A DNA stretch of 64,000 bases. Source: Fusobacterium necrogenes (GTDB taxonomy: Bacteria > Fusobacteriota > Fusobacteriia > Fusobacteriales > Fusobacteriaceae). The translations under genes and the position numbers were made by a program. This document shows positions 1 through 64,000 of this stretch, one piece after another (position 1 is the first letter of the stretch; the number at the start of each line of letters is the position of its first letter). Location: contig NZ_UGGU01000003.1 of assembly GCF_900450765.1 (NCBI RefSeq), positions 372,001 to 436,000 on the forward strand, in the 5' to 3' direction. The notes under the pieces are model-generated. The model saw only the letters and a list, made by a program, of their open reading frames with translations, did no database searches and was not told the DNA's origin.

Positions 1-2
1 GC

Positions 3-827
3 TCTAAAAATATAAAGAAGAGAAAGAGATATATAATATTTGTATTTGTAGTGTTTTTTTTAGTTGTATTTAGAAGTACTGTAAATAGTGGAGTGGAATT
101 ATTAAGCTATATAGTTTTTCCAGTACAAAGAAAAATTTATAAAATCGGAAACTATATAAAAGAAACAAAAGAGGCGGTAATAAAGTACAGAAAAATTCTA
201 CAAGAGAATAGAGATTTAAAAAATGAGCAGATAAAATATGATATGTTAGTATATTATAATCAAAGAATCTCTGAAGAAAATACTCGTTTAAGAAAAATTT
301 TAGAAATAAAAGAAGAAAAAAAGTTAAAAGTAAGGGTTGCTAAAGTAATATTTAGAAACCATAATAATTTATATGTAAGATTTTATATTGATTTGGGCAA
401 GAAAGATGGAATCAAGAGAAATATGATTGTCTTATCTGAGGAAACACTTATAGGAAAAGTTGGGAGAGTATATGAAAATTATTCTATAGTTGATATGATA
501 ACTTCGGAAAATATAAATGTTAGCTCTATAACAGAAAGTCAAATGTTAGGTTTAATAAAAGGTAGTAATGAGGAAGATGGAACACTTTATTTTGAAGCTA
601 ATACTTTTCAAAATAATATTATAGTAGGAGAAAAAGTATACACTTCTGGAATTAGTGAAATTTATCCAAAGGGATTATATATAGGTAGAGTTTCAGAGGT
701 AGATGAAGATGATAGTGAATTATTTAGGAGTATAAAAGTGAAAAATGATATTGATGTACTTAATATGAATGAAGTTTTAATTTTGATGCAAGATGAGGAA
801 CAAAGGGAGAAAAATGAAAAGAACTAG
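3..827 (+). CDS. mreC: Rod-shape-determining protein MreC (5' end cut by window)
   Basis: MreC is an inner-membrane scaffold of the cell-wall elongation machinery, with its bulk in the periplasm. The reading frame is open to the first bases of the window: upstream of the GTG at 51 it continues as a basic stretch leading into the hydrophobic anchor. The true start therefore lies before this window, and the GTG is internal. A single membrane segment is followed by a coiled coil (about residues 40-100 of the visible part) and then a beta-rich domain with motifs such as GKVGRVYENYS and GLYIGRV, typical of the family. It begins a tightly packed + strand run. Its end overlaps the next gene by 14 nt. 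Family assignment is firm; only the extreme N-terminus is missing. Confidence 0.9.
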   Translation, partial: SKNIKKRKRYIIFVFVVFFLVVFRSTVNSGVELLSYIVFPVQRKIYKIGNYIKETKEAVIKYRKILQENRDLKNEQIKYDMLVYYNQRISEENTRLRKILEIKEEKKLKVRVAKVIFRNHNNLYVRFYIDLGKKDGIKRNMIVLSEETLIGKVGRVYENYSIVDMITSENINVSSITESQMLGLIKGSNEEDGTLYFEANTFQNNIIVGEKVYTSGISEIYPKGLYIGRVSEVDEDDSELFRSIKVKNDIDVLNMNEVLILMQDEEQREKNEKN

Positions 828-1347
828 AATATTATTCCTATTTTTAATAATATCTATCTTATGTTTTGCTAATAATAATATAAAAGATATTCAAGATATT
901 ACTTTTTTAGTAACAGAAAATCTTACAACAAATGCTAAAAAAAAGAAAAGTGAATATATATTAAGATATATCAAACCTAATTTTATTAGAAAAGATGTCT
1001 TAGAACCAGAATTAAATAAAGGGGAGATATATATATATGATGGTAATAAAAAAACTGTTTATCTTCCACTTTTTGAACAAATGACATATGAAAATTTAGA
1101 GAGTAAAGAAAGGGATATTTTAGAAAGTATTGATTATATTTTGAAAAAACGAGAGCTAAAACAAGGAAAAGTACAACTTAATAATGGAGTAATTTTAGAA
1201 TTAAAACAAATAGAAAAAATTTCTGATTATTTTTTACCAAAAGAAATCGTAATATATGATAAAGATATAGAGGTTGCAAAACTTGAAATAAAAGATTATA
1301 AAATTAACTCTAATTTAAAAAAAGAGGAGTTATTGTTTCATGATTAA
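814..1347 (+). CDS. Exported LolA-like outer-membrane lipoprotein carrier candidate
   Basis: A 177-residue protein with a clear signal peptide (KRTR followed by about 12 hydrophobic residues and CFA). I start it at the ATG at 814, which has an AAAGGGAG site 6 nt upstream; the ATG at 793 adds seven polar residues and has no such site. The mature part is a short beta-rich domain. The pattern 'ILRYIKPNFIRKD... GEIYIYDGNKKTVYLP' recalls the LolA/LolB-like fold, in which a lipid-binding half-barrel is described with 'yw.kp.k.r...yd...lw.y.p' spacing. This is a resemblance, not a motif proof. It overlaps mreC and recO, so it is co-transcribed with both. A hypothetical periplasmic protein is the safe reading. 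Confidence 0.6.
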   Translation: MKRTRILFLFLIISILCFANNNIKDIQDITFLVTENLTTNAKKKKSEYILRYIKPNFIRKDVLEPELNKGEIYIYDGNKKTVYLPLFEQMTYENLESKERDILESIDYILKKRELKQGKVQLNNGVILELKQIEKISDYFLPKEIVIYDKDIEVAKLEIKDYKINSNLKKEELLFHD

Positions 1348-2056
1348 GTTTATAAATGATAATGGAATAGTTATAAATAAAAGAGATTTTGGAGAGGCAG
1401 ATAGGTATATAACTGTATTTACAGAAAACTTTGGAAAAATAATCTTTCTTTTGAAAGGAATTAGAAAAAGTAAAAAAAGAGAATTGAGTTCAGTTGATAC
1501 TTTGACACTCTCTAAATTTACTTTTTATAGAAAAGGAGAAAATTTTTTTATTTCTAATTTTCTAGAATTGGATCCTTATTTAGAAATAAAATCAAATTTG
1601 GAAAATTTAGGGATTACTCTTTATATTTTAGGAGTTTTAAACTTAGTTTTGATGGAGCATAATAGAAAAAAATCTTTGTATAATATTACGATAAAAACAC
1701 TTAATTATTTAAAAGATAGCGGAGATAAAAGAAAAAATTACATTTTACTTGGCTATTATTTACATTATTTAATAAAAAACGAAGGACTTGAAATAAACAT
1801 GGGAGAAGGATATAATTTTTCTTATGAGAAATCTAGATTTCTTGAAATACCTGAATCTTATACTTGTAAATTATCGAAAAATGAAAAGGATATAGTTCAA
1901 CTATTTATTACTGGAAAAGTTAGAAATATTGTAGATGGTAAATATTTATTTGAAGATATAAAAAATGTGATAAATTTATTTGAAAAATATATGAATTATC
2001 ATTTGGGAATATATCTTAAATTGAAAGATTATGTAATGGGGGTGGAAAATGATTAA
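1340..2056 (+). CDS. recO: DNA repair protein RecO
   Basis: RecO helps load RecA at single-strand gaps together with RecR and RecF. The N-terminal OB-fold signature is clear: an opening strand, then 'RDFGEADRYITVFTENFGK' and 'LLKGIRKSKKR' (residues about 15-50). An all-helical C-terminal half follows. At 238 residues the length is normal. No CxxC zinc pair is visible, unlike some family members. The start overlaps the upstream gene by 8 nt, and an AGGAG lies about 10 nt before it. The 3' end overlaps the PTS gene by 8 nt, so it is translationally coupled in the mreC run. Confidence 0.88.
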   Translation: MIKFINDNGIVINKRDFGEADRYITVFTENFGKIIFLLKGIRKSKKRELSSVDTLTLSKFTFYRKGENFFISNFLELDPYLEIKSNLENLGITLYILGVLNLVLMEHNRKKSLYNITIKTLNYLKDSGDKRKNYILLGYYLHYLIKNEGLEINMGEGYNFSYEKSRFLEIPESYTCKLSKNEKDIVQLFITGKVRNIVDGKYLFEDIKNVINLFEKYMNYHLGIYLKLKDYVMGVEND

Positions 2057-2522
2057 TATCATAAAAATAACTGACTATATGTCAGAAGAATTAATTTCTC
2101 TGAATTTAAAAGCAAGAACAAAAGATGAAGTATTATTAGAGTTATCAAAACTTATGGAAACTTCTCCTAATATTTCAATTGTAGGGAATAATGTATATAA
2201 ATCTCTTGTAGAAAGGGAAAAGTTAGGAAGCACAGGAATAGGAAAGGGAGTAGCTATTCCACATGCAAAAACAGAGTCTGCTAAAAGTTTGACAATAGCT
2301 TTTGGAGTAAGTAAAGAGAGAATAGATTTTAAGTCTATGGATAATGAAGGAGTAAATATATTTTTTGTGTTTGCTTCCCCTATTAAAGATAGTCAGATTT
2401 ATTTAAAGGTATTGGCTAGAATATCAAGATTAATTAGAGAAGAAAGTTTCAGACAAGGGTTGTTAGGATGTAAAACTCCTAATGAGGTAATAGAGTATAT
2501 AAATAAAAAAGAAACTGTGTAG
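2049..2522 (+). CDS. PTS EIIA-type (fructose/nitrogen) protein
   Basis: A single-domain EIIA of the fructose/PtsN family, 157 residues. The phosphoacceptor histidine is His72 in 'GVAIPHAK', preceded by 'REKLGSTGIGKG', the family hallmark. No EIIB, EIIC or EI partner is nearby. It overlaps recO and is followed directly by nrdR. An orphan EIIA in a cell-division/DNA-repair operon is more likely regulatory (PtsN-like) than a sugar porter component; that is an inference from context. The start at 2049 has GGGGGTGG just upstream. Its partner and signal cannot be read from sequence. Confidence 0.85.
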   Translation: MINIIKITDYMSEELISLNLKARTKDEVLLELSKLMETSPNISIVGNNVYKSLVEREKLGSTGIGKGVAIPHAKTESAKSLTIAFGVSKERIDFKSMDNEGVNIFFVFASPIKDSQIYLKVLARISRLIREESFRQGLLGCKTPNEVIEYINKKETV

Positions 2523-2531
2523 GTGAGTGCT

Positions 2532-2993
2532 ATGAGATGTCCATTTTGTAATTCAGAGGATACTAAGGTAGTTGATAGTCGTTCTTTTATGGAAGGTTTT
2601 TCTATTAAAAGACGTCGTGAATGTATTAAATGTGAAAAAAGATTTACAACTTATGAAAAGGTAGAAGAAACTCCCCTATATATTGTGAAAAAAGATAACA
2701 GAAGAGAAAAATTTGATAGAAATAAACTTTTAAATGGACTTATTAGAGCTACAATTAAAAGAAGTATAAGTAGAGAAGATTTAGATACTTTTGTACTTGA
2801 GATAGAAAAATGTATACAAAACTCTTTAAAAAATGAAATTAGTAGTAGAGAGTTAGGAGAATTAGTAATGGAAAAATTATTAGAAGTAGATGAAGTAGCT
2901 TATGTTAGATTCGTTTCCGTGTATAAGGAGTTTGATGATATAAAGTCTTTTATAGAATTGGTTGAAAAAATTAGTAGTAGGAAAGGTGAATAG
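2532..2993 (+). CDS. nrdR: Transcriptional repressor NrdR
   Basis: NrdR is the zinc-finger/ATP-cone repressor of ribonucleotide reductase genes. The N-terminal zinc ribbon is complete (MRCPFCNSEDTKVVDSR, then RRRECIKCEKRFTTYE), followed by the ATP-cone from 'YIVKKDNRREKFDRNKL' to about residue 140. I place the start at the ATG at 2532 because the family begins MRCPFC and a TAGGTGAG site sits 6 nt upstream; the GTG at 2523 is part of that site. Length 153 is usual. The fmt start codon follows immediately after the stop. No ribonucleotide reductase gene is in this window, so its targets are elsewhere. Confidence 0.95.
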   Translation: MRCPFCNSEDTKVVDSRSFMEGFSIKRRRECIKCEKRFTTYEKVEETPLYIVKKDNRREKFDRNKLLNGLIRATIKRSISREDLDTFVLEIEKCIQNSLKNEISSRELGELVMEKLLEVDEVAYVRFVSVYKEFDDIKSFIELVEKISSRKGE

Positions 2994-3926
2994 ATGAGAA
3001 TATTATTTATGGGGACTCCAGAGTTTGCGATTCCATCTTTAGATGTATTAAATTCTAAACATGAAATAATAGGGGTCTTTACAAAAACTGATAAACCTAA
3101 TATGAGAGGGAAAAAGATAAAATTTACACCAGTAAAAGAGTATGCTTTAGAGTATAATATACCTATATATCAGCCAAATAGTCTAAAAACTGAAGAGACT
3201 AAAAATTTAATAAAAGAATTGAATCCAGATTTAATAGTAGTGGTAGCTTATGGGAAAATATTGCCTAAGGAGATAATTGATATACCAAAGTATGGAGTGA
3301 TTAATGTACACTCATCTTTGCTTCCAAAGTATAGAGGAGCAGCTCCTATAAATGCAGCTCTTATTCAAGGTGAGAAGGAAAGCGGAGTAAGTATAATGTA
3401 TATAGTTGAGGAGTTAGATGCAGGAGATGTGATACTTAATGTAAAGACAAAGATAACAGATGAAGATACTTTCCTTACTTTACATGATAGATTAAAAAAA
3501 TTAGGAGCAGATGGACTTATAGAAGCTGTGAATCTTATAGAGAGAGGTATAGCACCAAGGATACCACAAAATCATTTAGAAGCTACATTTGTTAAACCAT
3601 TTTCTAAAGAGGATTGTAAAATTAAATGGAATAGAACTGAAAGAGAGATTTTTAATTTTGTAAGAGGAATGAATCCTTTTCCAGGTGCTTTTACAATTTG
3701 TAAAGAGAAAATTTTTAAGGTTTATGGAGTAAAAGAAAATTTTAAGATATATAAAATTGGAGTTTGTGGCGAGATAGTAGAGATAAAAAAAGGTGAAGGA
3801 ATAGTTGTAAAAACTCAAAATGGAAGTGTTATATTGACTCAAGTGAAGCCAGAAAATAAAAAAATTTTAAGTGGAGTAGATATAATTAATGGTGGAATAT
3901 TAAAAATTGGTGATATTTTAGAATAA
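2994..3926 (+). CDS. fmt: Methionyl-tRNA formyltransferase
   Basis: Transfers formyl from 10-formyl-tetrahydrofolate to initiator Met-tRNA. The N-terminal Rossmann-like domain opens MRILFMGTPEFAIPSL. The formyl-transfer signature 'VINVHSSLLPKYRGAAPI' (about residues 102-119) and 'EELDAGDVI' carry the Asn-His-Asp catalytic set. A C-terminal OB-like tRNA-binding domain follows. At 310 residues the length is normal. It starts directly after the nrdR stop. Next downstream is folD, which makes the folate precursor pool, so the pair makes metabolic sense. Confidence 0.96.
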   Translation: MRILFMGTPEFAIPSLDVLNSKHEIIGVFTKTDKPNMRGKKIKFTPVKEYALEYNIPIYQPNSLKTEETKNLIKELNPDLIVVVAYGKILPKEIIDIPKYGVINVHSSLLPKYRGAAPINAALIQGEKESGVSIMYIVEELDAGDVILNVKTKITDEDTFLTLHDRLKKLGADGLIEAVNLIERGIAPRIPQNHLEATFVKPFSKEDCKIKWNRTEREIFNFVRGMNPFPGAFTICKEKIFKVYGVKENFKIYKIGVCGEIVEIKKGEGIVVKTQNGSVILTQVKPENKKILSGVDIINGGILKIGDILE

Positions 3927-3949
3927 AAATAAAATTAGAAAGGTAGTAT

Positions 3950-4813
3950 ATGAAGGATATGATAAAATTAGATGGAAAAGATTTAGCTGTAAAATTAAAA
4001 TTAAATTTAAAAGAAGAAGTAAATAGGTTAAAAAATGAAGTGGGAAGAGTTCCTGGACTAGCTATAATTTTATTAGGAGATAATCCAGCTTCAAAAATTT
4101 ATGTGAACTCTAAGATTAAGGGGTGTAATGAATTAGGTTTTAAAAGTTTTGGATATTTTTTATCTGAAGATACAAGTGAAGCAAAACTTTTAGAATTGAT
4201 AGATGAGCTTAATAAAGATGAAAGAGTAGATGGAATATTAGTGCAGCTTCCTCTACCAAAGCATATAGATGAAAAAAAAATTATAGATAGAATATCTTTA
4301 AATAAAGATGTGGATGGATTTAAACCGGAAAATTTAGGCCTTTTAATGCTAGGAAATGATGAAGCTATGAGTCCTTGTACTCCAGCTGGAATAATAGAGT
4401 TATTGAAAACTTATTCAATAGATTTAGTTGGAAAAGATGTAGTTGTTGTAGGGAGAAGTAATATAGTAGGAAAACCTATGGCAAATATCATGATAAATAA
4501 AGGGGCAACAGTTACTGTATGTAATAGTAAGACTAAAAATTTAAAGAAAAAGACTGTTGAAGCAGATATAATAGTAATGGCAATAGGACAGCCTAAATTT
4601 TTAACTGAAGATATGGTAAAAGAAGGAGCAATAGTGATAGATGTTGGTATAAACAGAACTCATGAAGGTTTAGTTGGAGATGTAGATTATGAAAATATAA
4701 GTAAGAAAGCTTCTTATATAACTCCTGTACCAGGAGGAGTAGGACCTATGACTGTTGCTATGTTGTTTGTAAATACTTTAAAAGCTTTTAAAAATGTAAA
4801 TTATATAAAATAA
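3950..4813 (+). CDS. folD: Bifunctional methylene-THF dehydrogenase/cyclohydrolase FolD
   Basis: Interconverts methylene-, methenyl- and 10-formyl-tetrahydrofolate. The family signatures are present: 'DNPASKIYVNSKIKGCNELG' with the catalytic Lys region, 'DGILVQLPLPKHI', 'KDVDGFKP', and the NADP-binding 'VVVGRSNIVGKPMA' (about residues 165-178). 'TPVPGGVGPMTVAML' lies near the C-terminus. At 287 residues the length is normal. A GAAAGG site lies 6 nt before the ATG at 3950. It follows fmt by 23 nt and supplies its formyl donor. Confidence 0.96.
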   Translation: MKDMIKLDGKDLAVKLKLNLKEEVNRLKNEVGRVPGLAIILLGDNPASKIYVNSKIKGCNELGFKSFGYFLSEDTSEAKLLELIDELNKDERVDGILVQLPLPKHIDEKKIIDRISLNKDVDGFKPENLGLLMLGNDEAMSPCTPAGIIELLKTYSIDLVGKDVVVVGRSNIVGKPMANIMINKGATVTVCNSKTKNLKKKTVEADIIVMAIGQPKFLTEDMVKEGAIVIDVGINRTHEGLVGDVDYENISKKASYITPVPGGVGPMTVAMLFVNTLKAFKNVNYIK

Positions 4814-4830
4814 AAATAAAGGGAGAAACT

Positions 4831-5280
4831 ATGAAAAAAAACGAGAAAAGAGAGTATTATATAGTAGATAAAAGAATACTTCCAAACTCTATACAAAGTG
4901 TAATAAAAGTAAATGATTTAGTACAACATACTAAAATCTCGAAATATGAAGCTATAAAGAAAGTTGGAATAAGTAGGAGTACATATTATAAATATAAGGA
5001 TTATATAAAGCCTTTTTTTGAAAGTGGAAAAGATAAGGTATTTAGCATCCACATGTCTTTAGTAGACAAACCTGGAATTTTAGCAAGTATATTAAATATA
5101 ATAGCTGGAGAGGATATGAATGTGCTTACAATAGTCCAGAATATAGCTGTAGATGGAATAGCAAAATCTACTATTTCTATACAGACGACTGAGAATATGC
5201 TTAGAAAAATAGAAGGAATGCTAGAAAAAATTTCTGAAGTAGACGGGGTAAAAGATTTGAGAATAATAGGAAGCAACTAA
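4831..5280 (+). CDS. UPF0735 / PheB-type ACT domain protein
   Basis: A 149-residue protein of the UPF0735 (COG4492, PheB-like) group. An N-terminal helix-turn-helix-like part ('YEAIKKVGISRSTYYKYKDY', about residues 42-61) is followed by a single ACT domain ('FSIHMSLVDKPGILASILNI' onward, about residues 72-145). ACT domains bind small ligands, commonly amino acids. The combination suggests a ligand-responsive regulator, but the target is not known to me. It lies between folD (17 nt upstream) and accB (23 nt downstream) on the same strand. Confidence 0.85.
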   Translation: MKKNEKREYYIVDKRILPNSIQSVIKVNDLVQHTKISKYEAIKKVGISRSTYYKYKDYIKPFFESGKDKVFSIHMSLVDKPGILASILNIIAGEDMNVLTIVQNIAVDGIAKSTISIQTTENMLRKIEGMLEKISEVDGVKDLRIIGSN

Positions 5281-5303
5281 ATTTAAAATATTGTGGAGGA
5301 AAA

Positions 5304-5750
5304 ATGAAAATAGATGTAAAAACAATAAGAGAGTTAGCAGAAAATATTGAAAAGTATAATTTGAATGAAGTAACTTTAGAGAGTGAAGGAATAAAGTTAA
5401 TGTTAAAGAAGGAAACTTTTGTTACAAAAGTAGAGCCTGTACAAGTTCAACAGCAATTAGTTCAACAATGTATGCCAACTAATGAACCTGAAAAAATTTC
5501 AGAAGAAAATAGAGAAAGAGAGTATATAATAGCTCCTATGGTAGGAACTTTTTATAAATCATCAGCTCCAGGTAATCCAGCTTTTGTAGATTCTGGAATG
5601 AATGTATCCATAGGAGATACTTTATGTATAATTGAGGCAATGAAGCTTATGAATGAAGTAAAAGCTACAAAAAATTGTAAAATTGTAAAAATTTTAGTAG
5701 AGGATGGACAAGTAGTGAAAAAAGGAGATAAATTATTTGAAATAGAGTAA
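5304..5750 (+). CDS. accB: Biotin carboxyl carrier protein of acetyl-CoA carboxylase
   Basis: The biotin-carrying subunit of acetyl-CoA carboxylase. The N-terminal 'MKIDVKTIRELAENIEKYNL' is typical of AccB. A Gln/Pro-containing linker (about residues 43-70) precedes the biotinyl domain. The biotinylation motif is EAMKLMNE with Lys114, and the 'thumb' region 'APMVGTFYKSSAPG' is present. The strong GTGGAGG site is 7 nt before the ATG. accC, accD and accA are not in this window, so the rest of the enzyme is encoded elsewhere or the carrier serves another biotin carboxylase. Confidence 0.93.
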   Translation: MKIDVKTIRELAENIEKYNLNEVTLESEGIKLMLKKETFVTKVEPVQVQQQLVQQCMPTNEPEKISEENREREYIIAPMVGTFYKSSAPGNPAFVDSGMNVSIGDTLCIIEAMKLMNEVKATKNCKIVKILVEDGQVVKKGDKLFEIE

Positions 5751-5826
5751 AATTTGTATTTTTATATATTATGTGGTAAAATAATAATAGTATATGGAAA
5801 CTTGAGAAGGAGAGTGTAAAATAAAA

Positions 5827-7119
5827 TTGGACACGTACAAAAATATTTTGTTGTTAGTCATATTAATAATGTTATCAGGTTTTTTTTCAGCTTCAGAGAC
5901 GGCACTTACATCTTTTAGAAGTATACATTTAGAGAAGTTTGAAAATGATAAAAATATTAAGAAGATAGAACTTTTAAAAAATTGGTTAAAAAATCCTAAT
6001 GAAATGTTAACAGGATTATTAGTAGGAAATAATATTGTAAATATATTAGCTTCATCGATAGCAACTGTTGTAACAATAAATGTAATAGGAGAAGCATCGA
6101 GTTCATCAGTGGCTGTAGCTACAATTGGTATGACTATAATTATTTTGATTTTTGGAGAAATTACACCTAAGATCATAGCTAAAAATCAAGCTGTAAAAAT
6201 AGCAGGGATAGTTATAAATATTATTTATTATTTTACTTGGATCTTAAAACCTATAATAAAAATATTGATGATGATATCTAAATTTATTGGAAGAATGTTA
6301 GGTATTGAGATTAAAAATGAAGGCTTCATGATTACTGAAGAAGATATTATTTCATTTGTAAATGTGGGAGAAGCTGAGGGGATAATTGAAGAAGAAGAAA
6401 AGGAAATGATACATTCAATAGTTGGATTTGGTGAAACAACAGCTAAAGAGGTAATGACTCCAAGAACTTCCATGTTCGCTTTAGAAGGAGAAAAAACATT
6501 AGATGATGTGTGGGATGAAATAATAGAAAATGGTTTTTCAAGAATTCCTGTATATAAAGATACAATAGATAATATAATAGGAGTTTTGTATGTAAAAGAT
6601 GTATTAAGCATAATAAAGGATGGGAAAACGGATACTCCGATTAAAAATTTTGTAAGATTAGGTTACTTTGTACCTGAGACTAAATCTATAATAGAAATAT
6701 TACAAGAGTTCAGAAGTATGAAAGTCCATATAGCTATGGTATTAGACGAATATGGAGGAATAGTAGGTCTTGTTACAATAGAAGACTTAATAGAAGAAAT
6801 TACTGGGGAAATTCGTGATGAATTTGATACAGAAGAAGAAGAGCTTATACATAAAATAAATGATAATACTTATGAAGTAGATGGAATGATAGATATAGAG
6901 ACTTTAGATAAAGAGTTATCTATAAAATTGCCAGAGTCTGAAGATTATGAGAGTTTAGGTGGGCTTATTGTAACAGAATTAGGAAGAGTAGCTATAATTG
7001 GTGATATAGTAAATATAGAAGACGTACGATTAGAAGTTTTAGAAGTTGATAAAATGAGAGTATCAAAAGTTTTAATTGAATTAAATATAGGAGAAAATCC
7101 AGATGATCAAAAAGTTTAA
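5827..7119 (+). CDS. CNNM/CorC-family membrane protein (CBS domains)
   Basis: A 430-residue 'hemolysin-like' protein of the CNNM/CorC group, now linked to Mg2+ or other divalent metal export. An N-terminal DUF21 part with about four membrane segments (residues 5-150) includes 'SGFFSASETALTSF' and 'EITPKIIAKN'. Two CBS domains follow ('VMTPRTSMFAL...GFSRIPVY' and 'VHIAMVLDEYGGIVGLVT'), then a C-terminal CorC_HlyC domain. The start is an unusual TTG; an AAGGAG lies 13 nt upstream, which is long, but no in-frame ATG fits. The gene begins after a 76-nt gap and overlaps the next one. Confidence 0.88.
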   Translation: MDTYKNILLLVILIMLSGFFSASETALTSFRSIHLEKFENDKNIKKIELLKNWLKNPNEMLTGLLVGNNIVNILASSIATVVTINVIGEASSSSVAVATIGMTIIILIFGEITPKIIAKNQAVKIAGIVINIIYYFTWILKPIIKILMMISKFIGRMLGIEIKNEGFMITEEDIISFVNVGEAEGIIEEEEKEMIHSIVGFGETTAKEVMTPRTSMFALEGEKTLDDVWDEIIENGFSRIPVYKDTIDNIIGVLYVKDVLSIIKDGKTDTPIKNFVRLGYFVPETKSIIEILQEFRSMKVHIAMVLDEYGGIVGLVTIEDLIEEITGEIRDEFDTEEEELIHKINDNTYEVDGMIDIETLDKELSIKLPESEDYESLGGLIVTELGRVAIIGDIVNIEDVRLEVLEVDKMRVSKVLIELNIGENPDDQKV

Positions 7120-7774
7120 AGCTTATTTTTATACAGGATTAATAGCTCTTTTACCAATTGTTTTAACTGTCTATATATTTAATTGGATAGTTGGAATTGT
7201 GATGGGAATTTTAGGAAATTCATTTATAACGATAATAATAAAAAAGCTTCTTCTTATATTTGTAGAAGAAGGGAATATGGATTATTATGTTCAAATGTTA
7301 GTTTATTTTATATCCTTGATTACTATGATATTAGGAACTTGTTTAGTAGGATTGATTTTAAGAATAGTTTTTTTTGCCAAGATGATAAGGAAGGCTAAGA
7401 AATTATTTGTAAAAATACCTTTGATAAAGCAAGTCTATACAACTATTTCTCAAATTGTTGATGTAACTATGACTGATAGGGAAAAAGCTTATGAAAAAGT
7501 GGTAATGTTAGAATATCCGAGAAGAGGAATATATGCTATAGGTTTTTTAACCTCTCCAGAAAATCAGATTGTAAGTGAAGTAATTTCATCCAAAGAGAAA
7601 GTGTGTAATGTTTTTATTCCAACTTCTCCAAATCCGACTTCTGGAGTATTTGTAGTGGTTCCAGAAAAAGATATTACAATACTTGATATGAAGATAGATG
7701 ATGCTGTAAAATTAATTATCTCAGGAGGTGTAATTACTCCAGAGAAAAAGGAGATAGAAAAAATTGAAGAGTAA
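7103..7774 (+). CDS. DUF502 family membrane protein
   Basis: A 223-residue DUF502 protein. Two membrane segments (about residues 8-30 and 68-92) flank a short loop. The cytoplasmic part has the family motif 'PLIKQVYTTISQIVDV' followed by 'VVMLEYPRRGIYAIGFLT' and 'VFIPTSPNPTSGVFVVVP'. The family is widespread in Gram-negative bacteria but has no agreed function. The start overlaps the CNNM gene by 17 nt, with AGGAG 10 nt upstream, so the two are coupled. The 3' end overlaps the TPR lipoprotein by 11 nt. Confidence 0.85.
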   Translation: MIKKFKAYFYTGLIALLPIVLTVYIFNWIVGIVMGILGNSFITIIIKKLLLIFVEEGNMDYYVQMLVYFISLITMILGTCLVGLILRIVFFAKMIRKAKKLFVKIPLIKQVYTTISQIVDVTMTDREKAYEKVVMLEYPRRGIYAIGFLTSPENQIVSEVISSKEKVCNVFIPTSPNPTSGVFVVVPEKDITILDMKIDDAVKLIISGGVITPEKKEIEKIEE

Positions 7775-8531
7775 ACTGATTTTTCTAGGGATATTAATTT
7801 TTATGATAGGATGTAGTAATAGGAAAATATCTAAAGAAGCCGAGTATGCTTTGATAAGGGGGGTAAATTTTTCACAACAGAAAGAATATTCTAAAGCGAT
7901 GTTTGAATATGAAAAATCTTATGCAATAGATCCAAATAATCTTGTTTTATTAAAAGAGTTAGGGTATTGTTATTATCAATTTGGTGATTTTGAAAAAGCT
8001 GAAAAATTTTGGCTAGAAGGCTTAAAATTATCTAAAAAAGATGAGAATATTATTAAAAATTTAGCTACTCTTTACTATGAGCAAAGAAAATTTGATAAAA
8101 GTTTAAAAGTTATGGAGGAAGCCTATAATATAAACGATGGTTATTATTTAAAATTAAAGGCTTTAATTGTAGCTGAAACAGATAAAGTTGAAGCTTATAA
8201 TATTTTTAAAAAAATGAATATAGAGGATTTTGATGTATATAGCTCAATAAAATATATGGAAATTTTAAAGTTTTTATCTAAGAAAAATGAACTATACTAT
8301 TTTATGAAAAATGGTTATTCTTTTTTTAAAGAGGATAGAGATTATATTTTAAATTATGCTGAGAATTTATCAGAGGTTTATTTATTGAATAGAGAAACAG
8401 AGGAAATATTATTGAGATATCTTGCTGAAAAGGGAAAAGATGAAAGTATAATTTTGAAATTAAGTAATCTATATTTAAAAAATGGTGATAAAAAGAAATC
8501 AGAGGATATTTTAGAGTTAATATCTTATTGA
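7764..8531 (+). CDS. TPR-repeat lipoprotein
   Basis: A 255-residue lipoprotein. The TTG start gives a short basic N-terminus, a hydrophobic stretch and the lipobox 'FMIGC' with Cys at residue 17. The mature part carries at least three tetratricopeptide units, for example 'AMFEYEKSYAIDPNNLVLL' and 'GDFEKAEKFWLEGLKL', plus weaker ones towards the C-terminus ('NLYLKNGDKKKSEDIL'). TPR lipoproteins usually scaffold envelope complexes. It overlaps DUF502 by 11 nt, so both probably share a transcript with the CNNM gene. No specific partner can be named. Confidence 0.8.
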   Translation: MKSKLIFLGILIFMIGCSNRKISKEAEYALIRGVNFSQQKEYSKAMFEYEKSYAIDPNNLVLLKELGYCYYQFGDFEKAEKFWLEGLKLSKKDENIIKNLATLYYEQRKFDKSLKVMEEAYNINDGYYLKLKALIVAETDKVEAYNIFKKMNIEDFDVYSSIKYMEILKFLSKKNELYYFMKNGYSFFKEDRDYILNYAENLSEVYLLNRETEEILLRYLAEKGKDESIILKLSNLYLKNGDKKKSEDILELISY

Positions 8532-8573
8532 AGCGTTTTAGATAAAAATATAAAGAGTAACGGAGTGAAGAGA

Positions 8574-9086
8574 ATGGATTTAAAAAAATATGTGGCAAAT
8601 GTAAAAGATTTTCCAAAAAAGGGAATATTATTTAGAGATATAACTCCTTTAATGAATAATGGAGAGGCTTTTAGAATGGCTACTGATGAGATAGTAAAAT
8701 TTGCTAAAGAAAAAGCTGCAGAATTAATAGTTGGCCCAGAGGCAAGGGGATTTATATTTGGATGTCCAGTATCATATGCTATGGGGATAGGATTTGTTCC
8801 AGTTAGAAAGCCTAAAAAATTACCTAGAGAGGTAGTTGAATTTTCTTATGATTTAGAATATGGTTCAAATACCTTATGTATGCATAGAGATGCTATAAAA
8901 CCTGGTCAAAGAGTACTTATAGTAGATGATCTTTTAGCCACTGGAGGGACTATGGAAGCTGCTGTAAAGTTAGTAGAAGAATTAGGTGGAGTTGTAGTAG
9001 GATTGGCTTTCTTAATTGAGTTAGAAGAGTTAAATGGAAGAGAGAAATTAAAAGATTATCCAGTTTTAACATTGATGAAATATTAG
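8574..9086 (+). CDS. apt: Adenine phosphoribosyltransferase
   Basis: Salvages adenine to AMP using PRPP. The PRPP loop '[14 protein letters not shown]' (about residues 123-136) and the family motifs '[16 protein letters not shown]' and '[20 protein letters not shown]' are all present. I start at the ATG at 8574, which has CGGAG 8 nt upstream and gives the usual MDLKKYV opening; the GTG at 8565 overlaps that site. Length 170 is typical. A large hairpin terminator follows, separating it from rel. Confidence 0.96.
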
Positions 9087-9089
9087 AGT

Positions 9090-9182
9090 AAAAAAGTAAG
9101 TAATATAGTCTAAAGCAACTTCTTATGAAATTTAAATTTAAAATATGAGGTTGTTTTAGATTTTTTATTTATTACTTTTTTA
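9090..9182 (+). terminator. Nested-stem terminator after apt
   Basis: An inner 14-bp stem (9109-9122 with 9147-9160, two G-U pairs) sits inside an outer A-run/T-run stem (9090-9099 with 9172-9181). A T-rich tail follows. It fits a bidirectional-looking intrinsic terminator between apt and rel. Confidence 0.7.
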
Positions 9183-9206
9183 ATTGTAGATAGAAAAGAG
9201 GAGATT

Positions 9207-11390
9207 ATGAATTATTGGGAAGAGATACTAAAAGAAATAGAGGAAAATAATCTAAAAGTTGATATTGAAAAAATAAAATTAGCTTTTTTCTTTGCTGAAG
9301 AGTGCCATGAAGGACAATATAGAAAATCTGGGGAAGATTATATTATGCATCCAGTAGAGGTTACAAAGATCTTAATAGATATGAAAATGGATACAGATAC
9401 TATAGTCGCTGGAATACTTCATGATATAGTAGAAGATACTTTAATTACTTTAGCTGATATAAAATATAATTTTGGAGAAGCAGTAGCAACATTAGTTGAC
9501 GGGGTAACTAAGTTAAAAACTCTTCCTAATGGTACTAAAAAGCAAGATGAAAATATAAGAAAAATGATTTTAGCTATGGCTCAAAATTTAAGAGTAATAA
9601 TTATAAAACTTGCAGATAGACTTCATAATATGAGAACTATGAAGTATATGAAACCAGAAAAGCAAATATCCATCTCCCAAGAAACTTTAGATATTTATGC
9701 ACCTCTTGCTCATAGATTAGGAATAGCTAAGATTAAGTGGGAATTAGAAGATTTAGCTTTACGTTACTTAAAACCAAAAGAATATATAAATATAAAATCT
9801 TTGATTGATTCTAAAAAGAAAGAAAGAGAAGAGTATATTCAAGAGTTTATTGAAAAGATAGTAAATTTATTACATGAAACTGGCATAAAAGGAAGTGTAA
9901 AAGGAAGATTTAAGCATTTTTACAGTATTTATAAAAAGATGTATGAAAAAAATAAAGAATTTGATGATATTTATGACTTAATGGGTGTAAGAATAATAGT
10001 TGATACAGAGGGAGAATGTTATAATACATTAGGAGTAATTCATAGTCATTTTAGACCTGTACCTGGAAGATTTAAAGATTATATTGCTGTACCAAAATCT
10101 AATAACTATCAATCTATTCATACTACTATAGTAGGCCCACAAGGGAAATTTATAGAGATACAGATAAGAACAGAAGAGATGGATAAGGTAGCTGAAGAAG
10201 GGATTGCTGCACACTGGAGTTATAAAGAGCACAGTAAAGTGACGAAGAGTGATCAGGTGTATGGATGGCTTAGAAATATTTTGGAACTACAAAAAGAAAC
10301 AGAAACAGCTCAAGAGTTTATCGATAGTGTAACAAAAGATATAATAAATGAAACAGTGTTTGTATTTTCACCTAAAGGGGATATTACAGAGTTACCTCAA
10401 GGAGCTACACCTCTTGATTTTGCTTTCTCAATACATACTCAAATAGGATGTAAGTGTGTAGGTGCTAAGGTTAATGGAAAAATAGTGACACTTGATTATA
10501 AGTTACAAAATGGAGATAGAGTAGAAATTATAACTTCTAAAAATTCTAAGGGACCAAATAAAGATTGGTTAGACATTGTTGTTACTCATGGTGCAAAAAG
10601 TAAAATTAAGAAAGTTTTAAAAGATTTAGTAAGAGACCAAACTATAAAAAATGGTAGAGAAAATCTTGAAAGAGAGTTGGGAAAACTTGGAATAACTTTA
10701 AAAGAAATGGAAGATGACCCAATTATTAAAAAGCATATGGAAAAGAATAATATTACATCTTTAGATGAATTTTATTATCATGTTGGTGAAAGACGAAGTA
10801 AGATAGATATAATAATTGATAAACTTAGAAAAAAAATAGAAAAGGAAAGAAAAATTGAAAATATAAATATTGAAGAGTTAATGGAGAAGAAAAAAGAGAA
10901 AGAGAAAAATTCTTCAAGTAAAAATGACTATGGAATAATAATTGATGGAATAAATAACACCTTAATTAGATTTGCTAGATGTTGTACACCTTTACCAGGA
11001 GATGAAATTGGAGGATATGTAACTAAACTTACAGGAATAACTGTCCATAGAAGAGATTGTAAAAATTTTCAAAGTATGGTAGCTCAAGATCCTACTAGAG
11101 AGATAGATGTACAATGGGATAGCAAAGTAGTGGAACAAAAGGAAAATAAATATAAATTTACATTTAATGTACTTGTGTATGATAAACCAAATATACTTAT
11201 GAATATCATAAATTTGATAGCAAATCATAAAATCCATTTAATTACAATAAATAGTAATGAGGTAAATAGAAATGGTGAAAGATATATGAATTTCCAAATT
11301 ACAATAGAGATTTCAAATAAAAATGAATATAAATATCTATTGAATAATATGCTAAAAATGAAAGAGATAATATCAGTAGATAGGACTTAG
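9207..11390 (+). CDS. rel: Bifunctional (p)ppGpp synthetase/hydrolase
   Basis: A full-length RelA/SpoT homologue, 727 residues. The HD hydrolase domain is intact: His48, His72-Asp73 and Glu76-Asp77 (HDIVEDT). The synthetase domain follows ('GRFKHFYSIYKKMY', 'DLMGVRIIVDT', 'SNNYQSIHTTIVGP'). A TGS domain (about 385-445, 'VFVFSPKGDITELPQGATPLDF'), a Cys-rich insert ('FARCCTPLPGDEIGGY') and a C-terminal ACT domain complete it. Both activities are therefore expected from one protein. An AGAGGAG site lies just before the ATG. tgt follows 12 nt later. Confidence 0.95.
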   Translation: MNYWEEILKEIEENNLKVDIEKIKLAFFFAEECHEGQYRKSGEDYIMHPVEVTKILIDMKMDTDTIVAGILHDIVEDTLITLADIKYNFGEAVATLVDGVTKLKTLPNGTKKQDENIRKMILAMAQNLRVIIIKLADRLHNMRTMKYMKPEKQISISQETLDIYAPLAHRLGIAKIKWELEDLALRYLKPKEYINIKSLIDSKKKEREEYIQEFIEKIVNLLHETGIKGSVKGRFKHFYSIYKKMYEKNKEFDDIYDLMGVRIIVDTEGECYNTLGVIHSHFRPVPGRFKDYIAVPKSNNYQSIHTTIVGPQGKFIEIQIRTEEMDKVAEEGIAAHWSYKEHSKVTKSDQVYGWLRNILELQKETETAQEFIDSVTKDIINETVFVFSPKGDITELPQGATPLDFAFSIHTQIGCKCVGAKVNGKIVTLDYKLQNGDRVEIITSKNSKGPNKDWLDIVVTHGAKSKIKKVLKDLVRDQTIKNGRENLERELGKLGITLKEMEDDPIIKKHMEKNNITSLDEFYYHVGERRSKIDIIIDKLRKKIEKERKIENINIEELMEKKKEKEKNSSSKNDYGIIIDGINNTLIRFARCCTPLPGDEIGGYVTKLTGITVHRRDCKNFQSMVAQDPTREIDVQWDSKVVEQKENKYKFTFNVLVYDKPNILMNIINLIANHKIHLITINSNEVNRNGERYMNFQITIEISNKNEYKYLLNNMLKMKEIISVDRT

Positions 11391-12569
<1,179 letters not shown>

Positions 12570-12612
12570 AATATAATTACAATTATCCTTTAATATTACA
12601 GGGAAATTATTA

Positions 12613-12642
12613 TTGACCGAACTTAAGAAATTATGCTATAAT
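12613..12642 (+). promoter_or_regulatory. Sigma-70-type promoter for secG
   Basis: A TTGACC box at 12613-12618 and a perfect TATAAT at 12637-12642 are separated by 18 nt, and secG starts 37 nt downstream. Confidence 0.7.
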
Positions 12643-12679
12643 TTAGTGGATATTTATAGAAAATTCTAGGAGGCATGGA

Positions 12680-12904
12680 ATGGAAACTTTGTTTACAGTT
12701 TTATTATTCATTTTTGCTATTTCATTAATAATATTAGTGTTGATACAACCAGATAGAAGTCACGGAACATCTGCAAGTATGGGTTTAGGAGCATCAAATA
12801 CAGTATTTGGAATATCAAAAGATGGTGGTCCTTTAGCTAGAGCAACAGAGATTGTAGCGACATTATTTATTATTAGTGCACTTTTATTATACTTAGTAAA
12901 ATAA
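12680..12904 (+). CDS. secG: Preprotein translocase subunit SecG
   Basis: A 74-residue membrane protein with two hydrophobic segments (about residues 3-22 and 53-72) joined by a polar loop. The family features are 'ILVLIQPDRSHGTSASMGLG' and 'NTVFGISKDGGPLARATEI'. SecG assists SecYE in protein export across the inner membrane. It has its own promoter, an AGGAGG site, and a strong terminator immediately after the stop, so it forms a single-gene transcript. Confidence 0.92.
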   Translation: METLFTVLLFIFAISLIILVLIQPDRSHGTSASMGLGASNTVFGISKDGGPLARATEIVATLFIISALLLYLVK

Positions 12905-12910
12905 AGTAAG

Positions 12911-12940
12911 AGACGTATTGGGTCCAATACGTCTTTTTTA
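12911..12940 (+). terminator. Intrinsic terminator of secG
   Basis: A 10-bp perfect stem (AGACGTATTG with CAATACGTCT) with a 4-nt loop is followed by a run of T. It lies 6 nt after the secG stop. Confidence 0.9.
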
Positions 12941-12955
12941 TAGGTAGATGATAGA

Positions 12956-14188
12956 ATGACAAATAATATATTTGGAAATAATTATGAAGTGGTAAAGCCT
13001 CTAGCTATGAAGTTGCGTCCACAAAATTTAGATGATTTTATAGGACAGGAAAAACTTTTAGGGAAGGGAGGAATACTTAGAAAACTTATAGAAAGACAAA
13101 ATATCTCTAATTCAATTTTTTATGGACCACCTGGTTGTGGGAAAAGTTCTCTAGGAGAGATAATTTCTAAAAGTATCAATAGTAATTTTGAAACTTTAAA
13201 TGCCACTACAGCTTCTTTAAATGATTTGAGAGAAGTAGTAGAGAGGGCTAAAAAGAGTATAGAGTTTTATGGTAAGAAGACAATACTTTTTTTAGATGAG
13301 ATACATAGGTTTAATAAGATGCAACAAGATGCCCTTCTTTCTTATTGTGAAAACGGAACTATTACTCTTATAGGAGCTACTACTGAAAACCCTTATTATT
13401 CTCTTAATAATGCCTTACTTTCAAGAGTTATGATTTTTGAATTTAAAGCTTTAGAGAGAAAGGATATTGAGAAAATAGTTAGAAGAGGAATAGAAAAATT
13501 AGAGTTAAAAGATGTATCAGATGAAATAATAGAGTGTATTTTAGATATATCTCAAGGTGATAGTAGAATAGCTTTAAATTATCTTGAGCTCTATAAAAAT
13601 AGTTGTACAAATTTGAAACTAGAAGAGGTATTAGAAATTTTTAGAACAAGACAAGTTTCATATCATAAAGCTGAAGATAAATACAATTTAATTTCAGCTA
13701 TGATAAAAAGTATGAGGGGAAGTGACCCAGACTCAGCTCTTTATTGGCTAGGGAGATTACTTGCTGGTGGAGAGGACCCAAGATATATAGCTAGACGTCT
13801 TGTGGTACATGCTAGCGAAGATATAGGAATGGCTAATCCAGAAGCTATGCTTGTAGCAAATAGTGCTATGATGGCAAGTGAAAGAATAGGTATGCCAGAA
13901 ATTAGAATAATTTTAGCTCAAGCTGTAATCTATATAGCTATTTCTACTAAGAGTAATTCTTGTTATATGGGAATAGCTAAAGCTTTAGAGGATATTGAAA
14001 ATGGAGATATGGAAGCTGTTCCACAAAATATTTGTCATAATCCAAAAGGATATTTATATCCACATGATTATCAAGGAAATTTTGTAAAACAAAAATATAG
14101 TAATAAAAAAAGGAAATATTATATTCCTGGAGATAATAAAAATGAAAAACTCATAAAAGAAAAGTTAGAAAAATTATGGGGAAAATAG
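12956..14188 (+). CDS. rarA: Replication-associated recombination protein A (AAA+ ATPase)
   Basis: RarA/MgsA is a clamp-loader-like AAA+ ATPase acting at stalled replication forks. Walker A 'FYGPPGCGKSSLGEI' (about residues 54-68), Walker B 'ILFLDEIHRFNKMQQDALL', sensor 1 'GATTENPYYSLNNALLSR' and the C-terminal tetramerisation domain ('ARRLVVHASEDIGMANPEA', 'AKALEDI') are all present. At 410 residues the length is normal. The promoter is unclear. An AGGTAGA site precedes the ATG, and hisS follows 13 nt after the stop. Confidence 0.95.
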   Translation: MTNNIFGNNYEVVKPLAMKLRPQNLDDFIGQEKLLGKGGILRKLIERQNISNSIFYGPPGCGKSSLGEIISKSINSNFETLNATTASLNDLREVVERAKKSIEFYGKKTILFLDEIHRFNKMQQDALLSYCENGTITLIGATTENPYYSLNNALLSRVMIFEFKALERKDIEKIVRRGIEKLELKDVSDEIIECILDISQGDSRIALNYLELYKNSCTNLKLEEVLEIFRTRQVSYHKAEDKYNLISAMIKSMRGSDPDSALYWLGRLLAGGEDPRYIARRLVVHASEDIGMANPEAMLVANSAMMASERIGMPEIRIILAQAVIYIAISTKSNSCYMGIAKALEDIENGDMEAVPQNICHNPKGYLYPHDYQGNFVKQKYSNKKRKYYIPGDNKNEKLIKEKLEKLWGK

Positions 14189-14201
14189 AAGAGGTGAAGT
14201 A

Positions 14202-15443
14202 ATGAAACTTATAAAAGCTGCTAGAGGAACAAAGGATATTTTTGGAGAAGATGCAGTAAAATATACATATATATCTAAGACAGCTCAAGAAATATTTGAA
14301 AGTTATGGATATACATTTATAAAAACTCCAATATTTGAAGAGACTGATTTATTCAAAAGAGGAATTGGAGAGGGAACAGATGTAGTAGAGAAAGAGATGT
14401 ATACTTTTAAAGATAGAGGAGATAGAAGCTTAACTTTAAGACCTGAAAATACAGCTTCTGTTGTAAGATCGTATCTAGAGAATGCTATCTATGGAAAAGA
14501 AGATGTTACTAAATATTACTATAATGGTTCAATGTTTAGATATGAGAGACCTCAAGCAGGAAGACAAAGAGAGTTTAACCAAATAGGAGTAGAGGTTTTA
14601 GGAGAAAGCTCACCTATATTAGATGCTGAAGTTATTGCTATGAGTTACTCTCTATTAGAAAAATTAGGAATTACAGATTTAGAGGTACACATTAACTCTG
14701 TAGGAACTAATGCTTCTCGTACTAAGTATAGAGAGATGCTATTAAACTTCTTAGAGCCAATGAAAGAAGAACTTTGTGAAGATTGTAGAATGAGAATGGA
14801 GAAAAATCCTTTAAGAGTTCTAGATTGTAAAGTTGACAAGTGTAAAGAGCTTACTAAAGATGCTCCTAGTATAATAGATTCATTAAATGAAGAGGAAAGA
14901 GCTCATTATGAAACTGTAAAAAAATACTTAGATATTTTTGGAGTGAAATATGTAGAAGATTCAAGACTTGTAAGAGGACTTGACTACTATTCAAGTACTG
15001 TTTATGAGATAGTAACTAATAAATTAGGAGCTCAAGGAACTGTATTAGGTGGTGGAAGATATGATAATCTATTAAAGCAGTTAGGAGATAAGGATATACC
15101 AGCTGTAGGATTTGCTGCTGGAGTAGAGAGAATGATGATGCTTCTTGAAGATTATCCTAAAAATAATCCAGATGTATATGTAGCTTGGTTAGGAGAAAAT
15201 ACTCAAGAGTTTGGATTAAAAATAGCTAAAATTTTAAGAGATAATGGAATAAAAACTTTTGTTGATTTTAATTCTAAAGGAATGAAATCTCATATGAAAA
15301 AAGCTGACAAATTAGCAGTAAAATACTGTATAATTGTTGGAGAAGATGAGATGAATAAAGATGTTGTGGTGCTAAAAGATTTTAGTGCTAGAACTCAAGA
15401 AGAGATGAGCTTAGAAAAAGCTATTGAGATAATTAAAAAGTAA
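14202..15443 (+). CDS. hisS: Histidyl-tRNA synthetase
   Basis: A class II aminoacyl-tRNA synthetase of 413 residues. The opening KAARGTKDIFGED, motif 2 'FRYERPQAGRQREFNQIG', the His A-type motif 'RGLDYYSSTVYEI' and motif 3 'AVGFAAGVERMMMLL' are clear. A C-terminal anticodon-binding domain follows ('DVYVAWLG...'). An AGAGGTGAAG site precedes the ATG. No T-box leader is present upstream. aspS follows after 93 nt, an arrangement common in many bacteria. Confidence 0.97.
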   Translation: MKLIKAARGTKDIFGEDAVKYTYISKTAQEIFESYGYTFIKTPIFEETDLFKRGIGEGTDVVEKEMYTFKDRGDRSLTLRPENTASVVRSYLENAIYGKEDVTKYYYNGSMFRYERPQAGRQREFNQIGVEVLGESSPILDAEVIAMSYSLLEKLGITDLEVHINSVGTNASRTKYREMLLNFLEPMKEELCEDCRMRMEKNPLRVLDCKVDKCKELTKDAPSIIDSLNEEERAHYETVKKYLDIFGVKYVEDSRLVRGLDYYSSTVYEIVTNKLGAQGTVLGGGRYDNLLKQLGDKDIPAVGFAAGVERMMMLLEDYPKNNPDVYVAWLGENTQEFGLKIAKILRDNGIKTFVDFNSKGMKSHMKKADKLAVKYCIIVGEDEMNKDVVVLKDFSARTQEEMSLEKAIEIIKK

Positions 15444-15536
15444 ATAATAATTATATTGTAATTAGCTATGGAAACTTAAGAGTTATGTAATATAGAATAA
15501 TTTTTAGTTTTCAAGTATATTAAGGAGAGGGTAAGA

Positions 15537-17333
15537 ATGATTTACAGGACTCATAATCTTGGTGAATTAAGAAAAGAGAATATCGGACAGACAGTTACAC
15601 TATCTGGTTGGGTAGATACAACTAGAGACTTAGGAGGATTAACTTTCGTCGACTTAAGAGATAGAGAGGGAAAAACTCAAGTAGTTTTTGATATAGATGT
15701 AGCTCCAAAGGATGTTGTAGAACAAGCTCAAAAATTAAGAAATGAAGCAGTTATAAGAGTAGTAGGAACTGTAAGAGAAAGACATAGCAAAAATATGAAT
15801 ATCCCAACTGGAGAGATAGAAGTATTTGCTACTGAACTAACTATCTTAAATAACTGTGATGTATTACCATTCCAAATAACTGGAACAGAGGATAATTTAA
15901 ACGAAAATATCAGATTAAAATATAGATATTTAGATATCAGAAGACCTAAGATGTTAAATAATCTTAGAATGAGACATAAGATGATAATGGCTATTAGAAA
16001 TTATATGGATAAAGAGGGATTTATCGATGTGGATACTCCATTATTAAATAAATCTACTCCAGAAGGAGCAAGAGACTTTTTAGTACCTTGTAGAATCAAT
16101 CCAGGAACTTTTTATGCATTACCTCAATCTCCACAATTATTTAAACAACTTTTAATGATAGCTGGAGTAGAGAGATATTTCCAAATAGCTAAATGTTTTA
16201 GAGATGAGGATTTAAGAGCAGATAGACAATTTGAATTCACTCAATTAGACGTAGAGATGTCATTTGTTGAGATGGATGATGTAATGAATACAATAGAGGG
16301 ATTAGCTAAGAATGTATTTACAGCAATAACAGGAGAAGTAGCTGATTATAAATTCCCAAGAATGCCTTATGCTGAAGCTATGGCAAGATTTGGTTCTGAC
16401 AAACCAGATGTAAGATTTGGAGTGGAGCTAAAAGATTTAACAGAGATAGTTAAAAATTGCGGATTTAAAGCATTTAAAGATGTAGCTGACAATGGTGGAA
16501 TTGTAAAATGTATAACAGCTCCAAAAGCTTTTGAAAAATTCTCAAGAAAAGTTCTTGGAGAGTATGAAGAGTATGCTAAGAGATATTTTGGTGCAAAGGG
16601 AATGGCATACATAAAAATAGCTGAAGATGGAGCTATAACTTCTCCAATAGCTAAATTTTTCTCAGAAGAGGAAATGAAAGCTATCATAGCTAAGGCTGAA
16701 GCAAATCCAGGAGATGTAATTTTAATAATAGCTGATAAAGCAAAAGTAGTATATGGAGCTTTAGGAGCTATGAGACTTAGAATAGGAAAAGAGTTAGATT
16801 TAATTAATAATGATGAGTTTAAATTCCTATGGGTAGTAGATTTCCCAATGTTTACTTATGATGAAGAAGAGGGAAGATACAAAGCTGAGCACCATCCATT
16901 CACTTCTATCAAAGGAGAAGATATGGAAGCTTTCTTAGGTGGACAAACTGAAAGTATTAGAACTAACACTTATGATATGGTATTAAATGGATTTGAAATA
17001 GGAGGAGGTTCTATAAGAATATTTAATCCTGAAATCCAAAACAAAGTGTTTGAAAGATTAGGATTATCTTATGAAGAAGCTAGAGAGAAGTTTGGATTCT
17101 TCGTAGATGCTTTCAAATATGGAGCACCACCTCATGGAGGACTTGCTTTTGGAATAGACAGATGGCTAATGGTAATGTTAAAAGAGGTTTCTATAAGAGA
17201 GGTTATTCCTTTTCCTAAAACAAATAAAGGGCAATGTTTAATGTCAGAAGCACCAAATTTTGTTGACAAAGAGCAATTAGATGAGCTAAATATTGCTGTA
17301 ACTTATAAAGAAGAAGAAAAAATAGAAAAGTAA
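15537..17333 (+). CDS. aspS: Aspartyl-tRNA synthetase (bacterial type)
   Basis: A class II synthetase of 598 residues. The N-terminal OB anticodon-binding domain ('[23 protein letters not shown]') is followed by the catalytic core with '[20 protein letters not shown]', '[19 protein letters not shown]' and C-terminal motif 3 '[12 protein letters not shown]'. The GAD insertion domain (about residues 285-430) marks the bacterial type. Whether it is discriminating or not cannot be told from sequence alone. AAGGAGAGGG precedes the ATG. Confidence 0.97.
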
Positions 17334-17354
17334 TAGAAAATAAAATATTAGTAC

Positions 17355-17383
17355 TTGAAAAATTCATAAATAAGTGATATAAT
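17355..17383 (+). promoter_or_regulatory. Consensus sigma-70 promoter of the structured RNA
   Basis: TTGAAA at 17355-17360 and TATAAT at 17378-17383 with the ideal 17-nt spacing. Transcription should begin near 17390, just before the paired region of the RNA. Confidence 0.8.
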
Positions 17384-17389
17384 TTCCTT

Positions 17390-17624
17390 AACGAGAATAG
17401 ATTTCTGACCTACACGTTATTTCTTGAGGTTTTGGGCCTAATGTCGTCATGGGGTTGGCGCTGCTCTCAGTAGCTCAGCAAAGTCACGAATGACTTAGAG
17501 CTTAAGTTGATTACGGACTCTGTATGCTGTTAGTAACTGACTACCACTTATGGTTTTGGCGACTAAAACCGTATTGAAGACGGTAGGTTGGAGCTTTTCT
17601 TATGGGACTTTGTCCCTTTTTTTT
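17390..17624 (+). ncRNA. ssrS: Structured non-coding RNA, probable 6S RNA
   Basis: About 235 nt between aspS and argS with no sensible ORF, bounded by a consensus promoter and an intrinsic terminator. The two ends pair: 17405-17413 with 17583-17591 (9 bp, two of them G-U), then CGT with ACG. Inside, the 5' strand GAGGTTTTGGG faces a local hairpin GGTTTT...AAAACC (17552-17570). Beyond this lies an irregular long arm (CCTAATG with CACTTATGG, GTCA with TGAC), and an apical hairpin AAGTCA-CGAA-TGACTT is enclosed by GCTC/GAGC. Closing stem, central bubble with a 3'-side hairpin and long terminal arm is the layout known for 6S RNA, the RNA polymerase-binding regulator. The SRP, RNase P, tmRNA and T-box signatures are absent. 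Class assignment rests on hand folding. Confidence 0.6.
17604..17624 (+). terminator. Intrinsic terminator of the structured RNA
   Basis: The hairpin GGGAC-TTT-GTCCC is followed by eight T. It ends the non-coding RNA 42 nt before argS. Confidence 0.85.
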
Positions 17625-17666
17625 ATTTGAAAATATTATGAAATGTGTTGAGAAGAAGGTGAAGAG

Positions 17667-19379
17667 ATGCATATTGTGGATAGAGAGATAGCTAGAATTT
17701 TTGAGGAGACGGTTATTAAATTATACAATGATAAGGAGTTAAAAAAGATAGAAATATCGGTAGCTACAAATGAAAAATTTGGAGATTTTCAAACCAATTT
17801 TGCTATGATGAATTCTAAAATAATAGGGAATAATCCAAGAATGATAGCTCAAAAGATAATGGATAACTTAGTAAAAAATAATGTTATAGAGAAACTTGAG
17901 ATAGCTGGGCCAGGATTTATTAATATATTTTTAAAGAGTGAATATTTAGGAGAGCTATTAAAAAAATCAAGAAAGGAAAAATATGATTTTTCATTTTTAA
18001 ATAGAAAAGGAGATGTAGTTATAGATTTTTCTTCTCCAAATATAGCTAAAAGAATGCATATAGGTCATCTACGTTCAACAATAATAGGAGATTCTATAGC
18101 AAGAATTTATAGATATTTAGGTTATCATGTTGTAGCAGATAATCATATAGGGGACTGGGGAACTCAATTTGGAAAGCTTATTATAGGATATAGAAGATGG
18201 TTAGATAGAGAAGCTTATAAAGTCAATGCTATAGAGGAACTTGAAAGAGTATATGTGGAGTTTACAAAGCAATCTGAAGAGCATCCAGAACTTGAAGAAG
18301 AAGCTAGAGTTGAGCTTAAAAAGTTACAAGATGGAGATAAAGAAAATTTTGCTCTTTGGAAAGAGTTTATAAAAGTATCATTAGATGAGTATGCAAAGCT
18401 TTATGGAAGATTAGATGTACATTTTGATACTTATTATGGAGAGTCATTCTATCATGATATGATGCAAGGTGTAGTTGAAGAATTAGTAGAAAAGAAAATA
18501 GCAGTAGAAGATGATGGAGCTAAAGTAGTATTCTTCCCAGAGGAAGATAACCTATTCCCATGTATAGTACAAAAGAAAGATGGTGCTTTTCTATATTCTA
18601 CATCTGATATAGCTACTGTAAAATTTAGAAAAGATAACTATAATATTAATAAAATAATATATTTAACAGATGAGAGACAACAAGACCACTTTAAACAATT
18701 CTTTAAAATAACAGATATGTTAGGATGGAATGTTCCTAAACATCATATCTGGTTTGGAATAATGAGATTTGCTGATGGAGTATTCTCTACAAGAAAAGGA
18801 AATGTAATTAGACTTGAGCAACTAATGGATGAGGGTAAAAAGAGAGCTTATGATATAGTAAATGAGAAAAACCCAGATTTATCATTTGAAGAAAAAGATA
18901 ATATAGCTGAAATAGTTGGAGTAGGAGCTATAAAATATGCTGATCTATCTCAAAATAGACAAAGTCCAATAATATTTGAATGGGATAAAATTTTAAGTTT
19001 TGAAGGAAATACTGCTCCATATCTTCAATACTCTTATGCTAGAATTCAATCTATTTTAAGAAAGGCAGAATCAGAAGGTAAAGGAATAGATTTTACTAAA
19101 ACTATATTAATAAAAACTCCTCAAGAGAGAGCTTTAGCTAATCATATAGCTGCTTTCCCTATGGCAGTAATAAAAGCTTCTGAAACATTTAAGCCAAATG
19201 TGATAGCTGATTACCTATTTGAATTAGCTAAGAAGTTTAATAGCTTCTACAATAGTTGTCCAATACTTAATCAGGAAGATGAGATTTTATTCTCAAGAGG
19301 ATTACTTGCTAAAGTAGCTGGAGATACTATAAAAGATGGATTGGATTTACTTGGAATTAGAACATTAGAAAGAATGTAA
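17667..19379 (+). CDS. argS: Arginyl-tRNA synthetase
   Basis: A class I synthetase of 570 residues. The N-terminal Add-1 domain (about residues 1-110) is followed by the HIGH motif 'SSPNIAKRMHIGHLRSTI' (about 122-139). The KMSKS-equivalent is 'FSTRKGNVIRLEQLMDEG'. A C-terminal DALR anticodon-binding domain ends the protein. GAAGGTGAAGAG precedes the ATG at 17667. It is separated from the RNA by that RNA's terminator; any readthrough control is speculative. Confidence 0.97.
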   Translation: MHIVDREIARIFEETVIKLYNDKELKKIEISVATNEKFGDFQTNFAMMNSKIIGNNPRMIAQKIMDNLVKNNVIEKLEIAGPGFINIFLKSEYLGELLKKSRKEKYDFSFLNRKGDVVIDFSSPNIAKRMHIGHLRSTIIGDSIARIYRYLGYHVVADNHIGDWGTQFGKLIIGYRRWLDREAYKVNAIEELERVYVEFTKQSEEHPELEEEARVELKKLQDGDKENFALWKEFIKVSLDEYAKLYGRLDVHFDTYYGESFYHDMMQGVVEELVEKKIAVEDDGAKVVFFPEEDNLFPCIVQKKDGAFLYSTSDIATVKFRKDNYNINKIIYLTDERQQDHFKQFFKITDMLGWNVPKHHIWFGIMRFADGVFSTRKGNVIRLEQLMDEGKKRAYDIVNEKNPDLSFEEKDNIAEIVGVGAIKYADLSQNRQSPIIFEWDKILSFEGNTAPYLQYSYARIQSILRKAESEGKGIDFTKTILIKTPQERALANHIAAFPMAVIKASETFKPNVIADYLFELAKKFNSFYNSCPILNQEDEILFSRGLLAKVAGDTIKDGLDLLGIRTLERM

Positions 19380-19402
19380 TTTATATTTTATAACAGGAAG
19401 GG

Positions 19403-19443
19403 ACACCTAAAATCTTATTATTTAAGATTTAGGTGTATTTTTT
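19403..19443 (+). terminator. Intrinsic terminator of argS
   Basis: A 14-bp stem (ACACCTAAAATCTTA with TAAGATTTAGGTGT, one bulged A) is followed by a T-run. It begins 24 nt after the argS stop. Confidence 0.88.
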
Positions 19444-19551
19444 TATTGGTAATATTAGAGAATATAAAATTATGGAGAAGTTTTTCAGTTAGTTGGTAAT
19501 AAGAATGAAGAATATAGATAATTATTAAAATAAATTTTAAGGAGTAGAAAA

Positions 19552-20025
19552 ATGAGAAAAGAAATTGAAAAATTAATAGCTGAAAATGAAAAAATATCTT
19601 TAGAAAAAATAGCTAAAGAGTTAGGAATATCTCTAATAGAGGTATTAAGAGAAGCTCCAACAGCAAGAAAATATCCTCTTGAGAAAAGAGAAGAACTTTT
19701 TGAAATATTAAGAGGATGGGAAAAAGTTTTTCTATTAGTAGTAACTCCTAACTTTGTTTTGGAAATAAAAGATAAGTTTCCAAAGGGATTTTATGCCCAT
19801 GGGTATTTAAATTTCCATGATCCAGAATCTTCAATAGGAGGACATTTAAGTGTTGATAAAATAAAAGAGATTTTCTTAGTAGAGGATAATATGTTTGGAA
19901 GAAAAAGTTGTTCAATAAGATTCTATGGGGAAGATGAGAAGGAAATATTTGCTATATATGTCCCAAGAGATGATAAGAAAGAATTAATTAAAGAGTATTT
20001 AGATTGTTTTTACTCTTTGATATAA
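19552..20025 (+). CDS. hutX: Cytosolic heme-utilization carrier HutX/ChuX family
   Basis: A 157-residue protein of the HutX/ChuX family of intracellular heme carriers. The N-terminus (residues 1-40) is a short helix-turn-helix-like part ('KISLEKIAKELGISLIEVLR'), as in the family. The core contains 'GWEKVFLLVVTPNFVLEIK', 'PKGFYAHGYLNFHDP' and 'GGHLSVDKIKEIFLVE'. It probably passes imported heme to the radical-SAM enzyme encoded at 27489-28757. It has its own AAGGAG site and a terminator, and lies on the opposite strand from the heme importer, 2.6 kb away with a zinc transporter between. No palindrome like those at hutW and znuA is visible upstream. Confidence 0.85.
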   Translation: MRKEIEKLIAENEKISLEKIAKELGISLIEVLREAPTARKYPLEKREELFEILRGWEKVFLLVVTPNFVLEIKDKFPKGFYAHGYLNFHDPESSIGGHLSVDKIKEIFLVEDNMFGRKSCSIRFYGEDEKEIFAIYVPRDDKKELIKEYLDCFYSLI

Positions 20026-20043
20026 AAGTGCTAATAAAAAGAG

Positions 20044-20099
20044 AAAAAGCTGTTAAAAACTAGAATTGTAAAATTTTTTAGTGATAACAGCTTTTTTTA
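20044..20099. terminator. Bidirectional terminator between hutX and znuB
   Basis: AAAAAGCTGTTA (20044-20055) pairs with TAACAGCTTTTT (20085-20096), with A-runs and T-runs on the two sides. It can serve hutX (+) and the znu operon (-). Confidence 0.8.
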
Positions 20100-20129
20100 A
20101 TATTTAAAAAGTTATATATTTTTAGAGTA

Positions 20130-20951
20130 TTAATTAAATTTTTTAATAATTATACTTATTATAAAAATAATTGTTGAAGAAAAAATTACAGCAGCACCAG
20201 AAGGAATAGAAAGAGTAAGATAAACAGGAAGAGTTATTCCCAATATGCAGCTGAGAGTTGAAAATAAAATACTGTATCCTATAAAGCCTCTCATTGAATT
20301 AGAGATATTTTTAGCTGAAGCAGTTGGGATTAAAAGTAATGCTTCAACTAAAATAGAACCAACTATTTTTATTGCTCCTATTGTAGTGATACTTAGCAGA
20401 ATAATAAAAAGATACTCATAAAATTTTATATTTATTTTTCTAGCTAAGGCAATACTAGGGTTTATACTGATTAATAAAAATTTATTGTAACAAGGGTATA
20501 AAATAATAAAAACTAAAACAGTTATAGTTATTAGAATATATATATCTATTTTCTCAATAGTTAGTATTGAACCAAAAAGAATATTTTCAATTATATGTGG
20601 ATTAATTGTTCCAGCTGTATAAGTTAAAAGAGAAGCTCCAATGGAAATAGAGACTGCTAAAAAAATTCCAATTAGAGTATCTGAGGCTATATCAGTTTTA
20701 GTTTTTGTATATATAATCAAAATTCCAAATAAGATAGAATAACCAAAGGTGGAGAGGTAAGGAGTCAAATAATTTTCTCCTAATATTATTCCTATAGCTA
20801 TTCCTGTCATTGCAGCGTGCCCTATGGCTTCAGAATAGAAAGCCATTTTTTTGCTTACAACAAGTGTTCCAATAATTCCTAACAGTGGTCCTATAAAAAA
20901 AGCTGAAATAAGAGCATTTGTGATAAAAGAATAATTAAGTATTTCCAACAT
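20130..20951 (-). CDS. znuB: Metal (zinc-type) ABC transporter permease
   Basis: A membrane permease of the ZnuB/MntB (ABC-3) family with about eight hydrophobic segments across 273 residues. The family motifs are 'SKKMAFYSEAIGHAAMTGIAIG' near residues 35-55 and 'GAIKIVGSILVEALLLIP' in the second half. I choose the ATG at 20951, which has GTAGGTGA just upstream; the longer reading would add 13 residues inside the previous gene. It is the last gene of znuA-znuC-znuB. Zinc is inferred from the His-rich ZnuA partner; manganese cannot be excluded from the permease alone. Confidence 0.9.
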   Translation of the reverse strand: MLEILNYSFITNALISAFFIGPLLGIIGTLVVSKKMAFYSEAIGHAAMTGIAIGIILGENYLTPYLSTFGYSILFGILIIYTKTKTDIASDTLIGIFLAVSISIGASLLTYTAGTINPHIIENILFGSILTIEKIDIYILITITVLVFIILYPCYNKFLLISINPSIALARKINIKFYEYLFIILLSITTIGAIKIVGSILVEALLLIPTASAKNISNSMRGFIGYSILFSTLSCILGITLPVYLTLSIPSGAAVIFSSTIIFIISIIIKKFN

Positions 20952-20955
20952 AAAA

Positions 20956-21648
20956 TCACCTACAAAAAATATTTGAGATTTCTTTTTCAAAAAAATTACT
21001 ATCTAAAAGATTACAAGCTATATTTGTTTTATTTATACAAGTAACAGTGTCAGCAAATTTTTTTACTTTATATAAATTATGTTCTATCCATAGTATTGTA
21101 ATTCCTTGTTCTTTAAGTTCTTTTATAAGCGAAATGAAGAAATCTTCTCCATGCTTATCCATACCAGTTAAAGGTTCATCTAAAATTAAAAAATTTGGTG
21201 TAGGGAGAAGAGATTGTAATAATAATACTCTTTGCCTTTCTCCACCAGATAAAGTTGTAAAAATTGAATTTCTTTTATCATATAGTTTAAATTTTTTTAA
21301 AAGATTATCAACCTGCCTTTGCTTTTTAAAATCAAAACCTAAAAAGCAGGGGGACGTTTGAGAATTAATAGATATAAATTCATTAACAGTCAAGGGGATA
21401 GAATTATTAAGATTGATATGTTGAGGGAGATATCCAATGATATTTTTATGATTATTTTGGAAGGTAATATCCCCTTGAAAGTTAAGTTCTTTTAAAATAC
21501 ATTTTATAAGAGAACTTTTACCTCCACCATTAGGTCCAATTAAGCAATGAATTTCCCCTTTCTTAATCTTGAGATTAATATTTTCTAAGATAGAATTATT
21601 ATCAATAGAAAGGTTTAAATTTTTAATTTCTAGTTCATATTTTTCCAT
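20956..21648 (-). CDS. znuC: Metal (zinc-type) ABC transporter ATP-binding protein
   Basis: The ATPase of the zinc-type importer, 230 residues. Walker A is GPNGGGKSS (residues 38-46), the signature is LSGGERQR, Walker B is 'FLILDEPLTGMD', and the switch His is in 'LWIEHNL'. The order A-C-B with short gaps fits a three-gene operon driven from the promoter upstream of znuA. The last codons lie only 4 nt from the znuB start. Confidence 0.92.
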   Translation of the reverse strand: MEKYELEIKNLNLSIDNNSILENINLKIKKGEIHCLIGPNGGGKSSLIKCILKELNFQGDITFQNNHKNIIGYLPQHINLNNSIPLTVNEFISINSQTSPCFLGFDFKKQRQVDNLLKKFKLYDKRNSIFTTLSGGERQRVLLLQSLLPTPNFLILDEPLTGMDKHGEDFFISLIKELKEQGITILWIEHNLYKVKKFADTVTCINKTNIACNLLDSNFFEKEISNIFCR

Positions 21649-21659
21649 TTTTTATCCTT

Positions 21660-22592
21660 TTATTTTTCTTTTTTTAGAGCAGAGACAATTTCATTCAAGT
21701 CTTGAGAAATCATCTCTTCAAAACTTTCAGCAGAATAGGAACCACCAGTCATATGATAAAGTTCTTTGATGTCTGCTCTAGTTTCTCTTTTTAAAATTTC
21801 CATATATTTATTTTTTAATTGTTTTTCACCAAAAATAACTTTAATATTTTCAGCTTTTAATTTTTTTATAATATGTTGTAAATGTACTATGCTAGGCTCT
21901 ACTCCATGTGCTGGCTCAATAACTATATCGACTTTTTTTCCAAATTCTTTAAAAAGATAGTCATAACCTGCATAAAAAGTAACAACTTTAAAGTTAGAGA
22001 TATCTATATCTTTGATTTCATTAAGAGCATCTTTTTTTAGTTTAGCTAAACGATCAGTATATTCCTTTGCATTCTTTAAGTAGAATTCTCTGTTTTTAGG
22101 ATCTAATTTTCCTAATTGATCTGCAATATACTCTATTTGCTCAATAGACTCAGTTATAGAGATATAGGTATGGGAATTTACTTCCTCATTATGTGAATGT
22201 TCAAGATGATGTTCTTCTTCATGCACATCATGATTATGTTCGTGGGTACATATTCCTTCTGTATGCATTAATTTTATATTTTTGTTAGCTTCAATAATTG
22301 GGATATTTTTTCCACTCATTTTAAGCAGCTTATAGATAAAACTATCATGACCCAGTCCATTTATAACTATAGTATCAAGGGAAGATATTTTTTTCATATC
22401 TTCAACTGTAGGACTATAGTTATGTGAATTATAAATATCTAATCTAACAGGCGTGATAATCTCTGCTCTGTCTTTAACAATATTAGCTACAAAACTATAG
22501 TAAGGTTGTAGAGTAACTCCAATTTTTATTTTTTCTTCAGCAAAAGAGAAAAAAGAAAGTATAGTAAAAAGTAAAATTGTAATTTTTTTCAT
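21660..22592 (-). CDS. znuA: Metal (zinc) ABC transporter substrate-binding protein
   Basis: A periplasmic binding protein of the ZnuA/TroA cluster, 310 residues. It has a signal peptide ending near 'SFFSFAEE'. The mature protein has metal-ligand His residues ('DSHNY'-like 'IYNSHNYSPT', 'SHTYISI') and a His/Glu-rich loop (about residues 108-140, 'CTHEHNHDVHEEEHHLEHSH'), the mark of zinc rather than manganese binders. A helix-rich linker and the 'VVTFYAGYDYLFKEFGKKV' stretch follow. The promoter carries a palindrome shared with hutW. Confidence 0.92.
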   Translation of the reverse strand: MKKITILLFTILSFFSFAEEKIKIGVTLQPYYSFVANIVKDRAEIITPVRLDIYNSHNYSPTVEDMKKISSLDTIVINGLGHDSFIYKLLKMSGKNIPIIEANKNIKLMHTEGICTHEHNHDVHEEEHHLEHSHNEEVNSHTYISITESIEQIEYIADQLGKLDPKNREFYLKNAKEYTDRLAKLKKDALNEIKDIDISNFKVVTFYAGYDYLFKEFGKKVDIVIEPAHGVEPSIVHLQHIIKKLKAENIKVIFGEKQLKNKYMEILKRETRADIKELYHMTGGSYSAESFEEMISQDLNEIVSALKKEK

Positions 22593-22618
22593 AGTATCAT
22601 TCCTTTCCGAAAACTAAA

Positions 22619-22635
22619 ATTTTGAATTTCGAAAT
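22619..22635. promoter_or_regulatory. Fur/Zur-like palindrome at the znuA promoter
   Basis: The 17-mer ATTTTGAATTTCGAAAT is a palindrome with one mismatched pair. On the - strand it lies directly downstream of a TATAAT (22637-22642), so a bound repressor would block znuA initiation. A perfect version of the same site lies at the hutW promoter. Confidence 0.6.
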
Positions 22636-22636
22636 A

Positions 22637-22642
22637 ATTATA
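22637..22642 (-). promoter_or_regulatory. -10 element of the znuA promoter
   Basis: A perfect TATAAT on the - strand 45 nt before the znuA start. The -35 is ambiguous (TTTACA at 15 nt or ACTTTA at 17 nt). Confidence 0.5.
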
Positions 22643-22674
22643 TAAAGAAATAGGAACTGTAAAGTTCCATCTCT

Positions 22675-23565
22675 TTAATTATTTTTTAAATTTTCTAACT
22701 CTTTATATAATTCTTCAACTGCTTCAAAAATTCTTGGAGAACCTCTAAGAATTTTTGTAGAATCTACAATAAAAAGATTATTGTTTTTTCCAGCAGTTGT
22801 TTCCTTAACTATTATATTACTATTTAAAATATCTTCAGGTTTAGAAATACTCATTGCTCCAGCTAAAAAGTCTGGGTTTTGTTGTAATAAAAACTCAGGA
22901 GATATAATAGGTTTGTCCCCAACTAAATTATCTGCTAGATTTTCAATTCCTAGAAGAGATAATATCTGTCCAGGAAGAGATTTAGAGTTAAAAGCCATCA
23001 TAGGAGAAGTTGAATATAGTACTGTTCCTTTCATATTAAGTGGCTGAGCAGTAATTTTAGATTTTATATTATTTAATTTTTCAATAGATTTATCGTAAAG
23101 CAAATCAGCATTTTCTTCATTTCCAGTAAGCTTACCATAAAGTTTTATATTATTTAAAATATCATTAAAACTATTAGCCTCAACAACTATATAGGGAATG
23201 TTGAAAGGTTTTAATGTATCACCTAGTTTTGGAGACATAGCATTTATTAAAACTAAGTCAGGAGAGAAAGAAAGTATTTTTTCAACACTACTATTATTAA
23301 TATGTCCTACATTTGGTAGTAATTTTACCTTTTCTTCAGGATAAATTTTGCTTCTTGCTATAGTTCCAATAGCAGCAATATGGTTTTCAGCCCCAATTAA
23401 ATATAGAGTTTCTATTACTGCAGGATCTAAAACAACTATTTTTTTATACTCTTTAAGTTCAATCTTATTATTATAACTATCTATAACTTGATTATTTTCT
23501 ACTTTTAGAGCAGAAAAAGATAGAGAGTATAGTATAAACATAAAAGAAAAAATTATTTTTTTCAA
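22675..23565 (-). CDS. hmuT: Heme/iron ABC transporter substrate-binding protein
   Basis: A periplasmic BtuF/FepB-type (cluster A-II) binding protein, 296 residues, with a signal peptide ('IFSFMFILYSLSFSALK'). The two-lobed fold is indicated by 'KKIVVLDPAVIETLYLIGAENHIAAIG' near the N-terminus, a central helix and 'LPGQILSLLGIENLADNL'. It is last in the hutW-receptor-permease-ATPase-binding protein run, which points to heme as ligand. No residue proves heme over a siderophore or cobalamin. A short hairpin (GGAACT/AGTTCC) follows the stop, then znuA's own promoter. Confidence 0.82.
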   Translation of the reverse strand: MKKIIFSFMFILYSLSFSALKVENNQVIDSYNNKIELKEYKKIVVLDPAVIETLYLIGAENHIAAIGTIARSKIYPEEKVKLLPNVGHINNSSVEKILSFSPDLVLINAMSPKLGDTLKPFNIPYIVVEANSFNDILNNIKLYGKLTGNEENADLLYDKSIEKLNNIKSKITAQPLNMKGTVLYSTSPMMAFNSKSLPGQILSLLGIENLADNLVGDKPIISPEFLLQQNPDFLAGAMSISKPEDILNSNIIVKETTAGKNNNLFIVDSTKILRGSPRIFEAVEELYKELENLKNN

Positions 23566-23566
23566 T

Positions 23567-24355
23567 TTATTTTCCTCCTTTTAATTTAGGAATGATATAA
23601 GGAATTCCCTCTTCTGTATAACAAACTTGAGATTCTAAATCGTAGACAGCTTTTAAATTTTCTTTAGTTAAAGTTTCCTTAGGAGTTCCTTGGCAAAATA
23701 CCTTTCCATCTTTTAACATGACAATTTCATCACAAAACATGGCAGCAAGATTCAGATCGTGGAGTACCGCTACTGCAGTAAGCTCTTTATCAATGATACT
23801 ATCCTTTACTTTTTTCATTAAATCCAAAGCATGGTTTAAGTCTAAAGCAGATGTAGGCTCATCTAATAAAATAATTTTTGTTTCTTGAGTGAGAGCTCTT
23901 GCTAAAAGAACTCTTTGAAACTCTCCACCAGAAAGACTAACAGCTTTTCTATGTAAAAATTTTTCTAAGTCTAGCTCTTTAATATGATGTTGAGCAATTT
24001 CAACATCTTTCTTTGAATACCCATCCCAACTATTTTTTAAATGGGGAAGTCTTCCCATAAGTACAAACTCTTCTACATCCATAGCAGATACAAGTTGAGA
24101 TTTTTGGGGAACCAGAGAAAGAAGTTTAGCTTTCTCTTTTTGAGATATATTTTTACTTAGAATCTTATCTATATAAATATTCCCACTTTCACTTTTTAAA
24201 TATCCTAAAATATTTTTTAAAAGAGTTGATTTTCCACAACCATTTGGACCTAAAATTCCTGTTAATTTATTTCTTTTTAATTCTAAATTAATACCTTGAA
24301 GTATTTTTCTGTTCCCGTAGGAGAAATTTAAGTTTTCAATTTTTATAGCTTCCAT
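23567..24355 (-). CDS. hmuV: Heme/iron ABC transporter ATP-binding protein
   Basis: The ATPase of the importer, 262 residues. Walker A is GPNGCGKST (residues 36-44), the signature is LSGGEFQRVLLARAL, Walker B is 'IILLDEPTSALD', and the His switch is 'VLHDLNLA', characteristic of the FecE/HmuV/BtuD group. It overlaps the permease by one base, and the hmuT start follows its stop within a few bases, so the three are translationally coupled. Confidence 0.92.
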   Translation of the reverse strand: MEAIKIENLNFSYGNRKILQGINLELKRNKLTGILGPNGCGKSTLLKNILGYLKSESGNIYIDKILSKNISQKEKAKLLSLVPQKSQLVSAMDVEEFVLMGRLPHLKNSWDGYSKKDVEIAQHHIKELDLEKFLHRKAVSLSGGEFQRVLLARALTQETKIILLDEPTSALDLNHALDLMKKVKDSIIDKELTAVAVLHDLNLAAMFCDEIVMLKDGKVFCQGTPKETLTKENLKAVYDLESQVCYTEEGIPYIIPKLKGGK

Positions 24356-25326
24356 TAGAAATCTCTCCTTTTATTTTTTAATGCTAAGTATAGGAAGAAT
24401 GGAGCTCCAAAAAATGCAGTAATTACACCAATAGGAATCTCTACTGGAGCAAGAACTATTCTTCCAAAGGTATCACATATGAGTAGAAAAAATCCACCAG
24501 CTAAAATTGTGCTAGGTAGCACCTTAGTATTAGATGGACCTACAATCATTCTAATAGTATGTGGTACAATGAGCCCTACAAAGCCAATCATTCCAGAAAA
24601 AGCCACTGAAAAAGCTACAATAAGAGCAGACACAGTAAGTGTTCTCACTTTCAATCTATTTACATCAACTCCTAATGAGTGGGCTTCTTCATCACCAGAT
24701 AATAGAGCATCTAATTCATGTCTTTTAGAATAGAAATATACCAGTGATAAGATAAGTGGAATTAAGATAAAGATAACTCTTTTCCAAGTAGCATTTCCAA
24801 GATACCCCATCATCCACATTGTTATTTTAAAGGAATCTTCTCCAATTAGATACATAGTAAAAGATGTAAATGCTCCTAAGAAAGATGAAACGGCAATTCC
24901 AACTATTAACAGAGTGGCAACATTTACTTTGTTTCCCTTTTTAGCCATTTTAAAAATAAGAAGAGTACTAGCTAAACAAGTTATAAAAGCTAAGACACCA
25001 TACATAAAATCTGGAAGATTTAGCACAAAGGCAATTACAGCTCCAAAAGTAGCACTTGCTGCAATTCCAATAATATAAGGATCGGCAAGAGGATTTTGAA
25101 ATACTGTTTGTACCACTACTCCACTAGATGCTAACATCATTCCAATTAATAGAGACATAATTATTCTAGGTAATCTTAGGTTAAAAATTATTGTTTTTAT
25201 ATAATCAGGTGCTTTTCCTGGAGAAAATATATACTCCAGAGGAATAGGGACACTCCCCATAGGTATAGCAAGTATCCCTGTTATGATAATTCCTATTGTA
25301 AGCACGATAGGTAAAATTTTCTTCAT
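24355..25326 (-). CDS. hmuU: Heme/iron ABC transporter permease
   Basis: A FecCD/BtuC-family permease with about ten membrane segments, 323 residues. The family landmarks are 'LRLPRIIMSLLIGMMLASSGVVVQTVFQNPLADPYIIG' (split here by about residues 50-88), 'GDEEAHSLGV' coupling helix and 'GFVGLIVPHTIRMIVGP'. I take the ATG at 25326, which has GTGAGG 6 nt upstream, over the GTG at 25338 that forms part of that site. It follows the TonB receptor by 31 nt. Confidence 0.9.
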   Translation of the reverse strand: MKKILPIVLTIGIIITGILAIPMGSVPIPLEYIFSPGKAPDYIKTIIFNLRLPRIIMSLLIGMMLASSGVVVQTVFQNPLADPYIIGIAASATFGAVIAFVLNLPDFMYGVLAFITCLASTLLIFKMAKKGNKVNVATLLIVGIAVSSFLGAFTSFTMYLIGEDSFKITMWMMGYLGNATWKRVIFILIPLILSLVYFYSKRHELDALLSGDEEAHSLGVDVNRLKVRTLTVSALIVAFSVAFSGMIGFVGLIVPHTIRMIVGPSNTKVLPSTILAGGFFLLICDTFGRIVLAPVEIPIGVITAFFGAPFFLYLALKNKRRDF

Positions 25327-25357
25327 ATAATTCCTCACATTTTAATCTCTTTTTATC

Positions 25358-27427
25358 TTATAAACTATATCTAAATCCTACATAGTAGTTTCTTTCAGCT
25401 GCTGGGTCATAAGTGTAACCTTCTGATTGACTATATTTAATAGAGCTATAATATTCTTTATCAAACAGGTTATTAATCCCAGCGTAAAGAGTTAAACCAT
25501 TATTAAAAGTATATCCTGCTCTAATATTTGTAACTGTATAACTACCTTTTTTACCAGATTCATTACTATTTTCAATGTATGAACTTCCAGTATATACCAT
25601 CTCACCATTGATATTGAATCTAGAAGTAAAATCATATCTAGCTCCTAAAGTAAACTTATGAGTAGGAACCCCTTCAATTTTTCTACCAGCTAAATTAGCT
25701 CCATCAATTCTATCACCACTATCAGTATACTGTTTTTCAATACCTTTTTTTATTTCAGCATGCATATATTGATAAGATTCAGAAAGAGTTAATTTTCCAA
25801 AGTAATGTTCTAGAGAGATTTCAGCTCCATATCTTTCTGTTTCATCTATATTGTAATTTAAAGTTTGTGTTCCCATTCCTATCATATTAGTATAAATTTC
25901 ATTATCAGTTTGAGTATAGAAAATAGAGGTATTAATAGCTGTATTACCAATATAGTCACTCGTTCCAAATTCTACACTTCTATATGTTTCTGACTCTAAG
26001 TTATTTAATTCATAATTTGTTCCTTTCATTTCTCCCATAGGAGTCTGCTTTATATATGGCACTGTATCAGTTAAAAGTGCTGGTGGTGGTGAAGTAAATC
26101 CTTGTTCTAATCTAGTATAAATTTTCCCTGTATCAGAGTATAAATAATTTCCAGATAATTCTATTGCAAAATTATCTATGTCTTTATTTTTATCTAAATT
26201 TTTTATAATAGGAAAAGGCATCCCTGGAGGAGTAGTTGTTGATTTTCTCCAAATATCATAATTAGATTTTTCATATCTGATTCCTTGGTTAAATTCAAAG
26301 CTACCAGTTTTGTAGTTATTCATAATAAAAGTTCCAAAGGTTTCTTTATTAAATTTATTCTGAGTAACACTTATTCCCATTTGGTCCATATTTGCATATC
26401 TTTTAGCTTCATTATCAATATAATCTAATCCAAATACTATCGAGCTTCCAGTTTTTCCATAAAAATATTTTAATTTAGGTTTTACTCCAACTTTTTTATC
26501 ATCAAAGAATCCATATGGCTTTTTACCTTTATTAGCTATATTCATATTTGTTTCTTGTTGGAAAGCAACTAAGTTAAAATCTAAGTTATCACTTATTTTA
26601 GTATTATAAGTTAAAACATAGTCTTCTTTTTCAGTGTGGATATTAGTAATAGAAGAACCAGATTGTTTTCTATCTTCTTCCACTTGTTTTTTAGTTAGCA
26701 TATCAGGAGATAGAATACCAGACTCATAATTAGAATATTTTAATTCTAATGATTGGTTATCACTGATATTATATTTTAAATTCCCTTGGAAAAATTCCGT
26801 ATTATCATGAGATTCATCTCTATAACCATCAGTATCAGTTTTACTATAAATTACATTAGCATTAAATTTTCCAAAAGTTTGCCCTGCAGAAATGTCATAT
26901 TTATTTCCACCAAAACTAGAATAATCATAAGCTACATTAGCTCTAAGCCCTTTTCCTCTCTTAGTGATGATATTGATTACTCCACCAGCAGTTCCACTTC
27001 CATATAGAACACTTCCTCCACCAGGAATAACCTCAATTCTTTCGATAGAACTTACAGGGATTGTATTGATAGGTGTACTTGTCATAGAAGTATCTAAAGA
27101 GTTTACTGCTACTCCGTCAATAAGAATTTGAACATTTCTTTTAGCTATAGTTCCACCTTGACCTCTTAAGTCAACAGTTGAACCAAAAGTATCTTTGGTA
27201 ATAGAAACACTAGGAATATCTTCTAAAATTTCAAGTACACTTTTATAATCTTTTTCTTCGATTTTTTCAGATGTTACGATTGTAGGGTTGGCAGCAACCT
27301 CTCTCATCTCAGTAGCAAATCCTGTAGTAGAGTAAATAAGACTCTTTCCTAAGTTAATACTGTTTGTTTTTCCATAGGCACATACAGCAAGTAGAGCCCA
27401 AAGCAATGTAGCTTTTTTCTTATTCAT
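25358..27427 (-). CDS. hmuR: TonB-dependent outer-membrane heme receptor
   Basis: A 689-residue outer-membrane receptor. A signal peptide ('LLWALLAVCAYG') precedes the plug domain ('VLEILEDIPSVSITKDTFGS', 'VNSLDTSMTSTPI', 'ERIEVIPGGGSVLYGSGT', 'AGGVINIITKRG'). The 22-strand barrel ends in the aromatic C-terminus 'YYVGFRYSL'. Downstream hmuUVT and upstream hutW make heme the likely ligand; the FRAP/NPNL signature of some heme receptors is not obvious, so the ligand is inferred. TonB-ExbBD are not in the window. Confidence 0.88.
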   Translation of the reverse strand: MNKKKATLLWALLAVCAYGKTNSINLGKSLIYSTTGFATEMREVAANPTIVTSEKIEEKDYKSVLEILEDIPSVSITKDTFGSTVDLRGQGGTIAKRNVQILIDGVAVNSLDTSMTSTPINTIPVSSIERIEVIPGGGSVLYGSGTAGGVINIITKRGKGLRANVAYDYSSFGGNKYDISAGQTFGKFNANVIYSKTDTDGYRDESHDNTEFFQGNLKYNISDNQSLELKYSNYESGILSPDMLTKKQVEEDRKQSGSSITNIHTEKEDYVLTYNTKISDNLDFNLVAFQQETNMNIANKGKKPYGFFDDKKVGVKPKLKYFYGKTGSSIVFGLDYIDNEAKRYANMDQMGISVTQNKFNKETFGTFIMNNYKTGSFEFNQGIRYEKSNYDIWRKSTTTPPGMPFPIIKNLDKNKDIDNFAIELSGNYLYSDTGKIYTRLEQGFTSPPPALLTDTVPYIKQTPMGEMKGTNYELNNLESETYRSVEFGTSDYIGNTAINTSIFYTQTDNEIYTNMIGMGTQTLNYNIDETERYGAEISLEHYFGKLTLSESYQYMHAEIKKGIEKQYTDSGDRIDGANLAGRKIEGVPTHKFTLGARYDFTSRFNINGEMVYTGSSYIENSNESGKKGSYTVTNIRAGYTFNNGLTLYAGINNLFDKEYYSSIKYSQSEGYTYDPAAERNYYVGFRYSL

Positions 27428-27488
27428 ATGTATATCTCTCCTTTACATTAAATTAATTATTAGATTAATAAAATAAAATTATATAAAT

Positions 27489-28757
27489 TTATTTATTAAA
27501 AACTTTATCTAAAATATATCCAATAATATCTATTGAAAGATTATTTCCCCAGAAAACCCCATCTTTAGTAAAATTAAAGGAATTTTCTTTTTCAATAACA
27601 AGTTTTTCTTCCCCATAATTCTTCATTTTTTCACAGAAGTACGTATACTCTTCCTCGTTTAAAATAGCTTTAATACTCTCCTTAGAGATGATAGGGAACT
27701 GCATTATTCCAGAAAGTTTAGCAAATTTGGCATGGTATTCAGTCTGCTTAGAATAAAAGCTCATCTCTTTATTCATTCTAAATACTTCAATTCCTTGAAC
27801 ACTACCTCCAGCACCTACTCCAATAGGGAAAGTATCACCACCACTATTTCTAACTTGAATGTACTGGTAAGTATCTCCACCATTTTTAGCTATCTTAGTA
27901 AGTTCTAAAATGTGGTACTTATTCTCTCTTAACATTTCATCAACAAAATGAGAGTAAAGAAGATAATCTTTTTTCATATCCTCTTCCATTATTACTTTTT
28001 CAGCTTCAATATCTTTAGAAAGCTTAGATCCTTCATGAACCATAAGGGAATAGAAACTAGCACTTCCAAGTTCTAATTTTTTCACAATTCTAGCATCTTC
28101 AACAACCTCTTCAATAGTTTGGTCAGGGAAATTATAGATAATGTCTACGCATACCTCTCCTTTGAAGAAGTTTTTTAGTTTTTTAAGTTTTTCAATAACT
28201 TCATTTTTACTATAAGTTCTATTATAGAAAATTCTTCCTCTTTCTGAGAAAGTTTGAATTCCTACACTAAGTCTATTTACTCCATATTTCATCATTACTT
28301 CTAATTTTTCTTTAGTAAGATTATGAAGAGTTGTTTCAAAAGTAAACTCATAGTTCTCTCCAGGTTTTACATTTCTTTGAATACTCTGAAGTATAATTTC
28401 AAGTTGTTTAGGTTTATAAATAGTAGGAGTTCCTCCACCAAAGAAAATAACATCAAAAGTACTCTCTTTAAAATATGTTGTTTGACCATATTTATCAAAT
28501 TCACTAGCTATATATTCAGCATAGGAATCTAGACTACCATCTAGTTGTTTTCTATTTAAATTACAAAATGAACATATTTTATCACAATATGGTGTATGTA
28601 CATAAATAGCTTTTTTTCTATCATCCGGCTTTATCTCAAGCATAGCTTTAAAACTTGATTTATCAGCTTTTTCACTAGGAACATATTTGCTAATAAGTCC
28701 AGTACTATCATGATGAGATTTATGCCTCTTATTAAATAATAATAAATTGTTAATCAT
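27489..28757 (-). CDS. hutW: Anaerobic heme-degrading radical SAM enzyme (HutW/ChuW, anaerobilin synthase)
   Basis: A radical SAM methyltransferase of the ChuW/HutW/HmuW family, 422 residues, resembling HemN. The cluster motif is Cys58-x3-Cys62-x2-Cys65 in 'HTPYCDKICSFC'. Then come 'VIFFGGGTPTIYKPKQL' and 'LSVGIQTFSERGRIFYNR', which are HemN-like. ChuW-type enzymes open the heme ring without oxygen, giving anaerobilin and releasing iron; the F. nucleatum homologue (HmuW) has been studied. It heads the heme-import run, so heme taken in by HmuR-UVT is broken down here. The promoter carries a perfect 17-bp palindrome. Confidence 0.93.
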   Translation of the reverse strand: MINNLLLFNKRHKSHHDSTGLISKYVPSEKADKSSFKAMLEIKPDDRKKAIYVHTPYCDKICSFCNLNRKQLDGSLDSYAEYIASEFDKYGQTTYFKESTFDVIFFGGGTPTIYKPKQLEIILQSIQRNVKPGENYEFTFETTLHNLTKEKLEVMMKYGVNRLSVGIQTFSERGRIFYNRTYSKNEVIEKLKKLKNFFKGEVCVDIIYNFPDQTIEEVVEDARIVKKLELGSASFYSLMVHEGSKLSKDIEAEKVIMEEDMKKDYLLYSHFVDEMLRENKYHILELTKIAKNGGDTYQYIQVRNSGGDTFPIGVGAGGSVQGIEVFRMNKEMSFYSKQTEYHAKFAKLSGIMQFPIISKESIKAILNEEEYTYFCEKMKNYGEEKLVIEKENSFNFTKDGVFWGNNLSIDIIGYILDKVFNK

Positions 28758-28810
28758 CCAAATCCTCCTCTAAAGCATACATATTTAGCCAATTATTAAC
28801 ATTCAATTAT

Positions 28811-28827
28811 ATTTTGAAATTCAAAAT
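28811..28827. promoter_or_regulatory. Fur-like palindrome at the hutW promoter
   Basis: The 17-mer ATTTTGAAATTCAAAAT is a perfect palindrome around 28819, between the hutW -10 element and the hutW start. It matches the znuA site at 22619-22635 with two differences. A Fur-family repressor is the natural candidate. Confidence 0.65.
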
Positions 28828-28842
28828 AATTTTATTATAGAT

Positions 28843-28871
28843 ATAATAATATTTTTTTTATATAAAGTCAA
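28843..28871 (-). promoter_or_regulatory. hutW promoter
   Basis: On the - strand TTGACT (28871-28866) and TATTAT (28848-28843) are 17 nt apart, 86 nt before the hutW start. Confidence 0.7.
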
Positions 28872-28896
28872 TAAAAAATAAATAAAATCTAATAAT

Positions 28897-28925
28897 TTGA
28901 CTTTATAATTAAAATATGATATAAG
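28897..28925 (+). promoter_or_regulatory. Flavodoxin promoter, mirror of the hutW promoter
   Basis: TTGACT (28897-28902) and TATAAG (28920-28925) with 17-nt spacing. With the divergent hutW -35 it forms an 11-bp perfect inverted repeat, TATAAAGTCAA (28861-28871) and TTGACTTTATA (28897-28907). Confidence 0.7.
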
Positions 28926-28953
28926 TTTTAATAAAAAAAGTAGGAGGAATATG

Positions 28954-29460
28954 ATGAAAATATTGGTTACTTATTCAACACTAACAGGGAACACTAAAAA
29001 AGTTTGTGAAGCAGCAGCAGAAGCTTTTACTGAGGTAGAAATAAAAGATATAAGTGAAGTAACAACTTTAGATTATGATTTAATAGTTGTCGGAACTTGG
29101 ATAGATAAAGGGACTGCAGATACAAAGGCTCTTAATTTTATCGAAACAATAAAGAAAAAGAAAACAGCTTTCATATTTACATTAGGAGCTTATCCAGACT
29201 CACAACACGCTATGGATTGTATAAAGAGAATAAAAAAATTATTTGAAGGCAATGAAAATGAAGTAGTAGGACACTATCACTGTCAAGGAGCTATTGATCC
29301 AAAACTTATAGAGATGATGAAAACAAAATTTGGACCAGATCATCCTCATGGACCAAACCCTGAAAGAATAAAAAGATGGGAAGATGCAAGTAAGCATCCA
29401 GATGAAAATGATTTAGATATGGCTTACAATTATTTTAAAGAATTAATAAATAAATTATGA
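28954..29460 (+). CDS. Flavodoxin family protein, heme-locus type
   Basis: A 168-residue long-chain-like flavodoxin. The FMN-phosphate loop is 'TYSTLTGNTKKV' (about residues 5-16). 'LIVVGTWIDKGTAD' and 'FTLGAYPDSQHAMDC' are the later FMN loops. A C-terminal extension rich in His and Pro ('KFGPDHPHGPNPERIKRW') is distinctive and also known in the BilS/HmuF-like flavodoxins. AGGAGG is 6 nt before the ATG at 28954 and only 3 nt before the one at 28951, so I use the former. Its divergence from hutW and shared promoter region suggest it feeds electrons to, or acts after, heme ring opening. Confidence 0.85.
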   Translation: MKILVTYSTLTGNTKKVCEAAAEAFTEVEIKDISEVTTLDYDLIVVGTWIDKGTADTKALNFIETIKKKKTAFIFTLGAYPDSQHAMDCIKRIKKLFEGNENEVVGHYHCQGAIDPKLIEMMKTKFGPDHPHGPNPERIKRWEDASKHPDENDLDMAYNYFKELINKL

Positions 29461-29465
29461 TATAT

Positions 29466-29492
29466 AGCTTCTCAGGTATAGAAGCTTTTTTA
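29466..29492 (+). terminator. Intrinsic terminator of the flavodoxin gene
   Basis: AGCTTCT pairs with AGAAGCT around a 7-nt loop, followed by six T, 6 nt after the stop. Confidence 0.85.
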
Positions 29493-29797
29493 TAATAATA
29501 AAACAAAATTAAATTTATGAAGTGGTTTAAATTTAATAGATGTTATTAGCTAATTTATTTTAAAAAGCAAAAATTATCTAAGAAATTAAAAGTTGTTATC
29601 TTAAATATTTTATCATTATAGAAATATAAAAGCTGTCAGATCGTTAATTCACTGACAGCTTTTATATTAGTTGTTAATTAAGTAAATTAAAATACTTTAA
29701 AAGAAAGGATTAATTGAATTATACATGAATGTTAAATAAAAGTCAAGAAAAAATTTGTTTATTTAAATATTTTTAATATCAAACTAAAAAATAATAA
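29493..29797. other. Intergenic region between convergent genes
   Basis: About 300 nt of AT-rich sequence between the flavodoxin terminator and the YbaN stop. It holds no ORF worth naming. The one clear structure is the 17-bp inverted repeat at 29623-29668, listed separately; a possible TTGTTA/TATAGA promoter lies just before it. Confidence 0.5.
29623..29668. repeat. Perfect 17-bp inverted repeat, likely bidirectional terminator
   Basis: The 17-mer at 29623-29639 pairs perfectly with 29652-29668 around a 12-nt loop. The core is AAAAGCTGTCAG / CTGACAGCTTTT. It lies about 130 nt past the YbaN stop and 160 nt past the flavodoxin stop, and its T-run is short (four). Confidence 0.65.
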
Positions 29798-30157
29798 CTA
29801 ATTCAAAGTTTTTAATTTTAAAATATGAAAAGAAACTACTATCAATATTACTATTAAAAAGATTTTAAGATATAAATTAGATATTTTTGTTATAGAAAAA
29901 GTAACACTAATGATTAAAGTAAGGATAGCTATAAATTTATTTTTCCTACTAACACCTTTCTTTTCTTGATAATCTTTGATATATTTTCCAAAAATTTTAT
30001 TTTCTAAGAGAGCTTTATGAAATTTTTCTGAAGATTTATTAAAACAATATGCACTTAGAAGTAAAAAAGGAGTAGTGGGAAGTATTGGAAGAAAAATACC
30101 TATACTTCCTAAAATAATAGAGAGTATTCCAACAACAAAAAAAATTTTTTTCTTCAT
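29798..30157 (-). CDS. YbaN / DUF454 inner-membrane protein
   Basis: A 119-residue membrane protein of the YbaN (DUF454) family. The N-terminal hallmark is 'GILSIILGSIGIFLPILPTTPFLLLSAYCF' (about residues 10-40, a hairpin of two hydrophobic stretches around PTTP). 'FGKYIKDYQEKKGVSRKNK' follows, then two further membrane segments near the C-terminus. Function is unknown; in many bacteria the family occurs near heme or iron genes, as here. It has its own AAGGAG site. Confidence 0.85.
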   Translation of the reverse strand: MKKKIFFVVGILSIILGSIGIFLPILPTTPFLLLSAYCFNKSSEKFHKALLENKIFGKYIKDYQEKKGVSRKNKFIAILTLIISVTFSITKISNLYLKIFLIVILIVVSFHILKLKTLN

Positions 30158-30211
30158 GATATTTCTCCTTATATTTTTAGATATTTATTTAAAAATATAC
30201 TAAAGAAAGGT

Positions 30212-30243
30212 AAAAAAGTCAAATAAAGATTTTTGACTTTTTT
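30212..30243. terminator. Terminator of the NAD(P)H oxidoreductase gene
   Basis: AAAAAAGTCAAA (30212-30223) pairs with TTTGACTTTTTT (30232-30243). On the - strand the T-run follows the stem, 35 nt after the gene's stop at 30278; the + strand also has a T-run. Confidence 0.75.
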
Positions 30244-30277
30244 ATTTTAGTAAGACAAAATATTTATATCTATAAGA

Positions 30278-31165
30278 TTAGATTTCATAATTAAAGAATT
30301 TTTGATTAAGATAATTTTTTAAATCATTTCTAAGTAAATTTAATTCTTTTAAATACTCTTGAGTTGAAGGTTTAGGATATCTATCATTTACAAATCTACC
30401 TAAATTTTTCATTCCCCACCAATTTGCCATGTCATCATCAAAAACTTTATAAGCTTTCATATAATTATCCCATTTTTTATCTTCTATTCCTACTCCATCT
30501 CCAATGAACCCTCTTCCTCCACCTAAATATCCACAATTCATTATAGTAAAAATAGATTTTCCATTAAGTAGTCCTATATGTCCATCAGAATTAAAGTCGT
30601 ATGCAAATTTTTTTCCAAAAATTCTTTCCTGATATCCCTTTACTATAGAAGTAGCACTATCGTGCCAGTTAGGGTAAGCAAATATTATATAATCGGCTTT
30701 TGTAATAAAATTTTGTTCAATGATTACATCTTCAGGAGTAGCTCCTACCCCATCTTTTTGAGAATAAAACTCATCGGGATGTAAAATAGGGTTAAAATTC
30801 ATTTTATATAAATCTCTAATCTCTACCTCTATACCATTTTCTTCAAAATATTTCATAGAGGTATATACCATATCAAAAAGTATAGAGTTATCTCTATTAT
30901 CTCCTACTACAAAGAGAGCTTTTTTCTTATTAGAGTTTGTAAATCCATGAGGTATGTATTTTGAAACATAAGAAGCTGGAACTACTGAAGCAGATGTTAT
31001 TCCGTCTAATTTTTCTCTCTCTTTTTCTGAAAGAGTAGAACTATAATTATTAGAATTAATTATTTTAATTTCTACTTTCTCTTCTTTATTTATATAGTTG
31101 TAAAGTCCAATTACCCCTAAACCTAAAAATCCCATTAAAATTAAACTTTTTAGTTGACTATTCAT
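30278..31165 (-). CDS. Membrane-anchored NAD(P)H oxidoreductase, flavodoxin-like fold (MdaB/NQO1 type)
   Basis: A 295-residue protein. Residues 7-23 form a membrane anchor or uncleaved signal. Residues 30-75 are a polar segment containing 'LDGITSASVV', which resembles the D-x-I-S-G-A-T motif of FMN-binding domains. The rest (from 'KKALFVVGDNRDNSILF') is a flavodoxin-like NAD(P)H quinone oxidoreductase: 'MNFNPILHPDEFYSQ', 'ADYIIFAYPNWHDSATSIVKGYQERIF' (its core is ADYIIFAYPNWH) and 'NCGYLGGG'. It probably reduces quinone-like substrates or flavins on the outer face. It lies upstream of YbaN on the same strand; the metal/heme context suggests a redox role, but no substrate can be named. Confidence 0.75.
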   Translation of the reverse strand: MNSQLKSLILMGFLGLGVIGLYNYINKEEKVEIKIINSNNYSSTLSEKEREKLDGITSASVVPASYVSKYIPHGFTNSNKKKALFVVGDNRDNSILFDMVYTSMKYFEENGIEVEIRDLYKMNFNPILHPDEFYSQKDGVGATPEDVIIEQNFITKADYIIFAYPNWHDSATSIVKGYQERIFGKKFAYDFNSDGHIGLLNGKSIFTIMNCGYLGGGRGFIGDGVGIEDKKWDNYMKAYKVFDDDMANWWGMKNLGRFVNDRYPKPSTQEYLKELNLLRNDLKNYLNQKFFNYEI

Positions 31166-31177
31166 ATTTTCACTTCC

Positions 31178-31831
31178 TTAAATATTATTTCTTAATTGCT
31201 TTCTTTTTTCTTTCCAACTTGGCATATATTTTTCTACAAAATCCCAAAATTCTTTTTGATGATGTGGATATGGAATATGAGATAGTTCATGAAGAATGAC
31301 ATAATCAATTATATCCTTTGACTTTTTATAGAGTTGATGATTAAAGGTTATACTTCTAGAGAGAGTGTTACAAGAACCCCATCTAGTCTTCATATCTCTA
31401 AATTTTATCACTTTAGGAGAATATCCTATACTTTTTCCTATCTCCATAGTTCTATTGATAACATAGGGATAAAAGTTATCATATATCCATTGATTGATTA
31501 ATTTTTTTCTCTTTTCAAAGCTATTCTCTTTAAGAGAGATTATAAAGTTATTATCTTTAATCTCACATCTTTCTTGAGGAGATATTTCTATCTTGATAAT
31601 ATATGGAAATCCAAGATAATAGAATTTATCTCCTTCTTCAAACTTAGTTTCTAACTTTTTCCTCTCTTCTATTAGAGCTATTTTTTCTCTTATCCATTTT
31701 TCTTTTTCTTTTAAGAGAGATTCTATATATGAATTTGGAACTTTTATTGGAGCAGATACAAGAACTTCTCCATCACTATTTATTCTGATTGTAATATTTT
31801 TCATTTTTTTTCTAGTTATTTTTATCTTCAT
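31178..31831 (-). CDS. YgjP-like (DUF45) metallopeptidase
   Basis: A zinc metallopeptidase of the YgjP/DUF45 group. The active site is 'VILHELSHIPYPHHQKEFW' (HExxH plus the following His), preceded by the diagnostic 'FRDMKTRWGSCNTLSRSITF'. The C-terminal 'MPSWKEKRKQLRN' is also typical. The frame is open up to a TTG at 31855, but that codon lies before a TATAAT-like sequence. I use the ATG at 31831, and the start remains uncertain since no good Shine-Dalgarno is visible at any candidate. Its cellular substrate is unknown. Confidence 0.8.
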   Translation of the reverse strand: MKIKITRKKMKNITIRINSDGEVLVSAPIKVPNSYIESLLKEKEKWIREKIALIEERKKLETKFEEGDKFYYLGFPYIIKIEISPQERCEIKDNNFIISLKENSFEKRKKLINQWIYDNFYPYVINRTMEIGKSIGYSPKVIKFRDMKTRWGSCNTLSRSITFNHQLYKKSKDIIDYVILHELSHIPYPHHQKEFWDFVEKYMPSWKEKRKQLRNNI

Positions 31832-31910
31832 AGTTTTTATTATATCATATTTCAAAATTATTTTTTATAAAATTGGAGAAATAAAGAGAGTTCTTCATAT
31901 AAAAAATATA

Positions 31911-31939
31911 TTGAGTTTTTTTGTATTATCTTTTATAAT
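31911..31939 (+). promoter_or_regulatory. lepA promoter
   Basis: TTGAGT at 31911-31916 and TATAAT at 31934-31939, 17 nt apart, 37 nt before the lepA start. Confidence 0.75.
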
Positions 31940-31975
31940 ACTATGTGAATAAATAGGATTTAGTAGGAGGTAAGA

Positions 31976-33778
31976 ATGTTACAAAAACATAAAAGGAACT
32001 TCTCTATAATAGCTCATATAGATCATGGAAAATCTACAATAGCAGATAGATTATTAGAGTATACTGGTGCTGTTTCTAAAAGAGAGATGAAAGAGCAACT
32101 TCTTGATTCAATGGATTTGGAAAGAGAGAAGGGAATAACTATAAAAGCTCAAGCTGTAACTTTATATTATAAGGCAAAAGATGGAATAGAGTATGAATTA
32201 AACTTAATTGATACTCCAGGACACGTAGACTTTATCTATGAGGTATCAAGATCATTATCAGCTTGCGAGGGAGCTTTACTAGTAGTAGATGCTGCTCAAG
32301 GAGTAGAGGCTCAAACTTTAGCTAACGTATATTTAGCAATAGAGAATAATCTTGAGATAGTACCTGTAATCAATAAAATAGATTTACCAGCAGCTGATCC
32401 AGAAAAAGTAAAAGTTGAGATAGAGGATGTTATTGGACTTCCAGCTGATGATGCTGTAATGTGTTCAGGTAAGACAGGAATAGGTATTGAAGATTTATTA
32501 GAAGCAATAGTAAAGAGAATACCAGCTCCAAATTATGAAGAGGATGCTCCTTTAAAAGCTTTAATATTCGACTCTAAATTTGATGATTATAGAGGGGTAA
32601 TCACATATGTAAAAGTTTTAGATGGAAGTATTAAAAAGGGAGATAAAATTAGAATCTGGTCAACAGAGAAAGATTTTGATGTTTTAGAGGTTGGAGTATT
32701 TTCTCCTACTATGAAACCTCAAGATGAGCTTTCTTCTGGTTCAGTTGGATATATAATAACAGGAGTTAAAACAATACATGATACAAGAGTAGGAGATACT
32801 ATCACTCATACAAATAACCCTTGTATATTCCCATTAGAGGGATTTAAACCAGCTCAGTCAATGGTATTTGCTGGAGTATATCCATTATTTACAGATGACT
32901 ATGAAGATTTAAGAGAGGCATTAGAAAAATTACAATTAAATGATGCTTCATTAACATTTGTACCTGAGACATCAATAGCTCTAGGATTTGGATTTAGATG
33001 TGGATTCTTAGGATTACTACATATGGAGATTATAGTTGAAAGACTTAGAAGAGAGTACAATATAGACTTGATTTCTACTACACCATCAGTTGAGTATAGA
33101 GTAAATATGGATAAGGGCGAGGTACTTGTAATAGATAACCCTTGTGAATTCCCAGATGGTGGAAGAGGGAGATTATCAGTAGAGGAACCATTTATAAGAG
33201 GTAAGGTAATAGTTCCTAAGGACTATGTAGGAAATGTGATGGAACTTTGTCAAGAGAAGAGAGGGATATTTATAGGTATGGACTTTATTGATGAAAATAG
33301 ATCAATGCTTACCTATGAATTACCACTTGCAGAGATAGTGATAGATTTCTATGATAAATTAAAATCAAGAACTAAAGGATATGCTTCATTTGAATATGAA
33401 TTAGTAGGATATAAGGAATCAGACTTAGTTAAGGTAGATATACTTGTATCTGGAAAACCTGTGGATGCTTTCTCATTTATAGCTCATAAAGATGGCGCTT
33501 ACAGTAGAGGAAGAGCTATCTGTGAAAAATTAAAAGAGGTTATCCCAAGACAACAATTTGAAATACCTATACAAGCAGCACTAGGAGCAAAGGTTATAGC
33601 AAGAGAGACTATCAAGGCATATAGAAAGAACGTTATAGCTAAATGTTATGGTGGAGATATCACAAGAAAGAAAAAACTTCTTGAAAAACAAAAAGAGGGT
33701 AAAAAGAGAATGAAGAGTATAGGAAATGTTGAGATCCCTCAAGAAGCTTTCGTATCAGTATTAAAATTAAATGATTAA
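31976..33778 (+). CDS. lepA: Elongation factor 4 (back-translocating GTPase LepA)
   Basis: A ribosome-associated GTPase of 600 residues that acts on stalled or mistranslocated ribosomes. G1 '[15 protein letters not shown]' (about residues 13-27), G2 '[14 protein letters not shown]', G3 '[16 protein letters not shown]' and G4 'NKIDLPAA' are present. The LepA-specific C-terminal domain ends in '[22 protein letters not shown]'. A TAGGAGG site precedes the ATG. It has its own promoter and is followed 18 nt later by a glycosyltransferase. Confidence 0.97.
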
Positions 33779-33796
33779 TTTTAGGGAGAAATTAAA

Positions 33797-34801
33797 ATGA
33801 AAAAAATATTGGTGATTAGATACAAAAAAAGTGTAGGGGATACAATAATAGGAACTACTCTTTGTGAAAGTATAAAGAAAAAATATCCAGATGCTAGAGT
33901 TGATTATTTGGTATATGAAAATTTAACAGAGATATTCTACAATCACAGAGCTATAGATAATGTTTTAACATTGGATAGAAAAGCTGGATTAAAAGGTTGG
34001 CTTAAAACTTTGGGTGAGATAAGAAAAAATAAGTATGATGTAATAATTGACTGTAGAACAATAGTTATTACAGCTTTACTTTCTTTTTTCTCTGGAGCAA
34101 AGCTTAGAATAGGAAAATATCATAAGTATAGATTTTTCTTATATCATCATGCTATAAAAGGGTTTACAAAGAAGATGAACCAGATAAAAAAATATCATCA
34201 ACTTCTAAAACCATTAGGGATAGAAGAGGTAAGTACAGGGTATGCTATCTGCTTAAAAGATGAGGAGAAGAATGAGTGGAAAAAAATAATGGAAGCTCAA
34301 GGAATAGATATGTCTAAGCTTATCATTCCTATGGCTGTAAATGCTAGACAAAGTAATAAAAAATATCCAGAGGAGTATATGTTACAAATAACAAAAACTC
34401 TTATAGATAAATATGATGCTCAAATTATACTATTCTACTCTCCATCAGAGGAAACTTATGCTAAAGAGTTTTATAACAAGTTAGATTGTAATAAAAATAT
34501 ATTTATCAATCTAAAGACTAAAAATGTAAGAGAGTTGGCTTGTATATTCAGTAATTGTGATCTATTTGTAGGAAATGAGGGAGGAACTAGACATGTAGCT
34601 GAGGCAGTAGGACTTGCTAATTTATGTATAGTAGCTCCTCAAACTTGTAAAGAGGAATGGTTAAGTAATGAGAATGATAAAAATCAATGTATTACTGTAA
34701 AAGATGTAAATGGTTGTGATTATAAGGATATCAAGCCAGAATATGTCCTTAAAAGAATAGACAAACAATTAAAATTATTTAATAATTTTGATAAAATTTG
34801 A
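33797..34801 (+). CDS. Family 9 glycosyltransferase (heptosyltransferase type)
   Basis: A 334-residue GT9 protein, the family of lipopolysaccharide heptosyltransferases. The N-terminal lobe opens 'KKILVIRYKKSVGDTIIGTTLCESIKKKYP' (core ILVIRYKKSVGDTIIGT). The C-terminal donor site is 'NCDLFVGNEGGTRHVAEAVG', the typical D-x-x-x-G-x-x-G-G-x-x-H motif. It likely adds a core sugar to LPS on the cytoplasmic side. Other LPS genes are not adjacent. It is close enough to lepA to share its transcript, and a hairpin terminator follows. Confidence 0.85.
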   Translation: MKKILVIRYKKSVGDTIIGTTLCESIKKKYPDARVDYLVYENLTEIFYNHRAIDNVLTLDRKAGLKGWLKTLGEIRKNKYDVIIDCRTIVITALLSFFSGAKLRIGKYHKYRFFLYHHAIKGFTKKMNQIKKYHQLLKPLGIEEVSTGYAICLKDEEKNEWKKIMEAQGIDMSKLIIPMAVNARQSNKKYPEEYMLQITKTLIDKYDAQIILFYSPSEETYAKEFYNKLDCNKNIFINLKTKNVRELACIFSNCDLFVGNEGGTRHVAEAVGLANLCIVAPQTCKEEWLSNENDKNQCITVKDVNGCDYKDIKPEYVLKRIDKQLKLFNNFDKI

Positions 34802-34838
34802 TATAATTTAAAGAAATGATGATTATTGTTTAGTAATT

Positions 34839-34893
34839 ACAAGGAGTGACTTCTGTTTTTTTACAGGAATCAATCCTTGTTATTTTTATTATT
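34839..34893. terminator. Bidirectional terminator between GT9 and DUF2147 genes
   Basis: ACAAGGA...TTCTG (from 34839) pairs with CAGGAA...TCCTTGT (to 34880), then T-rich sequence. The 3' arm overlaps the last codons of the DUF2147 gene, whose stop is at 34870-34872. Confidence 0.75.
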
Positions 34894-35364
34894 AGAGTAA
34901 TCTATATATCTCTCTAAATTAACTTTTTTTATTTTTAACGAATGAGATAATATTCCAAATTTATCAATACTGCCTTTTAGTTTTAAGGTATTAGTATTTA
35001 AAGTAGTTATGGAACCATAATAGAATTTTCCATTCCAAGAATCGTATATCCAACCTTTGACTAGCTGATTTTTTTCATTTTTAACTAATCCACCAACAAC
35101 TTGTAAATTTAGAACTTTTCTATTTCGAAGAAGTGGACTTGGATTATTTCTATCAATTTGCTCCTTGCCTGCCATTTTATCTCCAATAGGATACTTAGAA
35201 TCTTTTAGCCAACGTATATAACCAACATATTCATTTTCTTTTTTCTGAATTTCTACAATAACTTTTTGATTTGGAAGAAGCCAATATCCTATATAAGGAT
35301 CAGGTAATTCTTTACTAAATAAAGTAAAAGTAATTAAGATAAATAAAATTATAATTTTGTTCAT
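34870..35364 (-). CDS. DUF2147 exported protein
   Basis: A 164-residue secreted or periplasmic protein with a signal peptide ('IIILFILITFTLFSKE'). The DUF2147 features are 'DPYIGYWLLPNQKVIVEIQKKENEYVGYIRW', 'KVLNLQVVGGL', and 'VKGWIYDSWNGKFYYGSI' (a lipocalin-like beta fold; quoted pieces are DPYIGYWLLPNQ and KGWIYDSWNGK in essence). Function is not established. It starts 6 nt after the isoprenoid-synthase-like gene with no clear Shine-Dalgarno, so its translation is probably coupled to that gene. Confidence 0.8.
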   Translation of the reverse strand: MNKIIILFILITFTLFSKELPDPYIGYWLLPNQKVIVEIQKKENEYVGYIRWLKDSKYPIGDKMAGKEQIDRNNPSPLLRNRKVLNLQVVGGLVKNEKNQLVKGWIYDSWNGKFYYGSITTLNTNTLKLKGSIDKFGILSHSLKIKKVNLERYIDYSNNKNNKD

Positions 35365-35370
35365 AGAATA

Positions 35371-36306
35371 TCACACAATATAATGTATATAATTTTCTAA
35401 ACCTCTTAAAATAAATAATTTTTTTAAAATGAATTTAACTTCTTTTAAATTGATTGGAAATCCTGCATTTTGTAGTTTAGAAAAACCAGAATAGGCTGTA
35501 TTTATAGTATGTGTAAGATAGTTTGCAGTGAAATATGGATCGATGCTTTTAAAATCGATTTGAGATTCAGTTACTTTAAAAATTTCAGAATACTTGGCAA
35601 TGGCAAGATTTATATTGTTATTTTGGAAATCTTCTTCCATATCAAAAAAATCATCAAGTGCTTGTAAACTCATTCCTATAATAAATAGTCCATCACTAAA
35701 TTCGGATATTTTTAAATTGTTTTCTATTATTTTGGGGATAGTTAAACTTATTTCTAGTAATTTTCCTCCAATTTGTTTATGAACATTTTCAAGGATAAAA
35801 TTAGATGAAGGATATTTATTATATATTTCTCTTTTTCTAATACTTTCTCCTTTCGCAATTGAATAAATCTCTTCTAAAAGAATAGTATTAATTTTTTTAT
35901 TATTACAATTTAATTTTAAAATTTCTTTAGTCAGAAGTTCTTGTGTAATAAGAGAAATAAAACTATTTTCTACTAATGGATTATTAAGAGAGTTTATAAA
36001 AATATTCCCTTTTTTTTCATCATCTAGAATATTATCAATAGAAGTTACTATTTGTCTTAAGAACATAATTATTTTTCCATAAGAAATAACTCTAGACTTA
36101 GGAATATTACTTTCATTTATAAGAGATAACATAAGAATAGTAAAAAAATTTTTTTTAAATAAACTAATAAAATTTGTATCGTAGTAATTCAAGGTAAGTT
36201 CTGTATAAAAACTATAATTTTTGAAATCTTCGATGACAGTTTTTTGGCACTCTTTCATAATATCAGAAGCTTGAAGAAATTTTTTAAATAATAATTTACT
36301 GGACAT
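35371..36306 (-). CDS. Divergent class I isoprenoid-synthase-like protein
   Basis: A 311-residue all-helical protein. It keeps both Asp-rich metal motifs of trans-prenyl synthases: a first one at 'IDNILDDEKKG' (Asp91-Glu97) and a second at 'GMSLQALDDFFDMEEDF' (Asp218, Asp219, Asp222), which matches the G-x-x-[FL]-Q-x-x-D-D-x-x-D pattern. The middle 'IAKGESIRKREI' and 'HKQIGGKL' correspond to the region that holds the KT motif, here KQ. The paired Arg after the first motif is replaced by KK. It is clearly outside the housekeeping IspA/heptaprenyl group and could be a divergent prenyl synthase or a terpene-synthase-like enzyme. It is co-transcribed with a DUF2147 gene. Confidence 0.7.
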   Translation of the reverse strand: MSSKLLFKKFLQASDIMKECQKTVIEDFKNYSFYTELTLNYYDTNFISLFKKNFFTILMLSLINESNIPKSRVISYGKIIMFLRQIVTSIDNILDDEKKGNIFINSLNNPLVENSFISLITQELLTKEILKLNCNNKKINTILLEEIYSIAKGESIRKREIYNKYPSSNFILENVHKQIGGKLLEISLTIPKIIENNLKISEFSDGLFIIGMSLQALDDFFDMEEDFQNNNINLAIAKYSEIFKVTESQIDFKSIDPYFTANYLTHTINTAYSGFSKLQNAGFPINLKEVKFILKKLFILRGLENYIHYIV

Positions 36307-36647
36307 TTTTCCTCCTAAGTTATAATTAATATATAATTAATTATAGTATTAAAAAGTTAAAATTAATATAAAAAAATAAAATTGACAAAATTTCAACTAT
36401 TTGCTGATGAAATAAGATTTAGGTGATTTTATATATAAGTTTATTTTAAGAGAAGATAGAATAATAATAAACTTGATAGGAAATAACTTAGATAGTTATT
36501 TTATAATTATTTAGATAAAAGAAAAATAGAAATTTTTTTAAATATTATTAAATCAGGAGAAAATTATTTTGAAATTATATTAACGAAAATCTTTTAAATT
36601 ATTTAAATTTTTATCTTATAAATGCTAAAATATATAAGAGGTGAAAA
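36307..36647. other. Divergent intergenic region
   Basis: 341 nt, extremely AT-rich, between the isoprenoid-synthase-like gene (-) and the response regulator (+). It holds a perfect 25-nt palindrome (36321-36345, listed separately), a small inverted repeat AATAACT-TAGAT-AGTTATT (36482-36500, 7 bp) and a TTGACA at 36384 without a convincing -10. No coding sequence is apparent. Confidence 0.5.
36321..36345. repeat. Perfect 10-bp palindrome upstream of the isoprenoid-synthase-like gene
   Basis: TATAATTAAT-ATATA-ATTAATTATA: two perfect 10-bp arms around 5 nt, 15 nt before the start of the - strand gene. It also contains TATAAT on both strands. It may be an operator, with the caveat that AT-rich DNA makes such repeats easier to find. 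Confidence 0.5.
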
Positions 36648-37346
36648 ATGAAAAAAATTTTAATTATAGAAGATGATTTGAGAATAAGAAGAATTTTACA
36701 ACTAGAATTAGAACATGAAGGATACTTAGTTAATTTAGCTAAAGATGGAAAAGAAGGCTTAGAAAAATTTAAATTAATGAGGTATGATCTGATTTTATTA
36801 GATTTAATGTTACCTGAAGTTTCAGGAGAGGAAGTTTGTAAAAAATTAAGAAAAAATTCTGATATACCTATAATAGTACTGACTGCAAAAGAAGATATTA
36901 AAAGTAAAGTTGAACTTTTAGATATGGGAGCTGATGATTATATAACAAAACCATTTAATATAGAGGAACTTTTTGCTAGAATGAGGGTTGCTTTAAGAAA
37001 TAAAAAAAATTATCAAGAGATTGGGAAGTTAAAGTATGAAGACTTAGTTTTAGATATTACTCGAAAAGAATTGGTTATAAATGAGGAAAAAATATCTTTG
37101 ACTAAGACAGAATATAGGTTGTTAGAATTATTTATTTTAAATAAAGAATTAATTGTATCAAGAGAAAGAATTATAACTGAAATATGGGGTTATGATTTTG
37201 ATGGAGAAGAGAAAATAGTAGATGTATATTTAAATTTTTTAAGAAAAAAAATAGAAACTCAGGAGAAAAAATATATACAAAATATTAGAGGATTTGGGTA
37301 TATGTTAAAGCTTAAAAGAGGAGATTCTTATGAAAAAGATATCTAA
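36648..37346 (+). CDS. OmpR-family response regulator
   Basis: A 232-residue two-component regulator. The receiver domain (1-115) has Asp9-Asp10, the phospho-acceptor Asp52 in 'DLILLDLMLPE', Thr in 'IIVLTAKED' and Lys in 'YITKPF'. The C-terminal winged helix (about 125-225) is OmpR-like ('SLTKTEYRLLELFI', 'VDVYLNFLRKKIE', 'RGFGYML'). GAGGTG precedes the ATG. It overlaps the kinase gene by 17 nt. The target genes are not evident; the adjacent divergent pair is one candidate. Confidence 0.93.
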   Translation: MKKILIIEDDLRIRRILQLELEHEGYLVNLAKDGKEGLEKFKLMRYDLILLDLMLPEVSGEEVCKKLRKNSDIPIIVLTAKEDIKSKVELLDMGADDYITKPFNIEELFARMRVALRNKKNYQEIGKLKYEDLVLDITRKELVINEEKISLTKTEYRLLELFILNKELIVSRERIITEIWGYDFDGEEKIVDVYLNFLRKKIETQEKKYIQNIRGFGYMLKLKRGDSYEKDI

Positions 37347-38691
37347 AATGCTTTTAAAAAGCTACATGATTTTAATTTTAATTTTTACTTGTTCAAGTGT
37401 AGTGATTTTTATAACTGTTGAAGCATATATAAAGAGAAGTTCTGCTGATGATTTATATGCTATCGATAGTTTTTTACAGTATGAAACAAAAGAGTTTAAG
37501 GAAAAGTTAGAAAGTGGTAGAAAAATAAATGATATAATTGATTCTGCTTTAGATGAAGCTCCTAAAATATTAGGAAGTTCTATTATTTTTAAATTAAATG
37601 GACAAATACTATCAAGAAGTTATTCGGAAAATGAGTTAAAACAAGTAGAGAATGAAGATTATTATGATATTGTGAAAGATTGTGGATATTATAATCTTCA
37701 ATATTTAAAAAGAAAAATAAATATAAAGGAATACCCTAATTTAGAAGTATATATTATAAAAAATTTAAAAGCAGAAAAAAGATTGATGTTAAATATTATT
37801 GGTTTATCTACATTAATTTTAATTTTTACAACTTTATTAGCTTATTTTATTTCAAAAAGATTTTATAATAGATTTACATTCTCTTTGAATGAACTTCAGA
37901 GATTAACTAATGAGATAAATTTAGAAAGTTTAGATACAAATTTAAAAAAAAATGAATATTATGAATTTCAACAAGTTATTATTTCGTATAATAATATGTT
38001 AAAAAGATTAAAAGAACAGGCAAAAAAGCAGATAGATTTTGTAAATAATGCTTCCCATGAGTTAAAAACTCCAATTTTTGTAATAAGTGGATATGTAGAT
38101 CTGATAAAAAGATGGGGATATTTAAATAAAGAGTTGGTAGAGGAAAGTTTAGATGCAATAGGAGAAGAAAGTAAAAATATGGCTAATTTAGTAAATAAAT
38201 TATTATTTTTAGCTAAAGATGAAGAAAATTATATAAATGAAGAAGAGATTAATTTAAAAGATTTAATAATAAATATAGTTAAAGATTTAAAAATTTTGTA
38301 TCCACTTCAAGAGATAGAAATAATTATTTCTGAAGAGCACACTATAATTTCAGATAATTTTTTACTAAAACAACTATTAATAAATTTAATAGAAAATGCT
38401 GTAAAATACGGAAATAAGAAAAAAGTAACAATTATTTTAAAAAAAGATAAAAATATCACAATTGAGATAATTGACAGAGGAAAGGGAATTAATAAAGAAA
38501 ATTTAAATAAAATTTTTGAAAAGTTTTATAGAGAGGATAAGGCAAGGAGTAGAAGTGAAGGTAGTTATGGTCTAGGGCTTGCAATTGTAAAAAAAATAGC
38601 GGATATGTTAGATATTTATGTAGAAGTTGAAAGTGAATTAAAAAGAGGAACGACTGCAAGGGCTATTTTTAAAAATAGTATAAGTTTATAA
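37330..38691 (+). CDS. Membrane sensor histidine kinase
   Basis: A 453-residue kinase with two membrane segments (about residues 10-32 and 150-172) enclosing a ~115-residue sensor domain outside the membrane. A HAMP-like region follows. The phosphorylated His is in 'VNNASHELKTPIFVISGY', the N box is 'LINLIENAVKYGN', G1 is 'IIDRGKGI', the F box 'FEKFYRED', and G2 'GSYGLGLAIVKKIAD'. The start overlaps the response regulator with AGAGGAG upstream. It should phosphorylate that regulator; the stimulus is unknown. The sensor domain has no motif I recognise. Confidence 0.93.
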   Translation: MKKISKMLLKSYMILILIFTCSSVVIFITVEAYIKRSSADDLYAIDSFLQYETKEFKEKLESGRKINDIIDSALDEAPKILGSSIIFKLNGQILSRSYSENELKQVENEDYYDIVKDCGYYNLQYLKRKINIKEYPNLEVYIIKNLKAEKRLMLNIIGLSTLILIFTTLLAYFISKRFYNRFTFSLNELQRLTNEINLESLDTNLKKNEYYEFQQVIISYNNMLKRLKEQAKKQIDFVNNASHELKTPIFVISGYVDLIKRWGYLNKELVEESLDAIGEESKNMANLVNKLLFLAKDEENYINEEEINLKDLIINIVKDLKILYPLQEIEIIISEEHTIISDNFLLKQLLINLIENAVKYGNKKKVTIILKKDKNITIEIIDRGKGINKENLNKIFEKFYREDKARSRSEGSYGLGLAIVKKIADMLDIYVEVESELKRGTTARAIFKNSISL

Positions 38692-38728
38692 GATATAAAA
38701 ATTATTTAATTAATAAGAAAGAATTAAG

Positions 38729-38823
38729 TAGTAACTATTTAGGTATTTAAAAAATTGAAATTATCTTATACTTCAATTATGAGTATATATTTTTTAAACT
38801 AATTTAGGTCCAAATAGTTACTA
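38729..38823. repeat. Long-loop 12-bp inverted repeat between convergent genes
   Basis: TAGTAACTATTT (38729-38740) and AAATAGTTACTA (38812-38823) are perfect inverted copies 71 nt apart, between the kinase and the thioredoxin-like gene. The direct repeat TTTAGGT also occurs beside each arm. The loop is long for a terminator, so its role is unclear. Confidence 0.5.
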
Positions 38824-38877
38824 TTTTGAAAATTATTTGATAAAGAGTTTTGTTTATAAAGATATTTCTAAGGAATG

Positions 38878-39369
38878 TTATTTTCCCATCTTTTCAAGTA
38901 TTTCTTCTATAATATCATCAGAGCGATATCCAGCAAAATACTCTTTACTCACATTTTCAAATCCAATATTTCTATATTTTTTAGGTCTTCCAATGTATCT
39001 TGCGACAAAGTCAAAGTTTTCATCTAATATAGCTAGAGTAGGAACTACATATTTTTCTTCTGGAATTTCTAATTTTTCTCTTAAAAATTTGAAGCCTCTT
39101 CCTTCTGTGATTATTCCAAGTTTTATATTTGGATTAATCTCTGTCATTTTAACAAGTACAGGTATAGTAGCTCTTACATATGGACACCAAGATTCAGCAC
39201 TTAATAAAAAATTATAAGGTTTATCAAGGCTCTTTATTTTATTAGTATACTCTTCACAAATAGAAATAACCTTAGTTATCTCTGCAATTTCTTCTCTTTC
39301 ACTAGCACTTGCAATACTTAAAAAAGTTTCATAACTCATTCCTGTTTCAAATAATTCTTTGTACTCCAT
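38878..39369 (-). CDS. Thioredoxin-like protein with a single active-site Cys
   Basis: A 163-residue protein of the thioredoxin-fold group found in Firmicutes and Fusobacteria (Thioredoxin_9-like). The active-site position reads 'SAESWCPYVRATIP', with only Cys62; the second Cys of CxxC is Val65. The cis-Pro motif is 'YVVPTLAILDENF'. It therefore resembles monothiol proteins or a fold used for another purpose rather than a normal disulfide reductase. AGGAGG precedes the ATG. It is upstream of no obvious partner; ruvA lies 26 nt before it on the same strand. Confidence 0.75.
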   Translation of the reverse strand: MEYKELFETGMSYETFLSIASASEREEIAEITKVISICEEYTNKIKSLDKPYNFLLSAESWCPYVRATIPVLVKMTEINPNIKLGIITEGRGFKFLREKLEIPEEKYVVPTLAILDENFDFVARYIGRPKKYRNIGFENVSKEYFAGYRSDDIIEEILEKMGK

Positions 39370-39395
39370 TATAATACCTCCTAATATTTTTAGTT

Positions 39396-39986
39396 TTAAT
39401 ATTTAACCTTTTTTAATACACATTTAATTGCTTCTTCAATAGAAGCAAATCCTCTTATCTCTTCTTTAGATACAAGAGAATTTATCTCTTTTTGACTGTA
39501 CCCTAGAGCTTCTAATGCTTCATATAATTCATCTTCAATAGCAAAACTTTCAAATAGATTTTCATCTTGAGTAAATAGATTCCCAATAGCTTTAAGTTTT
39601 CCTTTTAAATCTAAAATTACTTGTTGAGCTTTTTTCTCTCCAAGTTTTGGAACTCTCTTAAGTGTAGCATAATCATTTTCAGCTACTATTTTTCTAAGTT
39701 GCTCTACGTCAAAAGTAGACATAATAGAAAGAGCAAGAGATACACCTACTCCTTTCACTCCTAAAAGCATCTCAAAAAGATTTCTCTCTCTTTCCTCTAA
39801 AAATCCAATTAACTTAAAAGCATCTTCTTTTATATAGTTAAAAATATAAAGTCTAACACTCTCTCCAGTTTTAATCTTATCATAAACTCTAAGGGATATA
39901 TTTACCTTATATCCAACCCCATTTATATCAAGAGCCAAGTAATCAGGTTTCTTATATTCTACCTTACCTTTTAAATATTCGAACAT
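39396..39986 (-). CDS. ruvA: Holliday junction branch migration protein RuvA
   Basis: A 196-residue tetrameric junction-binding subunit of RuvABC. The N-terminal OB fold begins 'MFEYLKGKVEYKKPDYLALDINGVGYKV' (essence MFEYLKGK...GVGYKVNIS). The two helix-hairpin-helix units are around 'LLGVKGVGVSLALSIMS' and 'RVPKLGEKKAQQVILDLKGK'. The acidic linker and C-terminal RuvB-binding domain ('EALEALGYSQKEINSLV') are present. ruvB is not adjacent. It is followed by the thioredoxin-like gene. Confidence 0.95.
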   Translation of the reverse strand: MFEYLKGKVEYKKPDYLALDINGVGYKVNISLRVYDKIKTGESVRLYIFNYIKEDAFKLIGFLEERERNLFEMLLGVKGVGVSLALSIMSTFDVEQLRKIVAENDYATLKRVPKLGEKKAQQVILDLKGKLKAIGNLFTQDENLFESFAIEDELYEALEALGYSQKEINSLVSKEEIRGFASIEEAIKCVLKKVKY

Positions 39987-40052
39987 TTATTCTTTCTCCT
40001 TTTTTAAAGTTACTTTAAAGTAGCTTATACTCAAATTTATTTAAGAAAACTT

Positions 40053-40201
40053 AAAGAATTACGGAAGTTATGAAGAGAAGTTAGATTAACTCAGCGAAAT
40101 TGAATGCTGAAAAGCACAACTGTTTGAGCGAAAGCGAGTTTTGTGTTTTTAATGAAATAAGCTATAGTTAATCAACTTCTTTGAATATGAAGTAATTCTT
40201 T
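40053..40201. repeat. Dispersed inverted-repeat element, copy A
   Basis: A 149-nt element between ruvA and uvrA. Outer arms AAGAATTAC (40054-40062) and GTAATTCTT (40192-40200) and inner arms AGAAGTTAGATTAAC (40076-40090) and GTTAATCAACTTCT (40167-40180) pair. The centre contains a further hairpin (GCACAACT...AGTTTTGTG) with a GCGAAAGC tip. Copy B at 50067-50211 has the same two arm pairs at the same spacing. Confidence 0.6.
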
Positions 40202-40209
40202 GTTTTCTT

Positions 40210-43134
40210 TTATTTTAAAGTAAGTTTATCTTCTGCTACTTCTAAAATTTCTTTTTTCTTTCTCCCTCTTTTTTTAGGTACAGGGATAATTTTTCTATCT
40301 TCTACTGCACTCTCTAGCATTCTTTTTATATATTTTCCTGTATAACTTTTCTCTACCATAGCTATATCCTCAGGAGTACCACAAGCTACAACAGTTCCTC
40401 CTCTATCTCCACCATCTGGTCCAATATCAATTATATAGTCAGCAGTTTTTATTACATCTAGATTATGTTCTATAATAACTACACTATTTCCTTTTTCTAC
40501 AAGTCTATTTAAAACCTCTAAAAGTTTTCTAATATCTTCAAAGTGCAGTCCAGTAGTTGGCTCATCTAAAATATATATAGTTTTTCCTTTAGTCATCTTA
40601 GAGAGCTCTGTAGCCAGTTTTATTCTTTGTGCTTCTCCTCCAGATAGGGTAGTAGCTGGTTGTCCAAGTTTTATATAATCAAGTCCTACATCTATTAATA
40701 CTTTTAGCTTTCTTTCAAGAGCAGGTATATTTTGGAAAAACTCATAAGCTTCTGACACACTCATATTTAAAACATCAGATATAGTTTTACCCTTATAAAA
40801 TACATCAAGAGTCTCTTTGTTGTACCTTTTTCCCTTACATACTTCACACTCTACATATACATCAGGTAAAAAGTTCATCTCTATTTTGATAATACCAGCT
40901 CCTTGACAAGCTTCACATCTTCCTCCTTTCACATTGAAAGAGAATCTCCCCTTTGTAAATCCATGTGCTTTTGCATCTTTTGTTTCAGCAAAAAGAGTTC
41001 TAATATCATCAAATAGTTTTGTATATGTAGCAGGGTTAGAACGAGGTGTTCTACCAATAGGGCTTTGGTCTATATTGATTACTTTTTCTAAATATTCAGT
41101 TCCCTCAATAGATTTATATTCAAGAGGATAGAGCTTTCCTTTATTTAATTTATTAAATAGTGCTGGGAAAAGAGTATGATTGATAAGAGTAGATTTCCCA
41201 CTTCCACTTACACCAGTAACAACTGTCATCACTCCTAAAGGAATCTCAACATCTATGTTTTTCAGATTATTTCCCCTTGCTCCAATAATTTTTAGAGATT
41301 TATCCCAACTACGTCTAGTACTAGGGATATCTATTTTTAATTCACCTTTTAAATATTTTCCAGTAAGAGAGTTAGGATTTTCTATAACCTCTTGTGGAGT
41401 TCCATGAGCTACAATCTCTCCACCATAAGCTCCAGCTCTAGGTCCAATATCTATTATCTCATCAGCTTGAATCATAGTGTCTTCATCATGCTCTACAACA
41501 ATTAGAGTATTTCCTAAATCTTTTAATCTTCCAAGAGTAGCAAGTAATTTGTCATTATCTTTTTGGTGTAGCCCTATACTTGGCTCGTCTAATACATAGA
41601 GTACTCCAGTTAGACCAGACCCAATTTGAGTAGCTAGTCTTATTCTTTGAGATTCTCCTCCAGAAAGAGTTTTAGTCTCTCTTCCAAGACTTAAGTAATC
41701 AAGTCCTACATTTATCATAAAGGATAATCTTTCTTTTATCTCTTTTAATATCTCTTTAGCAATTTTTTCCTGTTTAGATGTTAAAGTTATTCCGTTGAAA
41801 AAATTTAGAGCATCTTTTATACTCATATCACAAAGTTCCATAATATTTTTATCGCCAACTGTTACAGCTAGGACTTCAGGTTTTAATCTTTTACCATTAC
41901 AAACTTTACAAACTCTCTCTATCATATATTTATTTTCTATCTCTTCCTTCATAGCATCAGAGAAAGTTTCATAGTATCTTCTCTCTAAATTTTTTACAGC
42001 TCCTTCATACTCTTTATAGCCATGGAATTGGAAGTCATCTCCCTCATAATCAAATCTAAATTTTTCAGTAGCTCCATGAAAAATTATATCTAAATCTCTT
42101 TTACTCATCTCTTTGATAGGCTTAGATATATCTATGTTGAAAGCTTTAGCCATAGATTTAAAAATCTCCCAACTATATCCTTTTCTGCTAGAAGCTCCTG
42201 GAATATACATACCACCATCAAGAATAGAGAGTTCCTCATCTTCAATAAGTTTATTCTCATCTACTTCAAGTTTTTTTCCTATTCCTTTACATTCAGGGCA
42301 GGCACCAAATGGAGCGTTGAAAGAGAAAAGTCTAGGGCTTAAATCTGGAATACTTACTTCATCATGCTCAGGACAAGCGTAGTTTTCACTATAGCTAAAA
42401 TCCTCTCCATTTATATTTAGTATTATTTTTCCGTTAGATAGCTCTGATGCACTTTCTACTCCTTGAGTAAGTCTACTTTGAAACTCTTTATCCTCTTTTT
42501 TTAGAATCAATCTATCAATAACTACTTCAATATTATGCTTTTTATTTTTATCTAAGATAATTTCATCTTCTAAATATAAAATCTCTCCATTTACCCTAGT
42601 TCTTACAAAACCTTTTTTTAAAAGATTAAGAAAAAGATTTTTATGAGTACCTTTTTTATCTTTAACTACAGGAGAAAGAATTATCATCTTATCTCCCTCT
42701 TGAAATCTTTCTAAAGCTCCCTCTACTATCTCTTCTATACTCTGTTTTTCTACAGGTCTATTACATATAGGGCAGTGAGCAATACCAATATGAGCAAACA
42801 GAAGTCTCATATAGTCATATACCTCTGTAATAGTTCCAACAGTAGAACGAGGATTTCTGTTAGTTGTTTTTTGCTCAATAGATATAGCTGGAGCTAATCC
42901 CTCTATACTATCTACATCTGGTTTTGTCATTTGTCCAATAAATTGTCTGGCATAGGCAGATAGACTTTCTACATATCTTCTTTGTCCCTCTGAATATATT
43001 GTATCAAAAGCAAGAGAAGATTTTCCACTTCCACTTACTCCAGTTATTACTATAAATTTATTTTTGGAAATCTCTATGTCTATATTTTTTAAGTTATGTT
43101 CTCTAGCACCTTTTATAATTATTTTATCTAACAC
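40210..43134 (-). CDS. uvrA: UvrABC excision-repair subunit A
   Basis: The damage-recognition ATPase of nucleotide excision repair, 974 residues. Two ABC modules are present: first 'GVSGSGKSSLAFDTIYSEGQRRY' region (Walker A GVSGSGKSS), second 'GVSGSGKSTLINHTLFP'. Each has a LSGGE signature ('TLSGGESQRIRLATQIGS', 'TLSGGEAQRIKLATELS') and zinc modules (CPICN, CPECKGIG, CEACQGAG...CEVCKGKR). The C-terminus is a basic tail with KKRGRKKK. The start is GTG with GAGGTGG 9 nt upstream. uvrB and uvrC are not adjacent. Confidence 0.97.
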   Translation of the reverse strand: MLDKIIIKGAREHNLKNIDIEISKNKFIVITGVSGSGKSSLAFDTIYSEGQRRYVESLSAYARQFIGQMTKPDVDSIEGLAPAISIEQKTTNRNPRSTVGTITEVYDYMRLLFAHIGIAHCPICNRPVEKQSIEEIVEGALERFQEGDKMIILSPVVKDKKGTHKNLFLNLLKKGFVRTRVNGEILYLEDEIILDKNKKHNIEVVIDRLILKKEDKEFQSRLTQGVESASELSNGKIILNINGEDFSYSENYACPEHDEVSIPDLSPRLFSFNAPFGACPECKGIGKKLEVDENKLIEDEELSILDGGMYIPGASSRKGYSWEIFKSMAKAFNIDISKPIKEMSKRDLDIIFHGATEKFRFDYEGDDFQFHGYKEYEGAVKNLERRYYETFSDAMKEEIENKYMIERVCKVCNGKRLKPEVLAVTVGDKNIMELCDMSIKDALNFFNGITLTSKQEKIAKEILKEIKERLSFMINVGLDYLSLGRETKTLSGGESQRIRLATQIGSGLTGVLYVLDEPSIGLHQKDNDKLLATLGRLKDLGNTLIVVEHDEDTMIQADEIIDIGPRAGAYGGEIVAHGTPQEVIENPNSLTGKYLKGELKIDIPSTRRSWDKSLKIIGARGNNLKNIDVEIPLGVMTVVTGVSGSGKSTLINHTLFPALFNKLNKGKLYPLEYKSIEGTEYLEKVINIDQSPIGRTPRSNPATYTKLFDDIRTLFAETKDAKAHGFTKGRFSFNVKGGRCEACQGAGIIKIEMNFLPDVYVECEVCKGKRYNKETLDVFYKGKTISDVLNMSVSEAYEFFQNIPALERKLKVLIDVGLDYIKLGQPATTLSGGEAQRIKLATELSKMTKGKTIYILDEPTTGLHFEDIRKLLEVLNRLVEKGNSVVIIEHNLDVIKTADYIIDIGPDGGDRGGTVVACGTPEDIAMVEKSYTGKYIKRMLESAVEDRKIIPVPKKRGRKKKEILEVAEDKLTLK

Positions 43135-43322
43135 TTATATTTCCACCTCAAACTTATAAATACTCATTTTTCGATTCATATTATACATCATTTTTATCAA
43201 AAATGAAATAGTAAAAACTTTATTTAGAGGGGAAACAGCAATTAATATAAATGGTTATTGCGATGAAAAATAATAAGTATATAGAAATAAAATTATTGGG
43301 CTCAAAAATATCTTTAGAAAAA

Positions 43323-43351
43323 TTGACAAGATAAATTAAAAGGACTATAAT
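43323..43351 (+). promoter_or_regulatory. Consensus promoter for the MarC gene
   Basis: TTGACA (43323-43328) and TATAAT (43346-43351), both perfect, 17 nt apart, 46 nt before the start. Confidence 0.85.
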
Positions 43352-43397
43352 AAAAGAGTATCTTGAAGATTATAATATTTATATTAGGGGAGAGAAA

Positions 43398-44012
43398 ATG
43401 AATTTAAGTACAGTATTTATAAATGCTTTAACACTGATTGCTGTTTTGAACCCATTTGGAAATGTTCCACTTTTTATTGGAATGACAGAAGGAATGGAAA
43501 AAGAAATAAGAAATAAACTTTTTAAGACGATAGCTATTACGGGTTTTTTTATAACCTGGATTTTTAGTTTGTTTGGTGAATTTCTAATGATAAATTTTTA
43601 TAAAATAAATATGAATGAATTGAAAATGGCTGGTGGTTTAATTTTAGTATTAATGGCAATAAAAAACTTAATTTTTTCTTCAAAAAAGAGGAAATCTGAA
43701 AATAAGCTTTCACCAGAAGAGCAAATAAAACAAGCTGTTATTCCAATGGCTTTTCCAATGATGGTGGGACCTGGAAGTTTGACAACAGCTTTAATAGGAC
43801 GTTCAGAACATGGATTGTTGAAAAATAGTTTTTCTATATTTATAGCTTTTATTTTGATATATTTAGTACTTATGATAGGAAACTATTTAGAAAGGATCTT
43901 TGGAAAATTAGTACTGTATATACTTTCAAAAGTAATGCAGATATTTATAATGTCCATTGGTTTTAGAATATTTTTCGATGGACTTTCTCATGTATTGGAG
44001 AAGATACAATAA
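43398..44012 (+). CDS. MarC-family inner-membrane protein
   Basis: A 204-residue MarC/YhgN-type membrane protein with six hydrophobic segments. The family hallmarks are 'LTLIAVLNPFGNVPLFIGMT' (about residues 11-30), 'LKMAGGLILVLMAI' and 'AVIPMAFPMMVGPGSLTTAL'. Function is not settled; earlier links to antibiotic resistance were not upheld. It has a strong consensus promoter, so it is probably expressed on its own. The lysine riboswitch begins 120 nt after its stop. Confidence 0.88.
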   Translation: MNLSTVFINALTLIAVLNPFGNVPLFIGMTEGMEKEIRNKLFKTIAITGFFITWIFSLFGEFLMINFYKINMNELKMAGGLILVLMAIKNLIFSSKKRKSENKLSPEEQIKQAVIPMAFPMMVGPGSLTTALIGRSEHGLLKNSFSIFIAFILIYLVLMIGNYLERIFGKLVLYILSKVMQIFIMSIGFRIFFDGLSHVLEKIQ

Positions 44013-44131
44013 AATTCTAAAAGAATTATATTTTCTTTCAGATAATTAATATATTTTTATTGCAAAAATTATTTAAATTTTATATTTTTCTTTTTTTAAA
44101 ATTTGAAGTAGAATAATTTCAAGTTAATAAA

Positions 44132-44378
44132 ACAGATTGAGGTGCAATTGATAAGAGTAAAATTCAGGAGCTATCCAAGCTATGAATGGATTTGAAAGGT
44201 AAAATTGCCGAAGTTTAAATCTTTTGGAAAGAGATTTTTACTGGGGATATGGAGAATATCCATATAACTGTCATTGAGTTTTCAATGTTGTGCTTTCTGT
44301 GAGGTAAGAAAAATTTTTACATTTTGATGTATTTATTTTAGAATTGTACCAGCAGAGAACCTCTGCTGTTTTTTTTTA
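44132..44378 (+). promoter_or_regulatory. Lysine riboswitch (L box) controlling the lysine operon
   Basis: The aptamer spans about 44132-44300. P1 pairs ACAGA (44132-44136) with TCTGT (44296-44300). The conserved elements are GAGGTGC, AAGAGT, AGGAGCT, GAAAGGTAAAATTGCCGAAG and CTGGGGATATGGAG...CATATAACTGTCATTG. An expression platform follows and ends in a terminator hairpin at 44350-44378. Lysine binding should favour the terminator and shut down lysC and the dap genes, as established for L boxes. The conserved pieces in correct order make the call secure. Confidence 0.93.
44350..44378 (+). terminator. Riboswitch terminator before lysC
   Basis: CAGCAGAG pairs with CTCTGCTG around a 3-nt loop, then ten T. 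It lies 35 nt before the lysC start and is the off-state of the lysine riboswitch. Confidence 0.92.
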
Positions 44379-44412
44379 CCAAAAAATTCTAGTAATTATA
44401 AGGGAGGGAAAA

Positions 44413-45615
44413 ATGAGAGTAGTTCTCAAATATGGTGGTTCAAGTGTGGCTACAATTGAAAAAATTCAAAAAATAGCTGAGTATATTATTGGATTGAAGG
44501 AAAAATATGAAGATGTTGTTGTTGTTGTTTCAGCTATGGGCAAAACAACTGATAGATTAATTAGTTTAGCTAAAGAGATTACAGAAAATCCAAGTCAAAG
44601 AGAACTAGATTCTTTAATGGCAACAGGAGAACAACAGAGTATAGCATTACTTTCGATAGCACTTAATTCTAAGGGGCAAAAAGCTATATCTCTTACAGGT
44701 TTTCAAGCAGGAATAAGGACTTCTGGTGTACATACTAAAAATAAAATAGAAAGTATTTCATCTGACAGTATTGAAGGATATTTAAAAAATGGAAATGTAG
44801 TTATAGTAGCAGGATTTCAGGGAATAAATGAAAATGGAGATATTACTACATTAGGAAGAGGAGGTTCAGATACAAGTGCAGTAGCATTAGCTGCAGCTCT
44901 TAATTGTGAATGTAGAATATATACAGATGTAGATGGAATATATAGTGTTGATCCAAGACTTTATCCAAAAGCAAAATTTTTAGATAGAATATCTTATGAA
45001 GAGATGATGGAAATGGCTAATCTAGGAGCTGGAGTAATGGAGACAAGAGCAGTTGAACTAGGAAAAAAATTTGGGATACCAATTTTTGTTGGCAGAAGTT
45101 TGAGTGAAATAGGAGGAACATATATAATGGAAAAAAATGTAGCTTTGGAAGAAAAACTAGTAACAGGAATAAGTATAACAAAGGAGATAGTAGTTACAAC
45201 TATCTCAAATATACCATTTTCATCTGAGAATATAGCTAAAATATTTTCGATAATAGATGGATGTGGCTTAAATATAAATATGATTACACAAAATTTGAAT
45301 AAATATATGAGAGCAGAATTATCATTTAGTAGTCAATTAAGTGAAAAATATCTTCTAAACCAAATTATTGATAAAATAAGAGCTGATTTCCCAGAATGTG
45401 ATATCAATTTATGCGAACATTTAGGAATGTTATCTATTGTTGGAGTTGGAATGATAAATAACTCTGGCATAGCTGGGAAATTTTTCTCAGTTTTGAGTAA
45501 AAATGGAATTAATTTTTATCAAATAACAACATCGGAGATAAGTATATCTTGTAGTATAGATAGAGAAAATATTCAAAAAGCTGTAGAGGCAGTAGCACAA
45601 GAATTTTCATTGTAG
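44413..45615 (+). CDS. lysC: Aspartate kinase (lysine-regulated)
   Basis: First enzyme of the aspartate family pathway, 400 residues. The kinase domain has 'KYGGSSVATIEKIQKIA' at the start, 'TLGRGGSDTSAVALAAALN' and 'YTDVDGIYSVDPR'. Two ACT domains follow (about residues 255-400). I start at the ATG at 44413 with GGGAGGG upstream; a longer reading would cross the riboswitch terminator. asd follows 9 nt later. Control is by the lysine riboswitch. Confidence 0.96.
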   Translation: MRVVLKYGGSSVATIEKIQKIAEYIIGLKEKYEDVVVVVSAMGKTTDRLISLAKEITENPSQRELDSLMATGEQQSIALLSIALNSKGQKAISLTGFQAGIRTSGVHTKNKIESISSDSIEGYLKNGNVVIVAGFQGINENGDITTLGRGGSDTSAVALAAALNCECRIYTDVDGIYSVDPRLYPKAKFLDRISYEEMMEMANLGAGVMETRAVELGKKFGIPIFVGRSLSEIGGTYIMEKNVALEEKLVTGISITKEIVVTTISNIPFSSENIAKIFSIIDGCGLNINMITQNLNKYMRAELSFSSQLSEKYLLNQIIDKIRADFPECDINLCEHLGMLSIVGVGMINNSGIAGKFFSVLSKNGINFYQITTSEISISCSIDRENIQKAVEAVAQEFSL

Positions 45616-45624
45616 GAGGGAAAA

Positions 45625-46611
45625 ATGAGAGTAGCAGTAGTTGGAGCAACAGGGTTAGTAGGAAGTACATTTTTAAAAGTATTAAATGAGAGAGATTTAG
45701 GAATAACTGAGTTATTTTTATTTGCAAGTAGTAGGAGTGCTGGAAAAAAAATTGATTTTAAAGGAAAGGAGTGTTTAGTAGAGGAATTAAGAGAGGATAG
45801 TTTTAAAGGTAGGGATATCGATATAGCATTATTTTCTGCAGGAGGAGAAATAAGTTTAAAATATGCTCCATTAGCAGCTCAGGAAGGAATATTGGTAATA
45901 GATAATTCATCAGCATGGAGGATGAATAAAGAAGTTCCCCTAATTGTACCAGAAGTTAATCCACAAGAGGCATTTAAACATAAGGGAATAATAGCTAATC
46001 CAAATTGTTCCACAATTCAATGTATGGCACCTCTTAAGATATTAGCTAATAAATATGGAATAAAAAGAGTTGTATATAGTACATATCAAGCTGTATCTGG
46101 AACAGGACATAAAGGAATAGTAGATTTAGAGGAAGGATTGAAAGGAAATCCACCAAAAACTTATCCCCATCAAATAGTTAATAATTGTCTTCCTCACATA
46201 GATGTGTTTTTAGATAATGGGTATACAAAAGAAGAGAAAAAAATGATAGATGAAACAAGAAAGATATTAGATCTTCCTGAACTTCCAGTTACAGCTACTT
46301 GTGTAAGAGTTCCAGTTATAAATTCTCATTCTGTTTCAATAAATGTAGAACTTGAAAAAGATTTTGATATAGATGAATTAAAAAAGGAGTTGGCTTCACT
46401 TGATGGTATAATTCTTTTAGATGAGGTTGAAAAAAATGTATACCCATTACCAGTAAATGCAACAGGAAAAGATGAAGTGTTTGTAGGAAGAATAAGAAGA
46501 GATGAAAGCGTAAAATATGGAGTTAATTTATGGACTGTAGCTGATAATATAAGAAAAGGAGCTGCTACTAATGCTATACAGATAGCTGAATTATTCAAAG
46601 ATAGATTTTAA
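45625..46611 (+). CDS. asd: Aspartate-semialdehyde dehydrogenase
   Basis: Reduces aspartyl phosphate to aspartate semialdehyde with NADPH. The Rossmann loop is 'VAVVGATGLVGSTFLKVL', the catalytic Cys is in 'ANPNCSTIQCMAPL' (about residue 128-141), and 'YSTYQAVSGTGHKG' and a catalytic His in 'CVRVPVINSHSVSIN' are present. At 328 residues it fits the bacterial type. AGGAGGG precedes the ATG. It is the second gene of the lysine operon. Confidence 0.96.
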   Translation: MRVAVVGATGLVGSTFLKVLNERDLGITELFLFASSRSAGKKIDFKGKECLVEELREDSFKGRDIDIALFSAGGEISLKYAPLAAQEGILVIDNSSAWRMNKEVPLIVPEVNPQEAFKHKGIIANPNCSTIQCMAPLKILANKYGIKRVVYSTYQAVSGTGHKGIVDLEEGLKGNPPKTYPHQIVNNCLPHIDVFLDNGYTKEEKKMIDETRKILDLPELPVTATCVRVPVINSHSVSINVELEKDFDIDELKKELASLDGIILLDEVEKNVYPLPVNATGKDEVFVGRIRRDESVKYGVNLWTVADNIRKGAATNAIQIAELFKDRF

Positions 46612-46623
46612 AGGGGGGATAAA

Positions 46624-47511
46624 ATGAGCATATTTAGAGGTTCTGGAGTAGCTATTATTACTCCATTTACAAAAGAGAATACAGTAAATTTTGAAAAATT
46701 AGGAGAATTATTAGAATATCATATTCAAAATTCAACTGATGCTATAATAATAAATGGAACAACAGGAGAGAGTGCGACACTTACAGATGAGGAAAAAGAA
46801 AAATTAATAGAATATACATTAAGAAAGGTTAATAGAAGGGTGCCGGTAATAGCTGGAACAGGTTCAAATAATACGAAACATGCTGTTGAAATGAGTAGAC
46901 TTGCGTGTGAATTAGGAGTAGATGGTTTGCTAATAGTAACTCCTTATTATAATAAAGGAAATGAAAATGGAATTTATGAACATTATAGAGCAATATCAGA
47001 AGCTGTAACTTGTCCTATTATACTCTATACAGTTCCGTCTAGAACAGGAGTTAATTTATCTATTAATCTTCTAAAAAGACTTTCTGAAATAGAGAATATA
47101 GTGGCTATTAAAGAAGCAAGTGGGAATATATCTTATGCAGCAGAGATAGCGAGGAGTATTCCTAAATTAGATATTTACTCTGGAAATGATGATATGACAG
47201 TACCTATATTATCTTTAGGTGGTGTAGGAGTAATATCTGTGTCTGCGAATATAATTCCTAAAAAAGTACATGATATGTGCATAAATTTTTTTAATAGAGA
47301 AATTGAAATCTCTAGAGAGTTACAACTTAGATATAATAATTTAGTAGATGCATTGTTTATAGAGGTAAATCCTGTGCCTATAAAAGAGGCCATGAATTAT
47401 TTAGGTTATGATGTAGGGAAGTGTAGACTACCATTAGGTGAAATGTATGAGACAAATAAAAAAATTTTACATGAAGTTATTGACCTTCACGGGGTGGAAG
47501 CATGGAAGTAA
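46624..47511 (+). CDS. dapA: 4-hydroxy-tetrahydrodipicolinate synthase
   Basis: Condenses pyruvate with aspartate semialdehyde, the first committed step to DAP/lysine. The family pattern 'NGTTGESATLTDEEK' (about residues 40-54), 'VPVIAGTGSNNTKHA', 'TPYYNKGNENGIYEHY' (active-site Tyr) and 'IVAIKEASGN' (Schiff-base Lys) are all there. At 295 residues the length is normal. It overlaps dapB by 10 nt. Confidence 0.96.
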   Translation: MSIFRGSGVAIITPFTKENTVNFEKLGELLEYHIQNSTDAIIINGTTGESATLTDEEKEKLIEYTLRKVNRRVPVIAGTGSNNTKHAVEMSRLACELGVDGLLIVTPYYNKGNENGIYEHYRAISEAVTCPIILYTVPSRTGVNLSINLLKRLSEIENIVAIKEASGNISYAAEIARSIPKLDIYSGNDDMTVPILSLGGVGVISVSANIIPKKVHDMCINFFNREIEISRELQLRYNNLVDALFIEVNPVPIKEAMNYLGYDVGKCRLPLGEMYETNKKILHEVIDLHGVEAWK

Positions 47512-48200
47512 TAATACATGGAACAGGAACAATGGCAAGCATAGTAGCTCAGTGTTGTAAAGAACAAAATATTTCTGTCAGTGGTTTTGCTGATGAGCTA
47601 TCAGTTGAAATTGGAGATATTATAATAGATTTTTCTCATTACTCGAGAATAGAGAATCTATTAAAATTTGCGATTTCAAAAAATATTCCACTTGTTTTAG
47701 CTACGACTGGCTATTCACAAGAAATTTTAGTTAAAATAGAAGAGGCAAGTAAAAAAATTCCTATACTTTTATCATCAAATATGTCCTTAGGGATAAACTT
47801 AATTCAAGATATTTTAGAGAAAATAACACCTTTATTATATGCTAGCTATGATATAGAATTAATAGAAAAACATCATAATAAAAAAATAGATTCTCCAAGT
47901 GGAACAGCAAAAACATTATTAGAAACAATCGAAAAAACTTTGATGAATGATATGAAAAGAAAGTATGGTAGAGTTGGAGTGGAGAAAAGAGAGAAAAATG
48001 AGATAGGAGTTCACTCTTTAAGAGGTGGGACTATTATAGGAGAACATTCTATCTTATTTTGCGGAAATGATGAATTAATAGAGATAAAGCATACAGCGCT
48101 CTCTAAAAAGATATTTGCTGAAGGAGCTATACAAGCAGCTAGATTTTTATTAGGAAAAGAGCCAAATTTGTATACGATGAAAAATATTTTTAATAAATAA
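47502..48200 (+). CDS. dapB: 4-hydroxy-tetrahydrodipicolinate reductase
   Basis: Reduces the DapA product with NAD(P)H. The cofactor loop is '[16 protein letters not shown]'; the diagnostic '[16 protein letters not shown]' (catalytic His and Lys) and '[16 protein letters not shown]' follow. At 232 residues it is shorter than the common ~265-residue form but all core motifs remain; short forms occur in other Fusobacteria and Firmicutes. The N-terminal loop is G-T-G-T-M rather than the usual G-x-x-G-R-M, a variation of that glycine loop. It overlaps dapA. Confidence 0.92.
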
Positions 48201-48210
48201 GGAGATGACT

Positions 48211-48915
48211 ATGAATAAATTAAATACAGCAGAAGAATTAATAACATACATAAAAAATTCAACTAAAAAAACGCCAGTTAAAGCATATATAAATGGTAAT
48301 TTACTAGGATTAAAAACTTCAGCAAAAGTTTTTAAAGGTGAAAATTCATATATAATAATTGGAGATAATCAAGAAATAGAAAGAATTTTAGAGGAGTATA
48401 AAGAGAATATAATTGATTATTATTTAGAAAATGATAGGAGAAATTCAGGTGTACCTACTTTAGATCTAAGAAATATAAATGCTAGAATAGAGCCAGGGGC
48501 AATTATAAGAGATAAAGTAACTATAGGCCTTAATGCTGTCATTATGATGGGAGCTGTAATTAATATAGGGGCTGTTATAGGAGAAAATACAATGATAGAT
48601 ATGGGGGCTGTATTAGGGGGAAGAGCCACTGTTGGAAAAAATTGTCATATAGGAGCTGGAGCAGTTCTTGCTGGAGTAATAGAGCCACCATCAGCTAAAC
48701 CAGTTGTAGTAGAAGATGGGGTTTTGATTGGAGCTAATGCTGTTATTATTGAAGGAGTTAGAATAGGGGCTGGAGCAGTAGTTGGAGCTGGAGCAGTAGT
48801 AATAGAAGATGTACCAGCTGGAGCAGTAGTAACAGGAAATCCAGCTAAAATAATAAAAAATGTAGATGAAAAAACTTTAAGTAAAACTCAATTAGTAGAT
48901 GATTTAAGAAAATAA
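48211..48915 (+). CDS. dapH: Tetrahydrodipicolinate N-acetyltransferase
   Basis: A 234-residue left-handed beta-helix acetyltransferase of the DapH (acetyl) rather than DapD (succinyl) type. The N-terminal domain ('[22 protein letters not shown]') precedes hexapeptide repeats ('[25 protein letters not shown]', core [15 protein letters not shown]). '[19 protein letters not shown]' is typical of the family. I start at the ATG at 48211, 6 nt after GGAG; the ATG at 48205 is part of that site. It points to the acetylated DAP route in this organism. Confidence 0.93.
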
Positions 48916-48929
48916 GGGAGTTGAAGTAA

Positions 48930-50057
48930 ATGAAACTGAATAGTCAAGTAGAGAGTTTACAGTTTTCCTTGATTAGAGTCTTAAAAAATGAAGCTAGTAA
49001 GTACTCTGATGTTATAGATTTAACAATAGGTGAACCAGATATTCCTACACCAAGAGGATTAGTATATGAAGCTATGGAATATGGAAAAAATCATCAATTA
49101 AAGTATGCTACTTCTGGTGGAGGAACTTTAATTGGAAAATTAATAGCAGACTACTATAATAGGATTTATGGTGGAGCTTATAGTGAAGAAAATATAATTA
49201 CAAATATTGGTGCTACTGAAGCTCTCTCTTCGGCTATGAGGACGATATTAAACCCAGATGATGAGGTTTTAATGACGATACCTTATTATCCAGGATACCC
49301 AGCAATGATAAAACTTTGTTATTCTAAGCCAATATTCGTAGATATTAGTAAGAGCGAATTTAGACTAACTAAAGAATTATTAGAAAACTATGTGACATCT
49401 AAGACAAAGGCTATACTTTTAAGTAATCCATGTAATCCAACTGGGAATGTTATGAGCTATCAAGAAATGCAAGAAATAGTTACATTTGTAAGTGAAAGGG
49501 ATATATTTTTGATTTCTGATGAAATATATAGCTCACTAGCTTTTTATGAATATCATTCTTTTGCTGAGTTTGAGAGTATAAGAGATAAACTAATTATTAT
49601 AAATGGATTTTCTAAATCACATTCAATGACAGGATGGAGAATAGGCTATACTATATGTCCTAAAGAATATAGAAAGTATTTTTTAAATACTAGTTTTTAT
49701 ACAGTTAGTTCATCTATGACTCTTTCATTAAAAGGAGCTGAATTAGCTCTTATAAAATATGAGGATAGAAATGAATTAGTAGCAGAATATAGAGCTAGAG
49801 CAGAATATTTGACAGAGAAACTTGAAAAAATTGGATTTAGGGTGTTGAAGCCTAAAGGAGCTTTTTATATATTTGCTGATTATTCCGAACTGTCTGATTT
49901 GGATTCATTAGAGTTTTCAATAGATGTACTGAAAAAAACAAAAGTAGCAGTAGTTCCTGGCGCTGCTTTTGGAGTTGAAAAGTATGTAAGATTTGCTTTA
50001 ACAGTAGATATATCTACTTTAGAGAAAGCTATGAAAAGATTAGAAAAATATAGATAG
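48930..50057 (+). CDS. patA: Aminotransferase of the acetyl-DAP route (PatA-like)
   Basis: A 375-residue fold-type I, class I/II aminotransferase. The PLP Lys is in 'IINGFSKSHSMTGWRIGY' (about residues 226-243); 'LSNPCNPTGNVMSY' and 'ISDEIYSSLAF' are family motifs. Given its place directly after dapH in the lysine operon, it very probably transfers the amino group to N-acetyl-2-amino-6-oxopimelate. The deacetylase (dapL/ykuR type), dapF and lysA are not in the window. Sequence alone cannot separate it from other aspartate-type aminotransferases, so substrate rests on context. Confidence 0.85.
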   Translation: MKLNSQVESLQFSLIRVLKNEASKYSDVIDLTIGEPDIPTPRGLVYEAMEYGKNHQLKYATSGGGTLIGKLIADYYNRIYGGAYSEENIITNIGATEALSSAMRTILNPDDEVLMTIPYYPGYPAMIKLCYSKPIFVDISKSEFRLTKELLENYVTSKTKAILLSNPCNPTGNVMSYQEMQEIVTFVSERDIFLISDEIYSSLAFYEYHSFAEFESIRDKLIIINGFSKSHSMTGWRIGYTICPKEYRKYFLNTSFYTVSSSMTLSLKGAELALIKYEDRNELVAEYRARAEYLTEKLEKIGFRVLKPKGAFYIFADYSELSDLDSLEFSIDVLKKTKVAVVPGAAFGVEKYVRFALTVDISTLEKAMKRLEKYR

Positions 50058-50066
50058 AGAGATTGT

Positions 50067-50211
50067 AAGAATTGTATGGTAAAATGATGAGAAGTTAAAA
50101 TAACTTGCTAAAATCAAATATTTGGAATTTTTAAAAATTATGAATTGAGTGTTTAAGTTTTAAAGATAGGAGCTTTAGTTAATTAACTTCTCAAAAGAAA
50201 AAATAATTCTT
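50067..50211. repeat. Dispersed inverted-repeat element, copy B
   Basis: A 145-nt element between the convergent aminotransferase and hydE genes. Arms AAGAATTGT (50067-50075) with ATAATTCTT (50203-50211), and AGAAGTTAAAATAAC (50090-50104) with GTTAATTAACTTCT (50178-50191). The matching arms at 40054-40090 and 40167-40200 define the same element. Centre sequences differ. Confidence 0.6.
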
Positions 50212-50244
50212 ATTATTTGTAAAAAATATTTAATAATTTATTAA

Positions 50245-51333
50245 TTAGTGTTTATTTTTAAAGTGAAGGGAATCTCCCCATTTTCCATATACAATTTCAT
50301 CACCAATAGCTTTTACATTATTATCCATGATTTCTTTAGCTTTTTCAACACTATCTTTTATTCCAGGCTTGTTATCATAAAGTAAGTATTTTCCTTTATG
50401 TTCTAATGCAGTAGCTGTAGGCATAAGTATATTAGCTCCAGCTAAAAGACCTTTTTCTCTACCTTGTGGATCTAATCCTTGTAGAGCAGTTGTAGCAGCT
50501 ATATTTACATCTTTTAAGAAAATTCTAGTAATAGCTATCATTTTTAATCCTAGTTCTACTCTTTTCTTTTCATTGATTACAATATTTTCCCATTCTTGTC
50601 CAAGTGGGGTATCTTTATGTAAAATATATGGTCCCATCCCTATCATATCAATATCCATTTGTTTATAAAATAAGATATCATTTACTAAATCTTCTTCTGT
50701 TTGATTGGGAAGACCTATCATTACACCAGTTCCAACTTGATATCCAACTTCTCTTAAGTATTCTAAACACTTTTTCCTTACTTCAAATGTATGTTTATTG
50801 TCCATTGGATGTAGATGATTATAAATGTTTAAATTTGTCGATTCTATTCTAAGCAGATATCTATGTGCACCAGCATCAAACCATCTTTTATATGTTTCTT
50901 TTGTTTGCTCTCCAAGTGATAGAGTGACACCTAATTTTCCATTAGAAAGTATTTTAATTTCTTTTAATAAATCCTCTATAAATGCTATAAATTCTTCATC
51001 TTGTCTTTCACCAGCCTGTAGAGCTAAAGAGGCATAGTTGTTATCATAAATCCACTTCACGGATTGCATTATTTCATCTTTTGACATAGCAAATCTTTCA
51101 ACTTTATGGTTATCTCTTCTAATCCCACAGTACTTACAATTTTTTATACATTGATTACTAATTTCGATAAGTCCACGGTAGTATACTTTTCTTCCAACAT
51201 ATTTACTTTTGACATCATAGGCTTTTTTAAATAACAAAATTAAGTCTTCTTTGTTATCAATTTTCATAAGCTCAATCAAATCAGATTTTGAAAATTCTTC
51301 TTGATTTAAAATTTTTTTTATTTTTTCCGACAT
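50245..51333 (-). CDS. hydE: [FeFe]-hydrogenase maturase HydE (radical SAM)
   Basis: A 362-residue radical SAM enzyme of the HydE/biotin synthase group. The cluster Cys are 62, 66 and 69 in 'QCIKNCKYCGIRRDN'. 'ALQAGERQDEEFI', 'LRIESTNLNIYNHLHP', 'GVMIGLPNQTEEDL' and 'IGMGPYILHKDTPL' are HydE-like. HydE helps build the dithiolate-bridged H-cluster. HydF, HydG and the hydrogenase are not near, so the maturation genes are scattered. It heads a - strand run with the M15 peptidase 8 nt upstream. Confidence 0.88.
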   Translation of the reverse strand: MSEKIKKILNQEEFSKSDLIELMKIDNKEDLILLFKKAYDVKSKYVGRKVYYRGLIEISNQCIKNCKYCGIRRDNHKVERFAMSKDEIMQSVKWIYDNNYASLALQAGERQDEEFIAFIEDLLKEIKILSNGKLGVTLSLGEQTKETYKRWFDAGAHRYLLRIESTNLNIYNHLHPMDNKHTFEVRKKCLEYLREVGYQVGTGVMIGLPNQTEEDLVNDILFYKQMDIDMIGMGPYILHKDTPLGQEWENIVINEKKRVELGLKMIAITRIFLKDVNIAATTALQGLDPQGREKGLLAGANILMPTATALEHKGKYLLYDNKPGIKDSVEKAKEIMDNNVKAIGDEIVYGKWGDSLHFKNKH

Positions 51334-51341
51334 ATTATCTC

Positions 51342-51833
51342 CTATCTAATCATAACTTGTTTTCTTTCTAATAATTTATATTGCTTAAATCCTATATGCA
51401 AATGTCCACGTTTTGTATAATAAATTAGTTGATCAAAACTTTTAAGATTAGCTTTTATTTTATTAAATTCTCTCTTTCCAGCTTGACCTTTTTTTAGAAT
51501 AATATCTACAGCCATACCTTTTCTATGGCTAGATGAGGATGAACCTCCTACTGCTTTATTAAGTTTTTTATTCCTAAACCAACTACTCACAATAACAGGA
51601 CGTCCTAAGATTTTTCTTACTTCATCTAATCTCTTTGCTGTATATCTTATATTTGTTCGTTCTTCCCAATTAGGAAAATTTTTTATTTTCTTTTTAATGG
51701 CTGTATTGCTATGGATAGCTTCTCCCATAGTAAAATAACGAGATATTTTTTCATTTCTATTAATATTAACTGAAGAACAAGCCGATATTAGAAAAAGAAC
51801 AAGAAAAAATAGGAAATTTTTTTTTATTTTCAT
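51342..51833 (-). CDS. M15-family peptidase lipoprotein
   Basis: A 163-residue lipoprotein with lipobox 'LISAC' (Cys19). The catalytic region has the zinc-ligand pattern of M15 D,D-carboxypeptidase-like proteins: 'SSSSSHRKGMAVDIIL' (His and Asp) and 'GHLHIGF' (second His). 'VIVSSWFRNKKLNKAVGG' is also typical. It probably trims peptidoglycan stem peptides in the periplasm; the bond cut cannot be fixed from sequence. Its start overlaps the end of the NUDIX gene by 4 nt. Confidence 0.8.
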   Translation of the reverse strand: MKIKKNFLFFLVLFLISACSSVNINRNEKISRYFTMGEAIHSNTAIKKKIKNFPNWEERTNIRYTAKRLDEVRKILGRPVIVSSWFRNKKLNKAVGGSSSSSHRKGMAVDIILKKGQAGKREFNKIKANLKSFDQLIYYTKRGHLHIGFKQYKLLERKQVMIR

Positions 51834-52357
51834 AGTTTGATTTCCCTCTTTTTTTTTGCATATTCTACAGCAATTATACTTTTACCATCTGAAAGTGAAT
51901 TTATATCTAAATCTTCTAAGTTTAATTTTACTATATCTATAAATTCTTCTTCATCAAGATGTTGCTCTGTTTTAATTAGCTCTTCTGCATAAAATAGAAA
52001 AAATTTTCCTTCAGAGATAGCTGGGCTCATATAATATTCACAAATTTTTTCTATTTTCTGAGCTTTGTATCCTGTTTCTTCTTCGAGCTCTCTAAGTGCA
52101 GCTTCAATAGGAGCTTCTCCTTCTTCTAAAAGTCCAGCTGGAATTTCAAGTGTAGTCATCTTTACAGCGGGTCTATATTGTTTAACTAAAAGTATAGAGT
52201 TATCTTCAAATACAGCTACTATACCAACAGCATCTTTTTTACCAGTAAAAGTCCAATTTACAATTTTTTCATTAGGAAGTTTTAGTTTTTTACTATATAC
52301 TTGAATATGTTCATTTTTAAATATCTCTTTTTTTTCTAGCTCCTCATATTTGTCCAT
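51830..52357 (-). CDS. NUDIX hydrolase, ADP-ribose pyrophosphatase type
   Basis: A 175-residue NUDIX protein. The NUDIX box is residues 75-97, with Gly75, Glu81, 'RELEEETGY' (89-97). 'VKQYRPAVKMTTLEIPAGLLE' (essence QYRPAV...EIPAG) and the 'MSPAISEGKFFLFYAEEL' segment with the downstream Glu-rich part resemble ADP-ribose pyrophosphatases (NudF). It cleans up ADP-ribose or related dinucleotides. It overlaps the methyltransferase gene by 14 nt, so the group is co-transcribed. Confidence 0.87.
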   Translation of the reverse strand: MDKYEELEKKEIFKNEHIQVYSKKLKLPNEKIVNWTFTGKKDAVGIVAVFEDNSILLVKQYRPAVKMTTLEIPAGLLEEGEAPIEAALRELEEETGYKAQKIEKICEYYMSPAISEGKFFLFYAEELIKTEQHLDEEEFIDIVKLNLEDLDINSLSDGKSIIAVEYAKKKREIKL

Positions 52358-53135
52358 ACTTCAACTCCTTATTTAAGCTAAGTTCTTTTATTTTATAGAG
52401 AATAATACCAGAAGCAATAGCTACATTGAGAGATTCGGCAGAGCCATATATTGGTATTATTATAATTTCATTAGCAGACTTTAAAAAAGTTTTACTTACT
52501 CCATTGCCTTCACTGCCAAAAATTATAGCATTTTTATTATCTAATTTCATTTTAGTATATTCAATAGAGTTACTTTCTAAAGCTGTAACATGTAACTTAT
52601 AGTTATTCTCTTTTAAGTACCTTAAGAGTGTTTCTTCTTCCATATATATAATATTCATATTAAAAATTGATCCCATACTGCTTCTAACACATTTTTCATT
52701 GTAGCAATCTACACTTCCTTTTGTAAGAATAATATCTTTAAATCCAGAGGCATCAGCTACACGTATAATTGTTCCCAAATTTCCTGGATCTTGTATTCTA
52801 TCTAATATTATGATATTATTTTGTAAATTTGTTATGTCGCTATTACAGTATGGATATACAATAATAACACCTTGAGAATTTTCTTGAGAGCTTAATTCTT
52901 TAAATAGTTTCTCATTTACTACTAATTTTCTACAATCAAAATTAATAAGTTTAGTTGAGATATCTTCTATATTTTCACAACCTTCTTTAAGTATTATTAA
53001 TTCAGTTGGATAGTTAAAATCTAAAAATTTTTTACCTTCAGCTAAAAATTTCTTTTCTTCTTCTCTATATTTTTTTTGCTTTAGTTTTTTAATTTTTTTT
53101 AAAGTATTGTTATCTAAGCTATTTATAATTTCCAC
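52344..53135 (-). CDS. TrmH/SpoU-family RNA methyltransferase
   Basis: A SPOUT-fold methyltransferase. The N-terminal substrate-binding part has 'KKIKKLKQKKYREEEKKFLAEGKKFLD' (essence KKYREEEKKFLAEG), and the catalytic domain has 'IILDRIQDPGNLGTIIRVAD' (motif 1), 'IIFGSEGNGVSKTF' (motif 2) and 'IPIYGSAESLNVAIASGIIL' (motif 3). I start at the GTG at 53135, 4 nt after GGAGGA, giving the usual MEIINS opening, rather than the TTG 30 nt upstream. The target is probably 23S rRNA or tRNA ribose; the position cannot be told. Confidence 0.88.
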   Translation of the reverse strand: MEIINSLDNNTLKKIKKLKQKKYREEEKKFLAEGKKFLDFNYPTELIILKEGCENIEDISTKLINFDCRKLVVNEKLFKELSSQENSQGVIIVYPYCNSDITNLQNNIIILDRIQDPGNLGTIIRVADASGFKDIILTKGSVDCYNEKCVRSSMGSIFNMNIIYMEEETLLRYLKENNYKLHVTALESNSIEYTKMKLDNKNAIIFGSEGNGVSKTFLKSANEIIIIPIYGSAESLNVAIASGIILYKIKELSLNKELKYGQI

Positions 53136-53187
53136 GTTTTCCTCCAATAGTTCCTCTATTTTCAATTATAACATAAAAACCTTATTA

Positions 53188-53216
53188 TTTACAGATTTAA
53201 AAATATGTATTATAAT
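53188..53216 (+). promoter_or_regulatory. Promoter of the ABC1-like gene
   Basis: TTTACA (53188-53193) and TATAAT (53211-53216), 17 nt apart, 36 nt before the start. Confidence 0.7.
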
Positions 53217-53252
53217 TTTAATTGATAAATTACTTTAGTAAGGAGATGTGAG

Positions 53253-54461
53253 ATGTTATCATCTAAATTTATAAAGTTTATGAGAGCTTTAAAAATGGAA
53301 AATAATGAAAAGCTTTCTACTATATTGGAGTTAGGAAGAATTGGAGTTCGTATATCTGAGGAATATTCAACTAGAATTGATTTGTTAGAGATAGACCAAT
53401 GCTTATATCTTTCAGATTTTCAAACTCCACAATTAGAAAAATCCGAAAAACACCTTTTAAACTTAGTAAAGACTAAAGATCCGCTTTTTTCTTTGATGGA
53501 ATATTATGATAACTATCCATATTCATATTCTGATATTAGTTGCATATTTAAAGGATGTTTGAAAACTGGTGTAGAAATATCTATAAAAGGTATAAATCCG
53601 ACTTCTAAAAATAATTATTTCAAAAATTTGCATAAATTAAAAACATCACTAAAACATAGAAAAATTTTTATGCCTTGGTTAAATCAAAAGTATAAAGTGA
53701 ATGATATTTTAGATAAACTAGATGAATATAGTCAAGAAAAATTTAGCTTGAGAAATGAGATAAGGTTTACAAAAATAATGCAAGAAAGTTTAAATATTTA
53801 CACGGATGTAGAATTCTTAAAAAGGATGAGAGTTCCCAAAATATATTCCTACTTATCATCAGATAATTTAATAGTTACAGAGTATATTTATGGTACATAT
53901 TTTTACGAACTATTAGAGTATAAGAGATTACTATATAAAGATGTTTTAGATTTAATAAAGATACAATTATTTTTTATCTTTAAAATAGGAATATTTCATA
54001 ATAACTTACATTCTGGAAATTTGATATTAAGTGACGAGGGAAAGATATATTTTTTAGATTGTAATACAATATCAATTTTAAAACTGGAATTAAGGAGTGT
54101 TTTATATAATATTTTGAGATGTTTAGTTGAAAAAAAGTATAAGAGTGCAGTATTTTTCTTAAATTCTATTTCAAATCAAAAGTTATCAGAGGAAGAACTA
54201 GGAAAATTAGTCAAGAATATAGAGTTTATACGGTTATCAGAGATTTCAAAAAAAGTCCCTGTAATAGCAAAAGTTATGCTTGCTTTTAAAGAGGCTATAA
54301 ATATTGGAATGAACTTTGATGAAGAGATTTATCCAATTTTTAAATCCTTCATATATTTGGAGAAATTAGCTCAAAAAACAAAGAATAAAAATACTATATT
54401 TAGTGATGACTTAAGTCAAATATTAGAAGAGTTAGAAGTTATAATTAATCAGAGTAATTAA
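53253..54461 (+). CDS. Degenerate ABC1/UbiB/AarF-family protein, probable pseudokinase
   Basis: A 402-residue protein aligned to the ABC1 family by 'EEYSTRIDLLEI' (37-48), Lys112 in 'VEISIKGINP', 'EKFSLRNEIRF' (162-172) and the catalytic-loop region 'FHNNLHSGNLILSDEGKIYF' (248-267). Several key residues are altered: the KxGQ motif before STR is gone (RISEEYSTR), the usual HADPHPGN reads HNNLHSGN, so the catalytic Asp is Asn251 or lacking, and DFG reads DCN (269-271). It may bind nucleotide without kinase activity. No ubiquinone pathway is evident nearby. It is a single-gene unit with its own promoter; no transmembrane pair is evident at the C-terminus. Confidence 0.7.
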   Translation: MLSSKFIKFMRALKMENNEKLSTILELGRIGVRISEEYSTRIDLLEIDQCLYLSDFQTPQLEKSEKHLLNLVKTKDPLFSLMEYYDNYPYSYSDISCIFKGCLKTGVEISIKGINPTSKNNYFKNLHKLKTSLKHRKIFMPWLNQKYKVNDILDKLDEYSQEKFSLRNEIRFTKIMQESLNIYTDVEFLKRMRVPKIYSYLSSDNLIVTEYIYGTYFYELLEYKRLLYKDVLDLIKIQLFFIFKIGIFHNNLHSGNLILSDEGKIYFLDCNTISILKLELRSVLYNILRCLVEKKYKSAVFFLNSISNQKLSEEELGKLVKNIEFIRLSEISKKVPVIAKVMLAFKEAINIGMNFDEEIYPIFKSFIYLEKLAQKTKNKNTIFSDDLSQILEELEVIINQSN

Positions 54462-54490
54462 TTGACTTAGAGAGTTTTTCATATTAAAAT
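54462..54490 (+). promoter_or_regulatory. Promoter of the potD-dnaN unit
   Basis: TTGACT (54462-54467) and TAAAAT (54485-54490), 17 nt apart, 36 nt before the potD start and just past the upstream stop. Confidence 0.65.
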
Positions 54491-54525
54491 ATAATATATT
54501 GGAATTATTTTTAGGAGGTTAGTAG

Positions 54526-55554
54526 ATGAAAAAAATATTGGTAGCAATTACTTTAGCTATGGCTGTTATAAGTTGTAGAGGAAAGGAAGAGAATAAAAAT
54601 ATATTATATGTATATGGTTGGGCTAATACTATTCCACAAACCATATATGATGATTTTGAAAGAGAAACTGGAATAAAAGTGGTGGAAGATATTTATTCAT
54701 CTAATGAAGAAATGTTTACAAAATTAAAGGCTGGAGGAGATGGTTATGATATAGTTATGCCATCCGCAGATTATGTTGAAATAATGATGAAAGAGGGGAT
54801 GATTGAAAAATTAGATAAGACTAAGTTACCAAATTATAATAACCTTGATCCATTGGTGTTAGAAAAATTACATCATTTTGATCCTAAAAATGATTATGAA
54901 GTTCCATATTTAATTGGTGCTACAATTATAGCTGTAAATAAAAAATATGTTTCCGAGTATCCAAAAGATTATTCAATATATGAAATGAATAATTTGAGAG
55001 GAAGGATGACTTTACTTGATGATATGAGAGAAGTAATGACATCAGCTTTAGGAATGTTAGGATATCCACAGACAGTTAGTGATGAAAAGATAATAGCACA
55101 AGCAGCTGAATTGGTGAAGACTTGGAAAAGAAATATTGCAAAATTTGATTCCGAATCTTTTGGAAAAGGTTTTGCTAGTGGAGATTTTTGGGTGGTGCAA
55201 GGTTATCCTGATAATATTTTTAAAGAGCTAGATGAAAAGGATAGAGCAAATGTAGAGATGATAATTCCAGAAAAAGGTGGAACAGCTTATGTTGATTCAT
55301 TTGTTCTCTTACAAACAGCAGCTAATAAAGAGAATGCATATAAATTTTTAGAATATACTCTAAGAGCAGAAGTAGCAGCTAAGATAGCTGATGCTTTAGA
55401 AACTCCATCTGTAAATCTTCAAGCAAGAGAATTAATGAAAATAAAACCTTTATTTGAAATTTCTGATTTGAAAAATATTCAAGTATTAAGAGATATAAAT
55501 ACAACTTTAGATTTACAAAATAAGTATTGGCAGGAGATATTAATCGCTGAATAA
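54526..55554 (+). CDS. potD: Polyamine ABC transporter substrate-binding lipoprotein, orphan
   Basis: A 342-residue lipoprotein of the PotD/PotF family with lipobox 'MAVISC' (Cys17). The mature domain has 'ILYVYGWANTIPQTIYDDF', 'SNEEMFTKLKAGGDGYDIVMPSADYV', 'YEVPYLIGATIIAVNKKYV' and 'VQGYPDNIF'. Spermidine/putrescine is the expected ligand. No potA, potB or potC gene is near it, so it must work with a transporter encoded elsewhere or act alone. dnaN follows 13 nt after the stop and probably shares this promoter. Confidence 0.85.
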   Translation: MKKILVAITLAMAVISCRGKEENKNILYVYGWANTIPQTIYDDFERETGIKVVEDIYSSNEEMFTKLKAGGDGYDIVMPSADYVEIMMKEGMIEKLDKTKLPNYNNLDPLVLEKLHHFDPKNDYEVPYLIGATIIAVNKKYVSEYPKDYSIYEMNNLRGRMTLLDDMREVMTSALGMLGYPQTVSDEKIIAQAAELVKTWKRNIAKFDSESFGKGFASGDFWVVQGYPDNIFKELDEKDRANVEMIIPEKGGTAYVDSFVLLQTAANKENAYKFLEYTLRAEVAAKIADALETPSVNLQARELMKIKPLFEISDLKNIQVLRDINTTLDLQNKYWQEILIAE

Positions 55555-55567
55555 TTTGGAGGAGAAT

Positions 55568-56659
55568 ATGAAATTTTCTATAATGAGAGAAGAGTTTATC
55601 TCTGTACTTTCTGAATATATAAATATATTAAAGGAAAATCCTATAAAACCAATTGTTTCTGGCTTAAAAATTTGTGCTAAAGGGAAGAAAGTAATCTTTA
55701 TAGGGACAAATTTAGAAATAGAGCATGTAAAAAAAATTAAAGCAGATATTGAAGAGGAGGGGGAAGTTGTAATAAAACCTTTCTTACTTCTTGAGTATAT
55801 TAAACTATTAGAAGAAGAAAAACTTGAATTTTCTAGTGAAAATGGGTTTATTATAGTTCATCGAGCTGAATTTTCTATATTGGAAGGAGAAAATTATCCA
55901 ACTATTCCGGAATTAAAATCAAATGTTCTTTTAAAAATAGTAGGGAATCATTTTGTGCAACTTTTAGATAAAGCCAAATTTGCAGCTTCTCAAAGTACGG
56001 ATAATATACAGATAAATTGTGTAAGAGCTGTATTTAAAAAAGATGAATTAAATCTTGTTTCTACTGATTCATATAGGCTTCTATTTTTAAAAGAAAGAGT
56101 CGAATGTGAAGAGAGTAGAGAGATATCAATTCCTATGGAGAGTGTAAATACGTTATGTAAGCTATTGAAAGATTGTTATGAAGAAATTAATATAGGATAT
56201 AATGGAGAAAAATTAATTATTACTTGGAAAAACTCTTATTTTTCAAGTAAGACTATAGGGCTTCAGTATCCAGATTTTAAAACTATTCTTAGAATTTCAG
56301 CTTTTGAAAAGAGAATGGAATTTAATAGAGATGAGCTAAGAAGTGCTATAAAAAGAGTTATTACAGTAGCTAAAACTAGTTTGGATGCTAAATTTGGAGC
56401 AATTTTTACTTTTGCAGGAAAGATGATGCTTATAAATGCTGTTTCTGGAAAAGCTAAAATAAATCAAAAGGTTAATATGCTAAAAGATGGAGAGGATTTT
56501 AAAGCTTCTTTAAATTGTAAATTTTTGTCTGAATACATAGATAATATTTCGGGCAATGTCATTATCAGCGGAAATAATGCGTCTTCTATGTTTGAAATAA
56601 AAGAAGCTGAAAATGATGATTATATATATATACTTATGCCGTTAGCACTTAGAGACTAA
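55568..56659 (+). CDS. dnaN: DNA polymerase III beta sliding clamp
   Basis: The ring-shaped processivity clamp, 363 residues in three similar domains (about 1-118, 125-245, 250-363). 'CVRAVFKKDELNLVSTDSYRLLFLKE' (essence VSTDSYRL) and the C-terminal 'YIYILMPLALRD' match the family. I start at the ATG at 55568 with GGAGGAG upstream. A dnaA gene is not near, so it is away from the classical dnaA-dnaN arrangement, or a second copy exists. Divergent spacing in the N-terminal domain is modest. A perfect hairpin follows. Confidence 0.9.
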   Translation: MKFSIMREEFISVLSEYINILKENPIKPIVSGLKICAKGKKVIFIGTNLEIEHVKKIKADIEEEGEVVIKPFLLLEYIKLLEEEKLEFSSENGFIIVHRAEFSILEGENYPTIPELKSNVLLKIVGNHFVQLLDKAKFAASQSTDNIQINCVRAVFKKDELNLVSTDSYRLLFLKERVECEESREISIPMESVNTLCKLLKDCYEEINIGYNGEKLIITWKNSYFSSKTIGLQYPDFKTILRISAFEKRMEFNRDELRSAIKRVITVAKTSLDAKFGAIFTFAGKMMLINAVSGKAKINQKVNMLKDGEDFKASLNCKFLSEYIDNISGNVIISGNNASSMFEIKEAENDDYIYILMPLALRD

Positions 56660-56677
56660 AATAGAATAGTGAATTTA

Positions 56678-56753
56678 AAAAAACTCAAGAATAACTTTTA
56701 TTAAAAAATGAAGATCAAAGTTTAATCATTAATTTGTTATTCTTGAGTTTTTT
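56678..56753. terminator. Bidirectional 18-bp terminator between dnaN and mog
   Basis: The arms 56678-56695 and 56736-56753 are an exact 18-bp inverted repeat (core AACTCAAGAATAAC / GTTATTCTTGAGTT) with A- and T-runs at the ends and a 40-nt loop. It can stop both dnaN (+) and mog (-). Confidence 0.85.
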
Positions 56754-56761
56754 AATATTTT

Positions 56762-57253
56762 TTATGTTCTAGCACAATCAGTAGCAGAACCAATCATTAT
56801 TTCAAGTCCATGTTTTAATTCAGGGATAATATAAGATAAGGCTTCCTCTACTGCTTTAGGACTTCCAGGCATATTAATTATGAGAGTATTTTTTCTAATT
56901 CCAGCTGTAGCTCTAGATAGCATAGCTCTTTTTGTAATGTTTAAAGAATAACTTCTAATAGCTTCAGGGATACCTGGAACCCTTTTTTCTATAACTTCTT
57001 CAGTAGCTTCTGGTGTTATATCTCTTTTTGAAAATCCAGTTCCACCTGTAGTCAAGATTAAATCTGCTTCATTATTTTCACATATCTCTAGTAAAGTATC
57101 TTTAATTATTTGAAAGTCATCTGGAATTAATATCTTTTTTTCTATCAAATAATTATTTTCTAACATTATTTTTTCAATAATCTGTGTAGAAATATCTTCT
57201 CTCTTTCCTTCTGCACCTTTATCACTCATACATACAATTGCAACTTTAAACAT
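56762..57253 (-). CDS. mog: Molybdenum cofactor protein MogA/MoaB
   Basis: A 163-residue MogA/MoaB-type molybdopterin adenylyltransferase that activates molybdopterin for Mo insertion. Family motifs are 'DLILTTGGTGFSKRDITPEAT' (about residues 65-84) and 'LIINMPGSPKAVEEAL'. The MogA versus MoaB assignment cannot be settled by eye. It is divergent from modA with the Mo genes on the other side, so the two sets share the intergenic region. Confidence 0.9.
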   Translation of the reverse strand: MFKVAIVCMSDKGAEGKREDISTQIIEKIMLENNYLIEKKILIPDDFQIIKDTLLEICENNEADLILTTGGTGFSKRDITPEATEEVIEKRVPGIPEAIRSYSLNITKRAMLSRATAGIRKNTLIINMPGSPKAVEEALSYIIPELKHGLEIMIGSATDCART

Positions 57254-57314
57254 ATTCTCACCTCATAAAAGTTATTTTTTCTAGATTTATTATATCATAA
57301 GATTTTAATTATTC

Positions 57315-57343
57315 TTGATATTTTTTATCAAATTTGTTATTAT
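57315..57343 (+). promoter_or_regulatory. modA promoter
   Basis: TTGATA (57315-57320) and TATTAT (57338-57343), 17 nt apart, 34 nt before the modA start. No ModE box or molybdenum-cofactor riboswitch is recognisable. Confidence 0.65.
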
Positions 57344-57376
57344 TAATTGAGAAATATTAAAATATGGAGTGATTAG

Positions 57377-58120
57377 ATGAAGAAAGGTTTGGTATTAGTA
57401 GTAATCTTTATGTTTTTTTTATCTACTATGGGATTTGCTAGGGTAGAAAAAAAAGAGGTAATAATTAGTGCAGCTGCGAGTTTAAAAGAAGTAATGGAAG
57501 AATTAAAAGAAAAGTTTGAGAGTAATAATAAAAATATAAAAATAGAATTAAATTTTGGCGGTTCTGGTGCTTTGAAAAATCAAATTTTAGCTGGAGCACC
57601 AGTAGATTTAGTTTTTTTTGCTTCTCAAAAAGATTTAAAAGATTTAGATGAAAGAGGATTTATAGATGAAAATTACAAAAGTGATATTCTGAAAAATAAA
57701 TTAGTAGTAGCTGGAAGGCTAGAAATAGACTCCATGAAAAAATTATTGAATAATACTGTTGCTATAGGAATACCTGAAACTGTTCCAGCTGGTAAATATT
57801 CAAAGGAAGCTTTTACAAATAGTGGACTTTGGGATAAAATTCAAAATAATTTAATATATGCCAAAGATGTAAGAAGTGCAGCTCAATATGTTGACTTATA
57901 TGAAGTAGATTATGCAGTTATATATAAAACTGATGCTAAAGTTTTAAAAAATAGTGAGATAGTATATGTTATTCCTGAAAATTTATATACTCCTATCACA
58001 TATAGTTATGGAATTATAAAAGATAAAAAGACTGAAGATACAATAAAATTTTATGAATTTTTAAAATCTAGCATAGCTAGAAAAGTATATGAAAAATATG
58101 GTTTTGAAATGGTAAATTAA
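57377..58120 (+). CDS. modA: Molybdate ABC transporter substrate-binding protein
   Basis: A periplasmic oxyanion-binding protein of 247 residues with a signal peptide ('GLVLVVIFMFFLSTMGFA'). 'VIISAAASLKEVMEELKEKFE' (essence AAASLKEVMEEL) supplies the Ser that contacts molybdate, and 'NFGGSGALKNQILAGAPVDLVFFA' (essence FGGSGALKNQI) and 'VRSAAQYVDLYEVDYAVIYKTD' are typical. It begins the molybdenum operon modA-modB-moeA-like-moaC. Confidence 0.93.
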   Translation: MKKGLVLVVIFMFFLSTMGFARVEKKEVIISAAASLKEVMEELKEKFESNNKNIKIELNFGGSGALKNQILAGAPVDLVFFASQKDLKDLDERGFIDENYKSDILKNKLVVAGRLEIDSMKKLLNNTVAIGIPETVPAGKYSKEAFTNSGLWDKIQNNLIYAKDVRSAAQYVDLYEVDYAVIYKTDAKVLKNSEIVYVIPENLYTPITYSYGIIKDKKTEDTIKFYEFLKSSIARKVYEKYGFEMVN

Positions 58121-58122
58121 AT

Positions 58123-58797
58123 ATGATGAATTTGAATATAGGGATAATATTTTTAACTTTAAGGATAGCAATAATTTCAACTATTTTAGTATCAATAAGT
58201 TCTATTATTTTAGTTTATTTATTAAATAAAGTTAATTTAAAATTGAAAATTGGACTTGAAATGTTTATAAATCTACCTATTTTTCTTTCACCAAGTGTAT
58301 TAGGATATATACTTATTTTAATTTTAGGAAGGCGAGGAATAATAGGGAGATATCTTTATGAATATTTTAATATTTCGATTTTATTCTCTTGGTGGGCAGG
58401 AATAATTACAGCTTTTATAGTTTCTTTGCCACTTATGTATAATAGTATAAAGACAGGAATAGCTTCACTTAATCCAGTGTATTTTGAAGCTGGAAAAGAA
58501 GTAGGAGCTAGTGAAGTTCAAATTTTGAGATTGATCACTCTTCCACTCATAAAAAGAAACATTTTAGCAGGAATGGTATTATCATTTGGAAGAGCTATAG
58601 GAGAGTTTGGTGCAACACTTATGTTAGCTGGAAATATTCCAGGGAGAACTCAAACAATATCTATGGTTATATATTCAGCTTCTGAAAGTGGAGATACAGG
58701 TACTGCTAACTTTTTTTTAGTAATTATTTTAGGAATAAGTTTTTTTGTAATGTTAGTTTATAATTATTTATTTAGAAAAGAAAGGGAGAATATATGA
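58123..58797 (+). CDS. modB: Molybdate ABC transporter permease
   Basis: A 224-residue permease with about five to six hydrophobic segments. The coupling motif 'EAGKEVGASEVQILRLITLPLIKRNILAG' (essence EVGASEVQILRLITLP) and 'SFGRAIGEFGATLMLAGNIPG' are typical of ModB. It starts 2 nt after modA; the Shine-Dalgarno is weak, so it relies on coupling. The ATPase gene modC is not downstream as usual, the next gene being a MoeA-like one that overlaps by 4 nt (ATGA). Confidence 0.93.
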   Translation: MMNLNIGIIFLTLRIAIISTILVSISSIILVYLLNKVNLKLKIGLEMFINLPIFLSPSVLGYILILILGRRGIIGRYLYEYFNISILFSWWAGIITAFIVSLPLMYNSIKTGIASLNPVYFEAGKEVGASEVQILRLITLPLIKRNILAGMVLSFGRAIGEFGATLMLAGNIPGRTQTISMVIYSASESGDTGTANFFLVIILGISFFVMLVYNYLFRKERENI

Positions 58798-59816
58798 AAA
58801 AGATAAAAACAGTAGAGGCTGTAGGGTATGTACTTCAACATGATATTACTCAGATTCTTCCAGGAGAATTTAAAGGAAGAATTTTTAAGAAGGGCCATGT
58901 AATACTAGAAGAGGATATTCCGAAACTTTTGAACTTAGGAAAAGATCATATATATGTTTTTGAATTAGGGGAAAAAGGAGTACATGAAAATGATGCAGCT
59001 CTTATACTTGGAAAATTAGGAAAAGGAAAAAATGTTTTTACAGATGTTGAAATAAAAGAAGGAAAGATAAATTTTAGAGCTGATTGTGATGGGATTTTAA
59101 AAGTGAATACAGAACAATTATTGGAATTAAATATGTTAGGTGAAATTTCCTTTGCTACATTGCCTAATAATTATTCTGTAAAAAAAGGAGAATTAATAGC
59201 TGGAGCAAGAGTAATTCCGTTGGTTATATCGAAAGAAAAGATGGATATGGCACGTTCTTTAATTAAAACTCCAATTCTAAAGGTAGTTCCTTATAGAAGT
59301 TATAAAGTTGGTATTATAACTACTGGAAATGAGATTTTTTATGGACGAATAAAGGATAAATTTGGAGAAATAATAAAAAATAAGCTTTCAGAATATAAAT
59401 GTGAAGTAATAGGACAGAGTTTGTGTCCTGATGATAAAGAAATTATAAAGTCTAGTGCTAAAAAATTATTAAATGAAGGAGCAGATATGTTAATATTTAC
59501 AGGAGGAATGTCAGTAGATCCAGATGATTTAACACCTAGCTCTATTATAGAGATGGGAGGAGAGTTAGTAACTTATGGGGCACCTGTTTTACCTGGTTCA
59601 ATGTTTTTGTTGTCATATTTAGGAGATATTCCTATGATGGGACTTCCAGGATGCGTAATGTTTTCTAAAAGGACTATATTTGATATAATTCTTTCTAGAG
59701 TAATGACTGGAGAAATACTTAAAAAAAGAGATATTATGTTATATGGAAATGGTGGTTTATGTCAAGATTGTGAAATATGTCATTATCCAAATTGTTCTTT
59801 TGGGAAGCAGGGATAG
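58794..59816 (+). CDS. MoeA-like molybdopterin-binding protein with Cys-rich tail
   Basis: A 340-residue protein with the MogA/MoeA-type molybdopterin-binding fold (about residues 170-310: '[20 protein letters not shown]', '[19 protein letters not shown]', '[20 protein letters not shown]'). The N-terminal half resembles a MoeA insert domain. The C-terminal tail has four Cys (323, 326, 329, 334, '[16 protein letters not shown]'), a possible zinc or cluster site. It is shorter than classical MoeA (~400) and may bind or hand on the cofactor rather than insert Mo. It overlaps modB and runs into moaC after 2 nt. Confidence 0.8.
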
Positions 59817-59818
59817 AT

Positions 59819-60286
59819 ATGAAGTTTACACATTTTAATGAAAAAGGTAGAGCTAAGATGGTTGATGTAAGTGAAAAAAATGAAACTAAAAGAAGAGCAA
59901 TAGCAAGAGGATATATTAAAATGAATCCTGAAACTATAAAGTTGATAGTTGATAGAAAAATGAAAAAGGGAGATGTACTTTCAGTAGCTCAAATAGGAGG
60001 AATATGTGGAGCTAAGAAAACTTGGGATTTAATACCTATGTGTCATAATATTTTCCTTACAGGAGTAGATATTTCATTTGAGTTTGAATATGATAAAATT
60101 TTGATAGAAGCAGTGGTTAAAACGGTAGGAAAGACAGGAGTTGAGATGGAAGCATTAACAGCTGTATCTATATCAGCTCTTACTATATATGATATGTGTA
60201 AGGCAGTAGATAAAAATATGATAATAGGAGATATAGAAGTGATAGAGAAAATAGGTGGGAAATCTGATTTTAGAGTTTTAGAATAA
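59819..60286 (+). CDS. moaC: Cyclic pyranopterin monophosphate synthase MoaC
   Basis: Makes cyclic pyranopterin monophosphate in molybdenum cofactor synthesis; 155 residues. The signature '[21 protein letters not shown]' (essence [14 protein letters not shown]), '[18 protein letters not shown]' and '[25 protein letters not shown]' (essence [11 protein letters not shown]) are clear. I start at the ATG at 59819 with AGGGAT upstream; an ATG at 59777 would begin inside the upstream gene. moaA, which acts before it, is not in this window. Confidence 0.95.
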
Positions 60287-60526
60287 AATAACAGAACATA
60301 ATTTATTTTATATATCATATAAATATATATTGTTAATTTGACAAAATTATAATATTATAGTAAATTTTAAAATAAGCTTGTATTAAACTTGAAAAATAGT
60401 AAAAATGTAAAGAAAATACCAAAAAAGTATCATTAATGTACAAAAATTAATTAGAAATATACTTGTTCGAAAAAGTTTTTAAAAACTAAAATATAAAAAG
60501 TACTAGAGAAGTAGGAGGAAATTGGT

Positions 60527-62059
60527 ATGAGAAAAAAGCTTTACTCAATATTGGCGGTTCTATTGTCAATGTTTATGTTTGTTTCTTGTAATGGAAATAA
60601 AGAAACAGCTAAAAAAGGTGGAATAAAAGACACATTAGTAGTAGCAAATGGAGCTGATGCAAAATCATTAGACCCACATGCAACTAATGACGCACCAAGT
60701 TCAAGAGTAACAGTACAAATCTATGATAGACTTGTAGAGCAGGATGACAATATGAATATAGTGCCAAGTCTTGCTGAGTCTTGGGAGCAGCCAGATGGAA
60801 TGACTACTATATTTCATTTAAAAAAGGGAATTAAATTTCATAATGGAGATGAGTTAAAAGCTTCAGACGTAAAATTCTCTTTAGATAGAATGAAGGCATC
60901 ACCTCAAGTATCTCATATCATAGGAACTGTGGATAAAATAGAAGTAGTAGATGATTATACAGTAAAAGTGATAACAAGTGAGCCTTTTGGAGCTCTATTA
61001 AACCATTTAACTCACCCAACAGCAGCTATAATGAGTGAGAAAGCTGTAAAAGCAGCAGGAGATTCTTACGGACAAAATCCAGTAGGAACTGGACCTTATA
61101 AGTTTGTGTCTTGGCAATCAGGAGATAAAATTACTCTAGAAGCTAATCCTGATTACTTTCTAGGAGTAACTCCTATAAAAAATGTAGTATTCAGACCAGT
61201 TACTGAAGCATCTAATAGAACTATTGGAATAGAAACTGGGGAATTAGATTTAGCTTATGATATAGAAGGATTAGATAGAGAAAAATTAAGAACAGATGAT
61301 TCAATCGTATTCTTAGAGGAACCATCTTTTGGAATAGACTATATTGGATTTAATACGAAAAAAGCTCCTTTTAATAATGTAAAAGTGCGACAAGCTATAG
61401 CCACAACTATTAATGCAGATGATTTTATAACAGCTGTATATAAAGGCTCTGGAGAGAAAGCAAATTCATTAATAGGTCCAAAAGTATTTGGATACACTAC
61501 TGAGGCTAAAGCATGGGAGTATAATGTAGAAAAAGCTAAACAATTATTAGCTGAAGCAGGATATCCAAATGGATTTAAAGCAAAAATATGGATAAATGAA
61601 AATATTGAAAGAAGAGATATAGCTATAATTCTTCAAGCCCAATTAAAGGAGATTGGAATAGACTTAGCTGTTGAGACTCTTGAATGGGGGGCATATTTAG
61701 ATGGAACAGCTAGAGGAGATCATGAATTATTTATGTTAGGATGGGTAACTGTAACTGGAGATGCTGATTATGGATTATTTCCATTACTTCATTCTTCAAG
61801 TTTTGGGGGAGCTGGAAATAGAGCATTTTATGATAATCCAACAGTTGATGAATTATTATCAAAGGCTAGAGTATCTGTAAATCAAGAAGAAAGAAAAGAG
61901 CTATATAAAGATGTTCAAATTATAGCTCAAGAAGAAGTTCCATATTATGTAACGGCATACAAATCACAGAATGCAGCGTTACAAAAAAATATAGAAAACT
62001 TCAAACTTAAACCAGCAGGACATCACAGACTTTATGGAGTAAAATTTAAATCAAATTAG
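60527..62059 (+). CDS. Peptide ABC transporter substrate-binding lipoprotein
   Basis: A 510-residue DppA/OppA-family (SBP_bac_5) lipoprotein with lipobox 'FMFVSC' (Cys21). 'LVVANGADAKSLDPHATND' near residue 40 and 'VGTGPYKFVSWQSGDKITLEANPDYF' (essence GTGPYKFVSWQSGD) are family hallmarks. The C-terminal 'VPYYVTAYKSQNAAL' also fits. The ligand is probably a dipeptide, glutathione-like peptide or other small peptide. GTAGGAGG precedes the ATG. A terminator separates it from the two permease genes. Confidence 0.9.
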   Translation: MRKKLYSILAVLLSMFMFVSCNGNKETAKKGGIKDTLVVANGADAKSLDPHATNDAPSSRVTVQIYDRLVEQDDNMNIVPSLAESWEQPDGMTTIFHLKKGIKFHNGDELKASDVKFSLDRMKASPQVSHIIGTVDKIEVVDDYTVKVITSEPFGALLNHLTHPTAAIMSEKAVKAAGDSYGQNPVGTGPYKFVSWQSGDKITLEANPDYFLGVTPIKNVVFRPVTEASNRTIGIETGELDLAYDIEGLDREKLRTDDSIVFLEEPSFGIDYIGFNTKKAPFNNVKVRQAIATTINADDFITAVYKGSGEKANSLIGPKVFGYTTEAKAWEYNVEKAKQLLAEAGYPNGFKAKIWINENIERRDIAIILQAQLKEIGIDLAVETLEWGAYLDGTARGDHELFMLGWVTVTGDADYGLFPLLHSSSFGGAGNRAFYDNPTVDELLSKARVSVNQEERKELYKDVQIIAQEEVPYYVTAYKSQNAALQKNIENFKLKPAGHHRLYGVKFKSN

Positions 62060-62075
62060 GTTATGAAGTGTTAAT

Positions 62076-62110
62076 AAAAAGGCTGTGTCTTAATTGACAC
62101 AGCCTTTTTA
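62076..62110 (+). terminator. Intra-operon terminator after the peptide-binding lipoprotein
   Basis: AAAAAGGCTGTGTC (62076-62089) pairs with GACACAGCCTTTTT (62096-62109), 14 bp with a 6-nt loop, then T-rich sequence. The permeases lie 49 nt further on the same strand, so it probably lets partial readthrough set their lower expression. Confidence 0.85.
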
Positions 62111-62158
62111 TAAAATCAATAGAGAAAGGAGAAGGCACCTAAGATGTAGAGTGTCAAA

Positions 62159-63091
62159 ATGAATATGCACAAGTATGTATTAAAAAGAATTTTACTACTT
62201 ATTCCTGTATTATTAGGAGTATCATTATTAGTTTTCGCTATAATGTCATTAACACCTGGAGATCCAGCACAGTTAATATTAGGGGAAAATGCACCAAAAG
62301 AAGCTGTATTAAAATTAAGAGAAGAGATGGGATTAAATGATCCATTCTTTATACAGTATTTTAGATTTGTTAAAAATGCAATTATGGGAGATTTTGGAAG
62401 ATCATATACTACTGGAAGGGAAGTATTTGGAGAGATATTTGCTAGATTCCCAAATACTCTTATATTAGCAGTAATTGGTATCATAATATCTGTATGTATT
62501 GGTATACCAATAGGTATAATTTCAGCTACTAGACAATACTCTTTCTTAGATAGCTTTAGTATGGTAATAGCTCTTTTAGGAGTTTCTATGCCAGTATTCT
62601 GGTTAGGGCTTATGTTAATCTTAACTTTCTCTGTAAAATTAGGATGGCTACCATCTGGAGGATTTGATGGTTTGAAGAGTATTATTCTACCAGCTATAAC
62701 TCTAGGAGTTGGTTCAGCAGCTATTATTACAAGAATGACTCGTTCATCTATGCTAGAGGTAATAAGACAAGACTATATTAGAACAGCTAGAGCTAAAGGA
62801 GTGGCAGAAAAAGTTGTTATCAATAAACATGCTCTTAAAAATGCTCTTATTCCTATCATTACAGTTGTAGGATTACAATTTGGACATCTATTAGGAGGAG
62901 CTGTACTTACTGAGTCAGTATACTCTTGGCCAGGTGTAGGAAGATTGATGGTAGATGCAATTAGACAAAAAGATACACCTACTGTATTAGCAGCTGTTGT
63001 TTTCTTAGCTGCAGCATTCAGTGTTGTAAACTTATTGGTAGATATATTATATGCTTATGTTGACCCTAGAATTAAATCTCAATATAAGTAA
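62159..63091 (+). CDS. Peptide ABC transporter permease, DppB type
   Basis: A 310-residue DppB/GsiC-type permease with about six membrane segments. 'ILLLIPVLLGVSLLVFAIM' starts it, and the coupling motif 'DYIRTARAKGVAEKVVINKHALKNALIP' (essence RTARAKGVAEKVV) and 'GGAVLTESVYSWPGVGRL' are typical. The nearest strong Shine-Dalgarno (AAAGGAGA) is about 28 nt upstream and precedes an ATG-TAG at 62144, so initiation here is weak or indirect. dppC follows 15 nt after the stop. Confidence 0.92.
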   Translation: MNMHKYVLKRILLLIPVLLGVSLLVFAIMSLTPGDPAQLILGENAPKEAVLKLREEMGLNDPFFIQYFRFVKNAIMGDFGRSYTTGREVFGEIFARFPNTLILAVIGIIISVCIGIPIGIISATRQYSFLDSFSMVIALLGVSMPVFWLGLMLILTFSVKLGWLPSGGFDGLKSIILPAITLGVGSAAIITRMTRSSMLEVIRQDYIRTARAKGVAEKVVINKHALKNALIPIITVVGLQFGHLLGGAVLTESVYSWPGVGRLMVDAIRQKDTPTVLAAVVFLAAAFSVVNLLVDILYAYVDPRIKSQYK

Positions 63092-63106
63092 TAAGGGGGA
63101 AAAATA

Positions 63107-63982
63107 ATGTCGAATATAAATACTTCAAATAAAAAGAGAAGTCAGTGGGTAGAGGTATGGAGAAGACTAAAAAGAAATAAGATGGCTGTTTTAGGACTAA
63201 TTATTTTAATTATTCTTGTCTTACTTGCTGTATTTGCTGATGTTATAGCCAACTATGATAATGTAGTTATAAAACAAAATCTAGCTCATAGATTACAAGG
63301 ACCAAGTGCAGCACACTGGCTTGGAACAGATGAGTTTGGTAGAGATATATTTGCAAGACTTGTACATGGAACAAGAGTATCATTACAAGTAGGTATAGTA
63401 GCTGTTGGAATATCAATAGTTATTGGAGGAATTTTAGGAGCAGTAGCTGGATATTATGGTGGAAAATTAGATAATACTATAATGAGGGTTATGGATATTT
63501 TCCTAGCAGTACCAAGTATCTTACTTGCAATAGCAATAGTTTCAGCATTAGGACCAAGTATTATCAACCTTATGTTAGCTATTAGTATTTCAAGTGTACC
63601 TAGTTATGCCAGAATAGTTAGAGCTTCTGTACTTTCTATTAGAGACCAAGAGTTTATAGAAGCAGCCAAGGCTATTGGAGCAAGCAATACAAGAATAATA
63701 TTTAGACATATAATTCCTAATTCTTTAGCTCCTGTTATTGTACAAGCTACATTAGGAGTAGCAAGTGCAATCTTATCAACAGCGGGACTAAGTTTTATCG
63801 GACTAGGAATTCAACCACCAGCACCTGAGTGGGGTTCTATGCTATCTGGAGGTAGACAATACCTAAGATATGCTTGGTGGGTAACAACATTCCCAGGAGT
63901 AGCTATAATGATAACAATTCTTTCTCTTAACCTATTAGGAGATGGATTGAGAGATGCCTTAGACCCAAGGTTGAAACAGTAG
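63107..63982 (+). CDS. Peptide ABC transporter permease, DppC type
   Basis: A 291-residue DppC/GsiD-type permease. After a polar N-terminus ('KRSQWVEVWRRLKRNKMAVLGL') come about six membrane segments. 'WLGTDEFGRDIFARLVHGTRVSLQVG' (essence WLGTDEFGRDIFARL) and 'FIEAAKAIGASNTRIIFRHIIPNSLAPVIV' (essence EAAKAIGASNTRIIF) are family hallmarks. GGGGGG precedes the ATG. An AGGAGGAAGTG after the stop, at the very end of the window, is the Shine-Dalgarno of the next gene, probably the DppD ATPase. Confidence 0.93.
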   Translation: MSNINTSNKKRSQWVEVWRRLKRNKMAVLGLIILIILVLLAVFADVIANYDNVVIKQNLAHRLQGPSAAHWLGTDEFGRDIFARLVHGTRVSLQVGIVAVGISIVIGGILGAVAGYYGGKLDNTIMRVMDIFLAVPSILLAIAIVSALGPSIINLMLAISISSVPSYARIVRASVLSIRDQEFIEAAKAIGASNTRIIFRHIIPNSLAPVIVQATLGVASAILSTAGLSFIGLGIQPPAPEWGSMLSGGRQYLRYAWWVTTFPGVAIMITILSLNLLGDGLRDALDPRLKQ

Positions 63983-64000
63983 TTAATTTAGGAGGAAGTG

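What the first reader, a model, noticed from the sequence alone, without database searches (positions are those of the whole stretch)
22619..28827. One palindrome shared by zinc uptake and heme degradation promoters
ATTTTGAAATTCAAAAT (28811-28827, perfect) and ATTTTGAATTTCGAAAT (22619-22635, one mismatched pair) both lie at or just after the -10 of - strand promoters, for hutW and znuA. That implies one Fur-superfamily repressor for both the heme and the zinc systems, or two regulators with similar sites.
Basis: seen in the sequence. Interest (0 to 1): 0.55.

Follow-up and report, generated by a model that had tools for sequence, protein, structure and literature searches.

The report
Shared metal-uptake DNA switch in fusobacteria
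Two look-alike DNA palindromes in front of the heme and zinc uptake genes of a Fusobacterium relative appear to belong to a family-wide control site that also sits at iron and probably nickel uptake genes, pointing to one shared metal-starvation switch whose controlling protein is not yet known and does not look like the usual Fur protein.

Summary
Both 17-mers exist, sit just after the -10 of predicted minus-strand promoters, and are the only places in the 2.0-Mb genome within one mismatch. From the window alone this was near chance. Relatives decide it. The same dyad, (A)YTTTGA-NNN-TCAAA(R)T in an AAAATA...TATTTT frame, lies before feoA(B) in 12 of 12 genomes of the genus. Allowing a C(A/G)AA variant, it is in 17 of 18 separately fetched Fusobacteriota feoA leaders (0.19 of 30 expected) and 0 of 13 Chloroflexi leaders. 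A matrix built only from feo sites ranks the hmuW site first and the znuA site second in the window. Of six intergenic near-copies in the genome, five precede metal-uptake genes: hmuW, znuA, feoA, a NikA-like binding protein and a TonB receptor. So heme, zinc, ferrous iron and probably nickel uptake appear to share one operator. The Fur part is not supported: the only Fur-family protein is PerR-like with a different element in its leader, and no DtxR C-terminal domain was found. The regulator is unidentified; a MarR protein is a weak lead. The znuA site alone is marginal, the hmuW site is degraded in the closest relative, and several hits in relatives overlap -35 hexamers.

The parts
28806..28832 (-). 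metal box at hmuW (core palindrome 28811-28827), about +10 to +26 if transcription starts 7 nt after the -10
   Evidence: best hit of feo-only matrix in the window, 22.6 bits; second place in the genome after feo among scored candidates, E 0.02
22614..22640 (-). metal box at znuA (core 22619-22635), core starting 1 bp after the -10
   Evidence: second distinct hit in the window, 14.9 bits; chance 0.001 for an 82-bp gap, 0.045 for all intergenic DNA of the window; same-centred perfect palindrome in G018
28843..28871 (-). predicted hmuW promoter TTGACT-17-TATTAT
   Evidence: sequence
22637..22663 (-). predicted weak znuA promoter TTTACA-15-TATAAT
   Evidence: sequence
22644..22676 (-). terminator-like hairpin between hmuT and znuA
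   Evidence: fold of the leader z = -3.35; an analogous hairpin precedes the box at feoA (by eye)
27489..28757 (-). hmuW/hutW-like radical SAM heme-degrading enzyme
   Evidence: TIGR04107 best match, 212 bits, below cut-off 400
25358..27427 (-). TonB-dependent receptor, siderophore/heme type
   Evidence: below cut-offs
24355..25338 (-). ABC permease of the B12/heme/iron type (hmuU-like by position)
   Evidence: below cut-offs
23567..24355 (-). heme-type ABC ATPase (hmuV-like)
   Evidence: 243.5 bits, cut-off 261
22675..23565 (-). substrate-binding protein (hmuT-like by position)
   Evidence: below cut-offs
21660..22592 (-). znuA-like metal-binding protein with His-rich loop
   Evidence: AztC/Mn/ZnuA-type matches, below cut-offs
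20956..21648 (-). znuC-like ATPase
   Evidence: below cut-offs
20130..20990 (-). znuB-like permease
   Evidence: below cut-offs
28951..29460 (+). hmuF-like flavodoxin, divergent from hmuW
   Evidence: BilS-type flavodoxin best match, below cut-off; same divergent layout reported for F. ulcerans and F. varium (PMC10404700, passages)
29764..29790 (-). weaker box-like element upstream of the candidate small-RNA promoter
   Evidence: 10.2 bits, a score that chance reaches in intergenic DNA of the window (10.6 in 29% of simulations); aligned TTTGA...AAAATATTT in 4 copies

Best explanation
The two palindromes are operators for one metal-responsive transcription factor of the Fusobacteriaceae. Its box is about AAAATAYTTTGANNNTCAAARTATTTT, read as a DNA dyad by a dimer. 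When metal is sufficient the protein most likely sits just downstream of the -10 at hmuW and znuA and blocks initiation; under starvation it leaves, and the heme and zinc operons are expressed together with feoAB, a NikA-like system, a TonB receptor and, in relatives, ExbB. Shown: the sites, their positions relative to predicted promoters, the family-wide conservation at feo, and recurrence at metal-uptake genes. Inferred: protein binding, repression, which metal is sensed, and that a single protein reads all sites. The regulator is probably not a Fur or DtxR protein.
For: feoA leaders (120 bp): 12 of 12 genus genomes exact and 17 of 18 separately fetched Fusobacteriota loci (14 exact, 3 with C-G-AA, the variant of the znuA site; the 14 include L196, at another position, and L192 and L195, whose sites equal those of G019 and G023), 27 distinct leaders among the 30, 0.19 of 30 expected, 0 of 13 Chloroflexi, 0 of 43 in the first 240 nt of the coding sequence. 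A matrix from 23 distinct feo sites, with no hmuW or znuA site, ranks hmuW first (22.6) and znuA second (14.9) among 28 intergenic regions of the window; the third scores 10.6. Model R1, with no site from the genus other than feo, puts hmuW second in the genome after the training feo site (150 of 5346 first-look candidates scored). Of 18 places within two mismatches genome-wide, 11 lie inside genes, 1 overlaps a gene start and 6 are intergenic: hmuW, znuA, feoA, NikA-like (605 bits, cut-off 393), TonB receptor and katG/marR. In 10 of 12 heme or zinc loci the best intergenic feo-matrix hit is rare in 300 shuffles (P <= 0.033), but only 6 of the 12 are free of the caveats told below. Boxes precede exbB in Cetobacterium-type heme loci (ExbB and ExbD confirmed by Pfam in one, L048). 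The znuA box in G018 changed symmetrically around the same centre (TTTCGAAATTCAAAA to TTTTGATAATCAAAA). Copies at feoA1 and the TonB receptor lie upstream of the predicted -35, outside the transcript, which argues for a DNA operator.
Against: The znuA site is not significant genome-wide by itself (E 0.48) and in whole-window shuffles the top score averages 13.0 and reached 18.6. The hmuW site is degraded in the closest relative G018 (6 of 8 pairs), and the other 7 genus hmuW leaders examined have no match better than 4 mismatches. Of the 10 positive loci, the best hit overlaps a TTGAC hexamer in three (G018, G024, G025), so a -35 may explain it, and in G022 it is the weak copy by the small-RNA gene; the two negative loci (G021, G022) hold the other, 48%-identical type of hmuW. 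Some strong matrix hits lie in coding sequence (binding-protein gene of G024-G027) and others in leaders with no evident metal link (L107/L108/L254, L240, L256, L258). Positions vary, so one mode of action is not established. No expression or binding data.
Confidence: 0.64

Rival explanations
1. The regulator is the single Fur-family (PerR-like) protein, acting as a broad Fur/Zur/PerR for all metals on a diverged box.
For: It is the only Fur-family protein found, present in 11 of 12 genus genomes, the exception being a 71%-complete one, and Fur proteins commonly do this job (recalled).
Against: Its leaders carry a different, PerR-like element and no feo-matrix hit of 14.5 or more; NCBIfam's best match is PerR, below cut-off. 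Three of the 12 genomes have 2-3 Fur-family proteins, so the family count alone decides nothing there.
Confidence: 0.2
2. Two different regulators (one iron/heme, one zinc) with similar boxes.
For: The znuA site is the weaker match (14.9 versus 22.6 bits); many bacteria split Fur and Zur (recalled).
Against: Only one Fur-family protein in the genome and no DtxR C-terminal domain protein found; the znuA variant CGAA also occurs at feo sites of relatives; znu operons in two contexts carry a box (G000/G018 and G021).
Confidence: 0.15
3. The elements act as RNA stem-loops in leaders (stability or translation), not as protein-binding DNA.
For: At hmuW, znuA and feoA they lie in or near the predicted 5' leader; hairpins precede them at znuA and feoA.
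Against: Copies at feoA1, the TonB receptor and the small-RNA gene lie upstream of the predicted -35; by eye only a TTTG/CAAA stem is constant at feoA, with no consistent outer pairing.
Confidence: 0.08
4. Chance similarity of two AT-rich palindromes in adjacent operons.
For: No genome-wide excess of 2-3 mismatch copies; a comparable pair in 5 of 20 simulated windows; hmuW site degraded in G018.
Against: An independent matrix built from feo sites picks these two sites; conservation at feo and recurrence at metal genes.
Confidence: 0.08

Closest known systems
Fur / Zur / PerR boxes (Fur superfamily)
   Same: AT-rich inverted repeats at promoters of iron, heme and zinc uptake genes, often overlapping -10/+1 (recalled).
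   Different: Dyad is TTTGA-NNN-TCAAA in an AAAATA...TATTTT frame rather than 7-1-7; the only Fur-family protein of the genome is PerR-like with another element in its own leader.
DtxR/MntR/IdeR operators
   Same: Would also couple iron or manganese uptake to metal level (recalled).
   Different: No Fe_dep_repr_C match at E <= 0.001 in any of 12 genus genomes.
MarR-type operators, including AdcR
   Same: Short-spaced inverted repeats; AdcR controls zinc uptake (recalled). A MarR gene (P0001) next to katG has AAAATAGTTTGATATAAAACTATTTT in its leader.
   Different: Spacing differs by one base (7.1 bits against the box matrix); P0001 matches the AdcR model only weakly (19.6 bits, cut-off 175); no binding evidence.
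F. nucleatum hmu heme uptake operon (HmuW, HmuF)
   Same: Same kind of genes, and hmuF divergent from hmuW as described for F. ulcerans and F. varium (PMC10404700, passages read).
   Different: 'Promoter' and 'repress' have 0 occurrences in that paper's main text; the passages seen give no operator.

Membership tests
Fur/Zur box and regulator | a Fur or Zur (not PerR) protein encoded in the genome | tested here: not met
   one PF01475 match only; PerR-like by NCBIfam best match below cut-off and by its leader
Fur/Zur box and regulator | 7-1-7 inverted repeat (TGATAATNATTATCA-like; recalled) | tested here: not met
   conserved columns are TTTG, C and AA with variable centre
Fur/Zur box and regulator | metal-dependent binding of the protein to the site | not testable with these tools
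   needs footprinting or gel shift
DtxR/MntR regulon | Fe_dep_repr_C domain protein present | tested here: not met
   0 of 12 genomes; control found in 11 of 14; the N-terminal domain family was not searched
Metal-uptake operator regulon (generic) | one motif recurring at several unrelated metal-uptake operons | tested here: met
   feo, hmu, znu, NikA-like, TonB receptor, exbB
Metal-uptake operator regulon (generic) | conservation across relatives | tested here: met
   29 of 30 feoA leaders; individual hmuW/znuA sites turn over
Metal-uptake operator regulon (generic) | expression responds to metal | not testable with these tools
   a paper reports hmu up-regulation after a fall in cellular iron in F. 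nucleatum (PMC10404700, passage); no site was tested there as far as the passages show

The most novel reading that the evidence does not exclude
Fusobacteriaceae control iron, heme, zinc and nickel uptake, plus a starvation-induced small RNA beside hmuF, through a single non-Fur, non-DtxR metal regulator (possibly a MarR protein) with its own 27-bp box, a lineage-specific replacement of Fur.
Probability: 0.35. Interest if true: 0.8.

Novelty: new variant of a known kind. Interest (0 to 1): 0.62.

Why it matters
Iron and heme uptake matter for how fusobacteria grow in the host, and the paper listings seen here (by title and start of abstract) showed no described metal operator for them. A family-wide box gives a direct handle: it predicts a regulon, suggests that iron, heme, zinc and nickel uptake are coupled, provides bait for isolating the regulator, and raises the question of what does the work of Fur and DtxR in this lineage.

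Tried and rejected
Literal 17-mer scans with 2-3 mismatches showed no genome-wide excess, nor did TTTTGANNNTCAAAA over 12 genomes (22 sites versus 26 in the backwards control); the signal lies in a looser core with conserved flanks. Conservation of the hmuW palindrome itself: not found. Pattern ANTTTGNNNNNCAAAR in G000 and G018: of 50 distinct places classified, 39 were in genes and 11 intergenic; of these 11, five are at feoA (2), hmuW (1), znuA of G018 (1) and exbB of G018 (1), two are at a flavodoxin where the match is part of a -35, and four have no metal link. Regulator hunt: PF01475 and PF02742 only; MarR P0001 is a lead. The model search scored 150 first-look candidates per genome and its list was cut, so it is not exhaustive; the NikA-like site of G000 is not among the listed rows and rests. 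Rfam: nothing at E <= 1 in 19000-32500. First genome-contig scan, with HmuW, found nothing. Paper searches, listings only; passages of two papers.

Rows dropped before counts: L196 (match at another position) and L194 (no match) were left out of the matrix; 28 sites gave 23 distinct. The L127 row was misread in A1 and dropped in A2; L124 and L129 were not put into A1/A2. A4 holds the 23 feo sites plus 13 sites chosen by me from the hits in L043-L059; the remaining hits of those loci and all hits in L040-L042 were left out. The feoA1 promoter was displayed in 5 of 12 loci (my pattern found the gene only there). Confidence was lowered from 0.66 to 0.64 on checking, because three of the ten positive loci overlap a TTGAC hexamer.

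Full report
What is there. The window is from a 2.0-Mb genome that groups with Fusobacteriaceae (relatives named are Fusobacterium, Cetobacterium, Propionigenium and others; the organism itself is not named). On the minus strand a heme cluster (hmuW/hutW-like, TonB receptor, ABC permease, ATPase, binding protein) runs straight into a zinc-type ABC operon (znuA-, znuC-, znuB-like), separated by 82 bp with a terminator-like hairpin. Both reported 17-mers are real; they sit just after the -10 of hmuW and in the hmuT-znuA gap.

Is it more than chance? From the window alone, barely: 7 perfect palindromes against 4.3 expected, and 5 of 20 simulated windows contain a comparable pair. In the whole genome no other place is within one mismatch, but there is no excess at two or three mismatches.

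The lead. I placed all 18 distinct genome places within two mismatches. Eleven are in genes and one overlaps a gene start. Six are intergenic: hmuW, znuA, between a 75-aa gene and feoA, upstream of a nickel-type binding protein, upstream of a TonB receptor (the other side is a divergent esterase-domain gene), and between katG and a marR gene. Five of the six precede metal-uptake genes.

Family-wide test. Leaders of feoA, fetched by protein and not by motif, carry TTTG-N5-C(A/G)AA in 12 of 12 genus genomes and 17 of 18 Fusobacteriota loci from named records (Propionigenium, Cetobacterium, Psychrilyobacter, an Ilyobacter MAG and others; L192 and L195 repeat sites already seen in the genus), against 0.19 of 30 expected and 0 of 13 in Chloroflexi. 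Three Cetobacterium-type leaders have the C-G-AA variant that makes the znuA palindrome imperfect (L198, L202, L205). In L206, L208 and L209 the dyad follows a TTGAC(A/T)-TATAAT-like promoter, by eye, as at hmuW.

Independent prediction of the window sites. A matrix from 23 distinct feo sites scores hmuW 22.6 and znuA 14.9; the next of 28 intergenic regions scores 10.6. In whole-window shuffles the top score averaged 13.0 and reached 18.6 in 30 trials, so znuA is not exceptional on that scale. In simulated intergenic sequence a score of 14.9 arises in 4.5% of 1000 trials, and in 0.1% of 2000 for an 82-bp gap; 22.6 was not reached. A sequence-only model from 36 sites, none from hmuW or znuA of the genus, places hmuW second in the genome after feo (E 0.02) and znuA at E 0.48, among the 150 candidates scored.

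Other members. The feo-only matrix finds boxes before exbB in Cetobacterium-type heme loci, in the hmuW-hmuF region of G023 and G028, and before a DUF454 gene in G018, G026 and G027 (DUF454 confirmed by Pfam for the window's gene, ExbB for L048; the rest named by eye). The label Cetobacterium is inferred for two genomes from equal contig lengths and by resemblance for the others. In G021 a znuA 49% identical, in another context beside DUF6162 and DUF1007 genes, has a box at the start of its likely operon. The NikA-like box recurs in G019 and G020, two closely similar genomes. The best intergenic score is rare in shuffles in 10 of 12 loci. Of these, G018, G024 and G025 overlap a TTGAC hexamer and G022 is the weak copy by the small-RNA gene; six remain (G000, G023, G026, G027, G028 and the znu locus of G021). 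The two negative loci, in G021 and G022, hold the other hmuW type. Hits without a metal link also exist: in coding sequence of G024-G027 and before genes of unknown or unrelated role.

Turnover. In the nearest relative G018 the znuA box is a perfect palindrome with a symmetric change around the same centre, whereas the hmuW box has lost two pairs. If the reading is right, the regulon rather than each site is conserved.

Mechanism. Boxes after the -10 (hmuW, znuA, feoA of L206-L209) fit a repressor that blocks initiation. Boxes just upstream of the predicted -35 (feoA1, in the 5 loci displayed, and the TonB receptor) lie outside the transcript and argue for DNA binding, but could mean activation or looping. 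At feoA and znuA the box lies about 17 bp after a terminator-like hairpin, so a roadblock to read-through is also possible (inference).

Regulator. One Fur-family protein exists, PerR-like, with a PerR-like element in its leaders; no DtxR C-terminal domain was found. The MarR protein beside katG has a leader palindrome with similar half-sites but spacing one base shorter; it is a lead, and may simply be a peroxide sensor.

Literature. PMC10404700 (passages only) describes the hmu operon, its up-regulation after a fall in cellular iron and the divergent hmuF in F. ulcerans and F. varium; PMC1924603 (passages only) notes a Fur homologue and an iron-dependent regulator in F. nucleatum polymorphum. 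The listings, judged by title and start of abstract, showed no metal operator for fusobacteria; the library lacks most subscription papers.

Noticed in passing
window 29620-29747 (- strand); L084:12954-13135 and 15949-16118; L087:7837-8002: Candidate small-RNA gene between hmuF and DUF454: own predicted promoter (TTGACT-TATAAT), roughly 95-nt conserved transcript starting near CAATTAATCCTTTCTTTT, strong terminator hairpin. Within the loci fetched there is one copy here, two in G018 and one in G022, all at heme loci, with a weak box-like element about 17 bp upstream of the -35; no Rfam match at E <= 1.
   Followed up: partly
L010:1130-1215 and L122, L123, L127: feoA1 promoter has a PerR-like element over the -10 (TTATAATTATTACAT in G018, TTATAATTGTTACGT here) plus a metal box next to the -35, suggesting dual control of feo (PerR box recalled).
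   Followed up: partly
L010:1237-1464: A 75-aa gene without Pfam match at E <= 0.001 precedes feoA and is followed by a hairpin before feoA.
   Followed up: no
L120:444-3268: Catalase-peroxidase gene divergent from a MarR gene whose leader holds a 16-bp-stem inverted repeat.
   Followed up: partly
window 36648-38691: OmpR-type response regulator and histidine kinase pair about 8 kb from the heme cluster.
   Followed up: no
window 19552-20025: HutX heme carrier gene (126.5 bits, above cut-off 110) next to the znu operon on the opposite strand.
   Followed up: no

Follow-up and report, generated by a model that had tools for sequence, protein, structure and literature searches.

A class I isoprenoid-synthase-fold enzyme and its DUF2147 lipocalin partner in Fusobacteriota: a candidate two-gene unit for a terpene-like product

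In a 64,000-nucleotide stretch of the Fusobacterium necrogenes genome (contig NZ_UGGU01000003.1, positions 372,001 to 436,000; termed here the window), we found two adjacent genes that may form a unit for an isoprenoid-derived small molecule, in which a terpene-synthase-like enzyme would make the product and an exported lipocalin would handle it, a reading to which we give an even chance. The proposal starts from computed features, namely the fold of the enzyme, its retained metal motifs, its lost IPP-site residues, the lipocalin fold of the partner and the tight evolutionary linkage of the two genes. Its enzyme half is drawn from fold and motif loss, and its lipocalin half from fold and co-inheritance. 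The two genes and the ribosome-binding site are as follows.

35371..36306, (-) strand: class I isoprenoid-synthase-fold enzyme, putatively terpene-synthase-like, 311 aa (ORF, AF2 model, Foldseek, family of 35 loci)
36311..36316, (-) strand: AGGAGG ribosome-binding site of the enzyme gene (sequence)
34870..35364, (-) strand: probably exported DUF2147 protein of lipocalin fold, 164 aa (PF09917; HP1028/4INN by sequence and fold; N-terminal hydrophobic helix)

The enzyme ORF begins with ATG and is followed after 6 nt by the DUF2147 gene on the same strand, a pairing that the initial annotation had pointed out and that is confirmed here by a PF09917 score of 73.4 bits against a cut-off of 27. The host genome, 2.0 Mb in size and sharing a genus group with F. 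varium, encodes one bona fide PF00348 enzyme, the housekeeping IspA, and since this lone enzyme is encoded elsewhere the gene at 35371-36306 is an extra. The pair faces a divergent OmpR-type two-component system; the region holding the enzyme gene and this system (window 35500-38500) has ~21% G+C against 25-33% nearby. A two-component system also adjoins the enzyme gene at locus L035, yet the proteins are 46%/34% identical, and the system was rejected as a conserved partner because orthology is unsupported. A phage or defence gene was likewise ruled out, with no PADLOC match and a best PHROG match no better than E 0.04. The promoter palindrome noted earlier does exist, with 10-nt arms at 36321-36330 and 36336-36345 in a region of 14% G+C; arms of equal or greater length with a short spacer arose in 61 of 500 dinucleotide shuffles of that region, which is chance level, and the second arm is missing upstream of the enzyme gene of the closest homolog. 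These two results rule it out as an operator, and one half of it, TATAAT, may simply be the -10 box.

The enzyme lies as far from housekeeping prenyl synthases as had first been supposed. Its score against PF00348 (polyprenyl synthetase) is 11.9 bits where the cut-off is 27, phmmer returned no match to PDB sequences with the enzyme as query, and an NCBIfam search gave nothing near its cut-off. PF00348 matches at all in only three of 13 family members (best E 1.2e-4), and the family profile weakly matches prenyl synthases in the PDB (E 0.006) and IspA-type enzymes of Fusobacteriota (4e-6 to 9e-4). By sequence, no family library searched claims the enzyme, and the confident match to IspA or HepPPS that would speak for a housekeeping role was not found in these searches, which leaves the initial reading unrefuted. 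The AF2 model (pLDDT 92.6, pTM 0.90) finds its best Foldseek matches in the PDB among trans-prenyl diphosphate synthases, with probability 1.00, a top E of 8.4e-5, TM-scores of ~0.6 and 14% identity; as modeled, the enzyme is of the class I trans-prenyl diphosphate synthase fold, and TM-scores at this level would allow the active site to be laid out differently. The known enzymes of this fold (PF00348; M. luteus hexaprenyl diphosphate synthase 3AQB, T. maritima octaprenyl diphosphate synthase 1V4E and IspA) have, as it does, a pair of Asp-rich metal motifs in corresponding places and a Gln ahead of the second motif. It differs from them in its ~14% identity, its DNxxD first motif, its score below the Pfam cut-off and four replacements: Phe for the GGKRxR Arg, Arg for the IPP His, xK for RR and Ile-Gly for KT. 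Membership of the class IB enzymes (DUF2600, PF10776) was ruled out because PF10776 matched none of 13 members, nor anything in the window genome; the six plasmid records examined for the profile comparison held no DUF2600 sequence. The class IB large terpene synthases (BalTS/YtpB; motifs in PMC11234867) resemble the enzyme in motifs alone and with no PF10776 match, having a second motif DxxxDxxED and a first motif that contains DNxxD, both as in the enzyme, although their full first motif DYLDNLxD is not completely matched.

Residues of the catalytic region were placed by comparing 27 family members in HHalign with 29 IspA-type proteins of Fusobacteriota (global E 1.8e-6), which gives a register that is alignment-based rather than structural. 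The positions discussed below are listed here.

36016..36036, (-) strand: first Asp-rich metal motif D91-N-I-L-D95-D-E97 (D91, N92, D95 and E97 invariant, 27/27)
35641..35655, (-) strand: second Asp-rich metal motif D218-D-F-F-D222, then E225 and D226 (D218, D219, D222, E225 and D226 invariant, 27/27)
36142..36144, (-) strand: Phe55, replacing the IPP-binding Arg of GGKRxR (HHalign register; Phe 27/27)
36055..36057, (-) strand: Arg84, replacing the IPP-binding His of canonical enzymes (HHalign register; Arg 27/27)
35764..35772, (-) strand: I179-G180-G181 at the canonical KT position (HHalign; HMMER to 7my6 and 1v4e-type chains; 27/27)
35836..35838, (-) strand: family-specific invariant Arg157 (27/27)
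35404..35406, (-) strand: invariant Arg301 near the C-terminus, ~80 residues past the second metal motif (27/27)

Both Asp-rich metal motifs of chain-elongating trans-prenyl diphosphate synthases (DDx2-4D and DDxxD) are present, as the first reading of DNILDDE at 91-97 and DDFFD at 218-222 had it, the first in the variant form DNxxD, lacking the two-residue insertion seen in IspA, and the second as DDxxD (DDxxDxxED). The canonical His and KT of prenyl synthases serve in the IPP/allylic site. In the family the residues that bind IPP are gone, GGKRLRP aligning to FKKNFFT and IHSYSLVHDD to LRQIVTSTDN, which puts Phe55 where canonical enzymes have the GGKRxR Arg and Arg84 where they have the His that precedes the first motif. 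These are bigger departures than any in the initial annotation, which had named KK in place of the Arg pair and KQ in place of KT. The former stands in part, with canonical RRG mapping to xKG, where K99 alone is invariant (27/27) and the first position varies. The latter does not hold: KQ at 177-178 is unconserved and two residues out of register, and the KT of helix G maps to Ile179-Gly180 (IHAHKTGKL aligned to IHSGIGGKL), a register backed by the HMMER alignments to 7my6 and to octaprenyl diphosphate synthase chains. Judged by these residues, the diphosphate-ionising half of the active site is predicted to be kept and the IPP half to be lost. With the lysine of KT and the IPP-site residues of canonical enzymes lost, the enzyme most likely performs no prenyl-chain extension.

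We take R81 of the fungal GGPP synthase MliGGDPS to be the Arg of GGKRxR. Its replacement in MliGGDPS R81P abolished coupling and brought terpene synthase activity, and the authors related R81 to the binding of the IPP diphosphate (PMC7484799). Fungal and insect terpene synthases that resemble prenyl synthases (MliILTPS1-3, PMC7484799; LlTPS, PMC10962984) have, like the fusobacterial enzyme, lost IPP-contact residues including this Arg, and the insect LlTPS retains three of 15 (PMC10962984). An intact second Asp motif, which MliILTPS1 shares with the fusobacterial enzyme, is compatible with terpene synthase activity (PMC7484799). These eukaryotic enzymes are recent duplications still highly similar to their own prenyl synthases, whereas the fusobacterial family is ancient, barely detectable by PF00348, and known here from sequence and predicted fold. 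The combination that marks a prenyl-synthase-derived terpene synthase, with fold and metal motifs kept and IPP-contact residues lost, is found in the enzyme.

From this combination we infer catalysis along the following lines. In the cytosol the two Asp-rich Mg2+ sites would hold and ionise an allylic diphosphate, either GPP or FPP made by the IspA of the cell, and the enzyme would release a cyclised, eliminated or water-quenched terpene in the manner of the fungal and insect enzymes; the single housekeeping IspA of the window genome would be the source of this candidate substrate. The putative hydrophobic product would then cross the inner membrane and become the ligand of the exported DUF2147 lipocalin, which could bind, carry or sense it in the periplasm or outside. 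Near most copies we saw no P450 gene and no other gene dedicated to terpene tailoring. Classical class I terpene synthases carry DDxxD/E plus an NSE/DTE triad, and the second motif of our enzyme, DDxxDxxED in place of that triad, counts against the terpene reading. Gly180 and the invariant Arg301 lie at spacings that may roughly correspond to those of the effector triad and the downstream RY pair.

By sequence (E 1.6e-7) the partner protein matches the Helicobacter pylori protein HP1028, whose deposition (4INN) assigns it to the lipocalin family, and the AF2 model of the partner (pLDDT 93.3) has eight strands and the lipocalin fold. A fold search with this model returned 4INN first (E 4e-8, with 24% identity in the structural alignment), then mainly crustacyanins, odorant-binding and fatty-acid-binding proteins. 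The partner has an N-terminal hydrophobic helix and, by inspection, no lipobox, and so is likely to be exported into the periplasm or further out.

The pairing proved conserved across genomes and phylogenetically tight, and the enzyme is no orphan, contrary to what had been assumed: 35 loci in Fusobacteriota were examined, representing 12 genera in all, drawn from the family of the window genome and, with one genus (g25), from another family in the order. Within the fetched stretches (up to ~18 kb), 29 of the 35 enzyme loci have a DUF2147 gene. At 24 loci, in 10 of the 12 genera, it lies close downstream on the same strand (with one intervening gene in L037), often overlapping the enzyme gene by 4-80 nt, and in L036 it is convergent at a distance of 11 nt. 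The flanks vary among genera, which makes the pair itself the conserved unit, and in genus g4 the same site occurs with the DUF2147 gene (L075-L078) and without it (L073-L074). A branch with support 100/99 divides the associated DUF2147 proteins from the free-standing ones, in a tree that carries a long-branch warning for a few rows; the convergent DUF2147 of L030 falls in the free-standing clade and was rejected as a partner. The DUF2147 tree follows the enzyme tree (Mantel r 0.72, 0/5000). Among 37 genomes of the same family, 13 have both genes, four the enzyme only, none the associated DUF2147 only and 20 neither (Fisher p 6.7e-7, relatedness uncorrected). The associated DUF2147 is thus absent in four of 17 enzyme-positive genomes, two of which have broken enzyme genes.

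Matches to the enzyme were obtained in 38 of 98 genomes, a count that includes a few weak cross-hits to IspA-type enzymes, the true number being ~34. Identity of full-length members to the window enzyme falls to 30%, and despite this most catalytic-region positions are invariant in all 27 aligned homologs. Non-synonymous divergence is well under synonymous in every pair measured, the sole close pair for the window gene being with the broken copy L026, and this pattern indicates that the family is under purifying selection. Six copies (L025, L026, L031, L034, L082 and L083) appear broken by stops or frame changes; patchy distribution and decay are as expected of an accessory function. No relatives were found in viral contigs, nor in plasmids outside F. 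varium, and a single-query scan of genome contigs gave Cetobacterium matches only; relatives outside Fusobacteriota may exist. One F. varium genome carries two enzyme copies and no DUF2147 gene, one on a mobilizable 89-kb plasmid (L033; AP017969.1, about 54300-55175) and one on the chromosome (L032) beside prophage-looking genes that appear antirepressor- and recombinase-like by eye. These copies suggest that the enzyme gene is able to move alone.

In one alternative the enzyme would be a divergent trans-prenyl diphosphate synthase of the medium- or long-chain type in which coupling of IPP persists: Arg84 and Arg157 would bind diphosphate in a rebuilt IPP site, and the product would be a special envelope polyprenyl chain. 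We regard this as unlikely: the best structural matches are long-chain prenyl diphosphate synthases, the family profile aligns to the T. maritima octaprenyl diphosphate synthase, and the two Asp-rich motifs are intact and accompanied by new conserved arginines, yet the IPP/allylic-site Arg, His and KT are replaced in 27/27 and the window genome has no UbiA that could use a chain. A prenyltransferase of the same fold acting on a non-IPP acceptor, be it a sugar, a peptide or an aromatic compound, and passing its prenylated product to the lipocalin, would fit the missing IPP-site residues and the kept ionisation site. This alternative has a precedent in terpene cyclases that are capable of aromatic prenyl transfer (PMC7414894), and the methyltransferase and flavodoxin-fold reductase partners found in two genera would fit a decorated acceptor; in most genera, however, no acceptor-making gene accompanies the pair, and we consider it quite improbable. 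Less probable still is a protein that binds prenyl diphosphates without catalysis, or hydrolyses them, and that either tunes the levels of isoprenoid carriers or, with the exported lipocalin, senses the state of the envelope. The position of the window pair opposite the two-component system and the tolerance of broken copies would suit such a binder, but the invariance of the metal-site residues (27/27) speaks for catalysis, and the low identity of the system beside L035 lends no support to a conserved regulatory link. A side-chain synthase for a respiratory quinone, for which the fold match to quinone-tail synthases speaks, is very improbable because the window genome, like most carriers, lacks a UbiA-family prenyltransferase, and several of the UbiA-bearing genomes have a second bona fide PF00348 enzyme close to UbiA.

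That said, a terpene-like or modified-prenyl product unit, as the initial annotation put it, is still the best reading, strengthened by the lipocalin fold that DUF2147 proved to have and by the loss of the IPP-site residues, with the product itself being the conjectural part. More tentatively, and with a likelihood clearly short of even, the pair may represent a bacterial terpene synthase family that arose from prenyl diphosphate synthases via IPP-site loss and is coupled to a dedicated exported lipocalin that carries or presents the terpene, a counterpart of pheromone synthase and odorant-binding protein. If so, Fusobacteria such as F. varium, Cetobacterium and relatives would make an undescribed isoprenoid product, formed in the cell and handled outside, and the family would show cleanly, in bacteria, the change from prenyl synthase to terpene synthase. 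The pair would also assign a candidate ligand class to a DUF2147 subfamily. In titles, abstracts and term counts we found no report on Fusobacterium and terpene synthase, only incidental-looking papers, and no paper in the searched literature had both "DUF2147" and "polyprenyl synthetase".

Several neighbours of the pair differ among genera. Genera g13 and g7 have a four-gene version (L027, L028, L068, L070-L072, L083 and L037) in which genes for a SAM methyltransferase and for a flavodoxin-fold reductase resembling AzoR join the pair, with differing gene order and flanks. In the window itself, ~4 kb from the pair, the gene at 30278-31165 encodes a Flavodoxin_2 protein that begins with a hydrophobic N-terminal segment and whose Pfam family matches that of the reductase partner in the other genera. 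In genus g4, a gene for an OLD/GajA-like nuclease, a type known from phage defence, directly follows the pair (L076 9643-10947; equivalents in L025, L073-L075, L077, L078 and L084). Genus g2 has a gene for a 140-aa exported-looking protein just upstream of the enzyme gene (L022 2566-2988; L023 8201-8623), with no Pfam match and a C-terminal GAT motif that recalls FMN-binding domains. In a genome of the same genus as the window, a PAP2 phosphatase gene (L026 8710-9342) lies between the broken enzyme copy and the two-component system.
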